Part shown: piece after piece, positions 1-43,734 of the stretch
How the letters are laid out: each line of letters begins with the position of its first letter
Numbering within the stretch: the first letter of the stretch is position 1
Origin: Planctomycetaceae bacterium
Lineage (GTDB): Bacteria > Planctomycetota > Planctomycetia > Planctomycetales > Planctomycetaceae
DNA: 43,734 nucleotides
Assembly: GCA_028284885.1 (NCBI GenBank)
Contig: JANQQW010000029.1
Location: forward strand, 1 to 43,734
Reading direction: 5' to 3'
Made by a program: the position numbers and the translations under genes
Notes under the pieces: model-generated
Seen by the model: the letters and a program-made list of their open reading frames with translations, nothing else
What the model was told of the DNA's origin: nothing
Databases searched by the model: none

Positions 1-1
1 G

Positions 2-643
2 TCGCTCGGTCTCTCTGCCGACGGCACCCGCATCGCCAGCGGCAGCTTCGACCGGACCGTGCTAGTTTGGGACGCTGGAAGACTGCCCGATCCGCTCGCG
101 GACGCCCCCGCTCCGACGGACGCCGCCCTCGACCAACTCTGGACCGACCTCGGCTCCACCGAACCGGCCAAGGCCTACCGGGCCGTCGGACTGCTCCGGG
201 CCCGTCCGAAGACCGTCGTCGTCGCGGTCGCCGGCCGCGTGCACGGCACCCTCGTCCCGGCCGAGAACGACCGCATCCGCGAACTCGTCGTCGATCTCGA
301 CGACCCGGACTTCCGCGTCCGCCACCGGGCGACGACGGAACTCGAGAAGCTCCGCGGCATCGCCCGGCCGATCCTCGTGAAGACCTACCAGACCAGCTTC
401 TCCGAAGAGGTCCGCAACCGCATCCGCCGCATCCTGAAGGGGGACGAGAACGTCCCCCGCTACGACGAGACCGACCGCCGCCGCATGCTCCGCATCGTCC
501 ACGCCGCCGAAGCCGTCGCCACCGAGACGACCGGTACGACGAAGGATGCCGCCGTGGACGTGATCAAGGAGATCGTCGCCGAGTTCCCGGACGAGAAAGT
601 CGTCGCGGAGGCGAAACGGATCTTGGCTCAACTCGCGAAGTGA
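2..643 (+). CDS. WD40-repeat protein, C-terminal part (5' end outside window)
   Basis: The reading frame is open from base 2 and continues to TGA at 641-643. The first residues read ...GTRIASGSFDRTVLVWD, the end of a WD40 blade with its closing Trp-Asp, so this is the tail of a beta-propeller protein that starts upstream of the window. The remaining roughly 190 residues are an alpha-helical, Arg/Leu/Glu-rich region (for example DPDFRVRHRATTELEKL) of the HEAT-like type that often follows WD40 propellers in planctomycete proteins. No catalytic motif is visible. The role is unknown, probably a protein-interaction scaffold. A GTG at 59 could be mistaken for a start, but it lies inside the blade. 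It converges on the sulfatase gene with a 31-base gap. Confidence 0.85.
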   Translation, partial: SLGLSADGTRIASGSFDRTVLVWDAGRLPDPLADAPAPTDAALDQLWTDLGSTEPAKAYRAVGLLRARPKTVVVAVAGRVHGTLVPAENDRIRELVVDLDDPDFRVRHRATTELEKLRGIARPILVKTYQTSFSEEVRNRIRRILKGDENVPRYDETDRRRMLRIVHAAEAVATETTGTTKDAAVDVIKEIVAEFPDEKVVAEAKRILAQLAK

Positions 644-674
644 CTTCGATCCGTCCGAGCCGCTCGCTCCTGCC

Positions 675-2186
675 TCACCGCTCCACGCTTCGCCCGCTCT
701 CGCGGATCTCCGTCAACTTCGCCGTCAGCCGTTCGACGATCTCCGGGTGCGCGGCGGCGACGTTCTTCTTCTCGGCGACGTCGGACTCCAGGTCGTACAG
801 TTCGTACGGCTTGGCGAACGGCTTGCCTCGGGGGGCCTGGCGGCCGCCGGAGCCGTTGCCGGCCACGAGTTTCCAGCGGCCGTCGCGGATGGCGAACACG
901 CCGGACGCGGAGTGGTGAATCACCGGAGCCCCGCGTTCGGTCGTCTTGCCGTGCAGCAGACCGACGAGCGACGCACTGTCCTCCGCCGCGTCGTTCGCGA
1001 GTTTCACACTGACGATCTCCGCACACGTTGCCAGGATGTCAACGTGGCAGATCGGCGTCGCGCAGCGGCTCCCCTTCTCGATCTTCCCCGGCCAGCGGAC
1101 GAAGAACGGCACGTGGTGGCCGCCCTCCCAGACGTCCGCCTTCGTCCCGCGGAACGGCCCGTTCGCCCGGTGACGACCGACGCGGTAGCCCTGCACGGTC
1201 GAGTCGTCCACGTGGTCCGGCCGGTCGTCCTCGTAGGCGTACATGTAGCTGCCGTTGTCGGACGTGAAGAAGACGAGCGTGTCGTCGGCGACGCCCGCCG
1301 CGTCCAGCGACTTCAGGATGCGGCCCACCGTGTCGTCCGTCTGCATCACGAAGTCGCCGTACTCGCCGAGCTTCGTCTTCCCGCGGAACCGTTCGTGCGG
1401 CTGCGTCGGCTTGTGCGGCGCCGTCAGCGGGACGTACAGGAAGAACGGCTTCTCCGCCTTCGCCGCCTTCTCGACGAACGCGATCGACTCGTCCGCGATG
1501 CGGTCGAGCACTTCGTCGATCACGAAGTCCTCCGCCCGCGGGCCGCTGCGGACGAAGTGCGGGAACCGCACGGCCTTCTGCTGCATCGTCGGCTGCATCG
1601 TGAAGCCGTCGTTCCGGATGAAGACGTAGGGGGCCATGTCGAGCGAGGCGGAGACGTTGAAGCACTCGTCGAACCCGTGCTGCAGCGGGCCGTCGGTGAT
1701 CTTCCCGGCGAAGTCGACCCCCGGGTCGCCGTCCCACTTCGACGAGTTGACCTCCTTCCCCGCGAGCATCGGCAGCGTCATGCCGAGGTGCCACTTGCCG
1801 ACGACTCCGGTGTGGTAGCCGTTCGCCTTGAGGACCGACGCGACCGTCGCCCGGCCCGGCTCCAGCAGCGGCGGGCTGTACCCCCCGAGTACGCCTCGCT
1901 TCAGCTTCGACCGCCAGCAGTAGCGTCCGGTGACGAGCCCGTACCGCGTCGGCGTGCAGACGGCCGACGGCGAGTGGGCGTCGGTGAACGTCATCCCCTC
2001 CGCCGCGAGCTTGTCGAGGTGCGGCGTCGGAATCGTCGACTTCGGACTCAGCGCGTGGACGTCCCCGTAGCCCATGTCGTCCGCGAGGATCACGAGCACG
2101 TTCGGCGTCTCGGCCGCGCGGGCGACGACTGCGCACGAGACGACGAGAGCGGCCAGGGCCGACGACAACGGCAGCGAAGATCTCAT
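675..2186 (-). CDS. Secreted sulfatase (arylsulfatase A type)
   Basis: 503 residues. Residues 1-24 form a signal peptide ending ARA-A, so the enzyme is exported. The alkaline-phosphatase/sulfatase fold is clear: NVLVILADDMGYGD (about 29-42) supplies the metal-binding Asp pair. CTPTR at 77-81 is the C-x-P-x-R sulfatase signature whose Cys is converted to formylglycine by a maturase. GKWHLG and the later TSDNGS and FRGTKADVWEGG segments are standard for the family, as is the length. It should hydrolyse a sulfate ester, most likely on a sulfated polysaccharide, but the substrate cannot be read from sequence. The start is ATG 2186 with only a weak ribosome site. It is divergent from the gene at 2408, so the 220-base space between them holds both promoters. 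Sulfatases are very abundant in planctomycetes. Confidence 0.93.
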   Translation of the reverse strand: MRSSLPLSSALAALVVSCAVVARAAETPNVLVILADDMGYGDVHALSPKSTIPTPHLDKLAAEGMTFTDAHSPSAVCTPTRYGLVTGRYCWRSKLKRGVLGGYSPPLLEPGRATVASVLKANGYHTGVVGKWHLGMTLPMLAGKEVNSSKWDGDPGVDFAGKITDGPLQHGFDECFNVSASLDMAPYVFIRNDGFTMQPTMQQKAVRFPHFVRSGPRAEDFVIDEVLDRIADESIAFVEKAAKAEKPFFLYVPLTAPHKPTQPHERFRGKTKLGEYGDFVMQTDDTVGRILKSLDAAGVADDTLVFFTSDNGSYMYAYEDDRPDHVDDSTVQGYRVGRHRANGPFRGTKADVWEGGHHVPFFVRWPGKIEKGSRCATPICHVDILATCAEIVSVKLANDAAEDSASLVGLLHGKTTERGAPVIHHSASGVFAIRDGRWKLVAGNGSGGRQAPRGKPFAKPYELYDLESDVAEKKNVAAAHPEIVERLTAKLTEIRESGRSVER

Positions 2187-2407
2187 GGCAGGTGGTCTCG
2201 GTGGGGGGGAACGTTCACGTGCGAGTGCGGAGGCACGGCTCCAAGTGAGCAGTACGAGCCGAGGAACTCGAACGCCACCCTACCGACTCCTCGGATCGGT
2301 GACGACGATGCCGGCCGCGACGTGCCGAGTCAGTTGCTTCTTGCTCCCCGTCCGAATCCTCCGTAGCCTCGTCGAGTATTCACGTGATCACACACCTTGG
2401 GACGACG

Positions 2408-3454
2408 ATGAACCACGCGCGCTCGCCGCAGCAACGGCACTCGCTCTTCCTGCCGACGCTCTCGACCTGCACGGTCCTCGTTGGTCTCGGACTCGTCCTT
2501 CGCTCCGAGGCCGGTGAACCGCATCCGGGAGCAGAGAAACGCTCGACGTTCGTTGCGTTCGACGACTTCGACGGCAAACCGATGCTCCGGTGGAAGCCGG
2601 TGCGACACGACCCGACGCACGTCTCGTTCACGAAGCACCCCGGCAGCCTCACGATCACCACTCAGCGCGGCACCATTCACCGCGACGAGGGCAACGACGA
2701 TCCGAACGAGACGATCAAGGCGAAGAACATCTTCCTGATCGACAATCCGTTGGCGCCCGATGCGGACTTCGTCGTGACCACCTGCGTGTCGGGATTCACT
2801 CCGCAGACGACCTACCAGCAGGCAGGGCTCGTCCTCTACCACGACGACGACAACTACCTGAAGTGGGGCTACGAATACAACTGGCCGAACCGCGGCGGCC
2901 AGGCCTTCTGCATTCTGTCGGAGACCGACGCGAACTCCCGATTCACCTACGTGGACTCGCCGAGCGGGCTCGACAGGTACTGGGTTCGCCTGACGAAGCG
3001 TGGCAACACGTACGAGTACTCCTTCAGCACGGACGGCAACACCTTCACGGTCCGCGGAGAACGGGAGTGGAGCGACGGTGGGCCGAAGAGGTTGGGCCTC
3101 CTCGCGAAGAACGGCGGAAGCGGCGATCCGAACGCCGGTGAACTCGATGCCCGGTTCGAGTTCTTCGAACTACGCTCCCCGATCCCGGCCGAAGCCCAGC
3201 CGGAACCCGCGCCGCCAGTCCGCCGCGGCTGCATCCCGTGCTGCGGCAAGCGGCGGTCACCCGCGACTTCGGCACCCGCGACCCGCGCCGGCCAGATCCT
3301 CGTGCCACTAGGCGGCAGCCCGCACGTCGTTCGCCCCGTCCTCCGGGAACTCGACGATCTCCGGTTCGGCGGCGGCGGCCCGTTGCATCTCTCGGGATCG
3401 CGAGACGACGCACCGCGTGACGGCCAGCAGGCAGATCATGGTGCACCACGTTAG
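2408..3454 (+). CDS. Secreted concanavalin-like (DUF1349/GH43-C2-like) protein with a 3' end overlapping the opposite gene
   Basis: 348 residues from ATG 2408; an in-frame GTG at 2384 would add 8 residues. An N-terminal Arg/His-rich stretch followed by a hydrophobic segment (LPTLSTCTVLVGLGLVL) looks like a signal peptide or anchor. Residues of about 50-265 (FDDFDGKPMLRWKP... TTYQQAGLVLYHDDDNYLKWGYEY... YWVRLTKRGNTYEYSFSTDGNTF... LGLLAKNGG... FEFFEL) match the jelly-roll fold of DUF1349 and the C-terminal domains of beta-xylosidases, which bind or sense carbohydrate. No catalytic residues are evident. The last 80 or so residues are Pro/Arg-rich, contain GCIPCCGKRR, and are encoded partly antisense to the glycosyltransferase (147-base overlap with the gene ending at 3308). 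The natural stop may have been lost, so the tail is doubtful. Confidence 0.75.
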   Translation: MNHARSPQQRHSLFLPTLSTCTVLVGLGLVLRSEAGEPHPGAEKRSTFVAFDDFDGKPMLRWKPVRHDPTHVSFTKHPGSLTITTQRGTIHRDEGNDDPNETIKAKNIFLIDNPLAPDADFVVTTCVSGFTPQTTYQQAGLVLYHDDDNYLKWGYEYNWPNRGGQAFCILSETDANSRFTYVDSPSGLDRYWVRLTKRGNTYEYSFSTDGNTFTVRGEREWSDGGPKRLGLLAKNGGSGDPNAGELDARFEFFELRSPIPAEAQPEPAPPVRRGCIPCCGKRRSPATSAPATRAGQILVPLGGSPHVVRPVLRELDDLRFGGGGPLHLSGSRDDAPRDGQQADHGAPR

Positions 3455-4663
3455 CGAGCCGTACGCCAGCACGCGGTCGCCGAGTTCCTTCCCGAGCAGG
3501 TCCTTCGACGTGAGCGTGCCCATGCAGAACACGGCGAGGATCGCTCCGCCGACGAGCAGGTCCCGCCGACGGTAGAGGAAGTCGGCCAGGACGAAGGCGA
3601 TCGGCAGGGCGAGTGTGCAGAAGTGGGCCTTGCTGCTCATCGGCGAGAGGAGCAGCATCGCGCACAGCACCGCACCCCCCTGCCCCAGCCGCAGGATGGA
3701 TCGCTCGCGGTCGGAGACGTCCTTCACCCATCCGGGCCAGGTGACCAGCACGATCGTCCCGAGGACGAACAGCTGAACGCCGACGGTGACCAGCTTCAAC
3801 GACCGCCCCGCGAGCGACCAGAGGCTGACGTCGAAGAGGTGCTGCGTCGACACGTCGACCGGCGTGGAAATGCGGTACATGGTCCCGGCGAGACTCTGGT
3901 TGAGCATGTTCCACGAGATCCACGCTCCGCGGGCGTCGGCCGCCTCGCCGACCTCGACCTTCGAGACGAAGGCGTGGTACCAGGTGACGACCCAGGACCG
4001 GCCGTCGTTCGCGGGATACAGCAGGTCCGGCAGCAGCGTGGCCCCGACGGCGACGATGCCGAAGACCCCGACGGCTCGCCACTGTCGGTTCCAGAGGAAC
4101 ACGGGGAGGAAGAGCGCGGGCGTCGCCTTCGTCGCGGCCCCCAGCCCGGTCCAGAACCCGGCCCGCCCGGACCGGTCGCGACTCCAGGCGACGATGCCCA
4201 GCAGCGACAACAGGAACACGATCTGGTCGTGCCCCTGGTACTCCAGTGGGGAGATCAGGAACCGCAGCGTGAGGACCGTCGTCAGCGTGACGCACACCCA
4301 CGAGGGGGGGCCGTCCGTGCGGAACATCGGGTCGAGGGCACGGCACAACAGCCAGCTGACCCCCGCCAGCATGGCGAAGTTCGCAAGGTACCAGACGCCC
4401 CGCCGGGTCGGCTCGTCGAGCCCCGTCATCGGCATGAAGTACATCACGCAGAACGGCGGGTAGGTGAAGGCCCGCACCTGGTCCGGTCGGTAGAACTGCT
4501 CGCCCCGCTCCGCCCGTTCGGACGCGAGCGCATAGACCTCCTGGTCGCCGGGCGTGTCGCTCGCGTACGGGACGACGAACGCCGTCACGACGGCCGCGAT
4601 GGCTCCGACGACGACGAGGCCGACCACCACGGGTCGCGGGAGCCGCGAGGAGATCAACGTCAT
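3308..4663 (-). CDS. Polyprenol-phosphate-mannose-dependent glycosyltransferase-like membrane protein (GT87/DUF2029)
   Basis: 451 residues from ATG 4663. The first residues MTLISSRLPRP lead straight into the first membrane helix. The open frame continues upstream to 4831, but that part is Arg-rich shadow sequence crossing the gmd promoter, so the shorter start is chosen. About ten hydrophobic helices are visible. A periplasmic loop after helix 1 carries acidic residues (ASDTPGDQEVYALASERAERGEQFY) and is followed by FTYPPF, which resembles the GT-C fold of GT87 mannosyltransferases. ATKATPALFLPVFLW is another conserved segment of DUF2029 proteins. It would transfer a sugar from a lipid carrier on the outer face of the inner membrane. 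The divergent neighbour makes GDP-sugar precursors, which fits envelope glycan assembly. The C-terminal tail is Ala/Glu-rich and overlaps the convergent gene. Confidence 0.8.
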   Translation of the reverse strand: MTLISSRLPRPVVVGLVVVGAIAAVVTAFVVPYASDTPGDQEVYALASERAERGEQFYRPDQVRAFTYPPFCVMYFMPMTGLDEPTRRGVWYLANFAMLAGVSWLLCRALDPMFRTDGPPSWVCVTLTTVLTLRFLISPLEYQGHDQIVFLLSLLGIVAWSRDRSGRAGFWTGLGAATKATPALFLPVFLWNRQWRAVGVFGIVAVGATLLPDLLYPANDGRSWVVTWYHAFVSKVEVGEAADARGAWISWNMLNQSLAGTMYRISTPVDVSTQHLFDVSLWSLAGRSLKLVTVGVQLFVLGTIVLVTWPGWVKDVSDRERSILRLGQGGAVLCAMLLLSPMSSKAHFCTLALPIAFVLADFLYRRRDLLVGGAILAVFCMGTLTSKDLLGKELGDRVLAYGSLTWCTMICLLAVTRCVVSRSREMQRAAAAEPEIVEFPEDGANDVRAAA

Positions 4664-4746
4664 GTTGGGTCTCTGTTGCACGAGGGGGCGGGAATCTAGG
4701 TCGGAACGTCGAATCGCGGCAAGGCGAGTCCGCCGTTCGTTCTCCG

Positions 4747-4776
4747 TTGACCCCCTCGCGCCGACAGCGCTAGAAT
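4747..4776 (+). promoter_or_regulatory. Sigma-70-type promoter for the GDP-mannose dehydratase gene
   Basis: TTGACC (4747-4752) and TAGAAT (4771-4776) are each one mismatch from consensus and are 18 bases apart. Transcription would begin near 4783, about 50 bases before ATG 4834. AAGGAG at 4823-4828 is a strong ribosome site five bases before that ATG. Confidence 0.6.
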
Positions 4777-4833
4777 CTCGCCCGAGCGAGAGCGACTCTC
4801 GCCTCGCCAGAGCGGCCAGATGAAGGAGCATCG

Positions 4834-5820
4834 ATGCCGACCCAGCGCGCCCTCGTCACCGGGATCACCGGACAGGACGGTTCCTACCTCGCCGAGTTCC
4901 TCCTCTCGAAGGGGTACGAGGTGCACGGCATCGTCCGCCGGACGAGTTCGCCGAAGACGGAGCGGCTCGAACACCTCGAGGACCGGCTGCACCTCCACTC
5001 CGGCGACCTGACCGACCTCGCCTCCCTGGTCGAGGTCGTCGAACAGGTTCGGCCGGCCGAGGTCTACAACCTGGCCGCCCAGAGTTTCGTCGGTTCCAGC
5101 TGGCGGCAGCCGCTGCTCACGAGCGAGGTCACGGCCCTCGGCACCACGCGGTTGCTCGAGGCGATCCGCCTGGTCGACACCTCGATTCGCTTCTACCAGG
5201 CGAGCTCCAGCGAGATGTTCGGGAAGGTCGTCGAGTCGCCCCAGCGGGAGACGACCCCGTTTCACCCCCGCAGCCCCTACGGCGTGGCCAAGGTCTACGC
5301 CCACTACATGACGGTCAACTACCGCGAGAGCCACGACCTCTACGCCTGCTCGGGGATCCTGTTCAACCACGAGTCGCCGCGGCGGGGCATCGAGTTCGTC
5401 ACCCGGAAGATCACGGACGGCGTTGCCCGCATTCGCTGCGGCCTGCAGAAGGAGCTGGCCCTCGGGAATCTCGCCGCCCGTCGCGACTGGGGCTTCGCCG
5501 GCGACTACGTCCGGGCCATGTGGGCCATGCTGCAGCAGGACGAGCCGGAGGACTTCGTCGTCGGGACCGGCGTCTGCCACAGCGTGGAGGAGTTCGTCAG
5601 CATCGCCTTCGAGCGAGTCGGGCTCGAATGGCGGAACCACGTCGTCGTCGATCCGCGGTTCTTCCGGCCGGCCGAGGTCGACCTGCTGATGGCGGACTCG
5701 TCGCTCGCGAAGGAGCGGCTCGGTTGGGAGCCCGAGGTCGGCTTCCGGGAACTCGTCGAACGGATGGTCGACGCCGATCTCGCCCGGCTACGCGGCGAAC
5801 CGCTCGTCGAAGCCGCCTGA
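4834..5820 (+). CDS. gmd: GDP-mannose 4,6-dehydratase
   Basis: 328 residues, the usual length. This is a short-chain dehydrogenase of the extended type that converts GDP-D-mannose to GDP-4-keto-6-deoxy-D-mannose, the precursor of GDP-fucose, GDP-rhamnose and perosamine. The NADP-binding glycine motif is [12 protein letters not shown] (G10, G13, G16). The catalytic set is visible in SSSEMFG (about 124-130) and Y149-xxx-K153 ([11 protein letters not shown]). NHESPRRG and FVTRKIT are conserved GMD segments that contact GDP-mannose. [10 protein letters not shown] is a further family hallmark. A strong AAGGAG site and a promoter lie just upstream. No 4-keto reductase or epimerase gene follows directly, so the final sugar cannot be named. 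The divergent GT87-like glycosyltransferase suggests use in envelope polysaccharide or glycolipid. Confidence 0.95.
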
Positions 5821-5971
5821 GGGGGTGTTGAGGATCGGGATTCCGCGTTGCATCTCGGAGTGAGCCGCCGTCCTCGCGTCCCGGCTGCGTCGAGGCCGGT
5901 GGCGATCGAGCGGGGCGTTCCCTACGATCTCGGCTCGACGAGGCGGTCCCCGCGTTCCAACCGGCCCGGTC

Positions 5972-6712
5972 ATGCTCAGGCTCGAAGGCGTTTCCAAGTC
6001 CTACGGAGGGACCACGGTCCTCCCCCGGACCGACCTCGAACTGCAGTCCGGCCGCGTCACCGTGCTGATCGGCCAGAGCGGCTGCGGCAAGTCGACCCTG
6101 CTGCGGCTGCTGATGGGACTCGTCGAACCCGACGAGGGGACCGTGTGGTTCGGCGACGAACAGGTGGCCGGCGACCAGGTGCTCGAACTCCGCCGCCGGA
6201 TGGGCTACGTCATCCAGGACGGCGGCCTGTTCCCGCACATGACGGCCCGCGGGAACGTCGAGCTGATGCCCCGGTTCCTGGAGTGGTCGCCCGACCGACT
6301 CCGAGACCGAGTGGCCGAGCTCGCCGCCCTGGTCGACTTGCCGGTCGAGACCCTGGAACGCTACCCGGCCCAGCTCTCCGGCGGGCAGCGACAGCGCGTC
6401 AGCCTGATGCGAGCCCTCGTCCTCGATCCCGAGGTGATGCTGATGGACGAGCCCCTCGGCGCGCTCGACCCGATGATCCGCGCGGAACTGCAGCGAGACC
6501 TCCGCGAGATCTTCCGGCGACTCGAGAAGACGGTCGTGCTCGTCACGCACGACATGAACGAGGCGGCCTTCTTCGGTGACGACGTGATTCTGATGCGCGA
6601 CGGGCACGTCGAACAACGGGGGCCGATCTCCGAGTTGCTCGAACGTCCGGCCACCGACTTCGTTCGCGAGTTCACGACCGCCCAGCGGGCCGTGCTGGGG
6701 GTGACCTCGTGA
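5972..6712 (+). CDS. Osmoprotectant-type ABC transporter ATP-binding protein
   Basis: 246 residues. All ABC ATPase motifs are present: Walker A GQSGCGKST (34-42), Q-loop YVIQDGGLFPHMTARGN, signature LSGGQRQRVSLMRAL, Walker B VMLMDEPLGALDP and the switch His in VLVTHDMNEA. The QDGGLFPHMT form and overall sequence resemble the OpuCA/OsmV/ProV branch that energises glycine betaine, choline or related quaternary-amine import. The C-terminal CBS pair of OpuCA is absent, so the usual ionic-strength sensing through CBS is not expected. The stop overlaps the GTG start of the next gene by four bases (GTGA), which indicates translational coupling with its membrane partner. EgtU-type importers of ergothioneine use a similar ATPase, so the substrate is not fixed. 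Confidence 0.9.
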   Translation: MLRLEGVSKSYGGTTVLPRTDLELQSGRVTVLIGQSGCGKSTLLRLLMGLVEPDEGTVWFGDEQVAGDQVLELRRRMGYVIQDGGLFPHMTARGNVELMPRFLEWSPDRLRDRVAELAALVDLPVETLERYPAQLSGGQRQRVSLMRALVLDPEVMLMDEPLGALDPMIRAELQRDLREIFRRLEKTVVLVTHDMNEAAFFGDDVILMRDGHVEQRGPISELLERPATDFVREFTTAQRAVLGVTS

Positions 6713-8232
6713 GGCGTGTCCACCGTCTTGCTCTGTTGTCGCTCCTGGCGGTGCTGACCGGTTGCGGTCGCTCCGACGTCGTCGTGGGGTCCAAGGACTT
6801 CAACGAGAGCACGATTCTCGGGGAGGTCGTCGCCTACTACGTCGAGTCGAACGGGGCCTCGGTCGAGCACCGACAGCGGCTCGGCGGGAGTCCGGTCGTC
6901 TGGAACGCGTTGCTGTCCGGCGAGATCGACGTCTATCCCGACTACACCGGCACGCTCCGCCAGGAACTCCTCAGCGAACTGAAGCTGAAGGACGACGACG
7001 AGCTTCGCGAGGCTCTCGAGGAACGCGGGCTGCGGATGACGCGGTCGCTCGGGTTCGACAATTCCTACGAGATCGGGATTCCGAACAAGCCGACGGCCGA
7101 GGCCGCCAGACGGTTCGGGACCGACGACCTCTCGGACATCCGGACCATCTCGGACCTCCGGCGTTACCCGAACCTCAAGTGCGGGTTCGCAAACGAGTTC
7201 GTCAAGCGGTCCGACGGGTGGGAGCCCTTGAAACGCGTGTACGCCCTGCCCCAGGACGACGTGCTGCCGCTCGAGCACGACTTCGCGTACATCGGTCTCG
7301 CCAACGGCGACATCGACGTGATGGACGTCTACGCGACGGATGCCAAGGTCAAGGTCTACGACGTTCGGGTCCTCGTCGATGACGAGAACTTCTTCCCGGA
7401 GTACGAGGCCGTCCTCGTGTACCGGGCCGACCTCGAGGAGCGGGCGCCCGAGGTCGTCTCGGCGATTCGACGGCTCGAGGGGAAGATCGACGTCGACACG
7501 ATGACCACGCTGAACGCGCGGACGATGCTGGGGGGGGAGGAGGCCGCCCGCGTGGCCGCCGACTTCCTCAACACGACCTTCGGCTTGGAGATCGTCCCCA
7601 AGGTCCCCAGCATTTTCGAGCGACTTGCCCGGTACACTTGGCAGCACCTTCTGCTCGTCGCAACGTCGCTGTCCGCAGCGATCGTGGTCGCGATCCCGGT
7701 CGGCATTCTCGCCGCCAAGCAGCGGCAGTTCGGTCAGGTCCTGCTCGCCGCCATCGGGCTCTTGCAGACCATCCCGTCGCTGGCGCTGTTCGTCGTGTTG
7801 ATCCCGCTGTGTGGCCTCGGGGCGTTGCCGGCGATCGTGGCGCTGTTCCTCTACAGCCTGCTGCCGATCGTTCGCAACACCTGCACGGGCCTGACCGACA
7901 TCCCGGCCGGGATCCACGAGTCAGCCCAGGCGATCGGGCTCCCGCTTTTCGTCCGACTTTGGAAGATCGAACTTCCGCTGGCAGCTCGCTCGATTCTGGC
8001 CGGCATCAAGACGGCGGCCGTGATCAACGTCGGAACCGCCACGCTCGGTGGCTTCATCGCCGCCGGTGGCTACGGCGTGCCCATCTTCTCCGGTCTGCGG
8101 CTCGGTCAGCCGTACGAGATGCTGGAGGGAGCCGTGCCCGCGGCACTGATGGCACTGGCGGCGCAAGGGGTCTTCGAGTTGGCGGAACTGGTCTGTGTGC
8201 CCCGTGGGCTGCGTTTGAAGCCGGCCGACTGA
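6709..8232 (+). CDS. Fused substrate-binding lipoprotein and permease of an osmoprotectant-type ABC importer
   Basis: 507 residues from GTG 6709. Residues 1-19 form a lipoprotein signal with lipobox LTGC (Cys19). Residues of about 22-290 are an OsmF/OpuCC-type binding domain: VVVGSKDFNESTILGEVVAYYVE, LGGSPVVWNALLSGEIDVYPDYTGTL and FAYIGLANGDIDVMDVYATDAKV are typical. Residues of about 300-500 are the permease with five or six membrane helices, including LLQTIPSLALFV, the coupling segment ESAQAIGLP--LFVRLWKIELPLAARSILAGIKTA and GYGVPIFSGL. In the fusions I know (for example EgtU) the permease comes first and the binding domain last. Here the order is reversed and a lipobox is present, so the protein would be held by both lipid and helices. 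Ligand could be glycine betaine, choline or ergothioneine. A terminator-like hairpin follows at 8302. Confidence 0.9.
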   Translation: MRRVHRLALLSLLAVLTGCGRSDVVVGSKDFNESTILGEVVAYYVESNGASVEHRQRLGGSPVVWNALLSGEIDVYPDYTGTLRQELLSELKLKDDDELREALEERGLRMTRSLGFDNSYEIGIPNKPTAEAARRFGTDDLSDIRTISDLRRYPNLKCGFANEFVKRSDGWEPLKRVYALPQDDVLPLEHDFAYIGLANGDIDVMDVYATDAKVKVYDVRVLVDDENFFPEYEAVLVYRADLEERAPEVVSAIRRLEGKIDVDTMTTLNARTMLGGEEAARVAADFLNTTFGLEIVPKVPSIFERLARYTWQHLLLVATSLSAAIVVAIPVGILAAKQRQFGQVLLAAIGLLQTIPSLALFVVLIPLCGLGALPAIVALFLYSLLPIVRNTCTGLTDIPAGIHESAQAIGLPLFVRLWKIELPLAARSILAGIKTAAVINVGTATLGGFIAAGGYGVPIFSGLRLGQPYEMLEGAVPAALMALAAQGVFELAELVCVPRGLRLKPAD

Positions 8233-8301
8233 GGTTCCCCGATCCGTCGTTGAATCCCCGGTTCCCGTCGGGCAGAATCGGGACTCGAGACTTGCCCACC
8301 C

Positions 8302-8345
8302 AGGCCTCGTCGGGACCTCCGCAACTGCCCGGCGAGGCCTTCTGT
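8302..8345 (+). terminator. Strong hairpin, probable terminator of the ABC importer operon
   Basis: AGGCCTCGTCGGG (8302-8314) pairs with CCCGGCGAGGCCT (8328-8340) over 13 positions with one G-U wobble, around a 13-base loop. Only a short T-containing tail (TCTGTGTT) follows. It lies 70 bases past the importer stop and between convergent genes. Confidence 0.65.
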
Positions 8346-8522
8346 GTTCGTGGTTCGCCTTACTCGTGTTCCGCCGTCATCCTGACGGCCAACACGGCTT
8401 GGCTCATGTGCGCTTCGCTCGTGGACTTCGTGTCCACTTGCTGCACGAAGAGCGGTGTTGCAACAACCGTACGAGGTCGCGTTGGACTTGCGGCCCGTTT
8501 CGACCGTCAGTGTCGCGAGACT
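8346..8522. other. Gap between convergent genes with two further hairpins
   Basis: No open frame of note. GCCGTCA (8373-8379) pairs with TGACGGC (8383-8389) around a 3-base loop, and GTGGAC (8421-8426) pairs with GTCCAC (8432-8437) around TTCGT. With the hairpin at 8302 this makes three stem-loops in 136 bases. The gap could hold a small RNA or stacked termination signals; nothing recognisable by family. Confidence 0.4.
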
Positions 8523-9200
8523 TCAACCCTCGGCGACGCGGACGCGTCGTCCGTCGATCCGCAGGCGGCCCTTGGCGAACAGGCGAATCGCCTCGGGGTA
8601 GGCCTCGCACTCGGTCTCGAAGACGCGGGCCGCGAGCGCGTCCGGGGTGTCGTCCTCACGGACCGGCACGCACCGCTGGAGGACGACCGGGCCCGTGTCG
8701 TACTGGTCGTCGGCGAAGTGGACCGTGCAGCCGCTGACCTTGGCCCCGTACTCCAGCACGGCCTCGTGGACGTGGTGCCCGTAGAAGCCGGCCCCGCAAA
8801 AGGCCGGAATCAGCCCGGGGTGGATGTTCATCACGCGTAGTCGGAAGTCCTCCGGCACGACGACCAGAGAGAGGAATCCGCTGAGCACGACGAGATCGAC
8901 GTCGGCTTCGCGGACGGACGCGAACACGGCCTCGCTGAAGGACTCGACGTCCGCGTGCTCTCGCCGGGGCACCACCATGGCCCGCACGCCGGCCTCGGCA
9001 GCGATCGACGTCCCACGGCAGGAACGGCTCGCGACGACCAGTTCGACCGACGCGTCGAGCTCCCCGGCGGCGATCTTCGCGAGGAAGTTCGCCAGCGTGG
9101 TCCCGCCGCCGGAGATCAGCACGGCGAGTCGCACCGGCCGCCCCAGCGGTTCGGTCGGCGGTCCGGTCCGTGACCAGTTCGTGTCGTCGTTCGACGTCAT
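8523..9200 (-). CDS. purN: Phosphoribosylglycinamide formyltransferase
   Basis: 225 residues from ATG 9200. It transfers a formyl group from 10-formyl-tetrahydrofolate to GAR, the third step of purine synthesis, in the cytoplasm. LAVLISGGGTTLANFL (25-40) is the phosphate-binding loop. MNIHPGLIPAF contains the catalytic Asn125 and His127, and YDTGP holds Asp168; the 43-residue spacing from Asn to Asp is close to the 38 of E. coli N106/D144, and His161 to Asp168 matches H137 to D144 exactly. A 20-residue polar N-terminal extension precedes the fold. The longer open frame to 9416 is rejected because it runs through the preceding gene. The start overlaps the stop of the upstream membrane-protein gene by four bases (ATGA), so the two are probably co-translated even though no functional link is obvious. 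Confidence 0.93.
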   Translation of the reverse strand: MTSNDDTNWSRTGPPTEPLGRPVRLAVLISGGGTTLANFLAKIAAGELDASVELVVASRSCRGTSIAAEAGVRAMVVPRREHADVESFSEAVFASVREADVDLVVLSGFLSLVVVPEDFRLRVMNIHPGLIPAFCGAGFYGHHVHEAVLEYGAKVSGCTVHFADDQYDTGPVVLQRCVPVREDDTPDALAARVFETECEAYPEAIRLFAKGRLRIDGRRVRVAEG

Positions 9201-10483
9201 GCGTCCGTTTCCTCGAGATTCGGCAGGGGCGGGTCGTCCAGCCCCTCGAACGAGGGGGCCTCGACCTCGTCGAGTCGTCGCCGAGCGCGGTCCCGCCCCG
9301 CCCGGTCGCGAAGCGTGATCCAACCGACGACGGCGATCAAGCCTGCGATGCCGCCGACCGACACCCAGTAGACCCACTCGGGGATGCGCGTCACTTCCGA
9401 GGCCGGCGGCCGCCAACTCACCGTCCGGGCGACGACGATCGGGATCTTTCGGCCTTGGTTCTGCTGGTCGTGGTACTTCCCCATCTTGAAGAAGAAACCG
9501 GTCACCTCGAGCCCGTCGATCCGCTCGTCAAGGTGCCCCGACGTGGGCAGCCCCTCCGGCAGTTCCGTGCAGACGACGGTTGCGGCGTTCGTCTGCGAGT
9601 TCGGCGTGTAGAGCTGAATCTGGTAGACCGCCTTGATGCCGTACTCGGCCTCGTCCCCCTCACTCGGCGCGAAGGCGGGGATCCTCGTGATCGACCAGGT
9701 GTGGCCGCGCAGCGTCACCGGCCGCCCGAGGTAACGGTCCCGGTGCTTGAAGAGATCGACGAACGTGGGGAACTCGTCCGGGTCGTCGAACCGGAACTTC
9801 GCGGCTCGTTCGTCGCGGAACTCGCGGGCCAGCCGTCGCAGCCGGTCGGTCTCCGCCATGCGTGCCTGGACGATCGTCGTGAAGTACGCGTCTCGCTCCG
9901 CCGGCTGCAGGGTCTCCTCGTGCTCGACGACCCCGAGCACGTCGACGTCGACCCGGTCTCCCAGCACGTCGAACCGGACGGCGTAGAAGGTCGGCCGCCG
10001 GTCGGAGTCGAACGTGAGGAAGAAGCCGATGCCGACGAACGGGTCTCCTTCGACCGGGGGCGTTTTGCCAGCCTGCACGATGACGCGAAGCGGCTGCCGG
10101 TCATCGTCGTGGAAGTTCGCGTCGAGTGTGGTGAAGCCCTCGGGCGACGGCTCCTCGACGTTCGTCACCCGACCCCAGAGCACGACCGGAACGTCTTCGT
10201 AGGCCACCGGAGCGTCGGCGAGATCGGCGAGCAGCGGAATCGGGTCCCGCGGCGCGTCACGGTACTCGGGAACGTCCTTCCGACGTTGGCGGAGGTGGCT
10301 CCGAGCCCGGTCCCTCAGCCGTGCGTCACCCTCCTCCTCGGCGACCGACTCCCAGTACCGAATCCGGTCGAGGTCGAACTCCGTCAACTCGGCGCCCACG
10401 ACCGGCGTGGTCGCCCAGACGAGCAGCAGCACGACCAGCCGCGGACAGTGTGCGCTCAGGAGTTGTCGAGATCGGGTCTTCAC
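9197..10483 (-). CDS. Exported single-anchor membrane protein of unknown function
   Basis: 428 residues. Residues 1-31 form a signal peptide (LVVLLLVWATTPVVGA). The body of about 330 residues appears to contain two related beta-rich segments, one around VPVVLWGRVTNVEEP (about 98-112) and one around GRPVTLRGHTWSITRIP (about 255-271), both reading like an OB-like or domain-duplication pattern; this is inference. A single membrane helix lies near residues 372-392 (WVYWVSVGGIAGLIAVVGWITL), followed by a short charged cytoplasmic tail, so most of the protein faces the periplasm. No enzymatic motif was recognised and I cannot assign a family. It overlaps purN by four bases and probably shares its transcript. 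It is divergent from trxA, with 216 bases between them. Confidence 0.8.
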   Translation of the reverse strand: MKTRSRQLLSAHCPRLVVLLLVWATTPVVGAELTEFDLDRIRYWESVAEEEGDARLRDRARSHLRQRRKDVPEYRDAPRDPIPLLADLADAPVAYEDVPVVLWGRVTNVEEPSPEGFTTLDANFHDDDRQPLRVIVQAGKTPPVEGDPFVGIGFFLTFDSDRRPTFYAVRFDVLGDRVDVDVLGVVEHEETLQPAERDAYFTTIVQARMAETDRLRRLAREFRDERAAKFRFDDPDEFPTFVDLFKHRDRYLGRPVTLRGHTWSITRIPAFAPSEGDEAEYGIKAVYQIQLYTPNSQTNAATVVCTELPEGLPTSGHLDERIDGLEVTGFFFKMGKYHDQQNQGRKIPIVVARTVSWRPPASEVTRIPEWVYWVSVGGIAGLIAVVGWITLRDRAGRDRARRRLDEVEAPSFEGLDDPPLPNLEETDA

Positions 10484-10599
10484 CCCGCCATTCTCGCCGT
10501 CGGCCGTTCGACTGTCGAGCCGGCCGGGGCGTGGGGACGGTCTGTCCGAAGCGCCTGAAATCCTCGCGGTTTACGGTGAGACGGCCCTTCGAGGACGCG

Positions 10600-10627
10600 T
10601 TGACACCTTTGGTCCCGTTCCTATAAT
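10600..10627 (+). promoter_or_regulatory. Perfect-consensus sigma-70 promoter of the thioredoxin gene
   Basis: TTGACA (10600-10605) and TATAAT (10622-10627) both match consensus exactly and are separated by 16 bases. Transcription would start near 10634, giving a leader of about 66 bases before ATG 10700. Exact matches to both hexamers are rare and suggest strong constitutive expression. Confidence 0.8.
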
Positions 10628-10699
10628 CCGCCCGACGAAACCGGGTCCGCGTCACGACGGCGGGATTCCGAACGGGCAAAGAGAACCCAGGACACCGAC

Positions 10700-11026
10700 A
10701 TGGCCGAGAACCTCTTGGAATTCACCGACGCGAACTTCGACGCAGAGGTTCTGCAGTCGGACCAGCCCGTGCTCGTCGACTTCTGGGCCCCGTGGTGCGG
10801 CCCCTGCCGGGCGCTGACGCCCACGATCGAGGAACTGGCGACCGACTACGCCGGCAAGGTTCGCGTCGGCAAGTTGAACACGGACGACAACCAGGAGACG
10901 GCCGCCAAGTTCGGCATCAGCGCCATTCCGGCCGTCATGCTCTTCAAGGGTGGCGAGGTGCAGCAGACCATCGTCGGCGGCAACCCGAAGCAGAAGTACG
11001 AAGAGGCGATCGCCGCTCACACTTGA
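10700..11026 (+). CDS. trxA: Thioredoxin
   Basis: 108 residues, the standard length for a single-domain cytoplasmic thioredoxin. The active site is WCGPC at 32-36 (FWAPWCGPCRALTP), the cis-proline lies in GISAIPAVMLF, and a buried Asp sits in VLVDFWA. It reduces protein disulfides and recycles through NADPH-thioredoxin reductase, which is not encoded here. The start is ATG 10700, with AGGA about nine bases upstream. It sits behind a perfect sigma-70 promoter. The coiled-coil gene begins 71 bases downstream on the same strand without a visible terminator, so part of the transcripts probably read through. Confidence 0.96.
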   Translation: MAENLLEFTDANFDAEVLQSDQPVLVDFWAPWCGPCRALTPTIEELATDYAGKVRVGKLNTDDNQETAAKFGISAIPAVMLFKGGEVQQTIVGGNPKQKYEEAIAAHT

Positions 11027-11097
11027 GGTGGTGAGACGCCCGACGCCGGGCCGAACGACTCTCGCCGTCGCTCACTCCTCGGGAAAGGACTCCCGTC

Positions 11098-12882
11098 ATG
11101 AGCAGCGCTTCGCAGACCGACCAGACCACTGGAACCGGCCGAACGACGGCCTCGGCGCCGCCCGAAGTGGCGCCGTCCGGCGAACCGGGACCGGTTCCGG
11201 GGACGCGGATCGACGCGCCGCACGACCCCGCGGCCACGAGCGTGGGAAGTGACGACGACCTGCTGCTTCAAGCGAGCAAGATCGCCGAACGACTGCGCTC
11301 GCGGAGCGGCGAGCTTGAGCGACGCGAGCAGAGTGTCGTGGAGCAGCTGTCGGCGCTCGACGCCGAGCGGCGTGCGTTCCGGATGACGGTCGAGGAGTCG
11401 CGGGCCGAGATCGAGGAGCGGTCCGCCGGCCTCGAGAGACGCGAGAGCGAGGTGCAACGTCAGCTCGCCGCGTGCGAGGAACTCGCCCTCGACCTCGAAC
11501 GAGCCCGCGGCGTCATCGACGAGCAGCGCGAGGAGGTGAACCGCCTCCGCACGGCCTACCGCGACGAGTTGGAGGCCGAGTTCGAGAACGAGCGTGCCAA
11601 CGTCCGCGGTGAGGCTGCGGCCTTGGAGCAGGAACGGCTCCGGCTCGCAGAGGAACGCGAGGCGTTGGCCGAGAGTCGCGCGGAGGAAGCAGCACGGCGT
11701 GAGCAACTGCTCGCCGGCGAACGCGAGACGCTGCTCGCCGAGGTCGAGATGGAACGGGAGACCAGCCGGCTCGCCCTGGAGGACGAGCGAACCCGCTGGG
11801 AGGCCGACCGCGACCGTGAGGCGGCCGAACTCCAACGCGAACGCGAGCACACGGACACGGCCCTCCGTGCCGCCGAGGCGGAGATCGCTCGCCGTCGCGA
11901 GGAACTCGAGAACGAGTGCGAACGCCGTCGAGGCGAGGTGGACGAGGAGCAGGCGGCCGAGGTCGAACGACAGCTCGGCGACGTGCGTCTCCGCGAGAGC
12001 CGACTCCGCTTCCGACAGGAGCACTTGGAGCGGACCAGCCGAGAGGTCGAGGGGGAGCGGAACGCGTTGGCCGTCGCCCGACAGCGGTTCCAGCAGTTCT
12101 CCGAACGGCAGGAGGGCGTGCTACGACTGCGACGGGTCCAGCTCGACCACTACCGCATGCTGCTCGAAGAGCGCGAGCGTTCGGTCGAGCGGGAACGCCA
12201 GCTCGTCGAACGTTCGCGGAGAGCAGGCGAGGACGAGTTGCGGCGGGTGCGGGAGCGGTTCGTCGAGGAACGCGACTCCTGGCAGCAGACCCGGTCGGCA
12301 CGCGAGGCAGAACTCCAGCGACAGCACGACATCCTCGAGGCCCACGCCAAGCGACTCGAGGAGCGGCGCCTGCGGCTGGACGAGCTGCGGAACGACCTCG
12401 AGGAGACCCACCGCGGGACGCTCGAGTCACGCCTCGCGATCGAGGAACAGCTCGCCCAGCTGACGCGGTCGCTCGGCGAGGAGGAGTCCCGCAAGCGAGT
12501 CGACGAGGCGCGCGACGCGATCTCCGAGCACTACCAGCACGTCCGCGAGGCGCTCAACGAGCAGCAACAGGAGATCGAGGAGGCTCGCTCGGCGTTGAAG
12601 CGGCAGCGTGACGAGTTCCGCGAGGAGCGGATCACGATGACGACCTGGGTCTCCGAACGGGACACCGAACTCGGCGACCGCGAGGAGCACTTGCGGCGTG
12701 AGCAGGACGAGTTCGCCTCGAACGAGATCGTCTGGCGACAGGCCCGCGAGCGGTGGCTCGTCGAGAAGATCGAGGCGGAGGAGGTCATTCGCGACCTCCT
12801 GCGGCAACTCACCGACTTCGCTGCCGACGGCACGGCTCCGCTCCGGTCGACGGACGGAGAGAGCGTGGACGAGGCGGCCTGA
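11098..12882 (+). CDS. Long coiled-coil protein of unknown function
   Basis: 594 residues. Residues 1-55 are disordered and rich in Thr, Pro and Gly. From about residue 60 to 580 the chain is almost pure charged coiled coil rich in Glu, Arg, Leu and Ala (for example LERREQSVVEQLSALDAERRAFRM), with no membrane helix, no signal peptide and no catalytic motif. It resembles filament-forming or scaffolding proteins by composition only, and such composition also causes false matches to myosin, SMC or KID-type proteins. SMC-type ATP-binding ends are absent. AAAGGA lies about ten bases before ATG 11098. It is downstream of trxA and ends one base before the convergent cytochrome gene. Any structural role in cell shape or compartment organisation is speculation. 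Confidence 0.85.
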   Translation: MSSASQTDQTTGTGRTTASAPPEVAPSGEPGPVPGTRIDAPHDPAATSVGSDDDLLLQASKIAERLRSRSGELERREQSVVEQLSALDAERRAFRMTVEESRAEIEERSAGLERRESEVQRQLAACEELALDLERARGVIDEQREEVNRLRTAYRDELEAEFENERANVRGEAAALEQERLRLAEEREALAESRAEEAARREQLLAGERETLLAEVEMERETSRLALEDERTRWEADRDREAAELQREREHTDTALRAAEAEIARRREELENECERRRGEVDEEQAAEVERQLGDVRLRESRLRFRQEHLERTSREVEGERNALAVARQRFQQFSERQEGVLRLRRVQLDHYRMLLEERERSVERERQLVERSRRAGEDELRRVRERFVEERDSWQQTRSAREAELQRQHDILEAHAKRLEERRLRLDELRNDLEETHRGTLESRLAIEEQLAQLTRSLGEEESRKRVDEARDAISEHYQHVREALNEQQQEIEEARSALKRQRDEFREERITMTTWVSERDTELGDREEHLRREQDEFASNEIVWRQARERWLVEKIEAEEVIRDLLRQLTDFAADGTAPLRSTDGESVDEAA

Positions 12883-12883
12883 G

Positions 12884-14224
12884 CTACAGCGACTTCAGGT
12901 ACTCCAGCACGTCCCGTTTCTCGTTCTCGTCGAGCACGTCCGGGTAGTCGTGGCCCCCGGCGCTCTTTCCGTGCTTGGTCGTGTCGAAGTAGTCGCGCGG
13001 CGACGACGTCAGCGGCAGGCTGTCGAACGTCTCGATCTCGAGACCGACGCGATCTTGGTCGTAGCCGTCCTCGGTCCGCTTCCAGACCTTCGGCCGGTCG
13101 TCGGGGTTCAGCAGGTGCCAAAGGGTCGGCACGCTGCCGTTGTGCAGGTACGGGGCGGTGGCCCAGATGCCGTCGAGCGGCGGGGCGACGTAGCCTTTCG
13201 GGTCGAGCACGACCGGGTCCTTCCCGTAACGGCTCATCCACCCCTCCTTCAGCCAACTGCGGTGCTTCGGGGTCAGCGAGGTCAGCCGGACGGGATCCGT
13301 GCCGACGTCGTCGAGCGGGACCATCATCTCCGGGTAGGTCTCCACCTCGCCGTACGTCCCGTGGCACTTCGCACAGTTGGCCTCGAACAGGACGCGACCC
13401 CGGGCGGCTCGCGTCTCGTCGATCTCCCACGGGTAGGCCGGCGGCTCGAGGGACTCGATGTACGCGAGCACGTGTCGGAAGTCCTCCTCCCAGTCGGTCA
13501 GGTCTCGCGGACTCGTGTCGGGGGCGAGGGTGAACGTCATCAGCGGGCGGTGCGTCTTCGGGGCGTGCCCGTCGAGGTACAGCATCTCCTTCTTCTTCGC
13601 GTGCCACCACGGCGGGGCGTCCATGTCGTGGTGGTCGAAGTCGATCGGCCGGTACGGCTTCAAGGACATGTCGGCGTTCCGCATGGCGGCAAAGGCGACG
13701 CCGAAGCCGACAGCGTTGGTCGTCCCGTCGGACCCGCCGAGGTGGAACGACATGTTGCCCACGTCCGACGGCCGCAGGCCCTTGCCGCTGAGCAGTCGCG
13801 TCCAGCGGATGTCGTCCGCGAGCGTCTTCATCGCGACGTGCGAGTTCGGCAGCCCGGGAATCACCCGCCCGGCCACCTTCCCGCCGTGGCAGAGGAAGCA
13901 GTTCGTCGCCCACCCCTCCTTCGTCTGCACGTAGCTCAGCGGCGGGCCGGTCGGGTCGTCGGCGTCGTGGCCGGGCCGCTCGACGAAACCGTACCGCGAG
14001 AACGCCGTCTTGCGTCGCTCCGCCTTGGTCGCCGTCGCCGCCTTTTCCCGCATCTCCTGTGGCCACACCTTCCAGAGGTCGTCGAACAGCTCCTCGTCGA
14101 ACTCGGCCGGCAGGTACGGCTTCGAGACGAGCAACTCGTAGCCGCGCTCCGGCAACGGCTCCCCGCCTCGGACGGCGAGTGGACCGAAGACGGCCAGAGC
14201 GATGGCAAGGACAGTCCGCGTCAT
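12884..14224 (-). CDS. Secreted di-haem c-type cytochrome
   Basis: 446 residues from ATG 14224. Residues 1-20 are a signal peptide (VLAIALAVFGPLAVRG). Two haem c attachment motifs are present: CFLCH at 109-113 and CAKCH at 284-288, so two haems are expected in the periplasm. The second half (RGRVLFEANCAKCHGTYGE... APPLDGIWATAPYLHNGSVPTLWHLLNPDDRP... HDYPDVLDENEKRDVLEYLKSL) has the look of the cytochrome c domains of the di-haem peroxidase/MauG-like and thiosulfate-oxidase-like groups; WATAPYLHNGSVPTL is the usual methionine-free loop near the distal haem. The substrate is not evident. It is divergently unrelated to the coiled-coil gene, with which it converges (1-base gap). It lies 68 bases downstream of the FAD-linked oxidase on the same strand, so electrons from that enzyme might reach a cytochrome, but this is inference. 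Confidence 0.85.
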   Translation of the reverse strand: MTRTVLAIALAVFGPLAVRGGEPLPERGYELLVSKPYLPAEFDEELFDDLWKVWPQEMREKAATATKAERRKTAFSRYGFVERPGHDADDPTGPPLSYVQTKEGWATNCFLCHGGKVAGRVIPGLPNSHVAMKTLADDIRWTRLLSGKGLRPSDVGNMSFHLGGSDGTTNAVGFGVAFAAMRNADMSLKPYRPIDFDHHDMDAPPWWHAKKKEMLYLDGHAPKTHRPLMTFTLAPDTSPRDLTDWEEDFRHVLAYIESLEPPAYPWEIDETRAARGRVLFEANCAKCHGTYGEVETYPEMMVPLDDVGTDPVRLTSLTPKHRSWLKEGWMSRYGKDPVVLDPKGYVAPPLDGIWATAPYLHNGSVPTLWHLLNPDDRPKVWKRTEDGYDQDRVGLEIETFDSLPLTSSPRDYFDTTKHGKSAGGHDYPDVLDENEKRDVLEYLKSL

Positions 14225-14292
14225 GGGAAATCTCCGTTCGATCTCCCTGATTCTAGGGACGGCGAAGCCGTTGGCGACCGCGTCTCCTTGCG

Positions 14293-15684
14293 TCAGTCGT
14301 CGCCGCCGCGGAGCACCTTGCCGGGGTTCATCAGGCCGTACGGGTCGAGGGCCCGCTTGATCGTCCGCATCACGTCGAGGGCCGGGCCGGCTTCGCGGGC
14401 GAGGGCGTCCCGCTTGCCGAGGCCGATGCCGTGCTCGCCGGTGCAGGTCCCGTCGAGGCGGAGGGCAAGGTCGACGAGGCGGTCGCCGAACGCCCGGGCG
14501 GCCGCGAGTTCCACGGGGGCGTTCGGATCGACGACGCAGATCACGTGGAAGTTGCCGTCGCCGACGTGGCCGAAGACCGGGGCCGGGAACGGGAGTTCGT
14601 CGGCCCACCGCTTGGCCGTGACGACCGCCTCGGCGAGGTTCGAGATCGGGACGCAGACGTCGGTGCCGTAGGCGGCGGGAACGTCCCGGATGGCGAGGCA
14701 CGCGAAGTAACAGTCGTAGCGGGCCCTCCACAGGCGGTCGCGGTCGGCCTGCTCCGTCGCCCAGCGGAAGCCGCGGCCGCCGTGCCGACCGGCGAGCTCC
14801 TCGGCGAGGCGTGAGGACTCCGCGACCGCCGTCTCGCTGCCGTGGAACTCGAGGAACAGCGTCGGCGTGACGTCGTTCTCCAGCCGGGAGTACTGGTTGG
14901 CCGCTTCGATCATCACCTCGTCGAGCAGTTCGAGTCGGGTGACCCGGACGCCGGTGTCGAGCACGTCGAAGGCGGCCGCGACGGTGGCGTCGATCGAGTC
15001 GAACGCGCAGACGGCCGCGCTCGTGCACCGGGGCTTGCGGGTGAGCCGGAGCGTGACCTCCGTGATGACGCCGAGCGTCCCCTCGGAGCCGACGAGCAGA
15101 CGGGTCAGGTCGTACCCGGCCGAGGACTTCCGGGCCCGCGTGCCGGTCTCGACGACCGAGCCGTCCGGCATGACGGCCTTCAGCCCGAGGACGTTCTCCC
15201 GCATGGTTCCGTAGCCGACGGCCGACGCCCCGGACGCCCGGGTCGCCGCCATGCCGCCGAGCGAGGCGTCGGCACCGGGATCGACCGGGAAGTAGAGGCC
15301 GTGCTCGGCGACGTGGTCGTTCAACTGGAACCGCGTGACGCCCGCCTGCACGGTGGCGTCGCGGTTCAGCGGATCGACGCGGAGCACGTCGTTCATCCGC
15401 CGCAGGTCGAGGGTGACACCGCCGTGCGTTGCGATCACGCCTCCCTCGACGGCGGTTCCGGTGCCGAACGGGATCATCGGCACGCGGGCGTCGACGCAGG
15501 TCCGCACGACGAACGACACCTCCTCGTCGGTCTCCGGCCACACGACGAGATCGGGCGGTTGGTGCGTGTGGTAGGAGACGTCGTGGGCGTGTTCCCCGCG
15601 GTCCTCGGGTGATGCCGAGACACGTTCACCGAGCTGCTCGCGCAGCCGAACGGCCACGGAGTCGACGTCGGTCTGGTTGCTCAT
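14293..15684 (-). CDS. FAD-linked oxidase, D-lactate dehydrogenase / glycolate oxidase GlcD type
   Basis: 463 residues from ATG 15684; the open frame continues upstream to 15954 but that part has no similarity and lies in the intergenic region. PDLVVWPETDEEVSFVVRTCVDARVPMIPFGTGTAVEGGV is the PCMH-type FAD-binding domain (about 43-90). GADASLGGMAATRASGASAVGYGTMRENVLGLKAVMPDG and YDLTRLLVGSEGTLGVITEVTLRL continue it. The C-terminal cap ends with CTGEHGIGLGKRDAL, the conserved active-site His/Gly segment. Enzymes of this group oxidise D-lactate, glycolate or other D-2-hydroxy acids and pass electrons to cytochrome or quinone. No GlcE or GlcF gene is next to it, so a single-subunit D-lactate dehydrogenase (cytochrome type) is more likely than glycolate oxidase. 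No signal peptide was seen. Confidence 0.9.
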   Translation of the reverse strand: MSNQTDVDSVAVRLREQLGERVSASPEDRGEHAHDVSYHTHQPPDLVVWPETDEEVSFVVRTCVDARVPMIPFGTGTAVEGGVIATHGGVTLDLRRMNDVLRVDPLNRDATVQAGVTRFQLNDHVAEHGLYFPVDPGADASLGGMAATRASGASAVGYGTMRENVLGLKAVMPDGSVVETGTRARKSSAGYDLTRLLVGSEGTLGVITEVTLRLTRKPRCTSAAVCAFDSIDATVAAAFDVLDTGVRVTRLELLDEVMIEAANQYSRLENDVTPTLFLEFHGSETAVAESSRLAEELAGRHGGRGFRWATEQADRDRLWRARYDCYFACLAIRDVPAAYGTDVCVPISNLAEAVVTAKRWADELPFPAPVFGHVGDGNFHVICVVDPNAPVELAAARAFGDRLVDLALRLDGTCTGEHGIGLGKRDALAREAGPALDVMRTIKRALDPYGLMNPGKVLRGGDD

Positions 15685-16121
15685 GGGCAGCGGCGCTCCG
15701 TGCTCGGTGCCTGGACTCCTGCCGCATCTTCGCGAGTTTGCCCGACCGCGGGAACCGACGGCACCCGCAGACTCGCCGCAGCCGTCGCGACCGGAACGAA
15801 ACGGGGCGTGGGGTTGCGGGTCGTGCGGGATCGCGGGGTCTGTTGCAGGAAGTCTCCCGCCGGGTCTGCGGGATCGCAACGTTTGCCTCAAGTTGCCGAA
15901 ACGCCCCGGAGTAGTCTGTCTTCGCAGGCCGTACCAGCAGCGCGAAGTCGGCACGAATCACGGCGAAGCGGTTGTGCCACGTTTACAGGGTGTGCCGCTC
16001 GCCTTGAAATGAAGGGCGTCCGACGGCTGTCGATCGCCCGAGGAAAGGGCCTCTCCCGCGGCGGGCCGCGTGGGAGGGCACGGAAGTGGAACTAGACGTC
16101 ATCGATCAGAGAGGGGACACC
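15685..16121. other. 437-base divergent intergenic region
   Basis: This separates the FAD-linked oxidase (leftward) from the YTV protein (rightward). No credible gene is seen; the open frames crossing it are Arg/Pro-rich shadows. It contains a repeated GCGGGATCGC (about 15828-15837 and 15868-15877) 40 bases apart and a GC-rich hairpin near its right end (listed separately). I could not identify a convincing sigma-70 promoter. Confidence 0.5.
16050..16077 (+). promoter_or_regulatory. GC-rich hairpin in the leader of the YTV-protein gene
   Basis: CCTCTCCCGCGG (16050-16061) pairs with CCGCGTGGGAGG (16066-16077) with one wobble and one mismatch around a CGGG loop. It lies about 45 bases before ATG 16122. 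It might stabilise the mRNA or limit translation; this is inference. Confidence 0.4.
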
Positions 16122-17474
16122 ATGAGAAACGTCGTTGCGGCCGTCGTGGCCGGCCTGATGTGGGCCGGGACCTCGGCGGAGGCGGCCTCCTACTGTGGAG
16201 CCGCCGGGTTCGAGTGCTGCCCGACCGCCGCGTGTGCACCGATGTCGTGCTACACGGCTTGCAAGGTCGAACGGCAGACCTGCTACAAGACGGTGTACGA
16301 GACCTGCTACGAGCCGCAGGAGTACACCTACGACAGGACCGTCTACGAGACCTGCTACGAGGACGTGAAGCAGACCTGCTACCGCACCGTCACCGAGACG
16401 GCCTACCGCGAGCAGGAGTACACGACGCGGCGGCCCGTCTACGAGACGGCCTACCGCGACGAGTCGTACACGGTCATGAAGCCGACGTGGGAGGACCACG
16501 TCCGCGAGGTGAGCTACCAGGTGCGGAAGCCGGTCTGGGAGGACCACGTCCGCGAGTGCCGGCGAACGGTCTACAAGCCGGTCGTCGAGACGATCGAGCG
16601 GGAGTGCCGCTACACGGTGATGGAGCGGGTCGTCGAGACGGTCAACCAGGAGCGGTGCTACACCGTCATGAAGCCGGTGACCACGTACCGCACCGTCCGC
16701 AAGGACTGCGGCAGCTGGCAGACGGTGACCGAGTGCGTGCCGGGCCCGTGTGTGCCGCGGTTCGTGTGCGACCCCTGTGGTCGCCGTGTGCTGACGATGG
16801 TTCAACTGCCCAGCCGGCAGCGGTGCCGTCGGGTCTGGTGCCCGAACGTCGTCGAGCAGCAGATTCCCTGCACGCGGATGGTGCCGCAGGTCGTCCGCCA
16901 GATCTGCCCGGTGCAGGTCTGCAAGATGGTGCCGCGCGAGTGCGTGAAGAAGGTGCCGGTGCAGGTCTGCAAGATGGTGCCGCAGGAGATCGTGCAGAAG
17001 ATTCCCTACCGGACCTGCCGGTGGGAGTGCGAGACGGTGACCAAGCAGGTTCCGTATCGCGTCTGCAAGATGGTGCCGGAGCAGTGCACGCGGAAGGTCG
17101 CCTTCCAGACCTGCAAGTGGGTCAGCGAGACGAAGACCTGCCGTATTCCGTACTGCGTGCAGAAGCAGGTTCCCTACGAGGTGACCCGCCGCGTGGCCAA
17201 GTGCGTGCCGAAGACCGTGCAGTGCACGGCCACCCGCATGGTGGCGAAGTGCGTGCCGCGGCAGGTGGCGTACACGGTCTGCCGGATGGTGCCCGTTCGG
17301 GTCTGCCAGCCGGTGTGTGGCGACTGCTGCGTCGGCGGCGGCTGCTCTTCCTGCCTGGGAGGCAACTGCAACAGCGGCGTTCAGGAGTCGCTGAAGCCCG
17401 AGGCCGCCCAAGAGGGTGAGGACGCCGTCCCCACTCCCGAGGAGGAGTCGCTCGAGCTGCCGACTTCGGTCTGA
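16122..17474 (+). CDS. Cysteine-rich YTV-type cell-surface protein
   Basis: 450 residues from ATG 16122, preceded by GAGAGGGG. The upstream in-frame GTG at 16086 is rejected because the signal peptide begins at MRNVVAAVVAGLMWAGTSAEA. The mature chain is built of short degenerate repeats: in the first half Y-[ERT]-x-V/C-Y-E-T-x-Y and YTVMKP/YTVMERVVETV units, and in the second half about 15 copies of [VI]-P-x-x-x-C-K-M-V-P-type units with one Cys every 8-14 residues. It ends with a Cys/Gly cluster (CCVGGGCSSCLGGNC) and an acidic tail. Repeats with YTV and regular Cys are known from Rhodopirellula as YTV proteins and are proposed to form a disulfide-linked proteinaceous wall layer. This one is short compared with the giant members. 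Codon pattern matches neighbours. A strong intrinsic terminator follows. Confidence 0.85.
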   Translation: MRNVVAAVVAGLMWAGTSAEAASYCGAAGFECCPTAACAPMSCYTACKVERQTCYKTVYETCYEPQEYTYDRTVYETCYEDVKQTCYRTVTETAYREQEYTTRRPVYETAYRDESYTVMKPTWEDHVREVSYQVRKPVWEDHVRECRRTVYKPVVETIERECRYTVMERVVETVNQERCYTVMKPVTTYRTVRKDCGSWQTVTECVPGPCVPRFVCDPCGRRVLTMVQLPSRQRCRRVWCPNVVEQQIPCTRMVPQVVRQICPVQVCKMVPRECVKKVPVQVCKMVPQEIVQKIPYRTCRWECETVTKQVPYRVCKMVPEQCTRKVAFQTCKWVSETKTCRIPYCVQKQVPYEVTRRVAKCVPKTVQCTATRMVAKCVPRQVAYTVCRMVPVRVCQPVCGDCCVGGGCSSCLGGNCNSGVQESLKPEAAQEGEDAVPTPEEESLELPTSV

Positions 17475-17505
17475 CCGAGGTTCGACGGCAACGAGACTGA
17501 AGTTG

Positions 17506-17537
17506 GCGGGGCGGCTCGAAAGGGCCGCCCCGCTTTC
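17506..17537 (+). terminator. Intrinsic terminator of the YTV-protein gene
   Basis: GCGGGGCGGC (17506-17515) pairs perfectly with GCCGCCCCGC (17524-17533) around an 8-base loop and is followed by TTTCGTT. It lies 31 bases after the stop codon. Confidence 0.85.
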
Positions 17538-17612
17538 GTTGTGCTCGGTTCCGATGCGCGTGTGCGGAACTCGCGGACTTCGTGGCCACTCGCCGCGCGG
17601 TTCGAAGTGTGG

Positions 17613-18005
17613 CTACTTCGCCTTCTCGAATCCCGCCTCCACGAGGTCGGCGTACCCGGCCTTCAGCGGTCGGACGTCGAACCCCTTCTCCGCGAGCACG
17701 CTCCCCGCGGCGAGGCAGCGTCGGCCGGAGCGGCAGTGCAGGTAGATCGGCTGGTCCTTCGGCAGCGACTTCACCGCCGCCTCCAGCCCCTCTTGCGTCT
17801 TCAGCGAACTCAGCGAGATCAGCTCGGCCTTCGCGAGACGTCCGGCCTTCCACTCGGCCGCCTCGCGAACGTCGACGAGCACGGCCTTCTCGGCATCGAC
17901 GTTTTTCTTGACGGTCTCGAGTGAGTCCTTCGTGTGCTCTGCCGCGTTCGCAGTGGACGCGGTCGCGGCGAGTAGAACGGCGAAGAAAGACAGTCGGCGA
18001 GTCAT
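17613..18005 (-). CDS. Secreted single-domain rhodanese-like protein
   Basis: 130 residues from ATG 18005. Residues 1-21 are a signal peptide (LSFFAVLLAATASTANA-A). The rest is one rhodanese domain: AVLVDVREAAEWKAGRL is the CH2A-type N-terminal motif, and IYLHCRSGRRCLAAGSVLAEKGFDV carries the active-site loop CRSGRR with the catalytic Cys. It should accept or transfer sulfane sulfur in the periplasm, although many such proteins have unknown donors. It starts 11 bases after the stop of the DHOD-like gene on the same strand and is probably transcribed with it. No partner oxidoreductase is evident. Confidence 0.92.
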   Translation of the reverse strand: MTRRLSFFAVLLAATASTANAAEHTKDSLETVKKNVDAEKAVLVDVREAAEWKAGRLAKAELISLSSLKTQEGLEAAVKSLPKDQPIYLHCRSGRRCLAAGSVLAEKGFDVRPLKAGYADLVEAGFEKAK

Positions 18006-18016
18006 GTGAGTCCTCG

Positions 18017-19075
18017 TCAGGTGGGGGATGGCGTGACGTTGGCAGCAAGATCGGCGCGGATGCGAACGGCGACGAGCGGATCGACCATCGCGGCGGTCGC
18101 GACGTGGACGGCGGAAGCGCCGGCGTCGAGGTAGTCGCGGACGTGATCCGCCGAGCTCGCCCCGCCGACGCCGACGAGTTCGAGCGCAGCGTCTCGGGCA
18201 GCACCCCGGTTGCGGAACAGCCGGGTCTGTGTGACGGAAGCGTGCCGGGTGGCGTCGCCGCAGATGCCGCGTGGCTGGCCGTCGAACATCGTGGTTCCGT
18301 CGGAGTGCTCGACGACGGCCGCGACGCTGTTGGTCATCGCGAGCCCCGTGACGAACGGCCGGAGGGCCTCGACGAGTTCGTCGGCGTCGTCGGGCGAGGT
18401 CACGTGTCCGATCTTCGCGAGGTACGGAACGTCGCCGACGGCCTGCCGCACGGTCTCGGCCACGACCGCCGCGTCCTCCGGTTGCTGGTACAACTGGCCG
18501 TCGCAGGTGCTGACGTTCGGGCAGGAGAAGTTCGTCTCGACCACGTCCGCTCCGGACTCGACCGCCCACTTCGCGCACCGGGCGTAGTCCGCGGCGAGAT
18601 CTTCGAGGGACCAGCCGTCCTCGATCGTGCCGACGACCGAGACGGAGAGGAGCTTCGACCGGTCGAGCGTGTCGCGGGTCCGTTCGACGTCGGCCCGCCA
18701 GACGTCGGGCGTGGCGGACGGCATGCCGTACGAGACGGCCCAACTCCCCTGCATCTTCGGCGTGGTCGGGAGTGTCGGGTGGCCGCCGGAGAGCTGGTCG
18801 GTCGCGACCGGCTGCAGGTTCGGCAGCGGGTAGCACTCGCGTGCCGAACTGCGGACGGTCTTGTACGTCAGCACGTCGAAGCCGAGCGACGCGTAGTAGA
18901 GGACCCAGTCGCCGTTCAGCAGTGGCCCGGCCGGCACGCCGAGCGGCGAGCCGACGCGGCAACCGCAGAAGGACCACTCGCCCGGACAGTCCGGCACCTC
19001 GACCTCGACCGGTGCCGGCGCGTGGTCGTAGTTCCAGCGGTAGGTCCGCGACGGGTCGTAGCGGGGCAGGTGCAT
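18017..19075 (-). CDS. Dihydroorotate-dehydrogenase-like FMN enzyme
   Basis: 352 residues from ATG 19075. The beta/alpha barrel of the DHOD family is recognisable: GVPAGPLLNGDWVLYYASLGFDVLTYKTVRS (about 47-77) resembles the first strands and FMN contact, VVETNFSCPNVSTCDGQLY (about 176-194) has the class 1 N-x-S-C-P-N active-site loop with its Cys, YLAKIGHV replaces the usual PLxVKL strand, and ELVGVGGASSADHVRDYLDAGASAVHVATAAM is the C-terminal FMN-phosphate loop. A standard PyrD would show different spacing, and the N-terminus (YDPSRTYRWNYDHAP) is unlike pyrimidine enzymes. It may be a dihydroorotate or dihydropyrimidine oxidoreductase paralogue of other specificity. It lies between a secreted hydrolase gene (31-base gap) and the rhodanese gene. 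Confidence 0.78.
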   Translation of the reverse strand: MHLPRYDPSRTYRWNYDHAPAPVEVEVPDCPGEWSFCGCRVGSPLGVPAGPLLNGDWVLYYASLGFDVLTYKTVRSSARECYPLPNLQPVATDQLSGGHPTLPTTPKMQGSWAVSYGMPSATPDVWRADVERTRDTLDRSKLLSVSVVGTIEDGWSLEDLAADYARCAKWAVESGADVVETNFSCPNVSTCDGQLYQQPEDAAVVAETVRQAVGDVPYLAKIGHVTSPDDADELVEALRPFVTGLAMTNSVAAVVEHSDGTTMFDGQPRGICGDATRHASVTQTRLFRNRGAARDAALELVGVGGASSADHVRDYLDAGASAVHVATAAMVDPLVAVRIRADLAANVTPSPT

Positions 19076-19106
19076 GACCCCATCGTCGTCGCCCCGCCCG
19101 GCGGGT

Positions 19107-20072
19107 TCAACGCCGGTGCAGGACGAGCGACGGGTCGTACAGGACGAACGGACGCATCTCGTGGGCGAGATCGGGGTGCTGCGTGTAGTCCCGCACCAAG
19201 TGTCCCTCGCCGACGCGGTTCGAGACGTCGATCTCGAAGGCGTTCTGACGAGGGAGATCCACGCCCCGGCGCGCCAGCGAGTCGAGTCCGACGCGACCGA
19301 GCGGATGTCGCGCGAACGGACGGCGAAGGGCGTAGACGCCGAGGACCCGGTCGCGGCCGTTGCGGAGGTGCAGGAAGCCGTCCATTGCGGACCAGGCCTG
19401 TCCGTAGCGTTCGCCGGGGGCCAACCAGTGCTCGTCGAGAGCGGCCGCGAGGAAGACGGTCCGCACAGCGACTCCGTCCGCCGGCATGGGCGGCAGCCGG
19501 AACCCCTGCAGCACGCCGTTGCCCCGCAGGTGCATCGCCGCGGCCACCACCCGCGCCCCGTGACTGTGGCCGACGAGCGTCACCGAAGAGCCCTTGGGAA
19601 ACGTGCTGAGCAGCCTCGCGAGGTAGTAGCCGTTGAATTCGGCCCGGTTGCCGAGCACGTTGACGTCGATGCTCGGCACGACGAGCGTGATCGCGTCGCT
19701 CGGCCAACCGAAGACGACGAACTGTGGTTGCCTGGGCGACGTGGCGTCCGCAGAGAGCCACTGGAACAGTCGCTTCGCGTCGCGGACCGTGGTGCTCGTG
19801 TCGTTGTAGCTGCCGTGAACGTAGACGACGACCGGCCGGTTCGGGTCGAGCGAGCCGACGAGTTGCGGCATCGTCGAGGGTGTCGTCGGCCGTCCCGGTT
19901 CGGCCCGGAACACGAGCGGGCAGGAGCCTGTGCCGAAGGCTCCCGGTCGTTGCGGGCAACGACGCGTCGAGACGATCCAGTACGGAACCTCGGCGCTGGC
20001 GAGTCCCGCCCACGTGACGACGCAGGTCACCGCGAGCAGCAGACGGCTCACCGGACAGCGGAAGCGATGCAT
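19107..20072 (-). CDS. Secreted alpha/beta hydrolase (DUF900-like)
   Basis: 321 residues from ATG 20072. A signal peptide covers about residues 1-27 (LLLAVTCVVTWAGLASA). The fold is an alpha/beta hydrolase: RPVVVYVHGSYNDTS supplies the oxyanion-hole HG, and VTLVGHSHGARVV is the nucleophile elbow G-H-S-H-G. The segment FVVFGWPSD and EFNGYYLARLL resemble DUF900 proteins. A plausible acid and His lie in the C-terminal half (AALDEHW and TQHPDLAHEM), but the exact triad cannot be fixed. It could be an esterase or lipase acting outside the cytoplasm. It is the first of three closely spaced minus-strand genes with the DHOD-like and rhodanese genes. Confidence 0.85.
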   Translation of the reverse strand: MHRFRCPVSRLLLAVTCVVTWAGLASAEVPYWIVSTRRCPQRPGAFGTGSCPLVFRAEPGRPTTPSTMPQLVGSLDPNRPVVVYVHGSYNDTSTTVRDAKRLFQWLSADATSPRQPQFVVFGWPSDAITLVVPSIDVNVLGNRAEFNGYYLARLLSTFPKGSSVTLVGHSHGARVVAAAMHLRGNGVLQGFRLPPMPADGVAVRTVFLAAALDEHWLAPGERYGQAWSAMDGFLHLRNGRDRVLGVYALRRPFARHPLGRVGLDSLARRGVDLPRQNAFEIDVSNRVGEGHLVRDYTQHPDLAHEMRPFVLYDPSLVLHRR

Positions 20073-20134
20073 GACGCGACGGCCCCTTCGGACGGCGGGA
20101 GACTCCGAAGCCGCATCTCACCAGCGACGTTCGT

Positions 20135-20153
20135 GCCGGACAAGACGTCCGGC
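20135..20153 (-). terminator. Hairpin between nadA and the hydrolase gene
   Basis: GCCGGAC (20135-20141) and GTCCGGC (20147-20153) form a seven-pair stem with a 5-base loop. No T-run follows in the leftward direction, so a role as terminator of nadA is only possible. Confidence 0.3.
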
Positions 20154-20254
20154 CGGCCCTACCGAGTCACGCGCAGGAACGACCCCGGCGACGCGGCGTC
20201 AGGCAATTTGGCAAGAGTTTGCCGCCGCCGCGAGCTTCGCCCGACCGTCACGGT

Positions 20255-21253
20255 CTACCGTAGCAGGCTCCGCTCGAGGACTGCGTGTGCGTCCTCGAAG
20301 TAGGGCTGCCACTCGATGGCAGGCGAAAGATCGCGGAGGCAGTTTCGTACTTTCTGCAACGTGTTGAGCGCCATGTGCGGGCAGCGGTTGCAGGCACACG
20401 TCTCGCCCGTGTCCGTCATGATGCCCGGGACCGGCACGAACTCGTGCTGCGGGGCGGACTTCTCGAAGGCGTGGATCATGTTCGCGTCCGTCGCCACGAG
20501 GAACGTCTTCCGCTCCTCGAAGGACATCACGTACTGCCGCAGCTTCTCGGTCCCGCCGATGAACTCCGCGTGCTCCAACACCGTCGCCGGGCACTCGGGG
20601 TGGGCGATCACCTCGCTTCCCGGGTTGTTCCGCTTCGCCCGCAGCAGGTCCTGCACGCTGAAGATCTCGTGGACCATGCAGGCGCCCGGCCACAGGATCA
20701 TCTCCCGGCCGGAGACCTCCTGCAGGTAGCTGCCGAGGTGCTTGTCCGGGACGAACAGGATCTCCTTGTCCGGATCGACACGTTCGATGATCTCGGCCGC
20801 ATTCCCGCTGGTGACGATCCAGTCGCAGAGGCTCTTCACCTTCGCGGTCGTGTTGATGTACGCGACCGTCTCGAACTCGCGACCCTCGCCGCGGAGCTTC
20901 GCCTGGAAGTCGCGGAGTTGCTCGAACGTGCAGCTCTCGGCCAGCGAGCAGCCGGCGCGGAGGTCGGGGATGAGGACGGTCTTCTCGCGGTTCAGGATCT
21001 TGGCGGACTCGGCCATGAAGTGGACGCCGGAGAAGACGATCACGTCGTTCTCGACCGCGACCGCGTCGCGGGCCAGCTTCAGGCTGTCGCCCGTGTAGTC
21101 GGCCACGTCCTGAATCTCGCCGTCCACGTAGAAGTGAGCGAGAACGACGGCGTTCCGCTCCTTCTTGAGGCGGTCGATCTCGTCCATCAGGTCGAGCGGA
21201 TCCTCGTAGCTCTCCTCGGCGTTGTCCGGGGCGTCCAGAATGGGCAGGTTCAT
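20255..21253 (-). CDS. nadA: Quinolinate synthase
   Basis: 332 residues from ATG 21253. It condenses iminoaspartate with dihydroxyacetone phosphate to quinolinate, the second step of de novo NAD synthesis. [27 protein letters not shown] is the first repeat of the three-fold NadA fold, and [70 protein letters not shown] and [12 protein letters not shown] are the remaining conserved segments. The [4Fe-4S] ligand Cys residues are expected in [18 protein letters not shown] and CNRCPHM. The length fits the cytosolic enzyme. No nadB or nadC is adjacent. The start has a weak site but ATG is unambiguous. Confidence 0.95.
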
Positions 21254-21371
21254 GGTGTCTCCTCGAAGCGTCGCGGGGCCGGTCGTCGGCCTCTGCAGCG
21301 GAAACGTCGTCGCCGCCCGTGTGGATCACGCGTTCGCGGCAGTGGGGGGCGAAGTCGTCCCTCGTGTCACT

Positions 21372-22712
21372 CTACCCGGCACGCCGCAGAATGCTCAACG
21401 TGCGGGCAGCATCGACGCGTAGTCGCGGCTCCGGGTGGTTCTTCGCGATCGGCTGGACGAGACGCTCGAACCGCGATCGCTCCTCTTCGGACAGTTCCGG
21501 GGCGAGTCGAGCCGTTGCCTTCAGCGAGTTCTGGACGGCGTGCAGTGCGAGGACGCGCTCGACCATCTGCTCCTCGCGGACCTCCGGGTTCACGACCGGA
21601 CGCTCGGCAGTCTGCTCGGAGCGTTCAGGGGCAGTCTGGGCGACGGCGGCCCCGGCAGCGATCAGCAGGACCACGCTGAGTCCGGCTCCGACGTACCGAA
21701 CCGCTCCCTTGTTCGCCGCCGCCATGATCAACGACGTGAACGTGGCCGCGAGCAGGGTCACGACCAACAGGTTCATCGGCTGTTGCGCGGTCGCGGTCTC
21801 TCCCTCGGGGATGTCGGCCGCCCGTTCGAGGATCGAGGCGAACACCGGGAGCCCGGCCGTCGAGTTCTGTCGGGCGAGCCCGATCGCCGCGTTGTACCGT
21901 GTCTCCGCGTTCGCGTGCTCGGCGAGAACGAGCAGCCGGTCGCGGGCCTCGTCCGTCGGCAGGAGCCCCAGGCCGAAGGTCGCCGTGTCTCGCAGCATCT
22001 CGGCCGACTCGTCACCCGGGTCGAACGTCACGTCGATCAGCGCCTCGACGAGGCCAGGGGTCGCGGCGAGCTCGGCGAGAAGCTCGTCGTCCTCGTTCTC
22101 GGTCGCACGGCTGGCGATGACGGAGATCGAGTTGATGCAGTCCTTCCGGACCTCGGGGTCGTGCTCTCGGTCCATCCCCTCCATCAACGCCGGGGCGACG
22201 ACGCGGGGGACGTCGAGCAGTCCGAGAGCTCGGGCCGTCATGGTCAGCGACTTGAGTCGCTCCCGTTCGCGGGCCGACTCGGTCCGGCGACGCAGGGCGT
22301 CTCCCCCCTCTCCCTTCGGCACGCGAATCTCGTCGATCTCGCGGACACCGTCGAGGCGGTCGCGAAACACGTTGACGAGTTCCGTCGCCACCGCGGGCTG
22401 CGACGCGAGTTGCTGGCCTTCGTCGCCCAGCGCCCGGTCCGCCTCGATCGACTGGGCCAGCGAGACCATCGCGCGGTCGCGCCGGTGCTTGTTGTTCGAC
22501 CGCAGCTCGACGACGAGGTCCTCCACGTCGTGGTTCGTGGCGGCGAGTCGGCCGAACAGTGCCCAGACACCGACGATCGCCATCACGATGACGGCCGGGA
22601 CGAGGAACAACTGGACGATGAAGCCGGCCGACGGCGGCGTCACCGGCGGCAGCGACTCGACGTCCGGCAGGTCGCCGGTCTCTTTGTCGGGACTCGTTTC
22701 GTTCTCGGCCAC
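21372..22712 (-). CDS. Membrane protein with HEAT-like repeats
   Basis: 446 residues from GTG 22712. The cytoplasmic N-terminus is short and acidic, then a membrane helix at about 30-52 (FIVQLFLVPAVIVMAIVGVWALF). Residues of about 60-315 are alpha-helical repeats of the HEAT/armadillo kind (for example DRAMVSLAQSIEADRAL, DPEVRKDCINSISVIASRA, NAETRYNAAIGLARQ). Two further hydrophobic helices lie at about 322-372, and a last pair of helical repeats closes the chain (PEPRLRVDAARTLSILRRAG). No catalytic motif is visible. Such proteins are common in planctomycetes and probably act as scaffolds at the inner membrane. Its stop lies 118 bases before the nadA start; the link is not functional as far as I can see. 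Confidence 0.8.
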   Translation of the reverse strand: MAENETSPDKETGDLPDVESLPPVTPPSAGFIVQLFLVPAVIVMAIVGVWALFGRLAATNHDVEDLVVELRSNNKHRRDRAMVSLAQSIEADRALGDEGQQLASQPAVATELVNVFRDRLDGVREIDEIRVPKGEGGDALRRRTESARERERLKSLTMTARALGLLDVPRVVAPALMEGMDREHDPEVRKDCINSISVIASRATENEDDELLAELAATPGLVEALIDVTFDPGDESAEMLRDTATFGLGLLPTDEARDRLLVLAEHANAETRYNAAIGLARQNSTAGLPVFASILERAADIPEGETATAQQPMNLLVVTLLAATFTSLIMAAANKGAVRYVGAGLSVVLLIAAGAAVAQTAPERSEQTAERPVVNPEVREEQMVERVLALHAVQNSLKATARLAPELSEEERSRFERLVQPIAKNHPEPRLRVDAARTLSILRRAG

Positions 22713-22775
22713 GTCGTCGTCCAGTTCGTTCGTATCTCGCGCTCTAAACCGAGGATAGGCGGACCACGGTCGCCG

Positions 22776-23423
22776 TCAACCACCGGGGCCGCGTTCCGTC
22801 CGGTCGGCAAGCAGTCTCGCGTAGTCCTCGGGCGTGTCCAGGTCGAACAGGATCGACGGGTCGCTCGTGGGGCACTCTCGAACGCGAGTCGTCGGCGCCC
22901 GCACGACCGCGTTGACGCCGCGATCCGGCGGCAGCTGGCGGATACGATCGGCGAGCGACCAGCGAAGGATGGTCGGGTGTCCGCGGCGGCCTTCGAACGT
23001 CGGCAGCAGCACGTCGGCGTCTGACCGTTTCCACTCGTCGAGCAGCCTTCCGACGACGGCGTGGTCCAGGACCGGGTGGTCGGCCGGAACGAGCAACCAG
23101 CCCTCGTCGTCGCGGGGAGCGTGCTCGTTCGCGATCGTCTCCAACCCGGCGATCACGCTCGCCTTCATGTCCGGCGGATCGACGGCCGGCAGGACGACCC
23201 GTCCACCGGCCCGCTCGACCTCCTCGGCGAGTGGCCGGTCGTCCTGTCGGACGACGACGTAGGTTCGGACGATCTCGGGATGCGCGAGCGCGTCCAGCAG
23301 ACGGCGCACGACCGTCTGACTGTGGACCGGCAACAGCAGCTTGGGCCGGCCCATCCGACGACTGTGCCCCGCAGCCGGGACCACGCAGAACGAGCGGCCC
23401 TGTTCCGAGGCGGTCCCGCTCAT
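22776..23423 (-). CDS. MobA/MocA-like nucleotidyltransferase
   Basis: 215 residues from ATG 23423. The N-terminal signature VVPAAGHSRRMGRPKLLLPV (about 14-33) is the G-x-x-x-R-M-G-x-x-K loop of the MobA-like NTP transferase family, and LLVPADHPVLDHAVV holds the metal-binding Asp (usually D-x-P). GHPTILRW and DLDTPEDYARL are typical of the MocA (CTP:molybdopterin cytidylyltransferase) branch. It may attach a nucleotide to molybdopterin or activate another small molecule; no molybdenum-cofactor gene lies nearby. The start overlaps the stop of an Hsp20 gene by four bases (ATGA), which places it in the heat-shock transcript. The longer frame to 23786 is antisense-like shadow across that Hsp20 gene. 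Confidence 0.87.
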   Translation of the reverse strand: MSGTASEQGRSFCVVPAAGHSRRMGRPKLLLPVHSQTVVRRLLDALAHPEIVRTYVVVRQDDRPLAEEVERAGGRVVLPAVDPPDMKASVIAGLETIANEHAPRDDEGWLLVPADHPVLDHAVVGRLLDEWKRSDADVLLPTFEGRRGHPTILRWSLADRIRQLPPDRGVNAVVRAPTTRVRECPTSDPSILFDLDTPEDYARLLADRTERGPGG

Positions 23424-23932
23424 CCGCCCGTTTGGACGGGCATGCCTGTCGCCGTCCCGGAACCGCTCTGGACCGGTATGCGGTGCGACTTCGCCGACTC
23501 GGCCTTCGCGAGACGAATCACGAGGACCCCGGCGTCGACGTCGGCCGAGACGCGTTCCGGAGCGACCGGCGTGGGCATCGGGATCGCGTGCTCGAAGTCG
23601 CCGACCGGGCGGTTGCGGACGTGGAGCAGGTCGCTCCCCTCGATCGACGGGCCGCCGCGTTGTCCCTTCACCGTGAGCATGTTCCCCACCAGTGAGATGT
23701 CGAGGTCCGAGACTTCCACGCCGGGCACGTCGAGCGTGACGACCACCTCGTCCGTGGACTCGACGAGGTCGAACGGCGGCCGCCACGACCCCTTCGACCC
23801 GATGCCGAACGAGTTCAGCGCCTTTTCGCCACCGCTGATCGCCGCGTCCATCCAGCGGTCCAGCTCGGAACGGAGGCGTTCGACGGAGGCGGTGATCGGG
23901 CCGTTGTCGGAACTGCTGTCGCTGCTGGCCAT
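23420..23932 (-). CDS. Small heat-shock protein (Hsp20), copy 1
   Basis: 170 residues from ATG 23932. The alpha-crystallin domain covers about residues 48-148: WRPPFDLVESTDEVVVTLDVPGVEVSDLDISLVGNMLTVKGQR, then HVRNRPVGDFEHAIPMP and ADVDAGVLVIRLAKAE with the conserved G-V-L. The C-terminal I-x-V anchor (HRIPVQS) is followed by a polar tail. It is an ATP-independent holdase that forms oligomers and keeps unfolding proteins soluble. It has a 47-residue N-terminal arm, longer than copies 2 and 3. It is the third gene of the cluster, starting 28 bases after copy 2 ends, and overlaps the MobA-like gene downstream. The strong divergence among the three copies suggests hetero-oligomers or different clients. 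Confidence 0.92.
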   Translation of the reverse strand: MASSDSSSDNGPITASVERLRSELDRWMDAAISGGEKALNSFGIGSKGSWRPPFDLVESTDEVVVTLDVPGVEVSDLDISLVGNMLTVKGQRGGPSIEGSDLLHVRNRPVGDFEHAIPMPTPVAPERVSADVDAGVLVIRLAKAESAKSHRIPVQSGSGTATGMPVQTGG

Positions 23933-23960
23933 GGGGTGCCTCTCGGTGCGGGGAACCGGC

Positions 23961-24368
23961 TCAGTCGACGTCGATCGGAATCCGTTTCGGCGAGGGCTTC
24001 TGAACGCTGGGCAGAGTCACCCTCAGAACGCCTTGCGTGAGTTTGGCGGTGATTCGCTCGTGATCGACGTCGTCGCTGAGGATGAACGAACGGAGGAAGT
24101 CGCCCACGCCGTACTCCTGGTGGACGAGGCGGGCCCCGTCCGGGGCGTGAGGCGACACCCTGCCGAAAAGTGTGAGCTTGTTGTCCTGGACCTGCAACTC
24201 CAGTGTCTCGGGGGAGACGCCCGGCAGGTCCGCACGCAGCACGAGACCGTCGTCCGTGTCGTAGATGTCGATCGCCGGTTGGAACACGTAGCGTTCCGCC
24301 GACGAGTCGGCTTCGACCGGCAGACTCGGCTCGGGCTCGTTCGGGACCGGGGCGATCTCGTCAGTCAC
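23961..24368 (-). CDS. Small heat-shock protein (Hsp20), copy 2
   Basis: 135 residues from GTG 24368. This is the most compact copy: a 25-residue Pro/Glu-rich arm, then the alpha-crystallin domain from YVFQPAIDIYDTDDGLVLRADLPGVSPETLELQVQDNKLTLFGR through EYGVGDFLRSFILSDDVDHERITAKLTQGVLRVTLP, ending with the I-x-I anchor in KRIPIDVD at the extreme C-terminus. The GTG start lies inside the end of copy 3 (8-base overlap), so translation is probably coupled. It lacks the extended tail of copy 1. The function is as for other sHsps: binding of unfolding client proteins. Confidence 0.93.
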   Translation of the reverse strand: MTDEIAPVPNEPEPSLPVEADSSAERYVFQPAIDIYDTDDGLVLRADLPGVSPETLELQVQDNKLTLFGRVSPHAPDGARLVHQEYGVGDFLRSFILSDDVDHERITAKLTQGVLRVTLPSVQKPSPKRIPIDVD

Positions 24369-24834
24369 GGGGTTGCTCCTCGATCGCTCGCGGGCCGTCC
24401 GTCCCCTCGATCGGGATTCGCCGGACGGGCGTCTCGGCGAGCTTCGGCAGCGTCACCTTCAGGATGCCGTCGTCAAATCGGGCCGAGAGTCGTTCCTCGT
24501 CGATCCGTTCGGGGAGGTTGAGTGACCGCTGCCAGCTGCCGTGGAACCGCTCCTGCCGCCGGTACCGCTCCTCAGGCACCTGCTCGGGGTCGTCCCGACG
24601 TCCTTGAATGGTCAACACGCCGGACTGAATCGTCAGCTCGAAGTCCTCTGCGTTCGCCCCCGGCAACTCGGCCGAGATGAGATACGCGTCCTCGAGTTCG
24701 TAGAGGTTGACGGGCGGGAACTGCCGAGCGAGCCGGACCCCTTGCAGAGAGAGGTTCACACCGTGCATCAGGCGATCCACCTCGCGTTCGAGGTCGCCCA
24801 AGCCCCATGCTCGTCCCCACCGAAAGACCGGCAC
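24361..24834 (-). CDS. Small heat-shock protein (Hsp20), copy 3 (first in the operon)
   Basis: 157 residues from GTG 24834, preceded by AAGGAGG at a seven-base spacing, the strongest ribosome site of the three copies. The alpha-crystallin domain (about 45-140) reads FPPVNLYELEDAYLISAELPGANAEDFELTIQSGVLTIQGRRD, then ERFHGSWQRSLNLPERIDEERLSARFDDGILKVTLPK, with the I-x-I anchor in RRIPIEG. It leads a four-gene set of three Hsp20 genes and the MobA-like gene. No CIRCE element (TTAGCACTC-N9-GAGTGCTAA) was found in the 160 bases upstream, nor a good sigma-32 promoter. Heat control in this cluster is therefore inferred from the gene family only. Confidence 0.93.
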   Translation of the reverse strand: MPVFRWGRAWGLGDLEREVDRLMHGVNLSLQGVRLARQFPPVNLYELEDAYLISAELPGANAEDFELTIQSGVLTIQGRRDDPEQVPEERYRRQERFHGSWQRSLNLPERIDEERLSARFDDGILKVTLPKLAETPVRRIPIEGTDGPRAIEEQPRD

Positions 24835-24960
24835 GCGAATCCTCCTTCGTCACGACGGACCGTCAGACCGCGTGAAAGGCAGCAAACAACATGCCGCATC
24901 ATCGGTGCACGCGCGCAAGGGACTCGTGTGAAGGATCTTGTGGCGAACGCACGCGAGGAC

Positions 24961-24987
24961 GCCAGACCGGTCCGCTGCCGATCTGGC
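24961..24987 (-). terminator. Hairpin after the aminotransferase gene
   Basis: GCCAGACCGG (24961-24970) pairs with CCGATCTGGC (24978-24987), ten positions with one wobble, around a 7-base loop. It lies seven bases past the aminotransferase stop (leftward reading) and lacks a T-run, so it is a terminator-like element that would separate that gene from the Hsp20 operon. Confidence 0.5.
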
Positions 24988-24993
24988 AGGGAA

Positions 24994-26136
24994 TCAGCGT
25001 TGATCCCTGACGATCTCGACGAGTCGCTGCACGTCGTCCTCGTTCGTGTAGACGTGGGGACTCAGGCGAAGCCGGCCGCCGCGGACGTTGACCAGAACGC
25101 CCGCTTCCTCGCACCTCTTCTTGAGTTCGAGCGGGTCGCGCGACGGAAGCGTGCAGGAGACGATGCCGGACCAGTGCTCGTCGGTCCGGTCGCTGGCGAT
25201 CTCCGCGCCGAGGGACACGAGCCGTGAGCAGAGTTCGGTGGTCACGCTGAGGATGCGTTCGGAGGTCGCCGCCGGGCCGCGGTCGACGAGCTGACGGAGG
25301 GCGACCGCGAAGCCCACGAGGGACGGCATTGCGTACGTCCCGCCCTCGTACCGGGCCGCAGAACGTTTCAACGTCTGCTCCGCGCTGCCGAAGTCGCCGG
25401 CCGTGGCCACGCTGTTCCAGCCGACACCAACGGGTCGCAGCCGTTCGAGGTGGTCTTGCCGCACGAACAGCAGGCCCGCACCCTCCGGGCCCAGCAGCCA
25501 CTTGTGGCCGTCCGCGGCGAGGAAGTCGATCGGCGTGCGGCTCGTGTCGACCGGGACCACGCCCATTCCCTGGATGCCGTCGACGCACAGCAGTGCTCCG
25601 CGGTCGTGCACGACCTCCGCGACCGCGTCGAGGTCGATGCGGTAACCGGTCGCGTAGCCGACCCAGCTGACCGAGACGATCCGCGTCCGCTCGTCGATCG
25701 TCTCGGCCAAGCGTTCGAGGTCGATCCGCTCGTCGGTCGTCGGGACCAACCGGCACTCGACGCCCCGCGTGGCGAGGTTCTGCCACGGCAGCCGGTTGCT
25801 GGGGAACTCGCTGGTGAAGGTGACGACGTTGTCTCCGGGCTCCCACGGCCAGCCTTCGGCGACGATCGACAGCCCCTCCGTCGTGTTCCGCACGAGGGCG
25901 ACCTCGCGGGCGTCCGCCCCCAACAGCTCCGCCCCCAGCCTTCGCGTGTTCTCGACCGACTTCCGCCACTTCGCCCAGCCGGCCACGCCGTCCTCGCAGG
26001 CGTCACGCGTCCACTCGTCCATCGCCCGCCGTGTGCTCGTCGAGACCGGCGCGACGGCCGCGTGGTCGAAGTACGCCCACCGCTCCGCCACCGGCATCTC
26101 GTCGCGAACGGCTTCCCAGTCAACACTCTCCGTCAT
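24994..26136 (-). CDS. Class V aminotransferase (cysteine desulfurase / isopenicillin N epimerase-like)
   Basis: 380 residues from ATG 26136. It is a PLP enzyme: [19 protein letters not shown] carries the Schiff-base Lys after the DGHK motif, [15 protein letters not shown] is the phosphate-contact strand, and [16 protein letters not shown] holds the Asp that contacts the pyridine nitrogen and the Gln next to it. [16 protein letters not shown] is another conserved strand. The active-site Cys loop of true cysteine desulfurases (group I SSGSAC or group II RxGHHC-type) is not seen near [14 protein letters not shown], so isopenicillin N epimerase or selenocysteine-lyase-like chemistry is more likely than sulfur mobilisation. 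No Suf or Isc gene lies nearby. Confidence 0.85.
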
Positions 26137-26233
26137 CGGTCAGCTCCACTTGGGGCGAGCAGGTTCCGAGCCACGTGGACTGCGGGTGTCCGGGCTGCGT
26201 CTTCGACGGCTCGCGGATTGCCGGGGTTCGCGC

Positions 26234-26287
26234 ATTTCGTGTCTTTCGTGGTTTCAACATACTCTGTGCCTCCGTGTCTCTGTGGTT
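26234..26287. repeat. Degenerate 8-9-base tandem tract (TCTGTG/TTCGTG family)
   Basis: Two blocks, ATTTCGTGTCTTTCGTGG (from 26234) and CTCTGTGCCTCCGTGTCTC (from 26262), consist of repeated T-T/C-C/T-G-T-G units spaced 8-9 bases. Translated on the minus strand they read TTKDTK and NHRDTEAQ, a short-repeat wording I recall from many environmental genomes. They fill most of the leader of the helicase gene. Confidence 0.6.
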
Positions 26288-26302
26288 CAAGAAGTCCGCC
26301 CC

Positions 26303-28798
26303 ATGAATCGCGACGAACTCTGGTCCCGCTACCTCGACACGCTCCCGTACGAGCCGTACCCGGTTCAGGAGCGGGCGCTCGTCGACTGGTTCGAGGATCC
26401 GCAGGGCGTGCTCGTCTGCGCCCCGACCGGAACGGGCAAGACGCTGATCGCCGAGGCGGCAATGTTCGAGGCGCTGCACACGTGGCGGGTCGCCTACTAC
26501 ACCACGCCGCTGATCGCGTTGACGGAGCAGAAGTTCCGTGAGATGCAGGAGTCGGCCGTCCGCTGGGGCTTCGACGCGGACGACGTCGGCCTCGTCACCG
26601 GCAACCGGACCGTGAATCCAGACGCCCGCGTGCTGGTCGTCGTGGCGGAGATTCTGCTGAACCGCCTGCTGCACCCGGACGCGTTCGACTTCGCCGACGT
26701 CGACGCGGTCGTGATGGACGAGTTCCACAGCTTCAACGACCCGGAACGGGGGGTCGTCTGGGAGCTGTCGCTGACGCTGCTGCCCGCACACGTCCGCACG
26801 CTGCTGCTCTCCGCGACGGTCGGCAACTCGGTCGACTTCCTCACCTGGCTGCGGGAGAAGCACGAACGCAAGCTGCGGCTCGTGCAGAGCGACGAACGGA
26901 AGGTGCCGTTGCGGTACGAGTGGGTCGGCGAGCAGCTGCTCAACGAGCAACTCGAGTCGATGGCCGAGGGAGTCGAGGAGGCCCGCCGCACGCCTGCCCT
27001 CCTCTTCTGCTTCAACCGCGACCAGTGCTGGGACGTCGCCGAGCAACTCAAGGGGAAGAGCCTCGTCGACACGCAGCGGCAGAAGGAACTGCTGGCGAAG
27101 CTCGACGAGCACGAGTGGAACCGCGGCGTCGCGCCGAAGCTCAAGCAGATTCTGCTCCGAGGCGTGGGCGTGCACCATGCGGGCATCCTGCCGCGGTACC
27201 GGCGGATCGTGGAGGACCTGTTCCAGCAGAAACTGCTGCAGGTGTGTGTCTGCACCGAGACGCTCGCGGCCGGTATCAACCTTCCGGCCCGGTCGGTCGT
27301 GCTGACGACGCTGCTCAAGGGACCACCCGGGAAGAAGAAACTCTGCGACCCGAGCTCGGCCCACCAGATGTTCGGTCGGGCCGGCCGGCCGCAGTTCGAC
27401 GACGCCGGCTACGTCTACGCGCTCGCACACGAAGACGACGTGAAGATCGCCCGCTACCAGGAACGGATCGACCAGATTCCGGAGGACACCCGCGACCCGA
27501 ACCTGATCAAGGCCCGCAAACGGCTCGAGAAGAAGGCGCCCAAGCGGCGACAAGGGGAGCAGTACTGGAACGAGCCGCAGTTCGAGAAACTGATCACCTC
27601 GCCGCCCGGCAACCTGGCCAGCCGCGGCCATCTGCCGTGGCGGCTGCTCGCCTACCTGCTCACGCTCTCGCCCGAGGTCGAACGGCTGCGGTCCTTCGTC
27701 GACGACCGCCTGCTGCACGGCAAGCAACTGGAGGCGTCGCGAAAGCAGTTGCGGCGGATGCTGCTGACGCTGTGGGCCGGCGGCTACGTCGAACTCGAAC
27801 CGGAGCCCCCCGCGCATCTTGCCGGTCCTAGGCGACCGACGGCTGCGAAGTCCGGCGAGAACGACGAACTCGCCGAGCCGGAACCGAAGGCCGGGGCCGG
27901 GTTGCTGGGCGCCTTGATTCAACAGGCCCGAGAAACCGGAGCGGCGAAGACGCAGGTGGGGAGCAAGACCGTCGGCGCACCCGGTGAAGACGATGGGGAG
28001 ACGGGGGGCGAGGGGGATGGGGGGCCGACGTTGTACGAGCCCGAGTTTGCGCGGCCGACGGACGCGCTCGCGGACCTGCTCGTGTTTCGGAGCGTGAATC
28101 CGTTGTACGGAGTGTACGTCACGCGGCAGCTCGACGTCGCCAGTCCGGAGGAGCGGGTGCAGGTGTTGGAGAGCGTGTTGGAGATGCCGGGGAGCGTGGC
28201 GCGGTACGTCCGGGTCCCGTGGCCCGACCGGATGCCGCCCGGACCGCTGGCGACGCGACGAGTCGACGACGAGATCGTGCAGTGGGGCCTCGCCGCGCAC
28301 ACGGACCTGTACCCCCCGAAGCCCGAGGACCAGCCGCGGGACGAGCCGACGAAGTTCCCGATCCCGCTGGCGGACAAGGTCCGCATGCTGTTCGACGCCG
28401 AGTTCCCCGGCGTGCACTCGCTGCGTACGACGGCTGTCTGGGCGGCGGGCGACATGCTGAACTTCGGCTGCGACTTCAACGCCTTCGTCTCGTCCCGCGG
28501 CGTGGCGAAGCAGGAAGGGGTGTTCTTCCGGCACCTGCTGCGGATGATCCTGCTCTGCGGCGAGTTCCGGCAACTCGCCCCGCCCGGCTACGACCCGTTC
28601 GACTGGCAGCGCGAGCTGGGGGAGCTCGCCGACCGCCTGACGGCCGGCTGCCGGGTCGTCGATCCGGAGAGCACGGACAAGGCGATCGAGGAGGCGGCCG
28701 CCCGGGCGAAGGCCGACGTCGTCGACGTGCCCGAGGCCCGCAGCGTGGCTCCGCGACGCGTTTCGAGCGACGACGACTTCGGGGCCGGCCTGGACTGA
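26303..28798 (+). CDS. Ski2-like DExH-box RNA/DNA helicase
   Basis: 831 residues from ATG 26303. The frame is open upstream to 25769, but that part is antisense to the aminotransferase gene and runs through a repeat. Motifs: Q-like YPVQERAL, Walker A APTGTGKT (40-47), motif II DEFH (139-142), SATVGN (motif III), [17 protein letters not shown] (motif IV/IVa), [19 protein letters not shown] (motif V) and [11 protein letters not shown] (motif VI). These are typical of the Ski2/Hel308/Mtr4 superfamily 2 helicases, which unwind structured RNA or forked DNA. Residues of about 500-578 are a low-complexity insert encoded partly by a G-run repeat. The C-terminal region (about 580-831) has no named domain. 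No visible ribosome site precedes ATG. No partner exonuclease is nearby. Confidence 0.88.
27995..28024 (+). repeat. Four G-runs inside the helicase gene: predicted G-quadruplex
   Basis: Runs of 4, 6, 5 and 6 G occur at 27995-27998, 28003-28008, 28012-28016 and 28019-28024, separated by loops of 4, 3 and 2 bases. This fits the G-quadruplex rule with at least four tetrads on the coding strand and in the mRNA. It lies in the part encoding the low-complexity [14 protein letters not shown] insert and resembles a GATGGGGAGACGGGG-type minisatellite. Confidence 0.7.
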
Positions 28799-28813
28799 CG
28801 AACTCGCAACGGC

Positions 28814-29260
28814 TCAGCCTGCCTGGGCGGCCAGACGACGTTGCTGGTCCCGCACACGGTCGACGATCCGCCAGACCGTCTGGTGCGACTCGACGTCCTG
28901 TGGGCGGACCGACTCGACGAACACGATGTGGTCGGCGAGCAGCGTCTCGAGCCCGTGAAAACTGCGACGCGTCAGGAACTGCATCGACCAGTCCGGGAAT
29001 CGGCGTTCGCCGAGTTCGTCGTCGCGTAGCACGTGGAGCACGTCGTGCCGCGGGTCGTCCTCGATACGGCGGATCAACGCCTCGACGGTCTCCGCTTCGC
29101 CTTCGACGTACTGCACGAACTGGCCTTCGTCGAACCAGAGGTACCCGGTGAGCTCTCGCTCCCGGTTGCGACGCGTGGCGTGTTCCTCGAGTGCCAGCAG
29201 CTCGGGCCTGCCGAACTCGGTGCGTGCCTCGCTGACGTAGACGAGTCCTCGCAGAGCCAC
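28814..29260 (-). CDS. BLUF-domain blue-light sensor
   Basis: 148 residues from GTG 29260; the preceding codons (running up to 30124) are shadows of the ABC-F gene. The BLUF fold binds FAD and switches a hydrogen-bond network on blue light. The photocycle residues are all present: Tyr8 (LVYVSEA), Asn32 (TRRNRERELTGYLWF), Gln50 (GQFVQYVEG), Trp91 and Met93 (FPDWSMQF). Their spacing (24, 18, 41, 2) equals that of AppA Y21, N45, Q63, W104 and M106. Only about 50 residues follow the domain, forming a helical tail (VWRIVDRVRDQQRRLAAQAG) without an effector domain, so this is a short BLUF protein that would act by binding a partner. It follows the ABC-F gene in the same direction with 107 bases between. 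Confidence 0.93.
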   Translation of the reverse strand: MALRGLVYVSEARTEFGRPELLALEEHATRRNRERELTGYLWFDEGQFVQYVEGEAETVEALIRRIEDDPRHDVLHVLRDDELGERRFPDWSMQFLTRRSFHGLETLLADHIVFVESVRPQDVESHQTVWRIVDRVRDQQRRLAAQAG

Positions 29261-29367
29261 GCCGGGTCCTCGGCCGTGAGGTCGATGTCGTTGAACCGTA
29301 TCCCTCTTGCGAATCAACGCTATCGAGTGGCAACGCGCGGGGCAAGGCGAACCGGGTTCCGGCCCAG

Positions 29368-31140
29368 TCAGGTGTCGCTCTCGACGGCGTCCTGCAGCTT
29401 CAGCCAGTGCTCCTCGGCCTCCGCGAGCGCCGTCGAGATCCGCTCCACCTCGTCGACGAGTCGCTGGATCTCGTCCATGTCGGTCGTCGATCCGAGCTTC
29501 TCGTTGAGCGCGTTCTGCTCGGCCTCCAGTCGGGCGATGTCCGCCTCCGCGGCCGCCATCCGCTCGCGGAGAGCCGACTCGTCGAGGCTCTCCGTGTCGT
29601 TCGCGGCCGTCGCGCCTCGCCTCGGTCCCGCCTTGGCGTGCCGTTCGCGCTCGCCCTCGTCGATCTCCTTGTTGACGGAGTAGACGTAGGCGTCGTAGTC
29701 CGCCTCGTAGTTCCGTACGCGTCCGTCGCGGACCTCGACGACGCAGGTGGCGACCCGCTTCATGAAGTGTCGGTCGTGGCTCGTGAAGATGACGGTCCCC
29801 TTGTAGTTGCAGAGGGCCGTCGCGAGGGCCTCGATGGTGTCGACGTCGAGGTGGTTGCCCGGTTCGTCGAGGACGAGCACGTTGTGCTCGCCCAGCAGCA
29901 GCCCGGCCATGCAGAGCCGGGCCCGCTCGCCGCCGGAGAGGACGCCGATCTTCTTCTCGACCGCCTGCCCGCGGAACAGCATCGACCCGGCGATCGCGAG
30001 AATCTGCTCCGGCGACGTGCCCGGCAGGGCGTGCGACTCCAGGTAGTCGCGGATCGACCAGTCCTTCGGAAGGGTTGTGTAGACGTGCTGGGCGTAGACG
30101 CCGCGGTCGCAGTGGTAACCCCACTTGAAGCGGCCGCCGCGCGGTTCGAGCGACTCGACGACGGTTCGCAGGAAGGTCGTCTTGCCCTGCCCGTTGTCAC
30201 CCACGATGACGGCCCGCTCGCCGTGTTCGATCTCCAGCGTGATGCCGCTCGCGACCGTGTTGTCCGGGTAGCCGATCGCGAGATCCTCGCACCGCAGGCA
30301 GGGACCCCGCCGCGGTTCGACGACCGGGGCCCGCACGAAGGCGGTCGGCTCCTCGTCGGGAATCTCCTCGAGTTTGAGACGTTCGAGCTGCCTCGCCTTC
30401 GAGCGGGCCTGCGAGGCCGTGTTCGCGTTGGCCCGGTTCTTGTCGATGAACCGCTGTAGCTGCTTCTGCTTCGCGAGCACGGTCGCGTTCGTCCGCTCGT
30501 CCCGTTCCTTCTGCTCCTCGACGACGTTCAGGTACGCGTCGATCGGCCCGGGGTACATCGTCAGCTTGCCGCGGGTGAGGTCGAGCGTGTGCTCGCAGGT
30601 CTTCTTCAGGAACGTGCGGTCGTGCGAGACGATCAGACACGCTCGGCGGAAGTTCTTGAGGAAGTGCTCCAGCAGAATCTGCGTACGGAGGTCGAGGAAG
30701 TTCGTCGGCTCGTCGAGCATCAACAGGTTCGGGTCGTGCAGCAGCAGGGCGGCGAGCTTCACCCGCGTCTGCCAGCCGCCGGAGAGCTCCTTGAGCGGCC
30801 CCTCCAGCGTGGGACCCTTGAGCTCGAACTCCGCGGCCACCTGCCCGCACTTCCAGTCGGGCTGGCCGCTGTCCCGCATCAGGAAGTCCATCGCGGTCTC
30901 GCCCGGCTGGAACGGGTCGTGCTGCCGCAGATACCCGATCCGCAGATGCGGATGCCGGACGACCTCACCGCTGTCGAGTTCCTCCTCGCCGAGCAGGATT
31001 CGCAACAGCGTCGACTTGCCGGCCCCGTTCCGGCCGACGAACCCGACCTTCACGTCCTGCACGAGCGTCGCCTCAGCGGCGTCCAGCAGAACCTGGTCGC
31101 CGTAGCTCTTCTGGGCGTCCTTGAGTTGGAGCAGGCTCAT
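29368..31140 (-). CDS. ABC-F family ATPase (Uup/EttA-like)
   Basis: 590 residues from ATG 31140. Two ABC cassettes in one chain with no membrane helices, as in ABC-F proteins that act on ribosomes. First: Walker A GRNGAGKST (36-44), signature LSGGWQTRVKLAALLL, Walker B LLMLDEPTNFLD, switch SHDRTFL. The inter-domain linker is helical and charged (NVVEEQKERDERTNATVLAKQKQLQRFIDKNRANANTASQARSKARQLERL), with the length of the ribosomal P-site tRNA-interaction motif. Second: Walker A GDNGQGKTT, signature LSGGERARLCMAGLLL, Walker B VLVLDEPGNHLD (Gly-Asn in place of the usual Thr-Asn), SHDRHFM. The C-terminal 80 residues are a coiled coil as in Uup. The upstream extension to 31347 is rejected. Confidence 0.93.
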   Translation of the reverse strand: MSLLQLKDAQKSYGDQVLLDAAEATLVQDVKVGFVGRNGAGKSTLLRILLGEEELDSGEVVRHPHLRIGYLRQHDPFQPGETAMDFLMRDSGQPDWKCGQVAAEFELKGPTLEGPLKELSGGWQTRVKLAALLLHDPNLLMLDEPTNFLDLRTQILLEHFLKNFRRACLIVSHDRTFLKKTCEHTLDLTRGKLTMYPGPIDAYLNVVEEQKERDERTNATVLAKQKQLQRFIDKNRANANTASQARSKARQLERLKLEEIPDEEPTAFVRAPVVEPRRGPCLRCEDLAIGYPDNTVASGITLEIEHGERAVIVGDNGQGKTTFLRTVVESLEPRGGRFKWGYHCDRGVYAQHVYTTLPKDWSIRDYLESHALPGTSPEQILAIAGSMLFRGQAVEKKIGVLSGGERARLCMAGLLLGEHNVLVLDEPGNHLDVDTIEALATALCNYKGTVIFTSHDRHFMKRVATCVVEVRDGRVRNYEADYDAYVYSVNKEIDEGERERHAKAGPRRGATAANDTESLDESALRERMAAAEADIARLEAEQNALNEKLGSTTDMDEIQRLVDEVERISTALAEAEEHWLKLQDAVESDT

Positions 31141-31367
31141 CGTCGCGTCGGCGTGGTGGGAAGAGTGACTTGCGGAACGGGATGGTAGAGACCACCGGGA
31201 ACGCGGGGAAGCCCCTCCGAACGGCCGGCTCCGGCCGTCGACGGACGCGGTTCTCGACGCGGCGGCCGCCGACCGGTCGCTCGACGCCCAGGCGAACCGA
31301 GCCCGTTGCATCCGGACCGGAGGTCGGAGAGACTCGTGGACACGCATTCCCCAGCCGAGGTTCCGAC

Positions 31368-31835
31368 GTGAACATCTCCCACGAACTCGAGCGTCTTCGC
31401 CGACTCCACGACGACGGGACCCTCGACGACCACGAGTTCGCCGAGGCGAAGGCCCGCCTGCTCGAAGAAGGGGGCGACTTCCACTCGGACGCCGATCTCG
31501 ATAAGGAGTCGCGTGAGTGGGCCATGTGGCTGCACCTCTCCGTGCTCGCCGGGATGGCCGTCCCGGGGGCCGGACTCGTCGCCCCCATCCTCATCTGGCA
31601 GATGAAGAAGGACGAACTCCCCGGAATCGACGAGCACGGCAAGATGGTGATGAACTTCATGATCTCCGAGTTCATCTACATCTCGGTCAGCGTGGTCCTC
31701 GTCTTCCTGCTGATCGGCATCCCCCTGTTGATGGCCCTGGGCGTCATCGGCGTCGTGTTCCCCATCGTCGGCGGGCTCAAGGCCCAGAAGGGCGAACTCT
31801 GGGAGTACCCGCTGACGATCCGGTTCATCTCCTAG
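31368..31835 (+). CDS. SHOCT plus DUF4870-type small membrane protein
   Basis: 155 residues from GTG 31368. The N-terminal 35 residues (VNISHELERLRRLHDDGTLDDHEFAEAKARLLEEGG) match the SHOCT motif, in which a short helical hairpin ends with E-F/Y-x-x-x-K-x-x-L/LL. The rest (WAMWLHLSVLAGMAVPGAGLVAPILIWQMKKDELPGIDEHGKMVMNF... ISVSVVLVFLLIGIPLLMALGVIGVVFPIVGGLKAQKGELWEYPLTIRFI) is DUF4870-like with about four membrane helices. The function is unknown; SHOCT domains are thought to mediate oligomerisation. In this combination the protein is common in bacteria. It is divergent from the ABC-F gene, with 227 bases between them, and converges on the DUF4914-like gene. Confidence 0.87.
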   Translation: MNISHELERLRRLHDDGTLDDHEFAEAKARLLEEGGDFHSDADLDKESREWAMWLHLSVLAGMAVPGAGLVAPILIWQMKKDELPGIDEHGKMVMNFMISEFIYISVSVVLVFLLIGIPLLMALGVIGVVFPIVGGLKAQKGELWEYPLTIRFIS

Positions 31836-31883
31836 GCGACACGGCGAAGCACACCCTCGCCGCATCGCCGAGAGCCTTGCCGG

Positions 31884-33782
31884 TCAGGACTCGGAGAACG
31901 CCGCGTAGTCGGCCGGAGTGGCGCCGTCGAGGCAGGCCTCGATGATCTTCCGTCCGCGCGGGTCGAGGTCGTCGTCGACGAACTTCCGAATCTGGTCGTG
32001 GAAGAAGCCGGTCAGAATCTCGGCCCCCTTGTCGTAGCTCTCCTCGCCGACCTCCGGCTGCGTCTCGACCCGGAGGAACCAGTGCCCGATCGTCTGCCCC
32101 TCGACCTGGATCGTCTGGGGCGTCTGGCCGAGGATCGGGCAGCGGGCGTCGATCAGCTTCCCGGGCGGGAACGGGGCCGACCCGCGACGCGAGACGTACT
32201 CCCGCACGATCCACTGCGGCGCGAACCCCGTCGCCCAGGCTCCCACGTGCTGGTTCGGCACGAGCACGAACATCGTGTCCGGCGTCTCCATGATCTGGTG
32301 CAGCAGGATGTTCGCCTGGTCGACGCGACGCCCCGTGGCGAACGGCCAGTACGACCCAACGCCCTCGGAACTCATGCCCTCGGCCTCCACGATCGACGGG
32401 TTGCCGTGCCCACGCGGAGCGACCAGCCGCCACAGCCACGCCAGCGCGGGGGAGAGCACGTGGAACATGCCGATCACACCGTAGGTCGGCCGTTCCCGCG
32501 TGCACGGCGGGCAGCGGACGCCGAAGCTCCGGACGTCGACCGTGACCGACCCGTCCACGATGCCGGGGTAGTTGGCTCGCGGGAAGATCAGGCGCGGGTT
32601 CGGGCACGGCACGCCCGGTTCGTCCTCGATGTGCTCCCAGATGAGGGCCGTCGAGTCGGGCTTGGCGTCGATGTTCAGGAACAGCAGAGGCTGTTCCGGG
32701 TGGATGGTCAGTCCCTCGAGGTGCGGGTCGGTCCCGTAGTGGTCGATGTGGTTCACACGCAGGAACCACGCCTTCTCGGCATCGACGAGACTCAGCTTCT
32801 TCTGCCGCGACTCCTTGTCCTGCAGGTCCGGGTGGCAGAGGGCCATGTCGTCCGTGACGGGGTGCAACTCGCAGCCGTGCGGGACGGTGAGATACCTCGG
32901 TTCGCCGGTGACGACGTTCTCGCCGAGCCGCAGTCGGCCGTCCCGTTCGCGGTGCATCTGCTCGAGCATCTCGCTCTTGCCGCCGCCGGACGCCCCCTCG
33001 TGCATGATCGTGATCTCGTTGTCGTACGGGGTCACGACCTTCACGGTCGAGCAGTGAGCCGTCGTCCAGTCCTGCTTCTCGCCGAAGTTCAACAGCATCC
33101 CGTAGACCCCCTTCTTCGCCGAGGGGCCCGGGTACAGGTTGTAACTGTAGAGCTCGTGGAGTTCGTCGCGGCGGTTGTGGACCACCACCTGCTTGCCGTC
33201 GAAGTGGGTGTGCCGGAACGGCGGTGCGACGTAGATGATCGCCGAGTGGAAGTAGCCCTCGCCGCGCTTCTCCATCTCCTCCAGCGGGACGATGCCCTGC
33301 AGTGTCGCCAGGCCGAAGGCGAAGAAGGCCGCGTTCGCCGGGCAGATCGCGACGGCCGGCAGCCCCTTGTCCGGCATGCCCGCGTCGAAGAAGAAGCACG
33401 CCAGGTCCTGCGTCTTCAGCCAGTCGAACGTCTGCTGCCGCAGCGACTCGAAGTCCTCGCCGAACCGTTCCACGTAGGTCTTCTTGTCGGTCGCCCGTTC
33501 GTCCGCGATGACCATGCAGTTCGGGTCGCGGCGGCGCATGTACGGCTCGACGTAGTTCGCGCTGATGCCGTTCTTCACCCGGCACACCCGAGCCTCCGGG
33601 CGGAACTCGCCGTCCACGTCGTAGCCGACGGTGAAGAAGCCCTTGTCGTCCGTTTGGTCCGGTGGGACGGCGGCCTCGGCGATCTCGGCGGCCGAGCCGA
33701 AGAACGTGACCGACTTCGCCTCGGACAGCACGACCTCGGCGGAACGAGAGAGCGACAGCTGGGGAAATCGTTCGGTGAACAC
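31884..33782 (-). CDS. DUF4914-like P-loop protein related to PEP carboxykinase
   Basis: 632 residues from GTG 33782. A P-loop HEGASGGGKSEM (G263-S270) is the only clear functional motif. Around it, AFFAFGLATLQGIVPLEEM, HSAIIYVAPPFRHTHFDGKQ, IIGHWFLRVETQPEV and the overall plan correspond to what I recall of DUF4914, a family in the PEP-carboxykinase clan that is found mainly in Bacteroidota and planctomycetes and whose reaction is unknown. It therefore probably binds ATP or GTP and phosphorylates or decarboxylates a carboxylate, but that is inference. No visible ribosome site lies before the GTG, so the start is uncertain. A plausible promoter lies at 33863-33891. Confidence 0.72.
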   Translation of the reverse strand: MFTERFPQLSLSRSAEVVLSEAKSVTFFGSAAEIAEAAVPPDQTDDKGFFTVGYDVDGEFRPEARVCRVKNGISANYVEPYMRRRDPNCMVIADERATDKKTYVERFGEDFESLRQQTFDWLKTQDLACFFFDAGMPDKGLPAVAICPANAAFFAFGLATLQGIVPLEEMEKRGEGYFHSAIIYVAPPFRHTHFDGKQVVVHNRRDELHELYSYNLYPGPSAKKGVYGMLLNFGEKQDWTTAHCSTVKVVTPYDNEITIMHEGASGGGKSEMLEQMHRERDGRLRLGENVVTGEPRYLTVPHGCELHPVTDDMALCHPDLQDKESRQKKLSLVDAEKAWFLRVNHIDHYGTDPHLEGLTIHPEQPLLFLNIDAKPDSTALIWEHIEDEPGVPCPNPRLIFPRANYPGIVDGSVTVDVRSFGVRCPPCTRERPTYGVIGMFHVLSPALAWLWRLVAPRGHGNPSIVEAEGMSSEGVGSYWPFATGRRVDQANILLHQIMETPDTMFVLVPNQHVGAWATGFAPQWIVREYVSRRGSAPFPPGKLIDARCPILGQTPQTIQVEGQTIGHWFLRVETQPEVGEESYDKGAEILTGFFHDQIRKFVDDDLDPRGRKIIEACLDGATPADYAAFSES

Positions 33783-33862
33783 GTTGGGGGGCTTCGTGTG
33801 AGGTGTCGGGACGAACGGGATCGCACCGCGTCAGACCGAGCACTTTCGGCGGGCAGGTTGCG

Positions 33863-33891
33863 AGCCTAGATCCACCGCCCGACGTCGTCAA
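33863..33891 (-). promoter_or_regulatory. Possible sigma-70 promoter of the DUF4914-like gene
   Basis: Read leftward, TTGACG (33891-33886) and TAGGCT (33868-33863) are separated by 17 bases, with start near 33856, 74 bases before GTG 33782. The -35 is one mismatch from consensus, the -10 is three. Confidence 0.4.
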
Positions 33892-33936
33892 TCACCTCGC
33901 CGAGATCGTTTCGTCCGCCGGCCCGAATCGCCCGCC

Positions 33937-34560
33937 TCACCAGTCGTCGTCCGGATCTCCGTCGTCGAAACCCCGCTCCTCGTCGGCCTCCCCGCCCTCG
34001 GCCGCGTACATCACGTCGGTTCGCAGGACGTACTTCCGGCCCTCCAGCACCGGCTCCCCCTTGTGGTGCACGGCATGCTCGAAGAACAGGGCCGTCCCTC
34101 GTTCCGGCGTCACGCTGAACTCGTCGAACGAGTCCTCCGTGTAGCTGTCCTCGAACGACGTCTCGCCCCCCTCGAAGCCGTCGTTCAGGTAGACCATGAA
34201 CGTGAGGAAGCTCGCCTCGCCGTTGTCCCGCTCGCTCGCGGCCTTTCGGCCGCTTCTGGCCGCTGGCCACACCTGTCTGCGGTTCGGGCTTTACCCGGAA
34301 CAGCAGTCGAAATCAAGAAGTCCTAGTGCCAGTTGAAGGTCTGGCCGACGTCGTACCGGTAGAAGCGGACCAACTCGTTGAGCCTCACGGCCGCCCGGCT
34401 TTCGACCTCCGTCGGCACGAACTCCTCGATCCGCTCCCACAACCGTGCGACGAACTCCTCGCTGGAGAACATCACCCGCTGATTGTTCCGCACGTCCTCC
34501 CGCCGGACGACCCCGTCCGGCGTACTGCCCAACGCATCCTCGGCTTCCTCGCGGGTTGAC
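33937..34560 (-). pseudogene. Interrupted 2OG-Fe(II) oxygenase (prolyl-4-hydroxylase-like)
   Basis: Two frames together read as one 2OG-Fe(II) dioxygenase. The upstream part (34323-34560) reads DVRNNQRVMFSSEEFVARLWERIEEFVPTEV...VRLNELVRFYRYDVGQTFNWH and stops with TAG (34323-34325). The downstream part (33937-34272) reads ERDNGEASFLTFMVYLNDGFEGGETSFEDSY... FSVTPERGTALFFEHAVHHKGEPVLEGRKYVLRTDVMYAAEG. Iron binding needs H-x-D...H: the first His is the residue before TAG, the next codon GAC would be the Asp, and the distal His is in EHAVHH. The R/K pair GRKYVLR would bind 2-oxoglutarate. Ninety-two bases separate CAC (34326-34328) from the ERDNG codons, where about 20 are expected, and the frame shifts. 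The usual N-terminal 40-60 residues are also missing beyond 34560, where the low-GC islet begins. It is probably non-functional unless recoding occurs. Confidence 0.75.
34234..34325 (-). repeat. Insert with two hairpins inside the oxygenase gene
   Basis: The stretch between the two halves of the oxygenase carries two stem-loops on the minus strand: GTTCCGGGTAAAGCCCGAAC (34301-34282; a seven-pair stem with one bulged C) and GCGGCC-GAAA-GGCCGC (34253-34238; six perfect G-C pairs closed by a GNRA tetraloop). About 70 bases exceed the expected spacing. No known element was recognised. Confidence 0.55.
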
Positions 34561-34585
34561 GATCGCCGTACGGTAATACTATATG
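34556..34585 (+). promoter_or_regulatory. Possible promoter of the 88-residue gene
   Basis: TTGACG (34556-34561) is followed after 18 bases by TATATG (34580-34585), or after 15 bases by TACTAT (34577-34582). Start would be near 34592, about 48 bases before ATG 34640. Confidence 0.35.
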
Positions 34586-34639
34586 TACACTTCACGGCCG
34601 GGATCCATTCGCAAGTACAGAAGCGTCTTGGAGGCAACG

Positions 34640-34906
34640 ATGCAGTTGGACGGGGCGATAATCGATGAGCAGGGAGTGACGTTCGCGATCGTTGTCGTGA
34701 AGACCGGTGTGCTTCAAACGAGGTCACGGAGCGATCAAGTGCGCGAATCCCTTGCGTTGATCCAAGACTTTTCTGAGTTGCCAATCGTCTTGGCGGCACA
34801 GGACGCAAAAGGGAGATTTACCTATCAAGGACGTCACGACATCGTCGATTTCCTGGCGTCAATCGACGCGTCGCGGATCCCGTGGAAGACGTACTCAGTG
34901 GGATGA
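34640..34906 (+). CDS. Small unrecognised protein of a low-GC islet
   Basis: 88 residues from ATG 34640, preceded by GGAGG (34630-34634) at good spacing; the frame is open from 34583 but the ribosome site decides for 34640. The protein alternates hydrophobic and polar segments (AIIDEQGVTFAIVVVKTGVL, LPIVLAAQDAKGRFTYQGRHDIVDFLASID) and looks like a compact alpha/beta domain without membrane helix, signal peptide or Cys. I do not recognise the family. GC of the gene is visibly lower than its surroundings (32/60 and 31/60 in two lines). It is oriented against the flanking genes, with its own promoter candidate, and converges with the minus-strand gene ending at 34917 (10-base gap). Confidence 0.75.
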   Translation: MQLDGAIIDEQGVTFAIVVVKTGVLQTRSRSDQVRESLALIQDFSELPIVLAAQDAKGRFTYQGRHDIVDFLASIDASRIPWKTYSVG

Positions 34907-34916
34907 CGTTCGAGGC

Positions 34917-35330
34917 TCAACTAACCGGGAAGTGTCGACGGGTGACGTCGTCGAACGCCGTCCAGTGGTCGGCGACCTGACCATGCCCAGAGTGCTTCCG
35001 TGTCACTTGCACTCCAACGCAACGGCCGTCAGGCGTTTCGCCGAACAGGTATCGGTATGCATTACACTCCGGCTCGTTCTGGCTCGGACTTGGCTCCTCT
35101 CGCACCCATTCTATTGCCAGCTGGCGACCCCCAGACTTGAACACACCATGTTGCGGAGAAAGCGCGACTCCGCTGGCTGCGGCATAGACTGTGTCGGGAC
35201 TCCCATCGATGAAGGGCGCGACCAATGAGGCGTCACCCACGCTTAGTTCAACGATTTGTGCAGTCCCGACTTCGTCAATGAGCAGTTCACAACAATCAGC
35301 ATCGACGACGAATGGACGTTGCTTTCGCAT
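34917..35330 (-). CDS. Unrecognised protein of a low-GC islet
   Basis: 137 residues from ATG 35330, preceded by AGAGG at a six-base spacing, which supports translation. The sequence (MRKQRPFVVDADCCELLIDEVGTAQIVELSVGDASLVAPFID... YRYLFGETPDGRCVGVQVTRKHSGHGQVADHWTAFDDVTRRHFPVS) has no signal peptide and no membrane helix. It contains four Cys and a mix of short beta-like strands. I do not recognise the family. Base composition is lower in GC than miaB (34/60 in one line). It starts 23 bases after the miaB stop on the same strand and could be cotranscribed with miaB. No toxin, antitoxin or DNA-binding motif is evident, so its job cannot be stated. Confidence 0.7.
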   Translation of the reverse strand: MRKQRPFVVDADCCELLIDEVGTAQIVELSVGDASLVAPFIDGSPDTVYAAASGVALSPQHGVFKSGGRQLAIEWVREEPSPSQNEPECNAYRYLFGETPDGRCVGVQVTRKHSGHGQVADHWTAFDDVTRRHFPVS

Positions 35331-35353
35331 CTTTGCCTCTGCCCTGAAGAGCC

Positions 35354-36901
35354 TTATCCCAGAATCGGCAGCAGCTCGTTCGAGCCGTGTTGGACTTCGC
35401 GGGTGACGATGTGGCCGACGAGGGTGGTGGCGGTGCAGTCGGCGACCTCGACGTCGATGACCGTGCCCGCGAGGCGGGGGTTGGCGTCGAAGACGACGAT
35501 GCGATCGCAGGTCGTGCGTCCCACCAACTGCAGCGGTCCACTCTCGGTGTCCTGACCACTGCCCCCTGACTCCTGCCCCCTGTCCTCGGCCGCCCCACCG
35601 AGGTGCACCAACCCGCCCGCGGGGGACGTGCGGCCGTAGCCGCCGCCGACCGGTTCCTCCATGGCCGACTGCGCCCGCTTGCTGGGGCCCTCGACGAGGA
35701 CCTTCACGCGTTCGCCGATGAACTCCGCGTTGTCCTCCTCGCTGATGCGGTTCTGCAGGTCCAGCATCAGGTTGTTGCGGCGCTTCTTCTCCTCCTCGGG
35801 GACGTCGTCCGGGAGGCGTTCGTGGGCCTTCGTCCCCGGGCGGGGGCTGTACTTGAAGACGAAGCTGTTCTTGAAGCGGCAGTCGCGGACGAGGTCCATG
35901 CTCTTCTCGAACGACGCCTCGCTCTCTCCCGGGTGGCCGACGATGAAGTCGCTGGAGACGCTGCAGCCCGGCACCCGCTCGCGGATGCGGCCCATCATCT
36001 CGCGGTACTCCTCGACGGTGTAGCCCCGCTTCATCAGGGCGAGCACGTCGTTGCAGCCGGACTGGGCCGGCACGTGCAGGTAGGTCGTCGCCTTCGGCAG
36101 GTCGCGGACAGCGTCCAGCAGGTCGTTCGTCATGTCCTTCGGGTAGTTCGTGACGAACTTGATCCGCTCGAGCCCGTCGATCGGGTGGATGAGTTCGAGC
36201 AGGTCACTCAGTCGGTGCTCGCGGCCGTCCTCGGTGTGCCGGTAGCTGTTGACCGTCTGACCGAGCAGCGTGACCTCCTTGACTCCCTGGTCGGCCAGCA
36301 CCTCGCACTCGCGGCGGATCTCGCTGGGGGAACGGCTCTGCTCGGGGCCGCGGGTCATGGGGACGACGCAGTAGCTGCAGAACTTGTCGCAGCCGATCAT
36401 GATGCGGACGTACGCCTGCCACGGGCTGGGCCGCATCTCCGGCTCGCGGAGGGGGTCGTAGCTCTGGAAGCTGGCGGAGACGGTGTCGCGCGTCCCCTCC
36501 TTGCGGTGCAGGCTGAGGGCCGTCCGTCGCTCGCCGTCCTCGCGCACCCCGGCGACGAGCTTGGGGATCTCCTGCAGTTGCCCGGTGCCGACGACGAGAT
36601 CGACGTGCGGGGCCCGCTTGAAGATCAGATCCTGGTCCTTCTGCGCCATGCAGCCCATCACGCCGATGACGAGGTCCGGCCGGTCCCGCTTCGCGTACTT
36701 CAGCTTGCCGAGCCGGCTGTAGATCTTGTGCTCGGCCAGCTCACGGACGCTGCAGGTGTTGAACAGGACCGTGTCGGCGTCCTTGGGACTCGCCGCGAGC
36801 TCGTACCCTTCCTGGCGAAGCGCCGCGACGACGAGCTCGCTGTCGAGCACGTTCATCTGGCAGCCGACGGTCTCGATGAAGAGCTTGCCGTTGTGGGTCA
36901 T
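35354..36901 (-). CDS. miaB: tRNA (N6-isopentenyladenosine(37)-C2)-methylthiotransferase
   Basis: 515 residues from ATG 36901. This radical-SAM enzyme adds a methylthio group to i6A37 in tRNAs. The N-terminal UPF0004 domain has its cluster Cys residues in ETVGCQMNVLDSE, LFNTCSVRELAEHK and GVMGCMAQK. The radical-SAM C-x3-C-x2-C is in GCDKFCSYCVVPMTRGPEQSR. The domain ends near residue 375, and the C-terminal TRAM domain is split by a 47-residue insert (about 410-456, AQSAMEEPVGGGYGRTSPAGG...RGQESGGSGQDTESGP) between VKVLVEGPSKR and LQLVGRTTCDRIVVF. The usual length is about 450-475. The insert is encoded by a tandem repeat (35552-35585) and is in frame. It overlaps the upstream small membrane gene by four bases. 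MiaA is not in the window. Confidence 0.94.
   Translation of the reverse strand: MTHNGKLFIETVGCQMNVLDSELVVAALRQEGYELAASPKDADTVLFNTCSVRELAEHKIYSRLGKLKYAKRDRPDLVIGVMGCMAQKDQDLIFKRAPHVDLVVGTGQLQEIPKLVAGVREDGERRTALSLHRKEGTRDTVSASFQSYDPLREPEMRPSPWQAYVRIMIGCDKFCSYCVVPMTRGPEQSRSPSEIRRECEVLADQGVKEVTLLGQTVNSYRHTEDGREHRLSDLLELIHPIDGLERIKFVTNYPKDMTNDLLDAVRDLPKATTYLHVPAQSGCNDVLALMKRGYTVEEYREMMGRIRERVPGCSVSSDFIVGHPGESEASFEKSMDLVRDCRFKNSFVFKYSPRPGTKAHERLPDDVPEEEKKRRNNLMLDLQNRISEEDNAEFIGERVKVLVEGPSKRAQSAMEEPVGGGYGRTSPAGGLVHLGGAAEDRGQESGGSGQDTESGPLQLVGRTTCDRIVVFDANPRLAGTVIDVEVADCTATTLVGHIVTREVQHGSNELLPILG
35552..35585. repeat. 14-base tandem repeat within miaB
   Basis: CTGACCACTGCCCC (35552-35565) and CTGACTCCTGCCCC (35566-35579) are two copies differing at two positions, followed by a partial third (CTGTCC). 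They encode part of the MiaB TRAM insert. Short repeats of this wording (CTGACTCCTGCCCC, translated RGQESG) are familiar to me from intergenic DNA of other environmental genomes. Confidence 0.7.
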
Positions 36902-37140
36902 GGGCTCGCGGCGGCCTTGGTTTGTCGTTGCGGCGAGTCGGTCTTGTCAGCGGGCGGTGTGGCCTCCGCGGCTGCCGCGCGCTCGGCGACGAGAAGTTCG
37001 CGCTCCGCCCGGTGCTCGGCGCGCAGCTCGCGTTTCCTCTGCTTGCGGAAGCGGTCGCCGTGCTGTGACGCCATGGTGACGAGCGCACGCACGGCGAGGA
37101 AGGCCGCTCCGCCGATGATCGCGAGTTGCCAGACGTCCAT
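36898..37140 (-). CDS. Small membrane protein with a coiled tail
   Basis: 80 residues from ATG 37140. One membrane helix lies near residues 5-24 (QLAIIGGAAFLAVRALVTMA). After it comes a charged helical segment (QHGDRFRKQRKRELRAEHRAERELLVAERAAAAEA) and a polar tail. The stop overlaps the miaB start by four bases, which suggests coupling. I recognise no family, and a functional link with tRNA modification is not evident. The 101 bases upstream of it contain a strong hairpin (37211-37231) that follows efp. Confidence 0.7.
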   Translation of the reverse strand: MDVWQLAIIGGAAFLAVRALVTMASQHGDRFRKQRKRELRAEHRAERELLVAERAAAAEATPPADKTDSPQRQTKAAASP

Positions 37141-37210
37141 GCCGGGCCCGCTCGGGTTGGGTTGCGTCTGTCTGGATCAGGACATCGAACGCCGACGCCC
37201 CTCACCCCGG

Positions 37211-37231
37211 CCCTCTCCCGGGGGGAGAGGG
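37211..37231 (-). terminator. Perfect nine-pair hairpin between efp and the small membrane gene
   Basis: CCCTCTCCC (37211-37219) pairs with GGGAGAGGG (37223-37231) around GGG. Flanking CCTCACCCCGG makes the whole resemble the CTCACCCCGGCCCTCTCCC-type interspersed repeat (translated PSPRPSPGGRG) that I recall from many bacterial genomes. It could terminate efp transcription, but no T-run follows. Confidence 0.6.
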
Positions 37232-37241
37232 TGCCGTGCAA

Positions 37242-37811
37242 TTACTCGTTGACACGCTCGACGTAGGATCCGGTTCGCGCATCGACCTTGATCTTGTCGC
37301 CCTGCTTCACGAAGGCCGGGACCTGCACCTCGACGCCGGCCGAGGTCTCGGCGGCCTTGGTGACGTTGCCCGCGGTGTCGCCGCGAGCGGCCGGTTCGGT
37401 GTAGGTGATCTCCACGACCACGTGCGACGGCGGCGTGAAGTCGATGAGCTGGCCGTTCCAGAACAGCATCTCGACGGTCGCCCCGTCGAGCAGGAAGTCG
37501 CCGCGGGTGCCCACGGTCTCGTTCGGCAGCATGTACTGCTCGTAGTCCGTGTTGCTCATGAAGTGGAAGCCCTCGGCGTCGCGGTACATGTACTGTCCGT
37601 CGCCGCGGTGCACGTCGGCCGCCTCGAGCGACTCGCCGCTCTTGTAGTTGCGGTCGAGTTTCGTCCCCTTCAGCAGGTTCACGAGGCGAAGCGTGTAGTT
37701 CGCCTGGCCCTTGCCCGGCTTGCGGAACTCGCAGTCGAGAATCTCGTACGGCTCGCCGTCGAGAATGACCTTGAGGCCCTTGCGGAAGTCGCTGGTGCTC
37801 ACCGTGGCCAT
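37242..37811 (-). CDS. efp: Elongation factor P
   Basis: 189 residues from ATG 37811, the usual length, with three beta-barrel domains. It rescues ribosomes stalled at proline runs. MATVSTSDFRKGLKVILDGEPYEILDCEFRKPGKGQANYTLRLVNL shows the domain I loop with Lys34 (KPGKGQ), the site that receives beta-lysine or another modification in species with a Lys-type EF-P. NETVGTRGDFLLDGATVEMLFWNGQLIDFTPPSHVVVEI and VTKAAETSAGVEVQVPAFVKQGDKIKVDARTGSYVERV are conserved in domains II and III. The modification enzyme EpmA/EpmB is not in the window. The upstream extension to 38036 crosses the divergent promoter region and is rejected. Confidence 0.96.
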   Translation of the reverse strand: MATVSTSDFRKGLKVILDGEPYEILDCEFRKPGKGQANYTLRLVNLLKGTKLDRNYKSGESLEAADVHRGDGQYMYRDAEGFHFMSNTDYEQYMLPNETVGTRGDFLLDGATVEMLFWNGQLIDFTPPSHVVVEITYTEPAARGDTAGNVTKAAETSAGVEVQVPAFVKQGDKIKVDARTGSYVERVNE

Positions 37812-38010
37812 GTCGCGTCTCTGTCTCGTCTCGCTGGTCGATCGGTCGGCGGTCGGGTCCACACCGTCCGCGCAGGTCGTTGGCGGGGCGGAGGATAGCA
37901 GACGGCCGGAAGCGTGGAAATGCCGGGCGACGCGGCCGGCCGAGGCGAGGGGCGACGCGGAACTCGAACCGGACGTGTATGCTGTGGGCCTTCCGAACGA
38001 GGAGGTGGAC

Positions 38011-40773
38011 ATGCACGGTTCCGCGCTGGCGATCACACTGGTGGCCTCGGCCTGTCTCGGCGAGGTGGGGGATCCGACGATCCGGACCGACCACCCGCAC
38101 TACCCCGGTGAAGGGGCGTTCCAGTCGGTCGAGGACTGCGTTCGTTTCGCCACGTCGGGGGCGAAGACGGATCAGGACCGGGCGATCGCTCTCTTCAAGT
38201 GGTTGCTGACGCACCAGTACCACTTGGCTTCGCCGCAGGAGTTCTGCGTGCCGGGTCGGCAGCCGAACACCGCCGTGCCGGGCGACTACGAGATGATCCC
38301 GTTCGACGCGAACCGGGCACGGTTCTCCTACGGGTACGGGCTGTGCGGCACGGTGCACGCGTGGAACGAACCGTACTGGGCGGCGGCCGGCATGCGGGCT
38401 CGGCGGCGGGCGTTCCCGGGCCACGTGAACAGCGAGGTCTTCTACGGCGGGAGTTGGCACGCCTTCGACACCGACATGGCCGGCCTGCTGTTCCGCAAGG
38501 ACGGAGTCGTCGCCGGGTACGAGGACGTCGTCCGCGACCCCGGGCTCGTCGACTCGGTCAAACCGCCGTTGCCGCACTACCCGTTCGCCTGGCCGAGCGA
38601 CTTCGACACCATGAAGCGTGGCTGGCGGGAGGTGGCCGAGACCACGAAGTCGGGCAAGACGTGGTACAGCCTCTACAACAGCGGCTACGCCGGACACCCC
38701 GGCATCGTCCACCTGCGGACCGGCGAGTCGTTCACGCGGTGGTTCGACCGGGACCACTTCGGCGGCCCGACGAAGCGACGCTTCTGGCACAACGCCGAGG
38801 GCGGACCGCAACGGAACTGGACGTTCCTCAACAACGGCACCCCGTTCCACGACGGGGCGAAGTCGAACTCTCGGGGCAACGCGAGCTACGGAAACGGGGA
38901 GTTCGTCTACGAACCGCCGCTGGCCGACGGGCGGTTCCGTGAGGGGGCCGTGACGTCGTCGAACCTCGCCCACCGGGCCGAGTCGCCTCGCCTTCACAGT
39001 GCGGACGGCGAGCCGGCGACCGTGACGTTCCGACACTTCTCGCCCTACGTCGTCTGCGGCGACCCGCTCGACGACGCGAATCCGATGACCGGGCCGGCGA
39101 CCGACGGGCTCGTCGTCGAGGGCCGAGTCGTCGGACGGGTCACGTTCTCGGTCTCGGCGAACGAGGGGCTCACTTGGCAGGAGGTCGCGACCGATCTCGC
39201 GGCCGACGGGCGGTTCCGCGTCGATCTGACCGACCGCGTGAAGGGGCGATATGGTTGGCACCTGCGATGCTCGTTCGAGGGCGACAGCGGCATCGACGCA
39301 CTCCGGTTCACGACGGTCACCCAGGTTGCCCAGGGCATTCACCCGCGGCTGACGCCGGACGGCTGTGAAGTCGTCTACCGGGCCGGTTCGCGGGGCGTGA
39401 CGGCCGTGCTGCCGGACTTCGGGCTGCCCGAGACCTCGACGAGTTTGTTCGAGGAGAGGTCGATGCGGTCGGCGAACGTCGAGTACGAGCCGCGTGGGCC
39501 CCGGTCGCGACTCGCGTATCGCACGACCGACAGTCGTCCGGGGCAGGTCGTGTTCCGGGTCGAGTCGCCGGGGGAACTGCTCGAGGTGAGGGCCGCCGTT
39601 CGGTACCAACTCCGCGTCCCGCCACCCGCACGGACCGACTACCGGATGGAGGTCTCGACCGACGAGGGACGGACGTGGCGGGAGTTCGCGAAAGCCGACG
39701 TTCCCGCGGACAACGAGTTCTCCAGCGGCTGGTTGAGCGGCCGGACGGACGTCTCGGCCGCGCGGGTGAAGCGGGCCCTCGTGCGGGTGACGTTCCACGC
39801 CGACGGGCACCGGACGGGGTTGATCGCCGCACGGTTCTACGGCGTTCACCGCACGAGCCGACCGTCCGGCACTGTCGTCGAGTTCGGCTGGCGTGAGAAG
39901 GGCCGGCTTCGCACCCACGCCGTGGAACTCGACGAGGGGGCGGGCGAGAAGACGTTCACCGTGCCGACCGGGCCGTCGGTCGTCGACGACTACGTCCGCG
40001 TCTCGGCGCCGTCGAACAGCGAGAGCGAGATCGGGCGACGGGAACCGGCGTGGGTGGAGCCGACGCGGAAGGTCCACGCCGGCTTCGAAGGACGCCCCGG
40101 CTACGTCGCCCAGTTCGGCGACTCGATCACCCACAGCATGGCCTTCTGGACGCCCGTGGACTGGGATGAGCCGCAGAAGTACCTCGCCGCGGAGGACGGG
40201 CTGCCCGCGAAACCGGCGAACGGCCGCTGGCGGGACGTCGTTCGCGGCACGCGGGACAAGGGGCCCAAGCACGGCAACTTCTCCGGTTGGACCGTGAAGA
40301 ACCTCCTCGCTTCGGTCGACGCGGTCCTCGCTCGCGAGAAGCCGGAGATCGCGATCGTGATGGTCGGCACCAACGACGTTGCCCGCGGCACGGTTCCCGA
40401 GAGCTTCGCCGAAGACCTCGAAGCCGTCGTCTCGAGGTGCCTGTCGGCGCACTGCATCCCGGTCCTCAACACGATTCCACCTCGGCGGGGACGGGAGAAG
40501 GTCGTGGAGGAGTTGAACGGGGTCGTTCGCGAACTGGCAAAACGCAAGCGACTGCCGCTCGTCGACTATCACGCCGAGATCGTCCGCCGCCGCCCGAACG
40601 GCACGTGGGCCGGCACGCTGATCTCAGACGACGGCGTGCACCCGACCGCAGGCAAGACGAACGTCTACACCGACGAGAACCTCGCCGTGAGCGGCTACGC
40701 CCTGCGGAACTGGCTGAACTTCCTCGCCGTCCGCGAAGTCTGGTTCCGCGTGCTGGAACGCCCGGCCGACTGA
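38011..40773 (+). CDS. Secreted transglutaminase-like / SGNH-hydrolase fusion
   Basis: 920 residues from ATG 38011, preceded by GGAGGTGG. A short signal peptide (MHGSALAITLVASACLG) is likely. Residues of about 40-165 form a transglutaminase-like domain with C112 (GLCGTVH), H138 (GHVNSEVFY) and D153 (WHAFDTD), spaced as the Cys-His-Asp triad of this superfamily. Residues of about 330-690 are beta-rich, with several repeated Ig- or jelly-roll-like segments (EVSTDEGRTWREFA, FSVSANEGLTWQEVA) that read like carbohydrate-recognition modules. Residues of about 695-905 are an SGNH hydrolase: GDSIT (703-707, Ser705), VMVGTNDVA (block III Asn) and DGVHP (Asp874, His877). A planctomycete enzyme joining a cysteine-type and a serine-type esterase/hydrolase domain is unusual. 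It is convergent with the heparinase-like gene (16-base gap). Confidence 0.85.
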   Translation: MHGSALAITLVASACLGEVGDPTIRTDHPHYPGEGAFQSVEDCVRFATSGAKTDQDRAIALFKWLLTHQYHLASPQEFCVPGRQPNTAVPGDYEMIPFDANRARFSYGYGLCGTVHAWNEPYWAAAGMRARRRAFPGHVNSEVFYGGSWHAFDTDMAGLLFRKDGVVAGYEDVVRDPGLVDSVKPPLPHYPFAWPSDFDTMKRGWREVAETTKSGKTWYSLYNSGYAGHPGIVHLRTGESFTRWFDRDHFGGPTKRRFWHNAEGGPQRNWTFLNNGTPFHDGAKSNSRGNASYGNGEFVYEPPLADGRFREGAVTSSNLAHRAESPRLHSADGEPATVTFRHFSPYVVCGDPLDDANPMTGPATDGLVVEGRVVGRVTFSVSANEGLTWQEVATDLAADGRFRVDLTDRVKGRYGWHLRCSFEGDSGIDALRFTTVTQVAQGIHPRLTPDGCEVVYRAGSRGVTAVLPDFGLPETSTSLFEERSMRSANVEYEPRGPRSRLAYRTTDSRPGQVVFRVESPGELLEVRAAVRYQLRVPPPARTDYRMEVSTDEGRTWREFAKADVPADNEFSSGWLSGRTDVSAARVKRALVRVTFHADGHRTGLIAARFYGVHRTSRPSGTVVEFGWREKGRLRTHAVELDEGAGEKTFTVPTGPSVVDDYVRVSAPSNSESEIGRREPAWVEPTRKVHAGFEGRPGYVAQFGDSITHSMAFWTPVDWDEPQKYLAAEDGLPAKPANGRWRDVVRGTRDKGPKHGNFSGWTVKNLLASVDAVLAREKPEIAIVMVGTNDVARGTVPESFAEDLEAVVSRCLSAHCIPVLNTIPPRRGREKVVEELNGVVRELAKRKRLPLVDYHAEIVRRRPNGTWAGTLISDDGVHPTAGKTNVYTDENLAVSGYALRNWLNFLAVREVWFRVLERPAD

Positions 40774-40789
40774 ACGACGCCGCGGTGCG

Positions 40790-43555
40790 TCAGCGAGTCT
40801 TCGTCGGCCGGACCGCGAGTTCGCCCGACGGTCGGCTCGTCTCGTCGAACGAACGGACGACGACGTCGGGTTCGGCGGAGTCGGCGTCCGGTGTGCGTCG
40901 TCGGAGTTCGTCGAAGCCACCGTCGGGTCGTCGGCAGCGCACGACGAGCGTGCCGTCGTCGGGCCACTCTGAGGTCACGTTCTCGACGCACCACTTCTGC
41001 TCGGGACCGGCGGGCACGAGCACCCAGGCCCGCGTCGTCGGGCCCTTCGCCTTCCAGCGGAACACGGGCGTCCACATCGGGGCGCGGGCCTTGCCGACGA
41101 CGTGCCAACCCTGCACGTGCGGCTCCGTCTGCCCGTGGACGAGTTCGACCTCGAGATCCGCGGTGACGGCCGGCACGATTCGCAAGGCCGCCGCGGCGTC
41201 CCAGCCGCGGACGATCTTCCGTTCCGCGTCGACCACCTCGGCGTGGTTGCGGCGGACGTGGAACAGCGCCTCGTACGCGTGTTCTTCGTCGTCCGCCGGT
41301 TCGACCGTGTCGACGACGATCCAGTAGGCGGTCTCGGGTGGGTTCGTTCCCTTCACGAAGACGACCTGCCGGGTCTGCCTCCCTTGGACGCTGTTGCCGG
41401 GGGCGTACCAGCCGTGCGTGTGGAACCCCTCGGCGTAACCGAAGTGCTCGTTGTCCTCGAAGCGACGCGTCTCGGGTTCGTGGCCGTAGATCTCGAAGCG
41501 GTGCGGAATGCGGGCCTGCACGCCGCCGTCGACGAGGAGCGTGTTGTAGCCGCGGGTGGAACCGGTGTAGGCGGTGAACGGCCCGCCGGCGTAGGAGCCG
41601 CGACCACCGCTGGCGAGCAACGGGTGCCCGCCGTGGTCGACGTAGATGCCGAGCTTGTCCTCCTTGCCGTGGCTCGCCCCGACCGGACCGGCGTCCATGA
41701 ACAGGTAACGGTGCTGCGGTCCCCACCCGGTCCGCAGCACGAAGTGGCCGGCGTTCGGGAAGTAGGCGGACCGCTCGCGGGGCGGCTTGCCCTTTTCTCC
41801 GCGGGTGCCCATCCAGCGGAAGTCGTCCCGGTGAGGGAAGAGTTCGTGAGCGCGACGCATGTGGTCGTCGATCATCCCCCAGCCGCCGTCGTTGAGATCG
41901 ATCTGCCCCCGGTTCGGACGGGACGTCAGGATCGGATGCCGGTACGCGCGTTCGAGCGTGTCGAGGAAGCGTCGCGGCACGGTCTGGCCGGTTCGTCGGT
42001 AGAGCGCGACGAGATTCTCCAGCGACTTGATCGAGGCCCAGTTGTAGCCGGTGCTCAGGCTGGCGTGGCTGCCGTCCGGGTAGAACTGCACGTCGAGTAC
42101 GACGTCCAGCCGGCGGGCAGCCTCCTCACGCCAGCGGGCCGACTCCCGAAACTCCGGCAGCATCAGCCCGTTCTGCAGGAGGGCGACTGCGCCGTGGCTG
42201 CCGCCGTCGTCGTGGGCGGCGAAACTGCTGGGGTTCATCAGCAGCCGAGACTGCCGTACAAAGCCGAGGAGCATGTGCAGCAGCGCCCCTTCGTCGACGT
42301 CCGCGGAGTGTCGGAAGGACTCGAACGCGGGCCACCACGTCAGCTCACAGCGGCGGCCGATGTTGCTGGTGTTCATGTAGCCCCGGACGAAGGTCGTGCC
42401 GTCCATCCAGTTCAGCCCGCCGATGTCCGGGTTCCGCGGATGCAGGAACGGCTCGCGAGCGACCCAGTCGGTGACCTCGCGCGCGAACCGCTTCGCGTAG
42501 GCGGCGTTCCCCGTCTCCTCGTGGGCCTTCGCGAGCGAGCACCAGTGGAAGTGCCGCGTGAGGTGCCCGTGGCAGTAGGCCCAGCGGATGACGCCCTTCT
42601 CGTCCACGAACCGCTGCGTGTTGCCCGCTCCGTCGACGTACGTGGCCGAGAGCTTGGCCGACGGGCCGAGCGTGCCGTACCGGTCCTCGAGCGCGGCGTC
42701 GGCGACCTCGAGGTAGTTCGGGGAGTGAATCTGCTCGGTGAGCGGTGGGCCAACCGGGGTCTTCCGTTCGCGAAAGTGCTCGACGAGTAGTCGCGCGGCC
42801 GTCCGTCGATCGTCACGCTGCAGGGTCGCTCGGACGGAGGCGAGTTCGGGCCGGGTCAGGTCGAGCGCATCCAGCACGACGTCCGCGACCGTCGGCGTTG
42901 CCACGACCTCCGCCGGTTCGATTCGGCGGCAGGCCGTCAGCTGGTAGACCGCCCGATTCGACCGGGGTTCCGTGCCGCCCGTGACGGCGTAGACACCGAC
43001 CCGGCCGAGCGTGATCCGCCGCTTCGACGCGAACTCGAACACGGGCCGGTCGAGGTGCTCGAAGAAGAACCGCAGCAGCGTGCCCGAGTCTCTCGGCGTC
43101 CCGACGACGCGAAGCCGGTAGGGGCCGTCGTGCGGCGTGAACTCCCACGGCTGCTGGTACTGGCGGTCGCCGGTCCAACCCGGTGGCCGCGGTCGTGGCT
43201 CTCTTCGCGGCTCGTTCACGCCGTGGATCCAGACGTCCCAGAACCCGGCCGTGGCTCCCTCCCGGAGCTCGAACGAGACCGAACGGCTGTCGGAACCGGG
43301 CAGCGGGTCGTCGCCGTCGCCGAGTCCCAGCGTGAAGCCGGCGACCGCCTGATGGTCGCCATCCGGCTTCGCCGTCGGGTCGATCTCGAACTCGACGAGA
43401 AACGAGGTCGCGTCGGTCTCGCTCGTGCTGACCACCGTGGACGCCGTCCGCGTCGGGGTGTCGGCCGTGGTCGTCAGTTCGAAGCGTTCCGGACCGGCCC
43501 ACGCCGGTGCGGGCAGCAGGAACAGGACGATCGCAGCGGGGAGTCTCGGTCGCAT
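40790..43555 (-). CDS. Heparinase II/III-type polysaccharide lyase, secreted
   Basis: 921 residues from ATG 43555, preceded by GGAGGT. Signal peptide 1-20 (AAIVLFLLPAPAWA). Residues of about 25-200 are beta-sandwich. Residues of about 300-600 are the alpha-toroid of the heparinase/alginate-lyase fold, with NTSNIGRRCELTWWP, DDGGSHGAVA and SLSTGYNWASIKSLENLV as likely active-site segments (Asn, His, Tyr). The beta-sandwich follows, with GPVGASHGKEDKLGIYVDHGG, which matches the heparinase H-G-x-x-D-x-L motif, and YAGGPFTAYTGSTRGYNTLLVDG. It should cleave a uronic-acid-containing polysaccharide by beta-elimination; heparin, alginate, ulvan and similar substrates cannot be told apart. It is long for the family. 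It lies tail-to-tail with the transglutaminase/SGNH fusion. Confidence 0.87.
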   Translation of the reverse strand: MRPRLPAAIVLFLLPAPAWAGPERFELTTTADTPTRTASTVVSTSETDATSFLVEFEIDPTAKPDGDHQAVAGFTLGLGDGDDPLPGSDSRSVSFELREGATAGFWDVWIHGVNEPRREPRPRPPGWTGDRQYQQPWEFTPHDGPYRLRVVGTPRDSGTLLRFFFEHLDRPVFEFASKRRITLGRVGVYAVTGGTEPRSNRAVYQLTACRRIEPAEVVATPTVADVVLDALDLTRPELASVRATLQRDDRRTAARLLVEHFRERKTPVGPPLTEQIHSPNYLEVADAALEDRYGTLGPSAKLSATYVDGAGNTQRFVDEKGVIRWAYCHGHLTRHFHWCSLAKAHEETGNAAYAKRFAREVTDWVAREPFLHPRNPDIGGLNWMDGTTFVRGYMNTSNIGRRCELTWWPAFESFRHSADVDEGALLHMLLGFVRQSRLLMNPSSFAAHDDGGSHGAVALLQNGLMLPEFRESARWREEAARRLDVVLDVQFYPDGSHASLSTGYNWASIKSLENLVALYRRTGQTVPRRFLDTLERAYRHPILTSRPNRGQIDLNDGGWGMIDDHMRRAHELFPHRDDFRWMGTRGEKGKPPRERSAYFPNAGHFVLRTGWGPQHRYLFMDAGPVGASHGKEDKLGIYVDHGGHPLLASGGRGSYAGGPFTAYTGSTRGYNTLLVDGGVQARIPHRFEIYGHEPETRRFEDNEHFGYAEGFHTHGWYAPGNSVQGRQTRQVVFVKGTNPPETAYWIVVDTVEPADDEEHAYEALFHVRRNHAEVVDAERKIVRGWDAAAALRIVPAVTADLEVELVHGQTEPHVQGWHVVGKARAPMWTPVFRWKAKGPTTRAWVLVPAGPEQKWCVENVTSEWPDDGTLVVRCRRPDGGFDELRRRTPDADSAEPDVVVRSFDETSRPSGELAVRPTKTR

Positions 43556-43582
43556 CGTCTCGGACCTCCGTTGTCTCGGCGT

Positions 43583-43734
43583 TCACACGGCGGGTGTCGC
43601 TCCGGGGGGCGGGGTGCCGCCGCCCGCCTTCACGTAGGCGGCCCGTCGTCGGGCGTACTCGGCGGCGTCCACGTCCTCCGCCTCCTCGGCGGCGTCGCCC
43701 ATCAGCTCGGCGTGGTACCGCTTCAGGAACGGGA
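43583..43734 (-). CDS. C-terminal end of an unidentified gene (5' part outside window)
   Basis: A frame open to the window edge ends at TGA (43583-43585) and reads ...PFLKRYHAELMGDAAEEAEDVDAAEYARRRAAYVKAGGGTPPPGATPAV. Only 50 residues are visible, with an acidic helical stretch and a Gly/Pro tail, so no family can be assigned. It lies 27 bases upstream of the heparinase-like gene in the same direction and is probably in the same operon. Confidence 0.5.
   Translation of the reverse strand, partial: PFLKRYHAELMGDAAEEAEDVDAAEYARRRAAYVKAGGGTPPPGATPAV

Follow-up and report, generated by a model that had tools for sequence, protein, structure and literature searches.

The 2OG-Fe(II) oxygenase gene that lies in two halves on the minus strand (34547-33937) of the window, the whole 43,734-nt stretch of Planctomycetaceae DNA analysed here, is very probably an ordinary pseudogene of a dispensable PF13640 enzyme, as judged by comparison with its relatives. 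Set against intact orthologues, the gene carries three disabling lesions: loss of the 5′ end, a nonsense codon and a +77-nt frameshift (Table 1). A sequence-only reading of the same DNA had proposed that a recent insertion killed the gene, or else that recoding or removal of the insert from the RNA restores its product. Our analysis supports the first proposal and adds the nonsense codon and the 5′ loss to it; the two routes to a restored product fail on several counts.

On the minus strand, the break reads TTC AAC TGG CAC TAG GAC TTC (CAC, 34328-34326), and the enzyme frame picks up again at GAG CGG GAC AAC GGC from 34233, in a different frame, confirming that a TAG at the x of H-x-D splits the oxygenase and that its remainder continues in another frame. 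The second half does retain both the distal His and the 2OG-binding segment, which reads GRKYVLRTDVMY there. The first half aligns with the intact orthologue of genome G022 at 58% identity over residues 34-111 (E = 1.7e-25) and the second at 71% over residues 112-205 (E = 2.1e-37); at such E values the likeness is not due to chance, and because each half independently matches one intact orthologue, the split gene is real, an assembly fault aside. The second half also matches the PF13640 profile above the cut-off (E = 6.4e-08), and this match, together with that of both halves to the intact orthologue, places the gene in PF13640 by descent. A working enzyme holds the HxD...H iron ligands in one chain; here the TAG stands between H and D, and a frameshift precedes the distal His. 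Directly downstream of the oxygenase, at window positions 31884-33782, lies a gene for a DUF4914 protein (PF16260, E = 1.1e-302).

Table 1 Features of the split oxygenase locus, in window coordinates.
Feature	Position	Strand	Description
Compositionally different block	34560..35340		Adjoins the 5′ break; two small ORFs; GC dip
Approximate 5′ breakpoint	34548..34560	-	Orthologue residues 1-33 and start codon missing upstream
Oxygenase first half	34326..34547	-	EAEDALGSTPDGV...RFYRYDVGQTFNWH, without N-terminus; 58% identity to orthologue residues 34-111
TAG stop at the x of H-x-D	34323..34325	-	Gln in close relatives, Arg in one
Native GAC TTC	34317..34322	-	Asp (iron ligand) and Phe; same codons in orthologue G022
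Unrelated GC-rich segment	34234..34316	-	83 nt replacing 6 nt (Pro-Tyr); net +77 nt, frame shifted; three potential hairpins
Oxygenase second half	33937..34233	-	ERDNGEASFLTFMVYLN...GRKYVLRTDVMY...DDDW, to original C-terminus, stop TGA

Alignment with orthologues resolves the break into two separate changes. Intact relatives carry the motif uninterrupted and without the inserted segment: the G022 codons are CAC CAA GAC TTC CCT TAT GAA CGG GAC AAC GGG (H-Q-D-F-P-Y-E-R-D-N-G), and the window equivalent is H-stop-D-F-(83 nt)-E-R-D-N-G. Other close relatives read HQDFSYEREN, HQDFPFERDN or HQDAPFERDN, and one reads HRDIPFEREN; around the position of the stop, most have HQDF, two HQDA and one HRDI. 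Because this position is Gln in close relatives, the TAG is probably a separate point mutation outside the insert, read most simply as a single CAG-to-TAG change. The apparently precise strike on the catalytic motif is a positional coincidence: the TAG stands in place of a Gln codon, and the foreign segment lies beyond the motif. The interruption had earlier been put at 92 nt, a figure that counted in the TAG and the native GACTTC; the unrelated stretch itself is 83 nt.

The hairpins noticed earlier in this segment are real as folding potential: folded alone, the insert forms three hairpins at -37.1 kcal/mol (z = -2.84), and 0 of 200 shuffles were equally stable; with its flanks z is -1.06. 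It is present in a single copy, with no second one in its own genome; no relative carries it, and it has no match in phages and plasmids. A search of the whole window against Rfam at the gathering score gave no match to a described RNA family such as an intron or riboswitch. Across 397 genomes of the class, no convincing match to the insert was found, only short or weak ones with per-genome E values of 6e-4 or worse. Most of these span 17-40 nt and a few extend to 58 nt with 75-76% identity; they are GC-rich hairpin sequence, and with hundreds of genomes searched they do not rise above chance. No terminal repeats or target-site duplication were seen around it. A multi-copy mobile element of the MITE or REP type was considered for the insert and rejected, given the single copy and the lack of flanking repeats.

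Homology to the orthologue starts only at about 34547, and the first ~33 codons are gone together with the start; intact relatives have about 33-40 residues, start included, ahead of the point at which the window begins to match. When the minus strand of 34320-34960 was translated in three frames, none of them yielded a counterpart of the orthologue N-terminus. On this alignment, loss of the 5′ end is a third lesion, which the sequence-only reading overlooked. In the adjoining block, the small ORFs at 34640-34906 (+) and 34917-35330 (-) have no Pfam match, and their GC3 values, 0.67 and 0.58, fall below the 0.94 of neighbouring genes (the DUF4914, MiaB and EF-P genes in the window). This low-GC3 block (34560-35340) was probably acquired, and the 5′ end was likely removed by its arrival or by a deletion at its edge.

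The oxygenase is patchily distributed: 30 of 170 family genomes give matches with E no higher than 1e-10, and the close subfamily occurs in far fewer, only a few. In a tree, the window gene falls into an HQDF-type clade with G022 and G065 (support 1.0); the same genome also holds an intact, different paralogue on contig C33, outside that clade. Gene neighbourhood is not shared, the neighbours of the oxygenase in relatives being unrelated to those in the window. With one relative left out of the count, the first half differs at 6 of 32 clade-invariant positions, compared with 0-4 for intact members, and the second half at 1 of 42. GC3 of the two halves is still host-like (0.92 and 0.93, against 0.94 for host genes), so the decay would be recent.

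At least four other members of the family are broken. In one (L097:4876-5184, G052:C100), homology starts precisely at the HxD His, and what precedes it in the same open frame is unrelated. In another (L119:185-511, G159:C22), the C-terminal half is fused about 17 residues before HxD, and the gene ahead of it looks macro-domain-like by eye. A third, in a single-contig genome (L039:1430-1520, G035:C1), has a frameshift after the motif, between YLNNDFTGGGTNF and VKPVRGTAL. The fourth (L065:2803-3150), from a MAG labelled Planctomycetota (LacPavin), has an internal deletion that joins RNNDRM to FKRH, and also an insertion translating as EGEAPAEPFTHQARQEPRL, which we take to resemble a planctomycete interspersed repeat. 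The breaks in G052, G159 and L065 also lie near HxD, which might hint at a shared hotspot of breakage, but local-alignment searches favour the conserved C-terminal half, a bias that deprives the pattern of weight.

Could the cell nonetheless make the enzyme? If the insert were cut from the RNA as a tiny intron-like element, its stable fold in isolation (z = -2.84, three consecutive hairpins) would fit, but once the 83 nt are cut out, the TAG still stands in frame and the start and first ~33 codons are still missing. Removing 34234-34325 (92 nt) instead loses the iron-ligand Asp codon along with the stop, the start again being absent. The insert is moreover single-copy, absent from relatives and unmatched in Rfam, and at 83 nt it is shorter than any class of self-splicing intron that we know of; the chance that excision yields a working enzyme is very small. 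Equally remote is recoding, whether by TAG readthrough with a -1 frameshift or by bypass from the His codon as in T4 gene 60. The TAG does immediately follow the last sense codon, hairpins lie within the gap and a frame is open from the TAG on through the insert. Against this, no CAC or CAT occurs between the take-off codon and the resumption point, so that bypass would have no matching landing codon, and no slippery heptamer is present for a frameshift. Readthrough would place about 27 extra residues beside the iron site and then still need a -1 shift, and a search of the genome for pyrrolysine synthetase (PylS) scored 20 bits where the cut-off is 178; the N-terminus would be missing regardless. 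A related idea makes the hairpin-rich segment a small element of a kind not yet described, able either to insert itself into genes or to be bypassed or cut out at the RNA level. It is highly improbable: a fold better than that of shuffles speaks for it and nothing else does, and the gene would still be without a start. An insert removable at the RNA level would be remarkable, and the missing start makes such a reading very unlikely.

Somewhat less improbable, though still unlikely, is an assembly or sequencing artefact, in which the strain's gene is intact and unrelated pieces have been joined in the contig at this point. In its favour, the assembly is a draft in 399 contigs, and neither the rest of it nor any relative offers a source for the 83 nt. 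An artefact would, however, have to account for three lesions that are separate and differ in kind, among them a clean C-to-T change; errors in base calling do not produce 77-nt insertions, and the gene sequence is continuous on both sides of the insert. Counting against a pseudogene are the good conservation of the second half and the fold of the insert, features that would also fit a special role. Under the pseudogene reading that we prefer, the 5′ end would have disappeared at what is now the junction with the compositionally different block, the Gln codon of H-Q-D would have turned into TAG, and the 83-nt stretch would have taken the place of the Pro-Tyr codons right after the motif, shifting the frame. 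Because no target-site duplication or terminal repeat was seen, the insertion probably occurred by illegitimate recombination, and the good preservation of the remains would reflect a recent loss. The lesions themselves are read directly from the DNA; their order, the insertion mechanism and an absence of expression are what we infer from them.

With the prolyl-4-hydroxylase-like PF13640 superfamily, the two halves share sequence, the HxD Asp, the distal His and the C-terminal RKYVLR segment; unlike those enzymes, the window has no single frame that holds His, Asp and distal His, and the N-terminus is absent. T4 gene 60 uses the same codon (GGA) for take-off and landing across 50 nt, and its bypass loses processivity past about 56 nt (PMC11194080). 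The window resembles it in the stop directly after the last sense codon and the hairpins in the gap, but the gap is longer, no landing codon matches and the insert is not conserved. The closest parallel is with the pseudogenes that prokaryotes form from dispensable or horizontally acquired genes; a large share of prokaryotic pseudogenes is reported to stem, as it seems, from failed horizontal transfer (PMC522871). The significance of the locus lies mainly in annotation, where a pseudogene label should replace that of two short genes. With such pseudogenes it shares several independent disabling lesions in a patchily distributed accessory gene, and no difference of substance separates them, the stop inside HxD being a coincidence.

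Follow-up and report, generated by a model that had tools for sequence, protein, structure and literature searches.

The question raised by contig JANQQW010000029.1 of a Planctomycetaceae bacterium (assembly GCA_028284885.1), analysed here as one stretch of 43,734 nucleotides (the window), is what kind of protein is encoded by a long open reading frame that seems to join a transglutaminase-like (Tg-like) domain to an SGNH hydrolase, and on what such a protein might act. The original prediction had named six catalytic residues (C112, H138, D153, S705, D874 and H877), and all of them occupy their positions in the translated frame (Table 1); its description of an exported chain that carries two full catalytic sets, separated by beta modules, is correct at the level of the sequence. 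In fact, the fusion protein is confirmed as a single, uninterrupted and exported open reading frame, in which both sets of catalytic residues are intact. The third-position GC content ranges from 0.84 to 0.96 across the entire frame, junction included, and the orthologs likewise start with hydrophobic leaders, which are followed by a conserved VGDP motif.

Table 1. Features of the fusion gene and of its two neighbours (coordinates of the window)
Feature	Coordinates	Strand	Residues or remarks	Basis
Complete open reading frame of the fusion protein	38011-40773	+	920 residues, no internal stop	
Shine-Dalgarno-like GAGGAGG (37999-38005) plus spacer ahead of ATG	37999-38010	+		Sequence reading
N-terminal signal sequence	38011-38064	+	1-18	Read from sequence
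Transglutaminase-like (papain-fold) catalytic core	38128-38505	+	40-165	Profile, model, triad conservation
Cys112	38344-38346	+	Tg-like core	
His138	38422-38424	+	Tg-like core	
Asp153	38467-38469	+	Tg-like core	
First beta-sandwich	38878-39351	+	~290-447, Asp-box-like SANEGLTW	Model, fold comparison
Second beta-sandwich (jelly roll)	39388-39870	+	~460-620, Asp-box STDEGRTW	Model, fold comparison
Last beta unit of the Tg-family part	39871-40008	+	621-666	Ortholog ends at ~666
Junction linker	40009-40038	+	667-676, without signal-peptide remnant	Ortholog comparison
SGNH/GDSL hydrolase domain	40039-40758	+	677-916	Pfam, alignment
Ser705	40123-40125	+	SGNH domain	
Asp874	40630-40632	+	SGNH domain	
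His877	40639-40641	+	SGNH domain	
Convergent neighbour, heparinase II/III-type polysaccharide lyase (HepC-like)	40790-43555	-		Pfam and profile matches
Divergent neighbour, elongation factor P	37242-37811	-	Context only	Pfam

The first domain belongs to the transglutaminase-like superfamily, as indicated by four partly independent lines of evidence, namely the conservation of the triad, an hhalign comparison, a divergent family member and the predicted structure. Across 61 full-length rows of the family, the fusion protein included, Cys112 is present in all 61, and His138 and Asp153 in 60 each; the same rows keep Glu142 in 61 cases and Trp149 in 58. The N-terminal alignment of the family comprises 55 rows, with the fusion protein present twice, and in one of them (L087) His and Asp are both replaced. 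When this alignment was compared by hhalign with 18 PF01841 domains drawn from genomes of the same phylum, the match reached 93.3% (E 2.7e-07) and brought all three residues of the triad into alignment; the control comparison with the SGNH alignment gave 0.2%. Pfam gave no match to PF01841 (Transglut_core) at E <= 1 in the fusion protein or in 19 family members; the divergent G264 frame, recognized by the family profile at E 7.7e-12, scores 27.2 bits with PF01841, which is above the Pfam cut-off. A convincing PDB relative of the family's Tg domain was not found by sequence.

As for the structure, the AlphaFold model of residues 19-216, built with 10 rows, reached a mean pLDDT of 58.9 and a pTM of 0.62. 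Foldseek placed Tg/papain-like proteins at the top of its matches (3isr, with prob 1.00 and E 0.011, 4xz7 and 3kd4), and the best VIA match had a Z of 7.1, below 8, in a list dominated by transglutaminases, arylamine N-acetyltransferases, PNGases, Rad4/XPC and proteins like them. Because the models are modest and Z stays below 8, this line alone would be insufficient for the assignment. The original prediction had made its reading depend on a papain-like fold in residues 40-165, and the Foldseek and VIA comparisons of the predicted structure did not contradict it. Two of the Foldseek matches, 3isr and 3kd4, are putative cysteine proteases.

Downstream of the Tg-like core, two beta-sandwiches are found in the AlphaFold model of residues 1-672, the mean pLDDT of which is 57.7, yet 80-93 in many beta blocks. 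Within the core, this model shows a helix (111-125) and then two strands (138-145 and 148-152), in agreement with the pattern of the superfamily, in which Cys stands at the start of a helix and His and Asp on the strands that follow. The closest fold to the first sandwich by VIA-align is the C-terminal domain of mouse PNGase, with which residues 241-440 were aligned (Z 10.4, rmsd 3.3 Å, 128 residues aligned); the first sandwich also resembles reelin by fold, and a search with its profile matched chiefly Asp-box proteins. The second sandwich has a reelin/CBM-like fold (CBM27, CBM61, CBM22 and CBM32), with a Z of 9.8 for TmCBM27 and of 9.8 for TmCBM61, and its profile matched reelin among PDB chains (E 8.1e-08), with a weak match to a CBM32 domain (E 0.011). 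Much of the profile signal of the second sandwich comes from the Asp-box itself.

The C-terminal domain was recognized by Pfam over residues 702-880, with E values of 8.8e-19 for PF13472 (Lipase_GDSL_2) and 1.2e-07 for PF00657. It shares with the Lipase_GDSL_2/SGNH hydrolases the blocks GDSIT (703-707), SGW (758-760), GTND (786-789) and DGVH (874-877, continuing as DGVHP) with Ser-Asp-His, whereas its attachment to a Tg-like protein sets it apart from them. Ser, Gly, Asn and His are invariant in five of the five aligned SGNH rows, and Asp is replaced by Asn in L049. By phmmer, the domain is nearest to a TesA-like acyl-CoA thioesterase I (E 1.1e-08), a relationship that offers no evidence for a sugar substrate, and its match to the AxeA1 model is weak (19.8 bits, compared with a cut-off of 700). 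None of the viral contigs searched with the SGNH query matched.

The comparison with relatives, which goes beyond the original prediction, indicates that the protein is a gene fusion of two complete secreted proteins. Residues 1-666 match an exported family of ~670 amino acids scattered through the phylum, and residues ~677-916 match an SGNH family whose members are elsewhere free and secreted or joined to a beta-helix. The stand-alone planctomycete Tg-like proteins (e.g., L012, L002 and L003) are 49 to 61% identical to the fusion protein over residues 1-666 and share its triad and its two beta-sandwiches, but they have no SGNH domain and terminate at the position corresponding to residue ~666, as do 12 of the 12 close stand-alone orthologs whose C termini were examined. 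Furthermore, the mature part of the free SGNH protein of L010 begins, after its own leader, where the SGNH domain of the fusion protein begins. In G051, the Tg ortholog (58% identity) is followed in the same direction, with 15 bp from stop to ATG, by a gene for a beta-helix plus SGNH protein, the SGNH part of which is 57% identical to that of the fusion protein; the closest SGNH domain, at 67%, occurs in G168, where a beta-helix is likewise its partner. In a tree of 25 SGNH domains, the fusion protein, G168, G051, the free protein of L010 and a 310-residue frame of G618 form one clade (95/98). Since this five-row clade holds beta-helix, Tg and free forms, the partner of the SGNH domain changes within it. 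Of 10 named relatives, 9 bear the label of planctomycete MAGs; the tenth, L010, carries the label Candidatus Nealsonbacteria, perhaps through misbinning.

The Tg family was found in 50 of 392 genomes of the phylum at E <= 1e-10 and in 48 of 397 genomes of the class at E <= 1e-60. Among the matches listed for the latter, Tg and SGNH share one frame in 1 of the 48 family-positive genomes, namely the genome from which the window comes. A second fusion was not present among the matches listed in overlapping samples of 248 class, 392 phylum and 397 class genomes searched for the Tg family and of 297 class genomes searched with the SGNH profile, and plasmids gave no match; a single genome is thus a slender basis for regarding the fusion as fixed in a lineage. 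Six long Tg frames elsewhere have other partners, or none known to Pfam. These include a beta-helix and a dockerin in the 1,401-residue L092 member, PKD and a disaggregatase-related repeat in L088, a Rha78A-type Ig domain in L093 and HEAT repeats in L091; in the 966-residue frame of G065, the Tg family occupies residues 333-962 and there is no SGNH match. The scanned neighbours of Tg-family genes are mostly unrelated to glycans (topoisomerase, DsbD, kinase, PQQ propellers and DUF1501/PSD1). Of the 25 SGNH-positive genomes among the 297 class genomes, 11 are also among the 48 Tg-positive ones, a figure not used as evidence, as the samples differ and genome size is uncontrolled.

With regard to the substrate, the relatives of the SGNH domain offer an informative context. 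In G043 (L049), open frames for GH10 (767-2149), GH127 (2103-4199), SGNH (4172-5056) and GH43 (5016-6716) overlap on one strand, an arrangement that reads, from gene content, as a putative hemicellulose cluster with a deacetylase. Its SGNH protein is 43% identical to the domain studied here, lies outside the clade of the fusion protein and is the sole family member in a clear hemicellulase cluster. Beta-helix plus SGNH proteins occur in G168, G051, G103 and G023; those of G168 (L048:5349-7454) and G051 (L044:9735-11699) resemble the fusion protein in an SGNH domain that is 57 to 67% identical and falls in the same five-row clade, and differ from it in that the partner is a right-handed beta-helix instead of a Tg-like protein. 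The beta-helix of L019/L048 gave a weak Chondroitinas_B match (E 7e-04), and the beta-helix half of L048 matched no PDB chain at E <= 0.01. Moreover, the convergent gene that lies 16 bp from the stop of the fusion gene was identified as a lyase by Hepar_II_III_N (E 8.1e-38), HepC models and 5jmd (E 2e-21). No heparinase-type homologue was present in 26 other inspected loci, many of them short, two of them (L002 and L043) on the same contig and 19 with a Tg-family gene among the matches listed; the idea of a generally conserved pair was therefore rejected, and the neighbour may be incidental. The hemicellulase cluster, the beta-helix, dockerin and PKD partners, the CBM-like jelly rolls and the neighbouring lyase together point to the breakdown of extracellular glycans, and an acetylated polysaccharide is the probable substrate of the SGNH domain. 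The deacylation and cleavage of a glycopeptide or polysaccharide, which the original prediction had suggested, fit this context; the cross-linking that it had put beside them has no support.

On these grounds we tentatively favour, at somewhat below an even chance, an exported bifunctional enzyme of glycan degradation, in which CBM-like jelly rolls would keep a cysteine amidase or peptidase and a carbohydrate O-deacylase on a single polymer. After export, the two CBM/reelin-like sandwiches would dock on a glycan and hold it, while Ser705-Asp874-His877 would remove O-acyl groups, most likely acetyl, from the same glycan and the Cys112-His138-Asp153 thiol hydrolase would hydrolyse an amide bond in the decorated extracellular polymer, within its peptide or glycopeptide portion; deacylation could then make the glycan accessible to glycosidases and to lyases, the heparinase-type neighbour among them. 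Both catalytic domains are presumed to be active and to act on one polymer.

It could be objected that the fusion is an artefact of assembly or annotation, or a read-through product with no function of its own, as it was seen in one genome only, a 399-contig assembly, with no second genome of the genus among the matches listed. We regard this as highly improbable, since the coding signal is unbroken across the junction, the junction lacks the leftover signal peptide or intergenic stretch expected if nothing more than a stop codon had been lost, and the two partners are adjacent genes in G051. A less radical objection is that joining the two proteins serves co-export and dosage only, with the catalytic domains acting on different substrates. 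Both partners do occur alone in many genomes, and the mixture of beta-helix, Tg and free forms in one SGNH clade suggests a module that swaps partners easily; however, the beta-helices joined to SGNH and the dockerin and PKD modules joined to the Tg family all seem to be directed at glycans, and we consider this explanation rather improbable.

The nature of the reaction is not decided by the Tg fold, because arylamine N-acetyltransferases, PNGase and proteases score similar Z values in one list. In animal cross-linking transglutaminases of the TGM type, the core is flanked by the beta domains Transglut_N and Transglut_C, and Pfam found neither of them at E <= 1 in the fusion protein or in 19 family members. 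A true cross-linking transglutaminase or acyl transferase, anchoring or modifying matrix proteins, with the SGNH domain trimming acyl groups, would be in keeping with the presence of Factor XIII, TG2 and TG3 among the VIA matches (Z 5.8-6.6), but these are tied with the rest, and the closest folds are a mixture of proteases, arylamine N-acetyltransferases, PNGase and transglutaminases. We hold this to be very improbable: cross-linking is not supported and is the least likely reaction for the Tg-like domain, which we infer to be a hydrolase. It might instead be a peptidase for matrix or cell-wall protein (proteoglycan, glycoprotein or S-layer) with no task in polysaccharide breakdown, the SGNH half stripping acyl groups from the same material or from peptidoglycan. 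The two putative proteases among the best Foldseek matches, the pseudomurein endoisopeptidase PeiP in the VIA list (Z 5.3) and the classification of Tg-like dockerin proteins of Ruminococcus flavefaciens as peptidases, in the available part of the source (PMC2930009), all speak for it; the SGNH relatives, however, accompany hemicellulases and beta-helices and not peptidoglycan enzymes, and Pfam shows no peptidoglycan-binding module in the fusion protein, the 19 family members or the long Tg frames, so that we judge this joint reading of both halves unlikely, albeit one to be taken seriously. The PNGase-like order of a Tg core followed by a PAW-like, glycan-binding sandwich is what the last alternative is built on, in which the N-terminal family would be an exported bacterial glycoamidase freeing glycans from glycopeptides or proteoglycans, with the fusion adding an O-deacetylase for acetylated glycans; to this we give little credence. 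The cytoplasmic Tg-type PNGases (mouse 2f4o/2g9f and yeast 3esw) are similar in having a Tg-like core and then a beta-sandwich, and carry zinc-binding CxxC pairs within the Tg domain, whereas the fusion protein is exported, has no CxxC in residues 1-165, gives no PAW match by Pfam, and possesses an extra jelly roll and an SGNH domain. PNGase membership, considered from the fold match of residues 241-440, is not claimed; Foldseek's 50 best matches to that model are jelly rolls of the reelin, malectin-like, CBM and toxin kinds. A scan with PF04721 matched 0 of 149 genomes and likewise found nothing in any control, and so carries no weight.

Returning to the bifunctional enzyme that we favour, a published precedent by type of module is offered by R. 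flavefaciens, in which Tg-like modules occur in dockerin proteins, counted among peptidases, with values of about 3 to 4 in the expression fold-change column of a table, as far as the available part of the source goes (PMC2930009). In the same part of that source, the proteins of strain FD-1 resemble the fusion protein in bringing an exported Tg-like module into a fibre-degrading system, and differ from it in carrying a dockerin instead of an SGNH domain; the likeness drawn here is one of module type (PMC2930009). A cellulosome-related protein of the same species has NlpC/P60 modules, of papain-like fold, in the available part of another report (PMC3573020). The original prediction knew of no characterised enzyme of such build; no description of a Tg plus SGNH protein was found in the literature searched for this pairing, and nothing on topic was found in the literature searched for planctomycete transglutaminase-like proteins. 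The protein therefore combines known kinds of domain in a new way, and its chemistry is what we infer.

The N-terminal half belongs to a family, widespread in the phylum, that has an almost invariant triad and no Pfam domain model, and the fusion offers a single construct for assaying both activities. What the Tg family does is hinted at by its attachment here to an SGNH domain, one relative of which lies among hemicellulase genes. Since two enzymes that are separate in their relatives are here joined, the fusion may connect a widespread, uncharacterised Tg family with the degradation of acylated glycans.

The SGNH family of the window's fusion protein also occurs close to the N-terminus of four long frames elsewhere (1137-1324 aa), and in the one that was scanned whole (L185), the approximately 900 residues beyond this domain gave no Pfam match at E <= 0.01. 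The free SGNH gene of contig L010, which has 61% GC and is labelled Candidatus Nealsonbacteria, clusters among planctomycete-class sequences, and the contig is probably misbinned.

Two further copies belong to the transglutaminase-like (Tg) family. The one in L087 presents D in place of the catalytic His and N in place of the catalytic Asp and is apparently inactive. The L092 protein combines a beta-helix, the Tg-family stretch, a chondroitinase-B/disaggregatase-like stretch and a type I dockerin. In L043, the caspase-domain protein lies near a Tg-family gene.

Within the window, a 2OG-Fe(II) oxygenase gene is broken across two frames: the upstream piece stops directly behind QTFNWH, whose histidine resembles a metal ligand. 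What remains of the gene, the downstream piece, is in a different frame and is matched by 2OG-FeII_Oxy_3. This split may represent a pseudogene or an assembly error.

Features of the window and of related loci
Location	Strand	Feature
Window 31884-33782	-	Protein with a full-length match to DUF4914 (E 1.1e-302)
Window 33937-34808	-	Split oxygenase gene
L043:9075-10862	-	Caspase-domain (Peptidase_C14) protein with FGE-sulfatase-type domain
L049:767-6716	all one strand	GH10 - GH127 - SGNH - GH43 cluster, planctomycete-class
L087:5775-10292	-	1506-aa frame containing Tg-family copy
L092:64-4266	-	1401-aa protein with Tg-family stretch
L185:3795-7577		Long SGNH frame
L186:3909-7883		Long SGNH frame
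L187:3550-7410		Long SGNH frame
L190:5316-8727		Long SGNH frame

The SGNH relative encoded among the glycoside hydrolases of L049 is likely a hemicellulose deacetylase.
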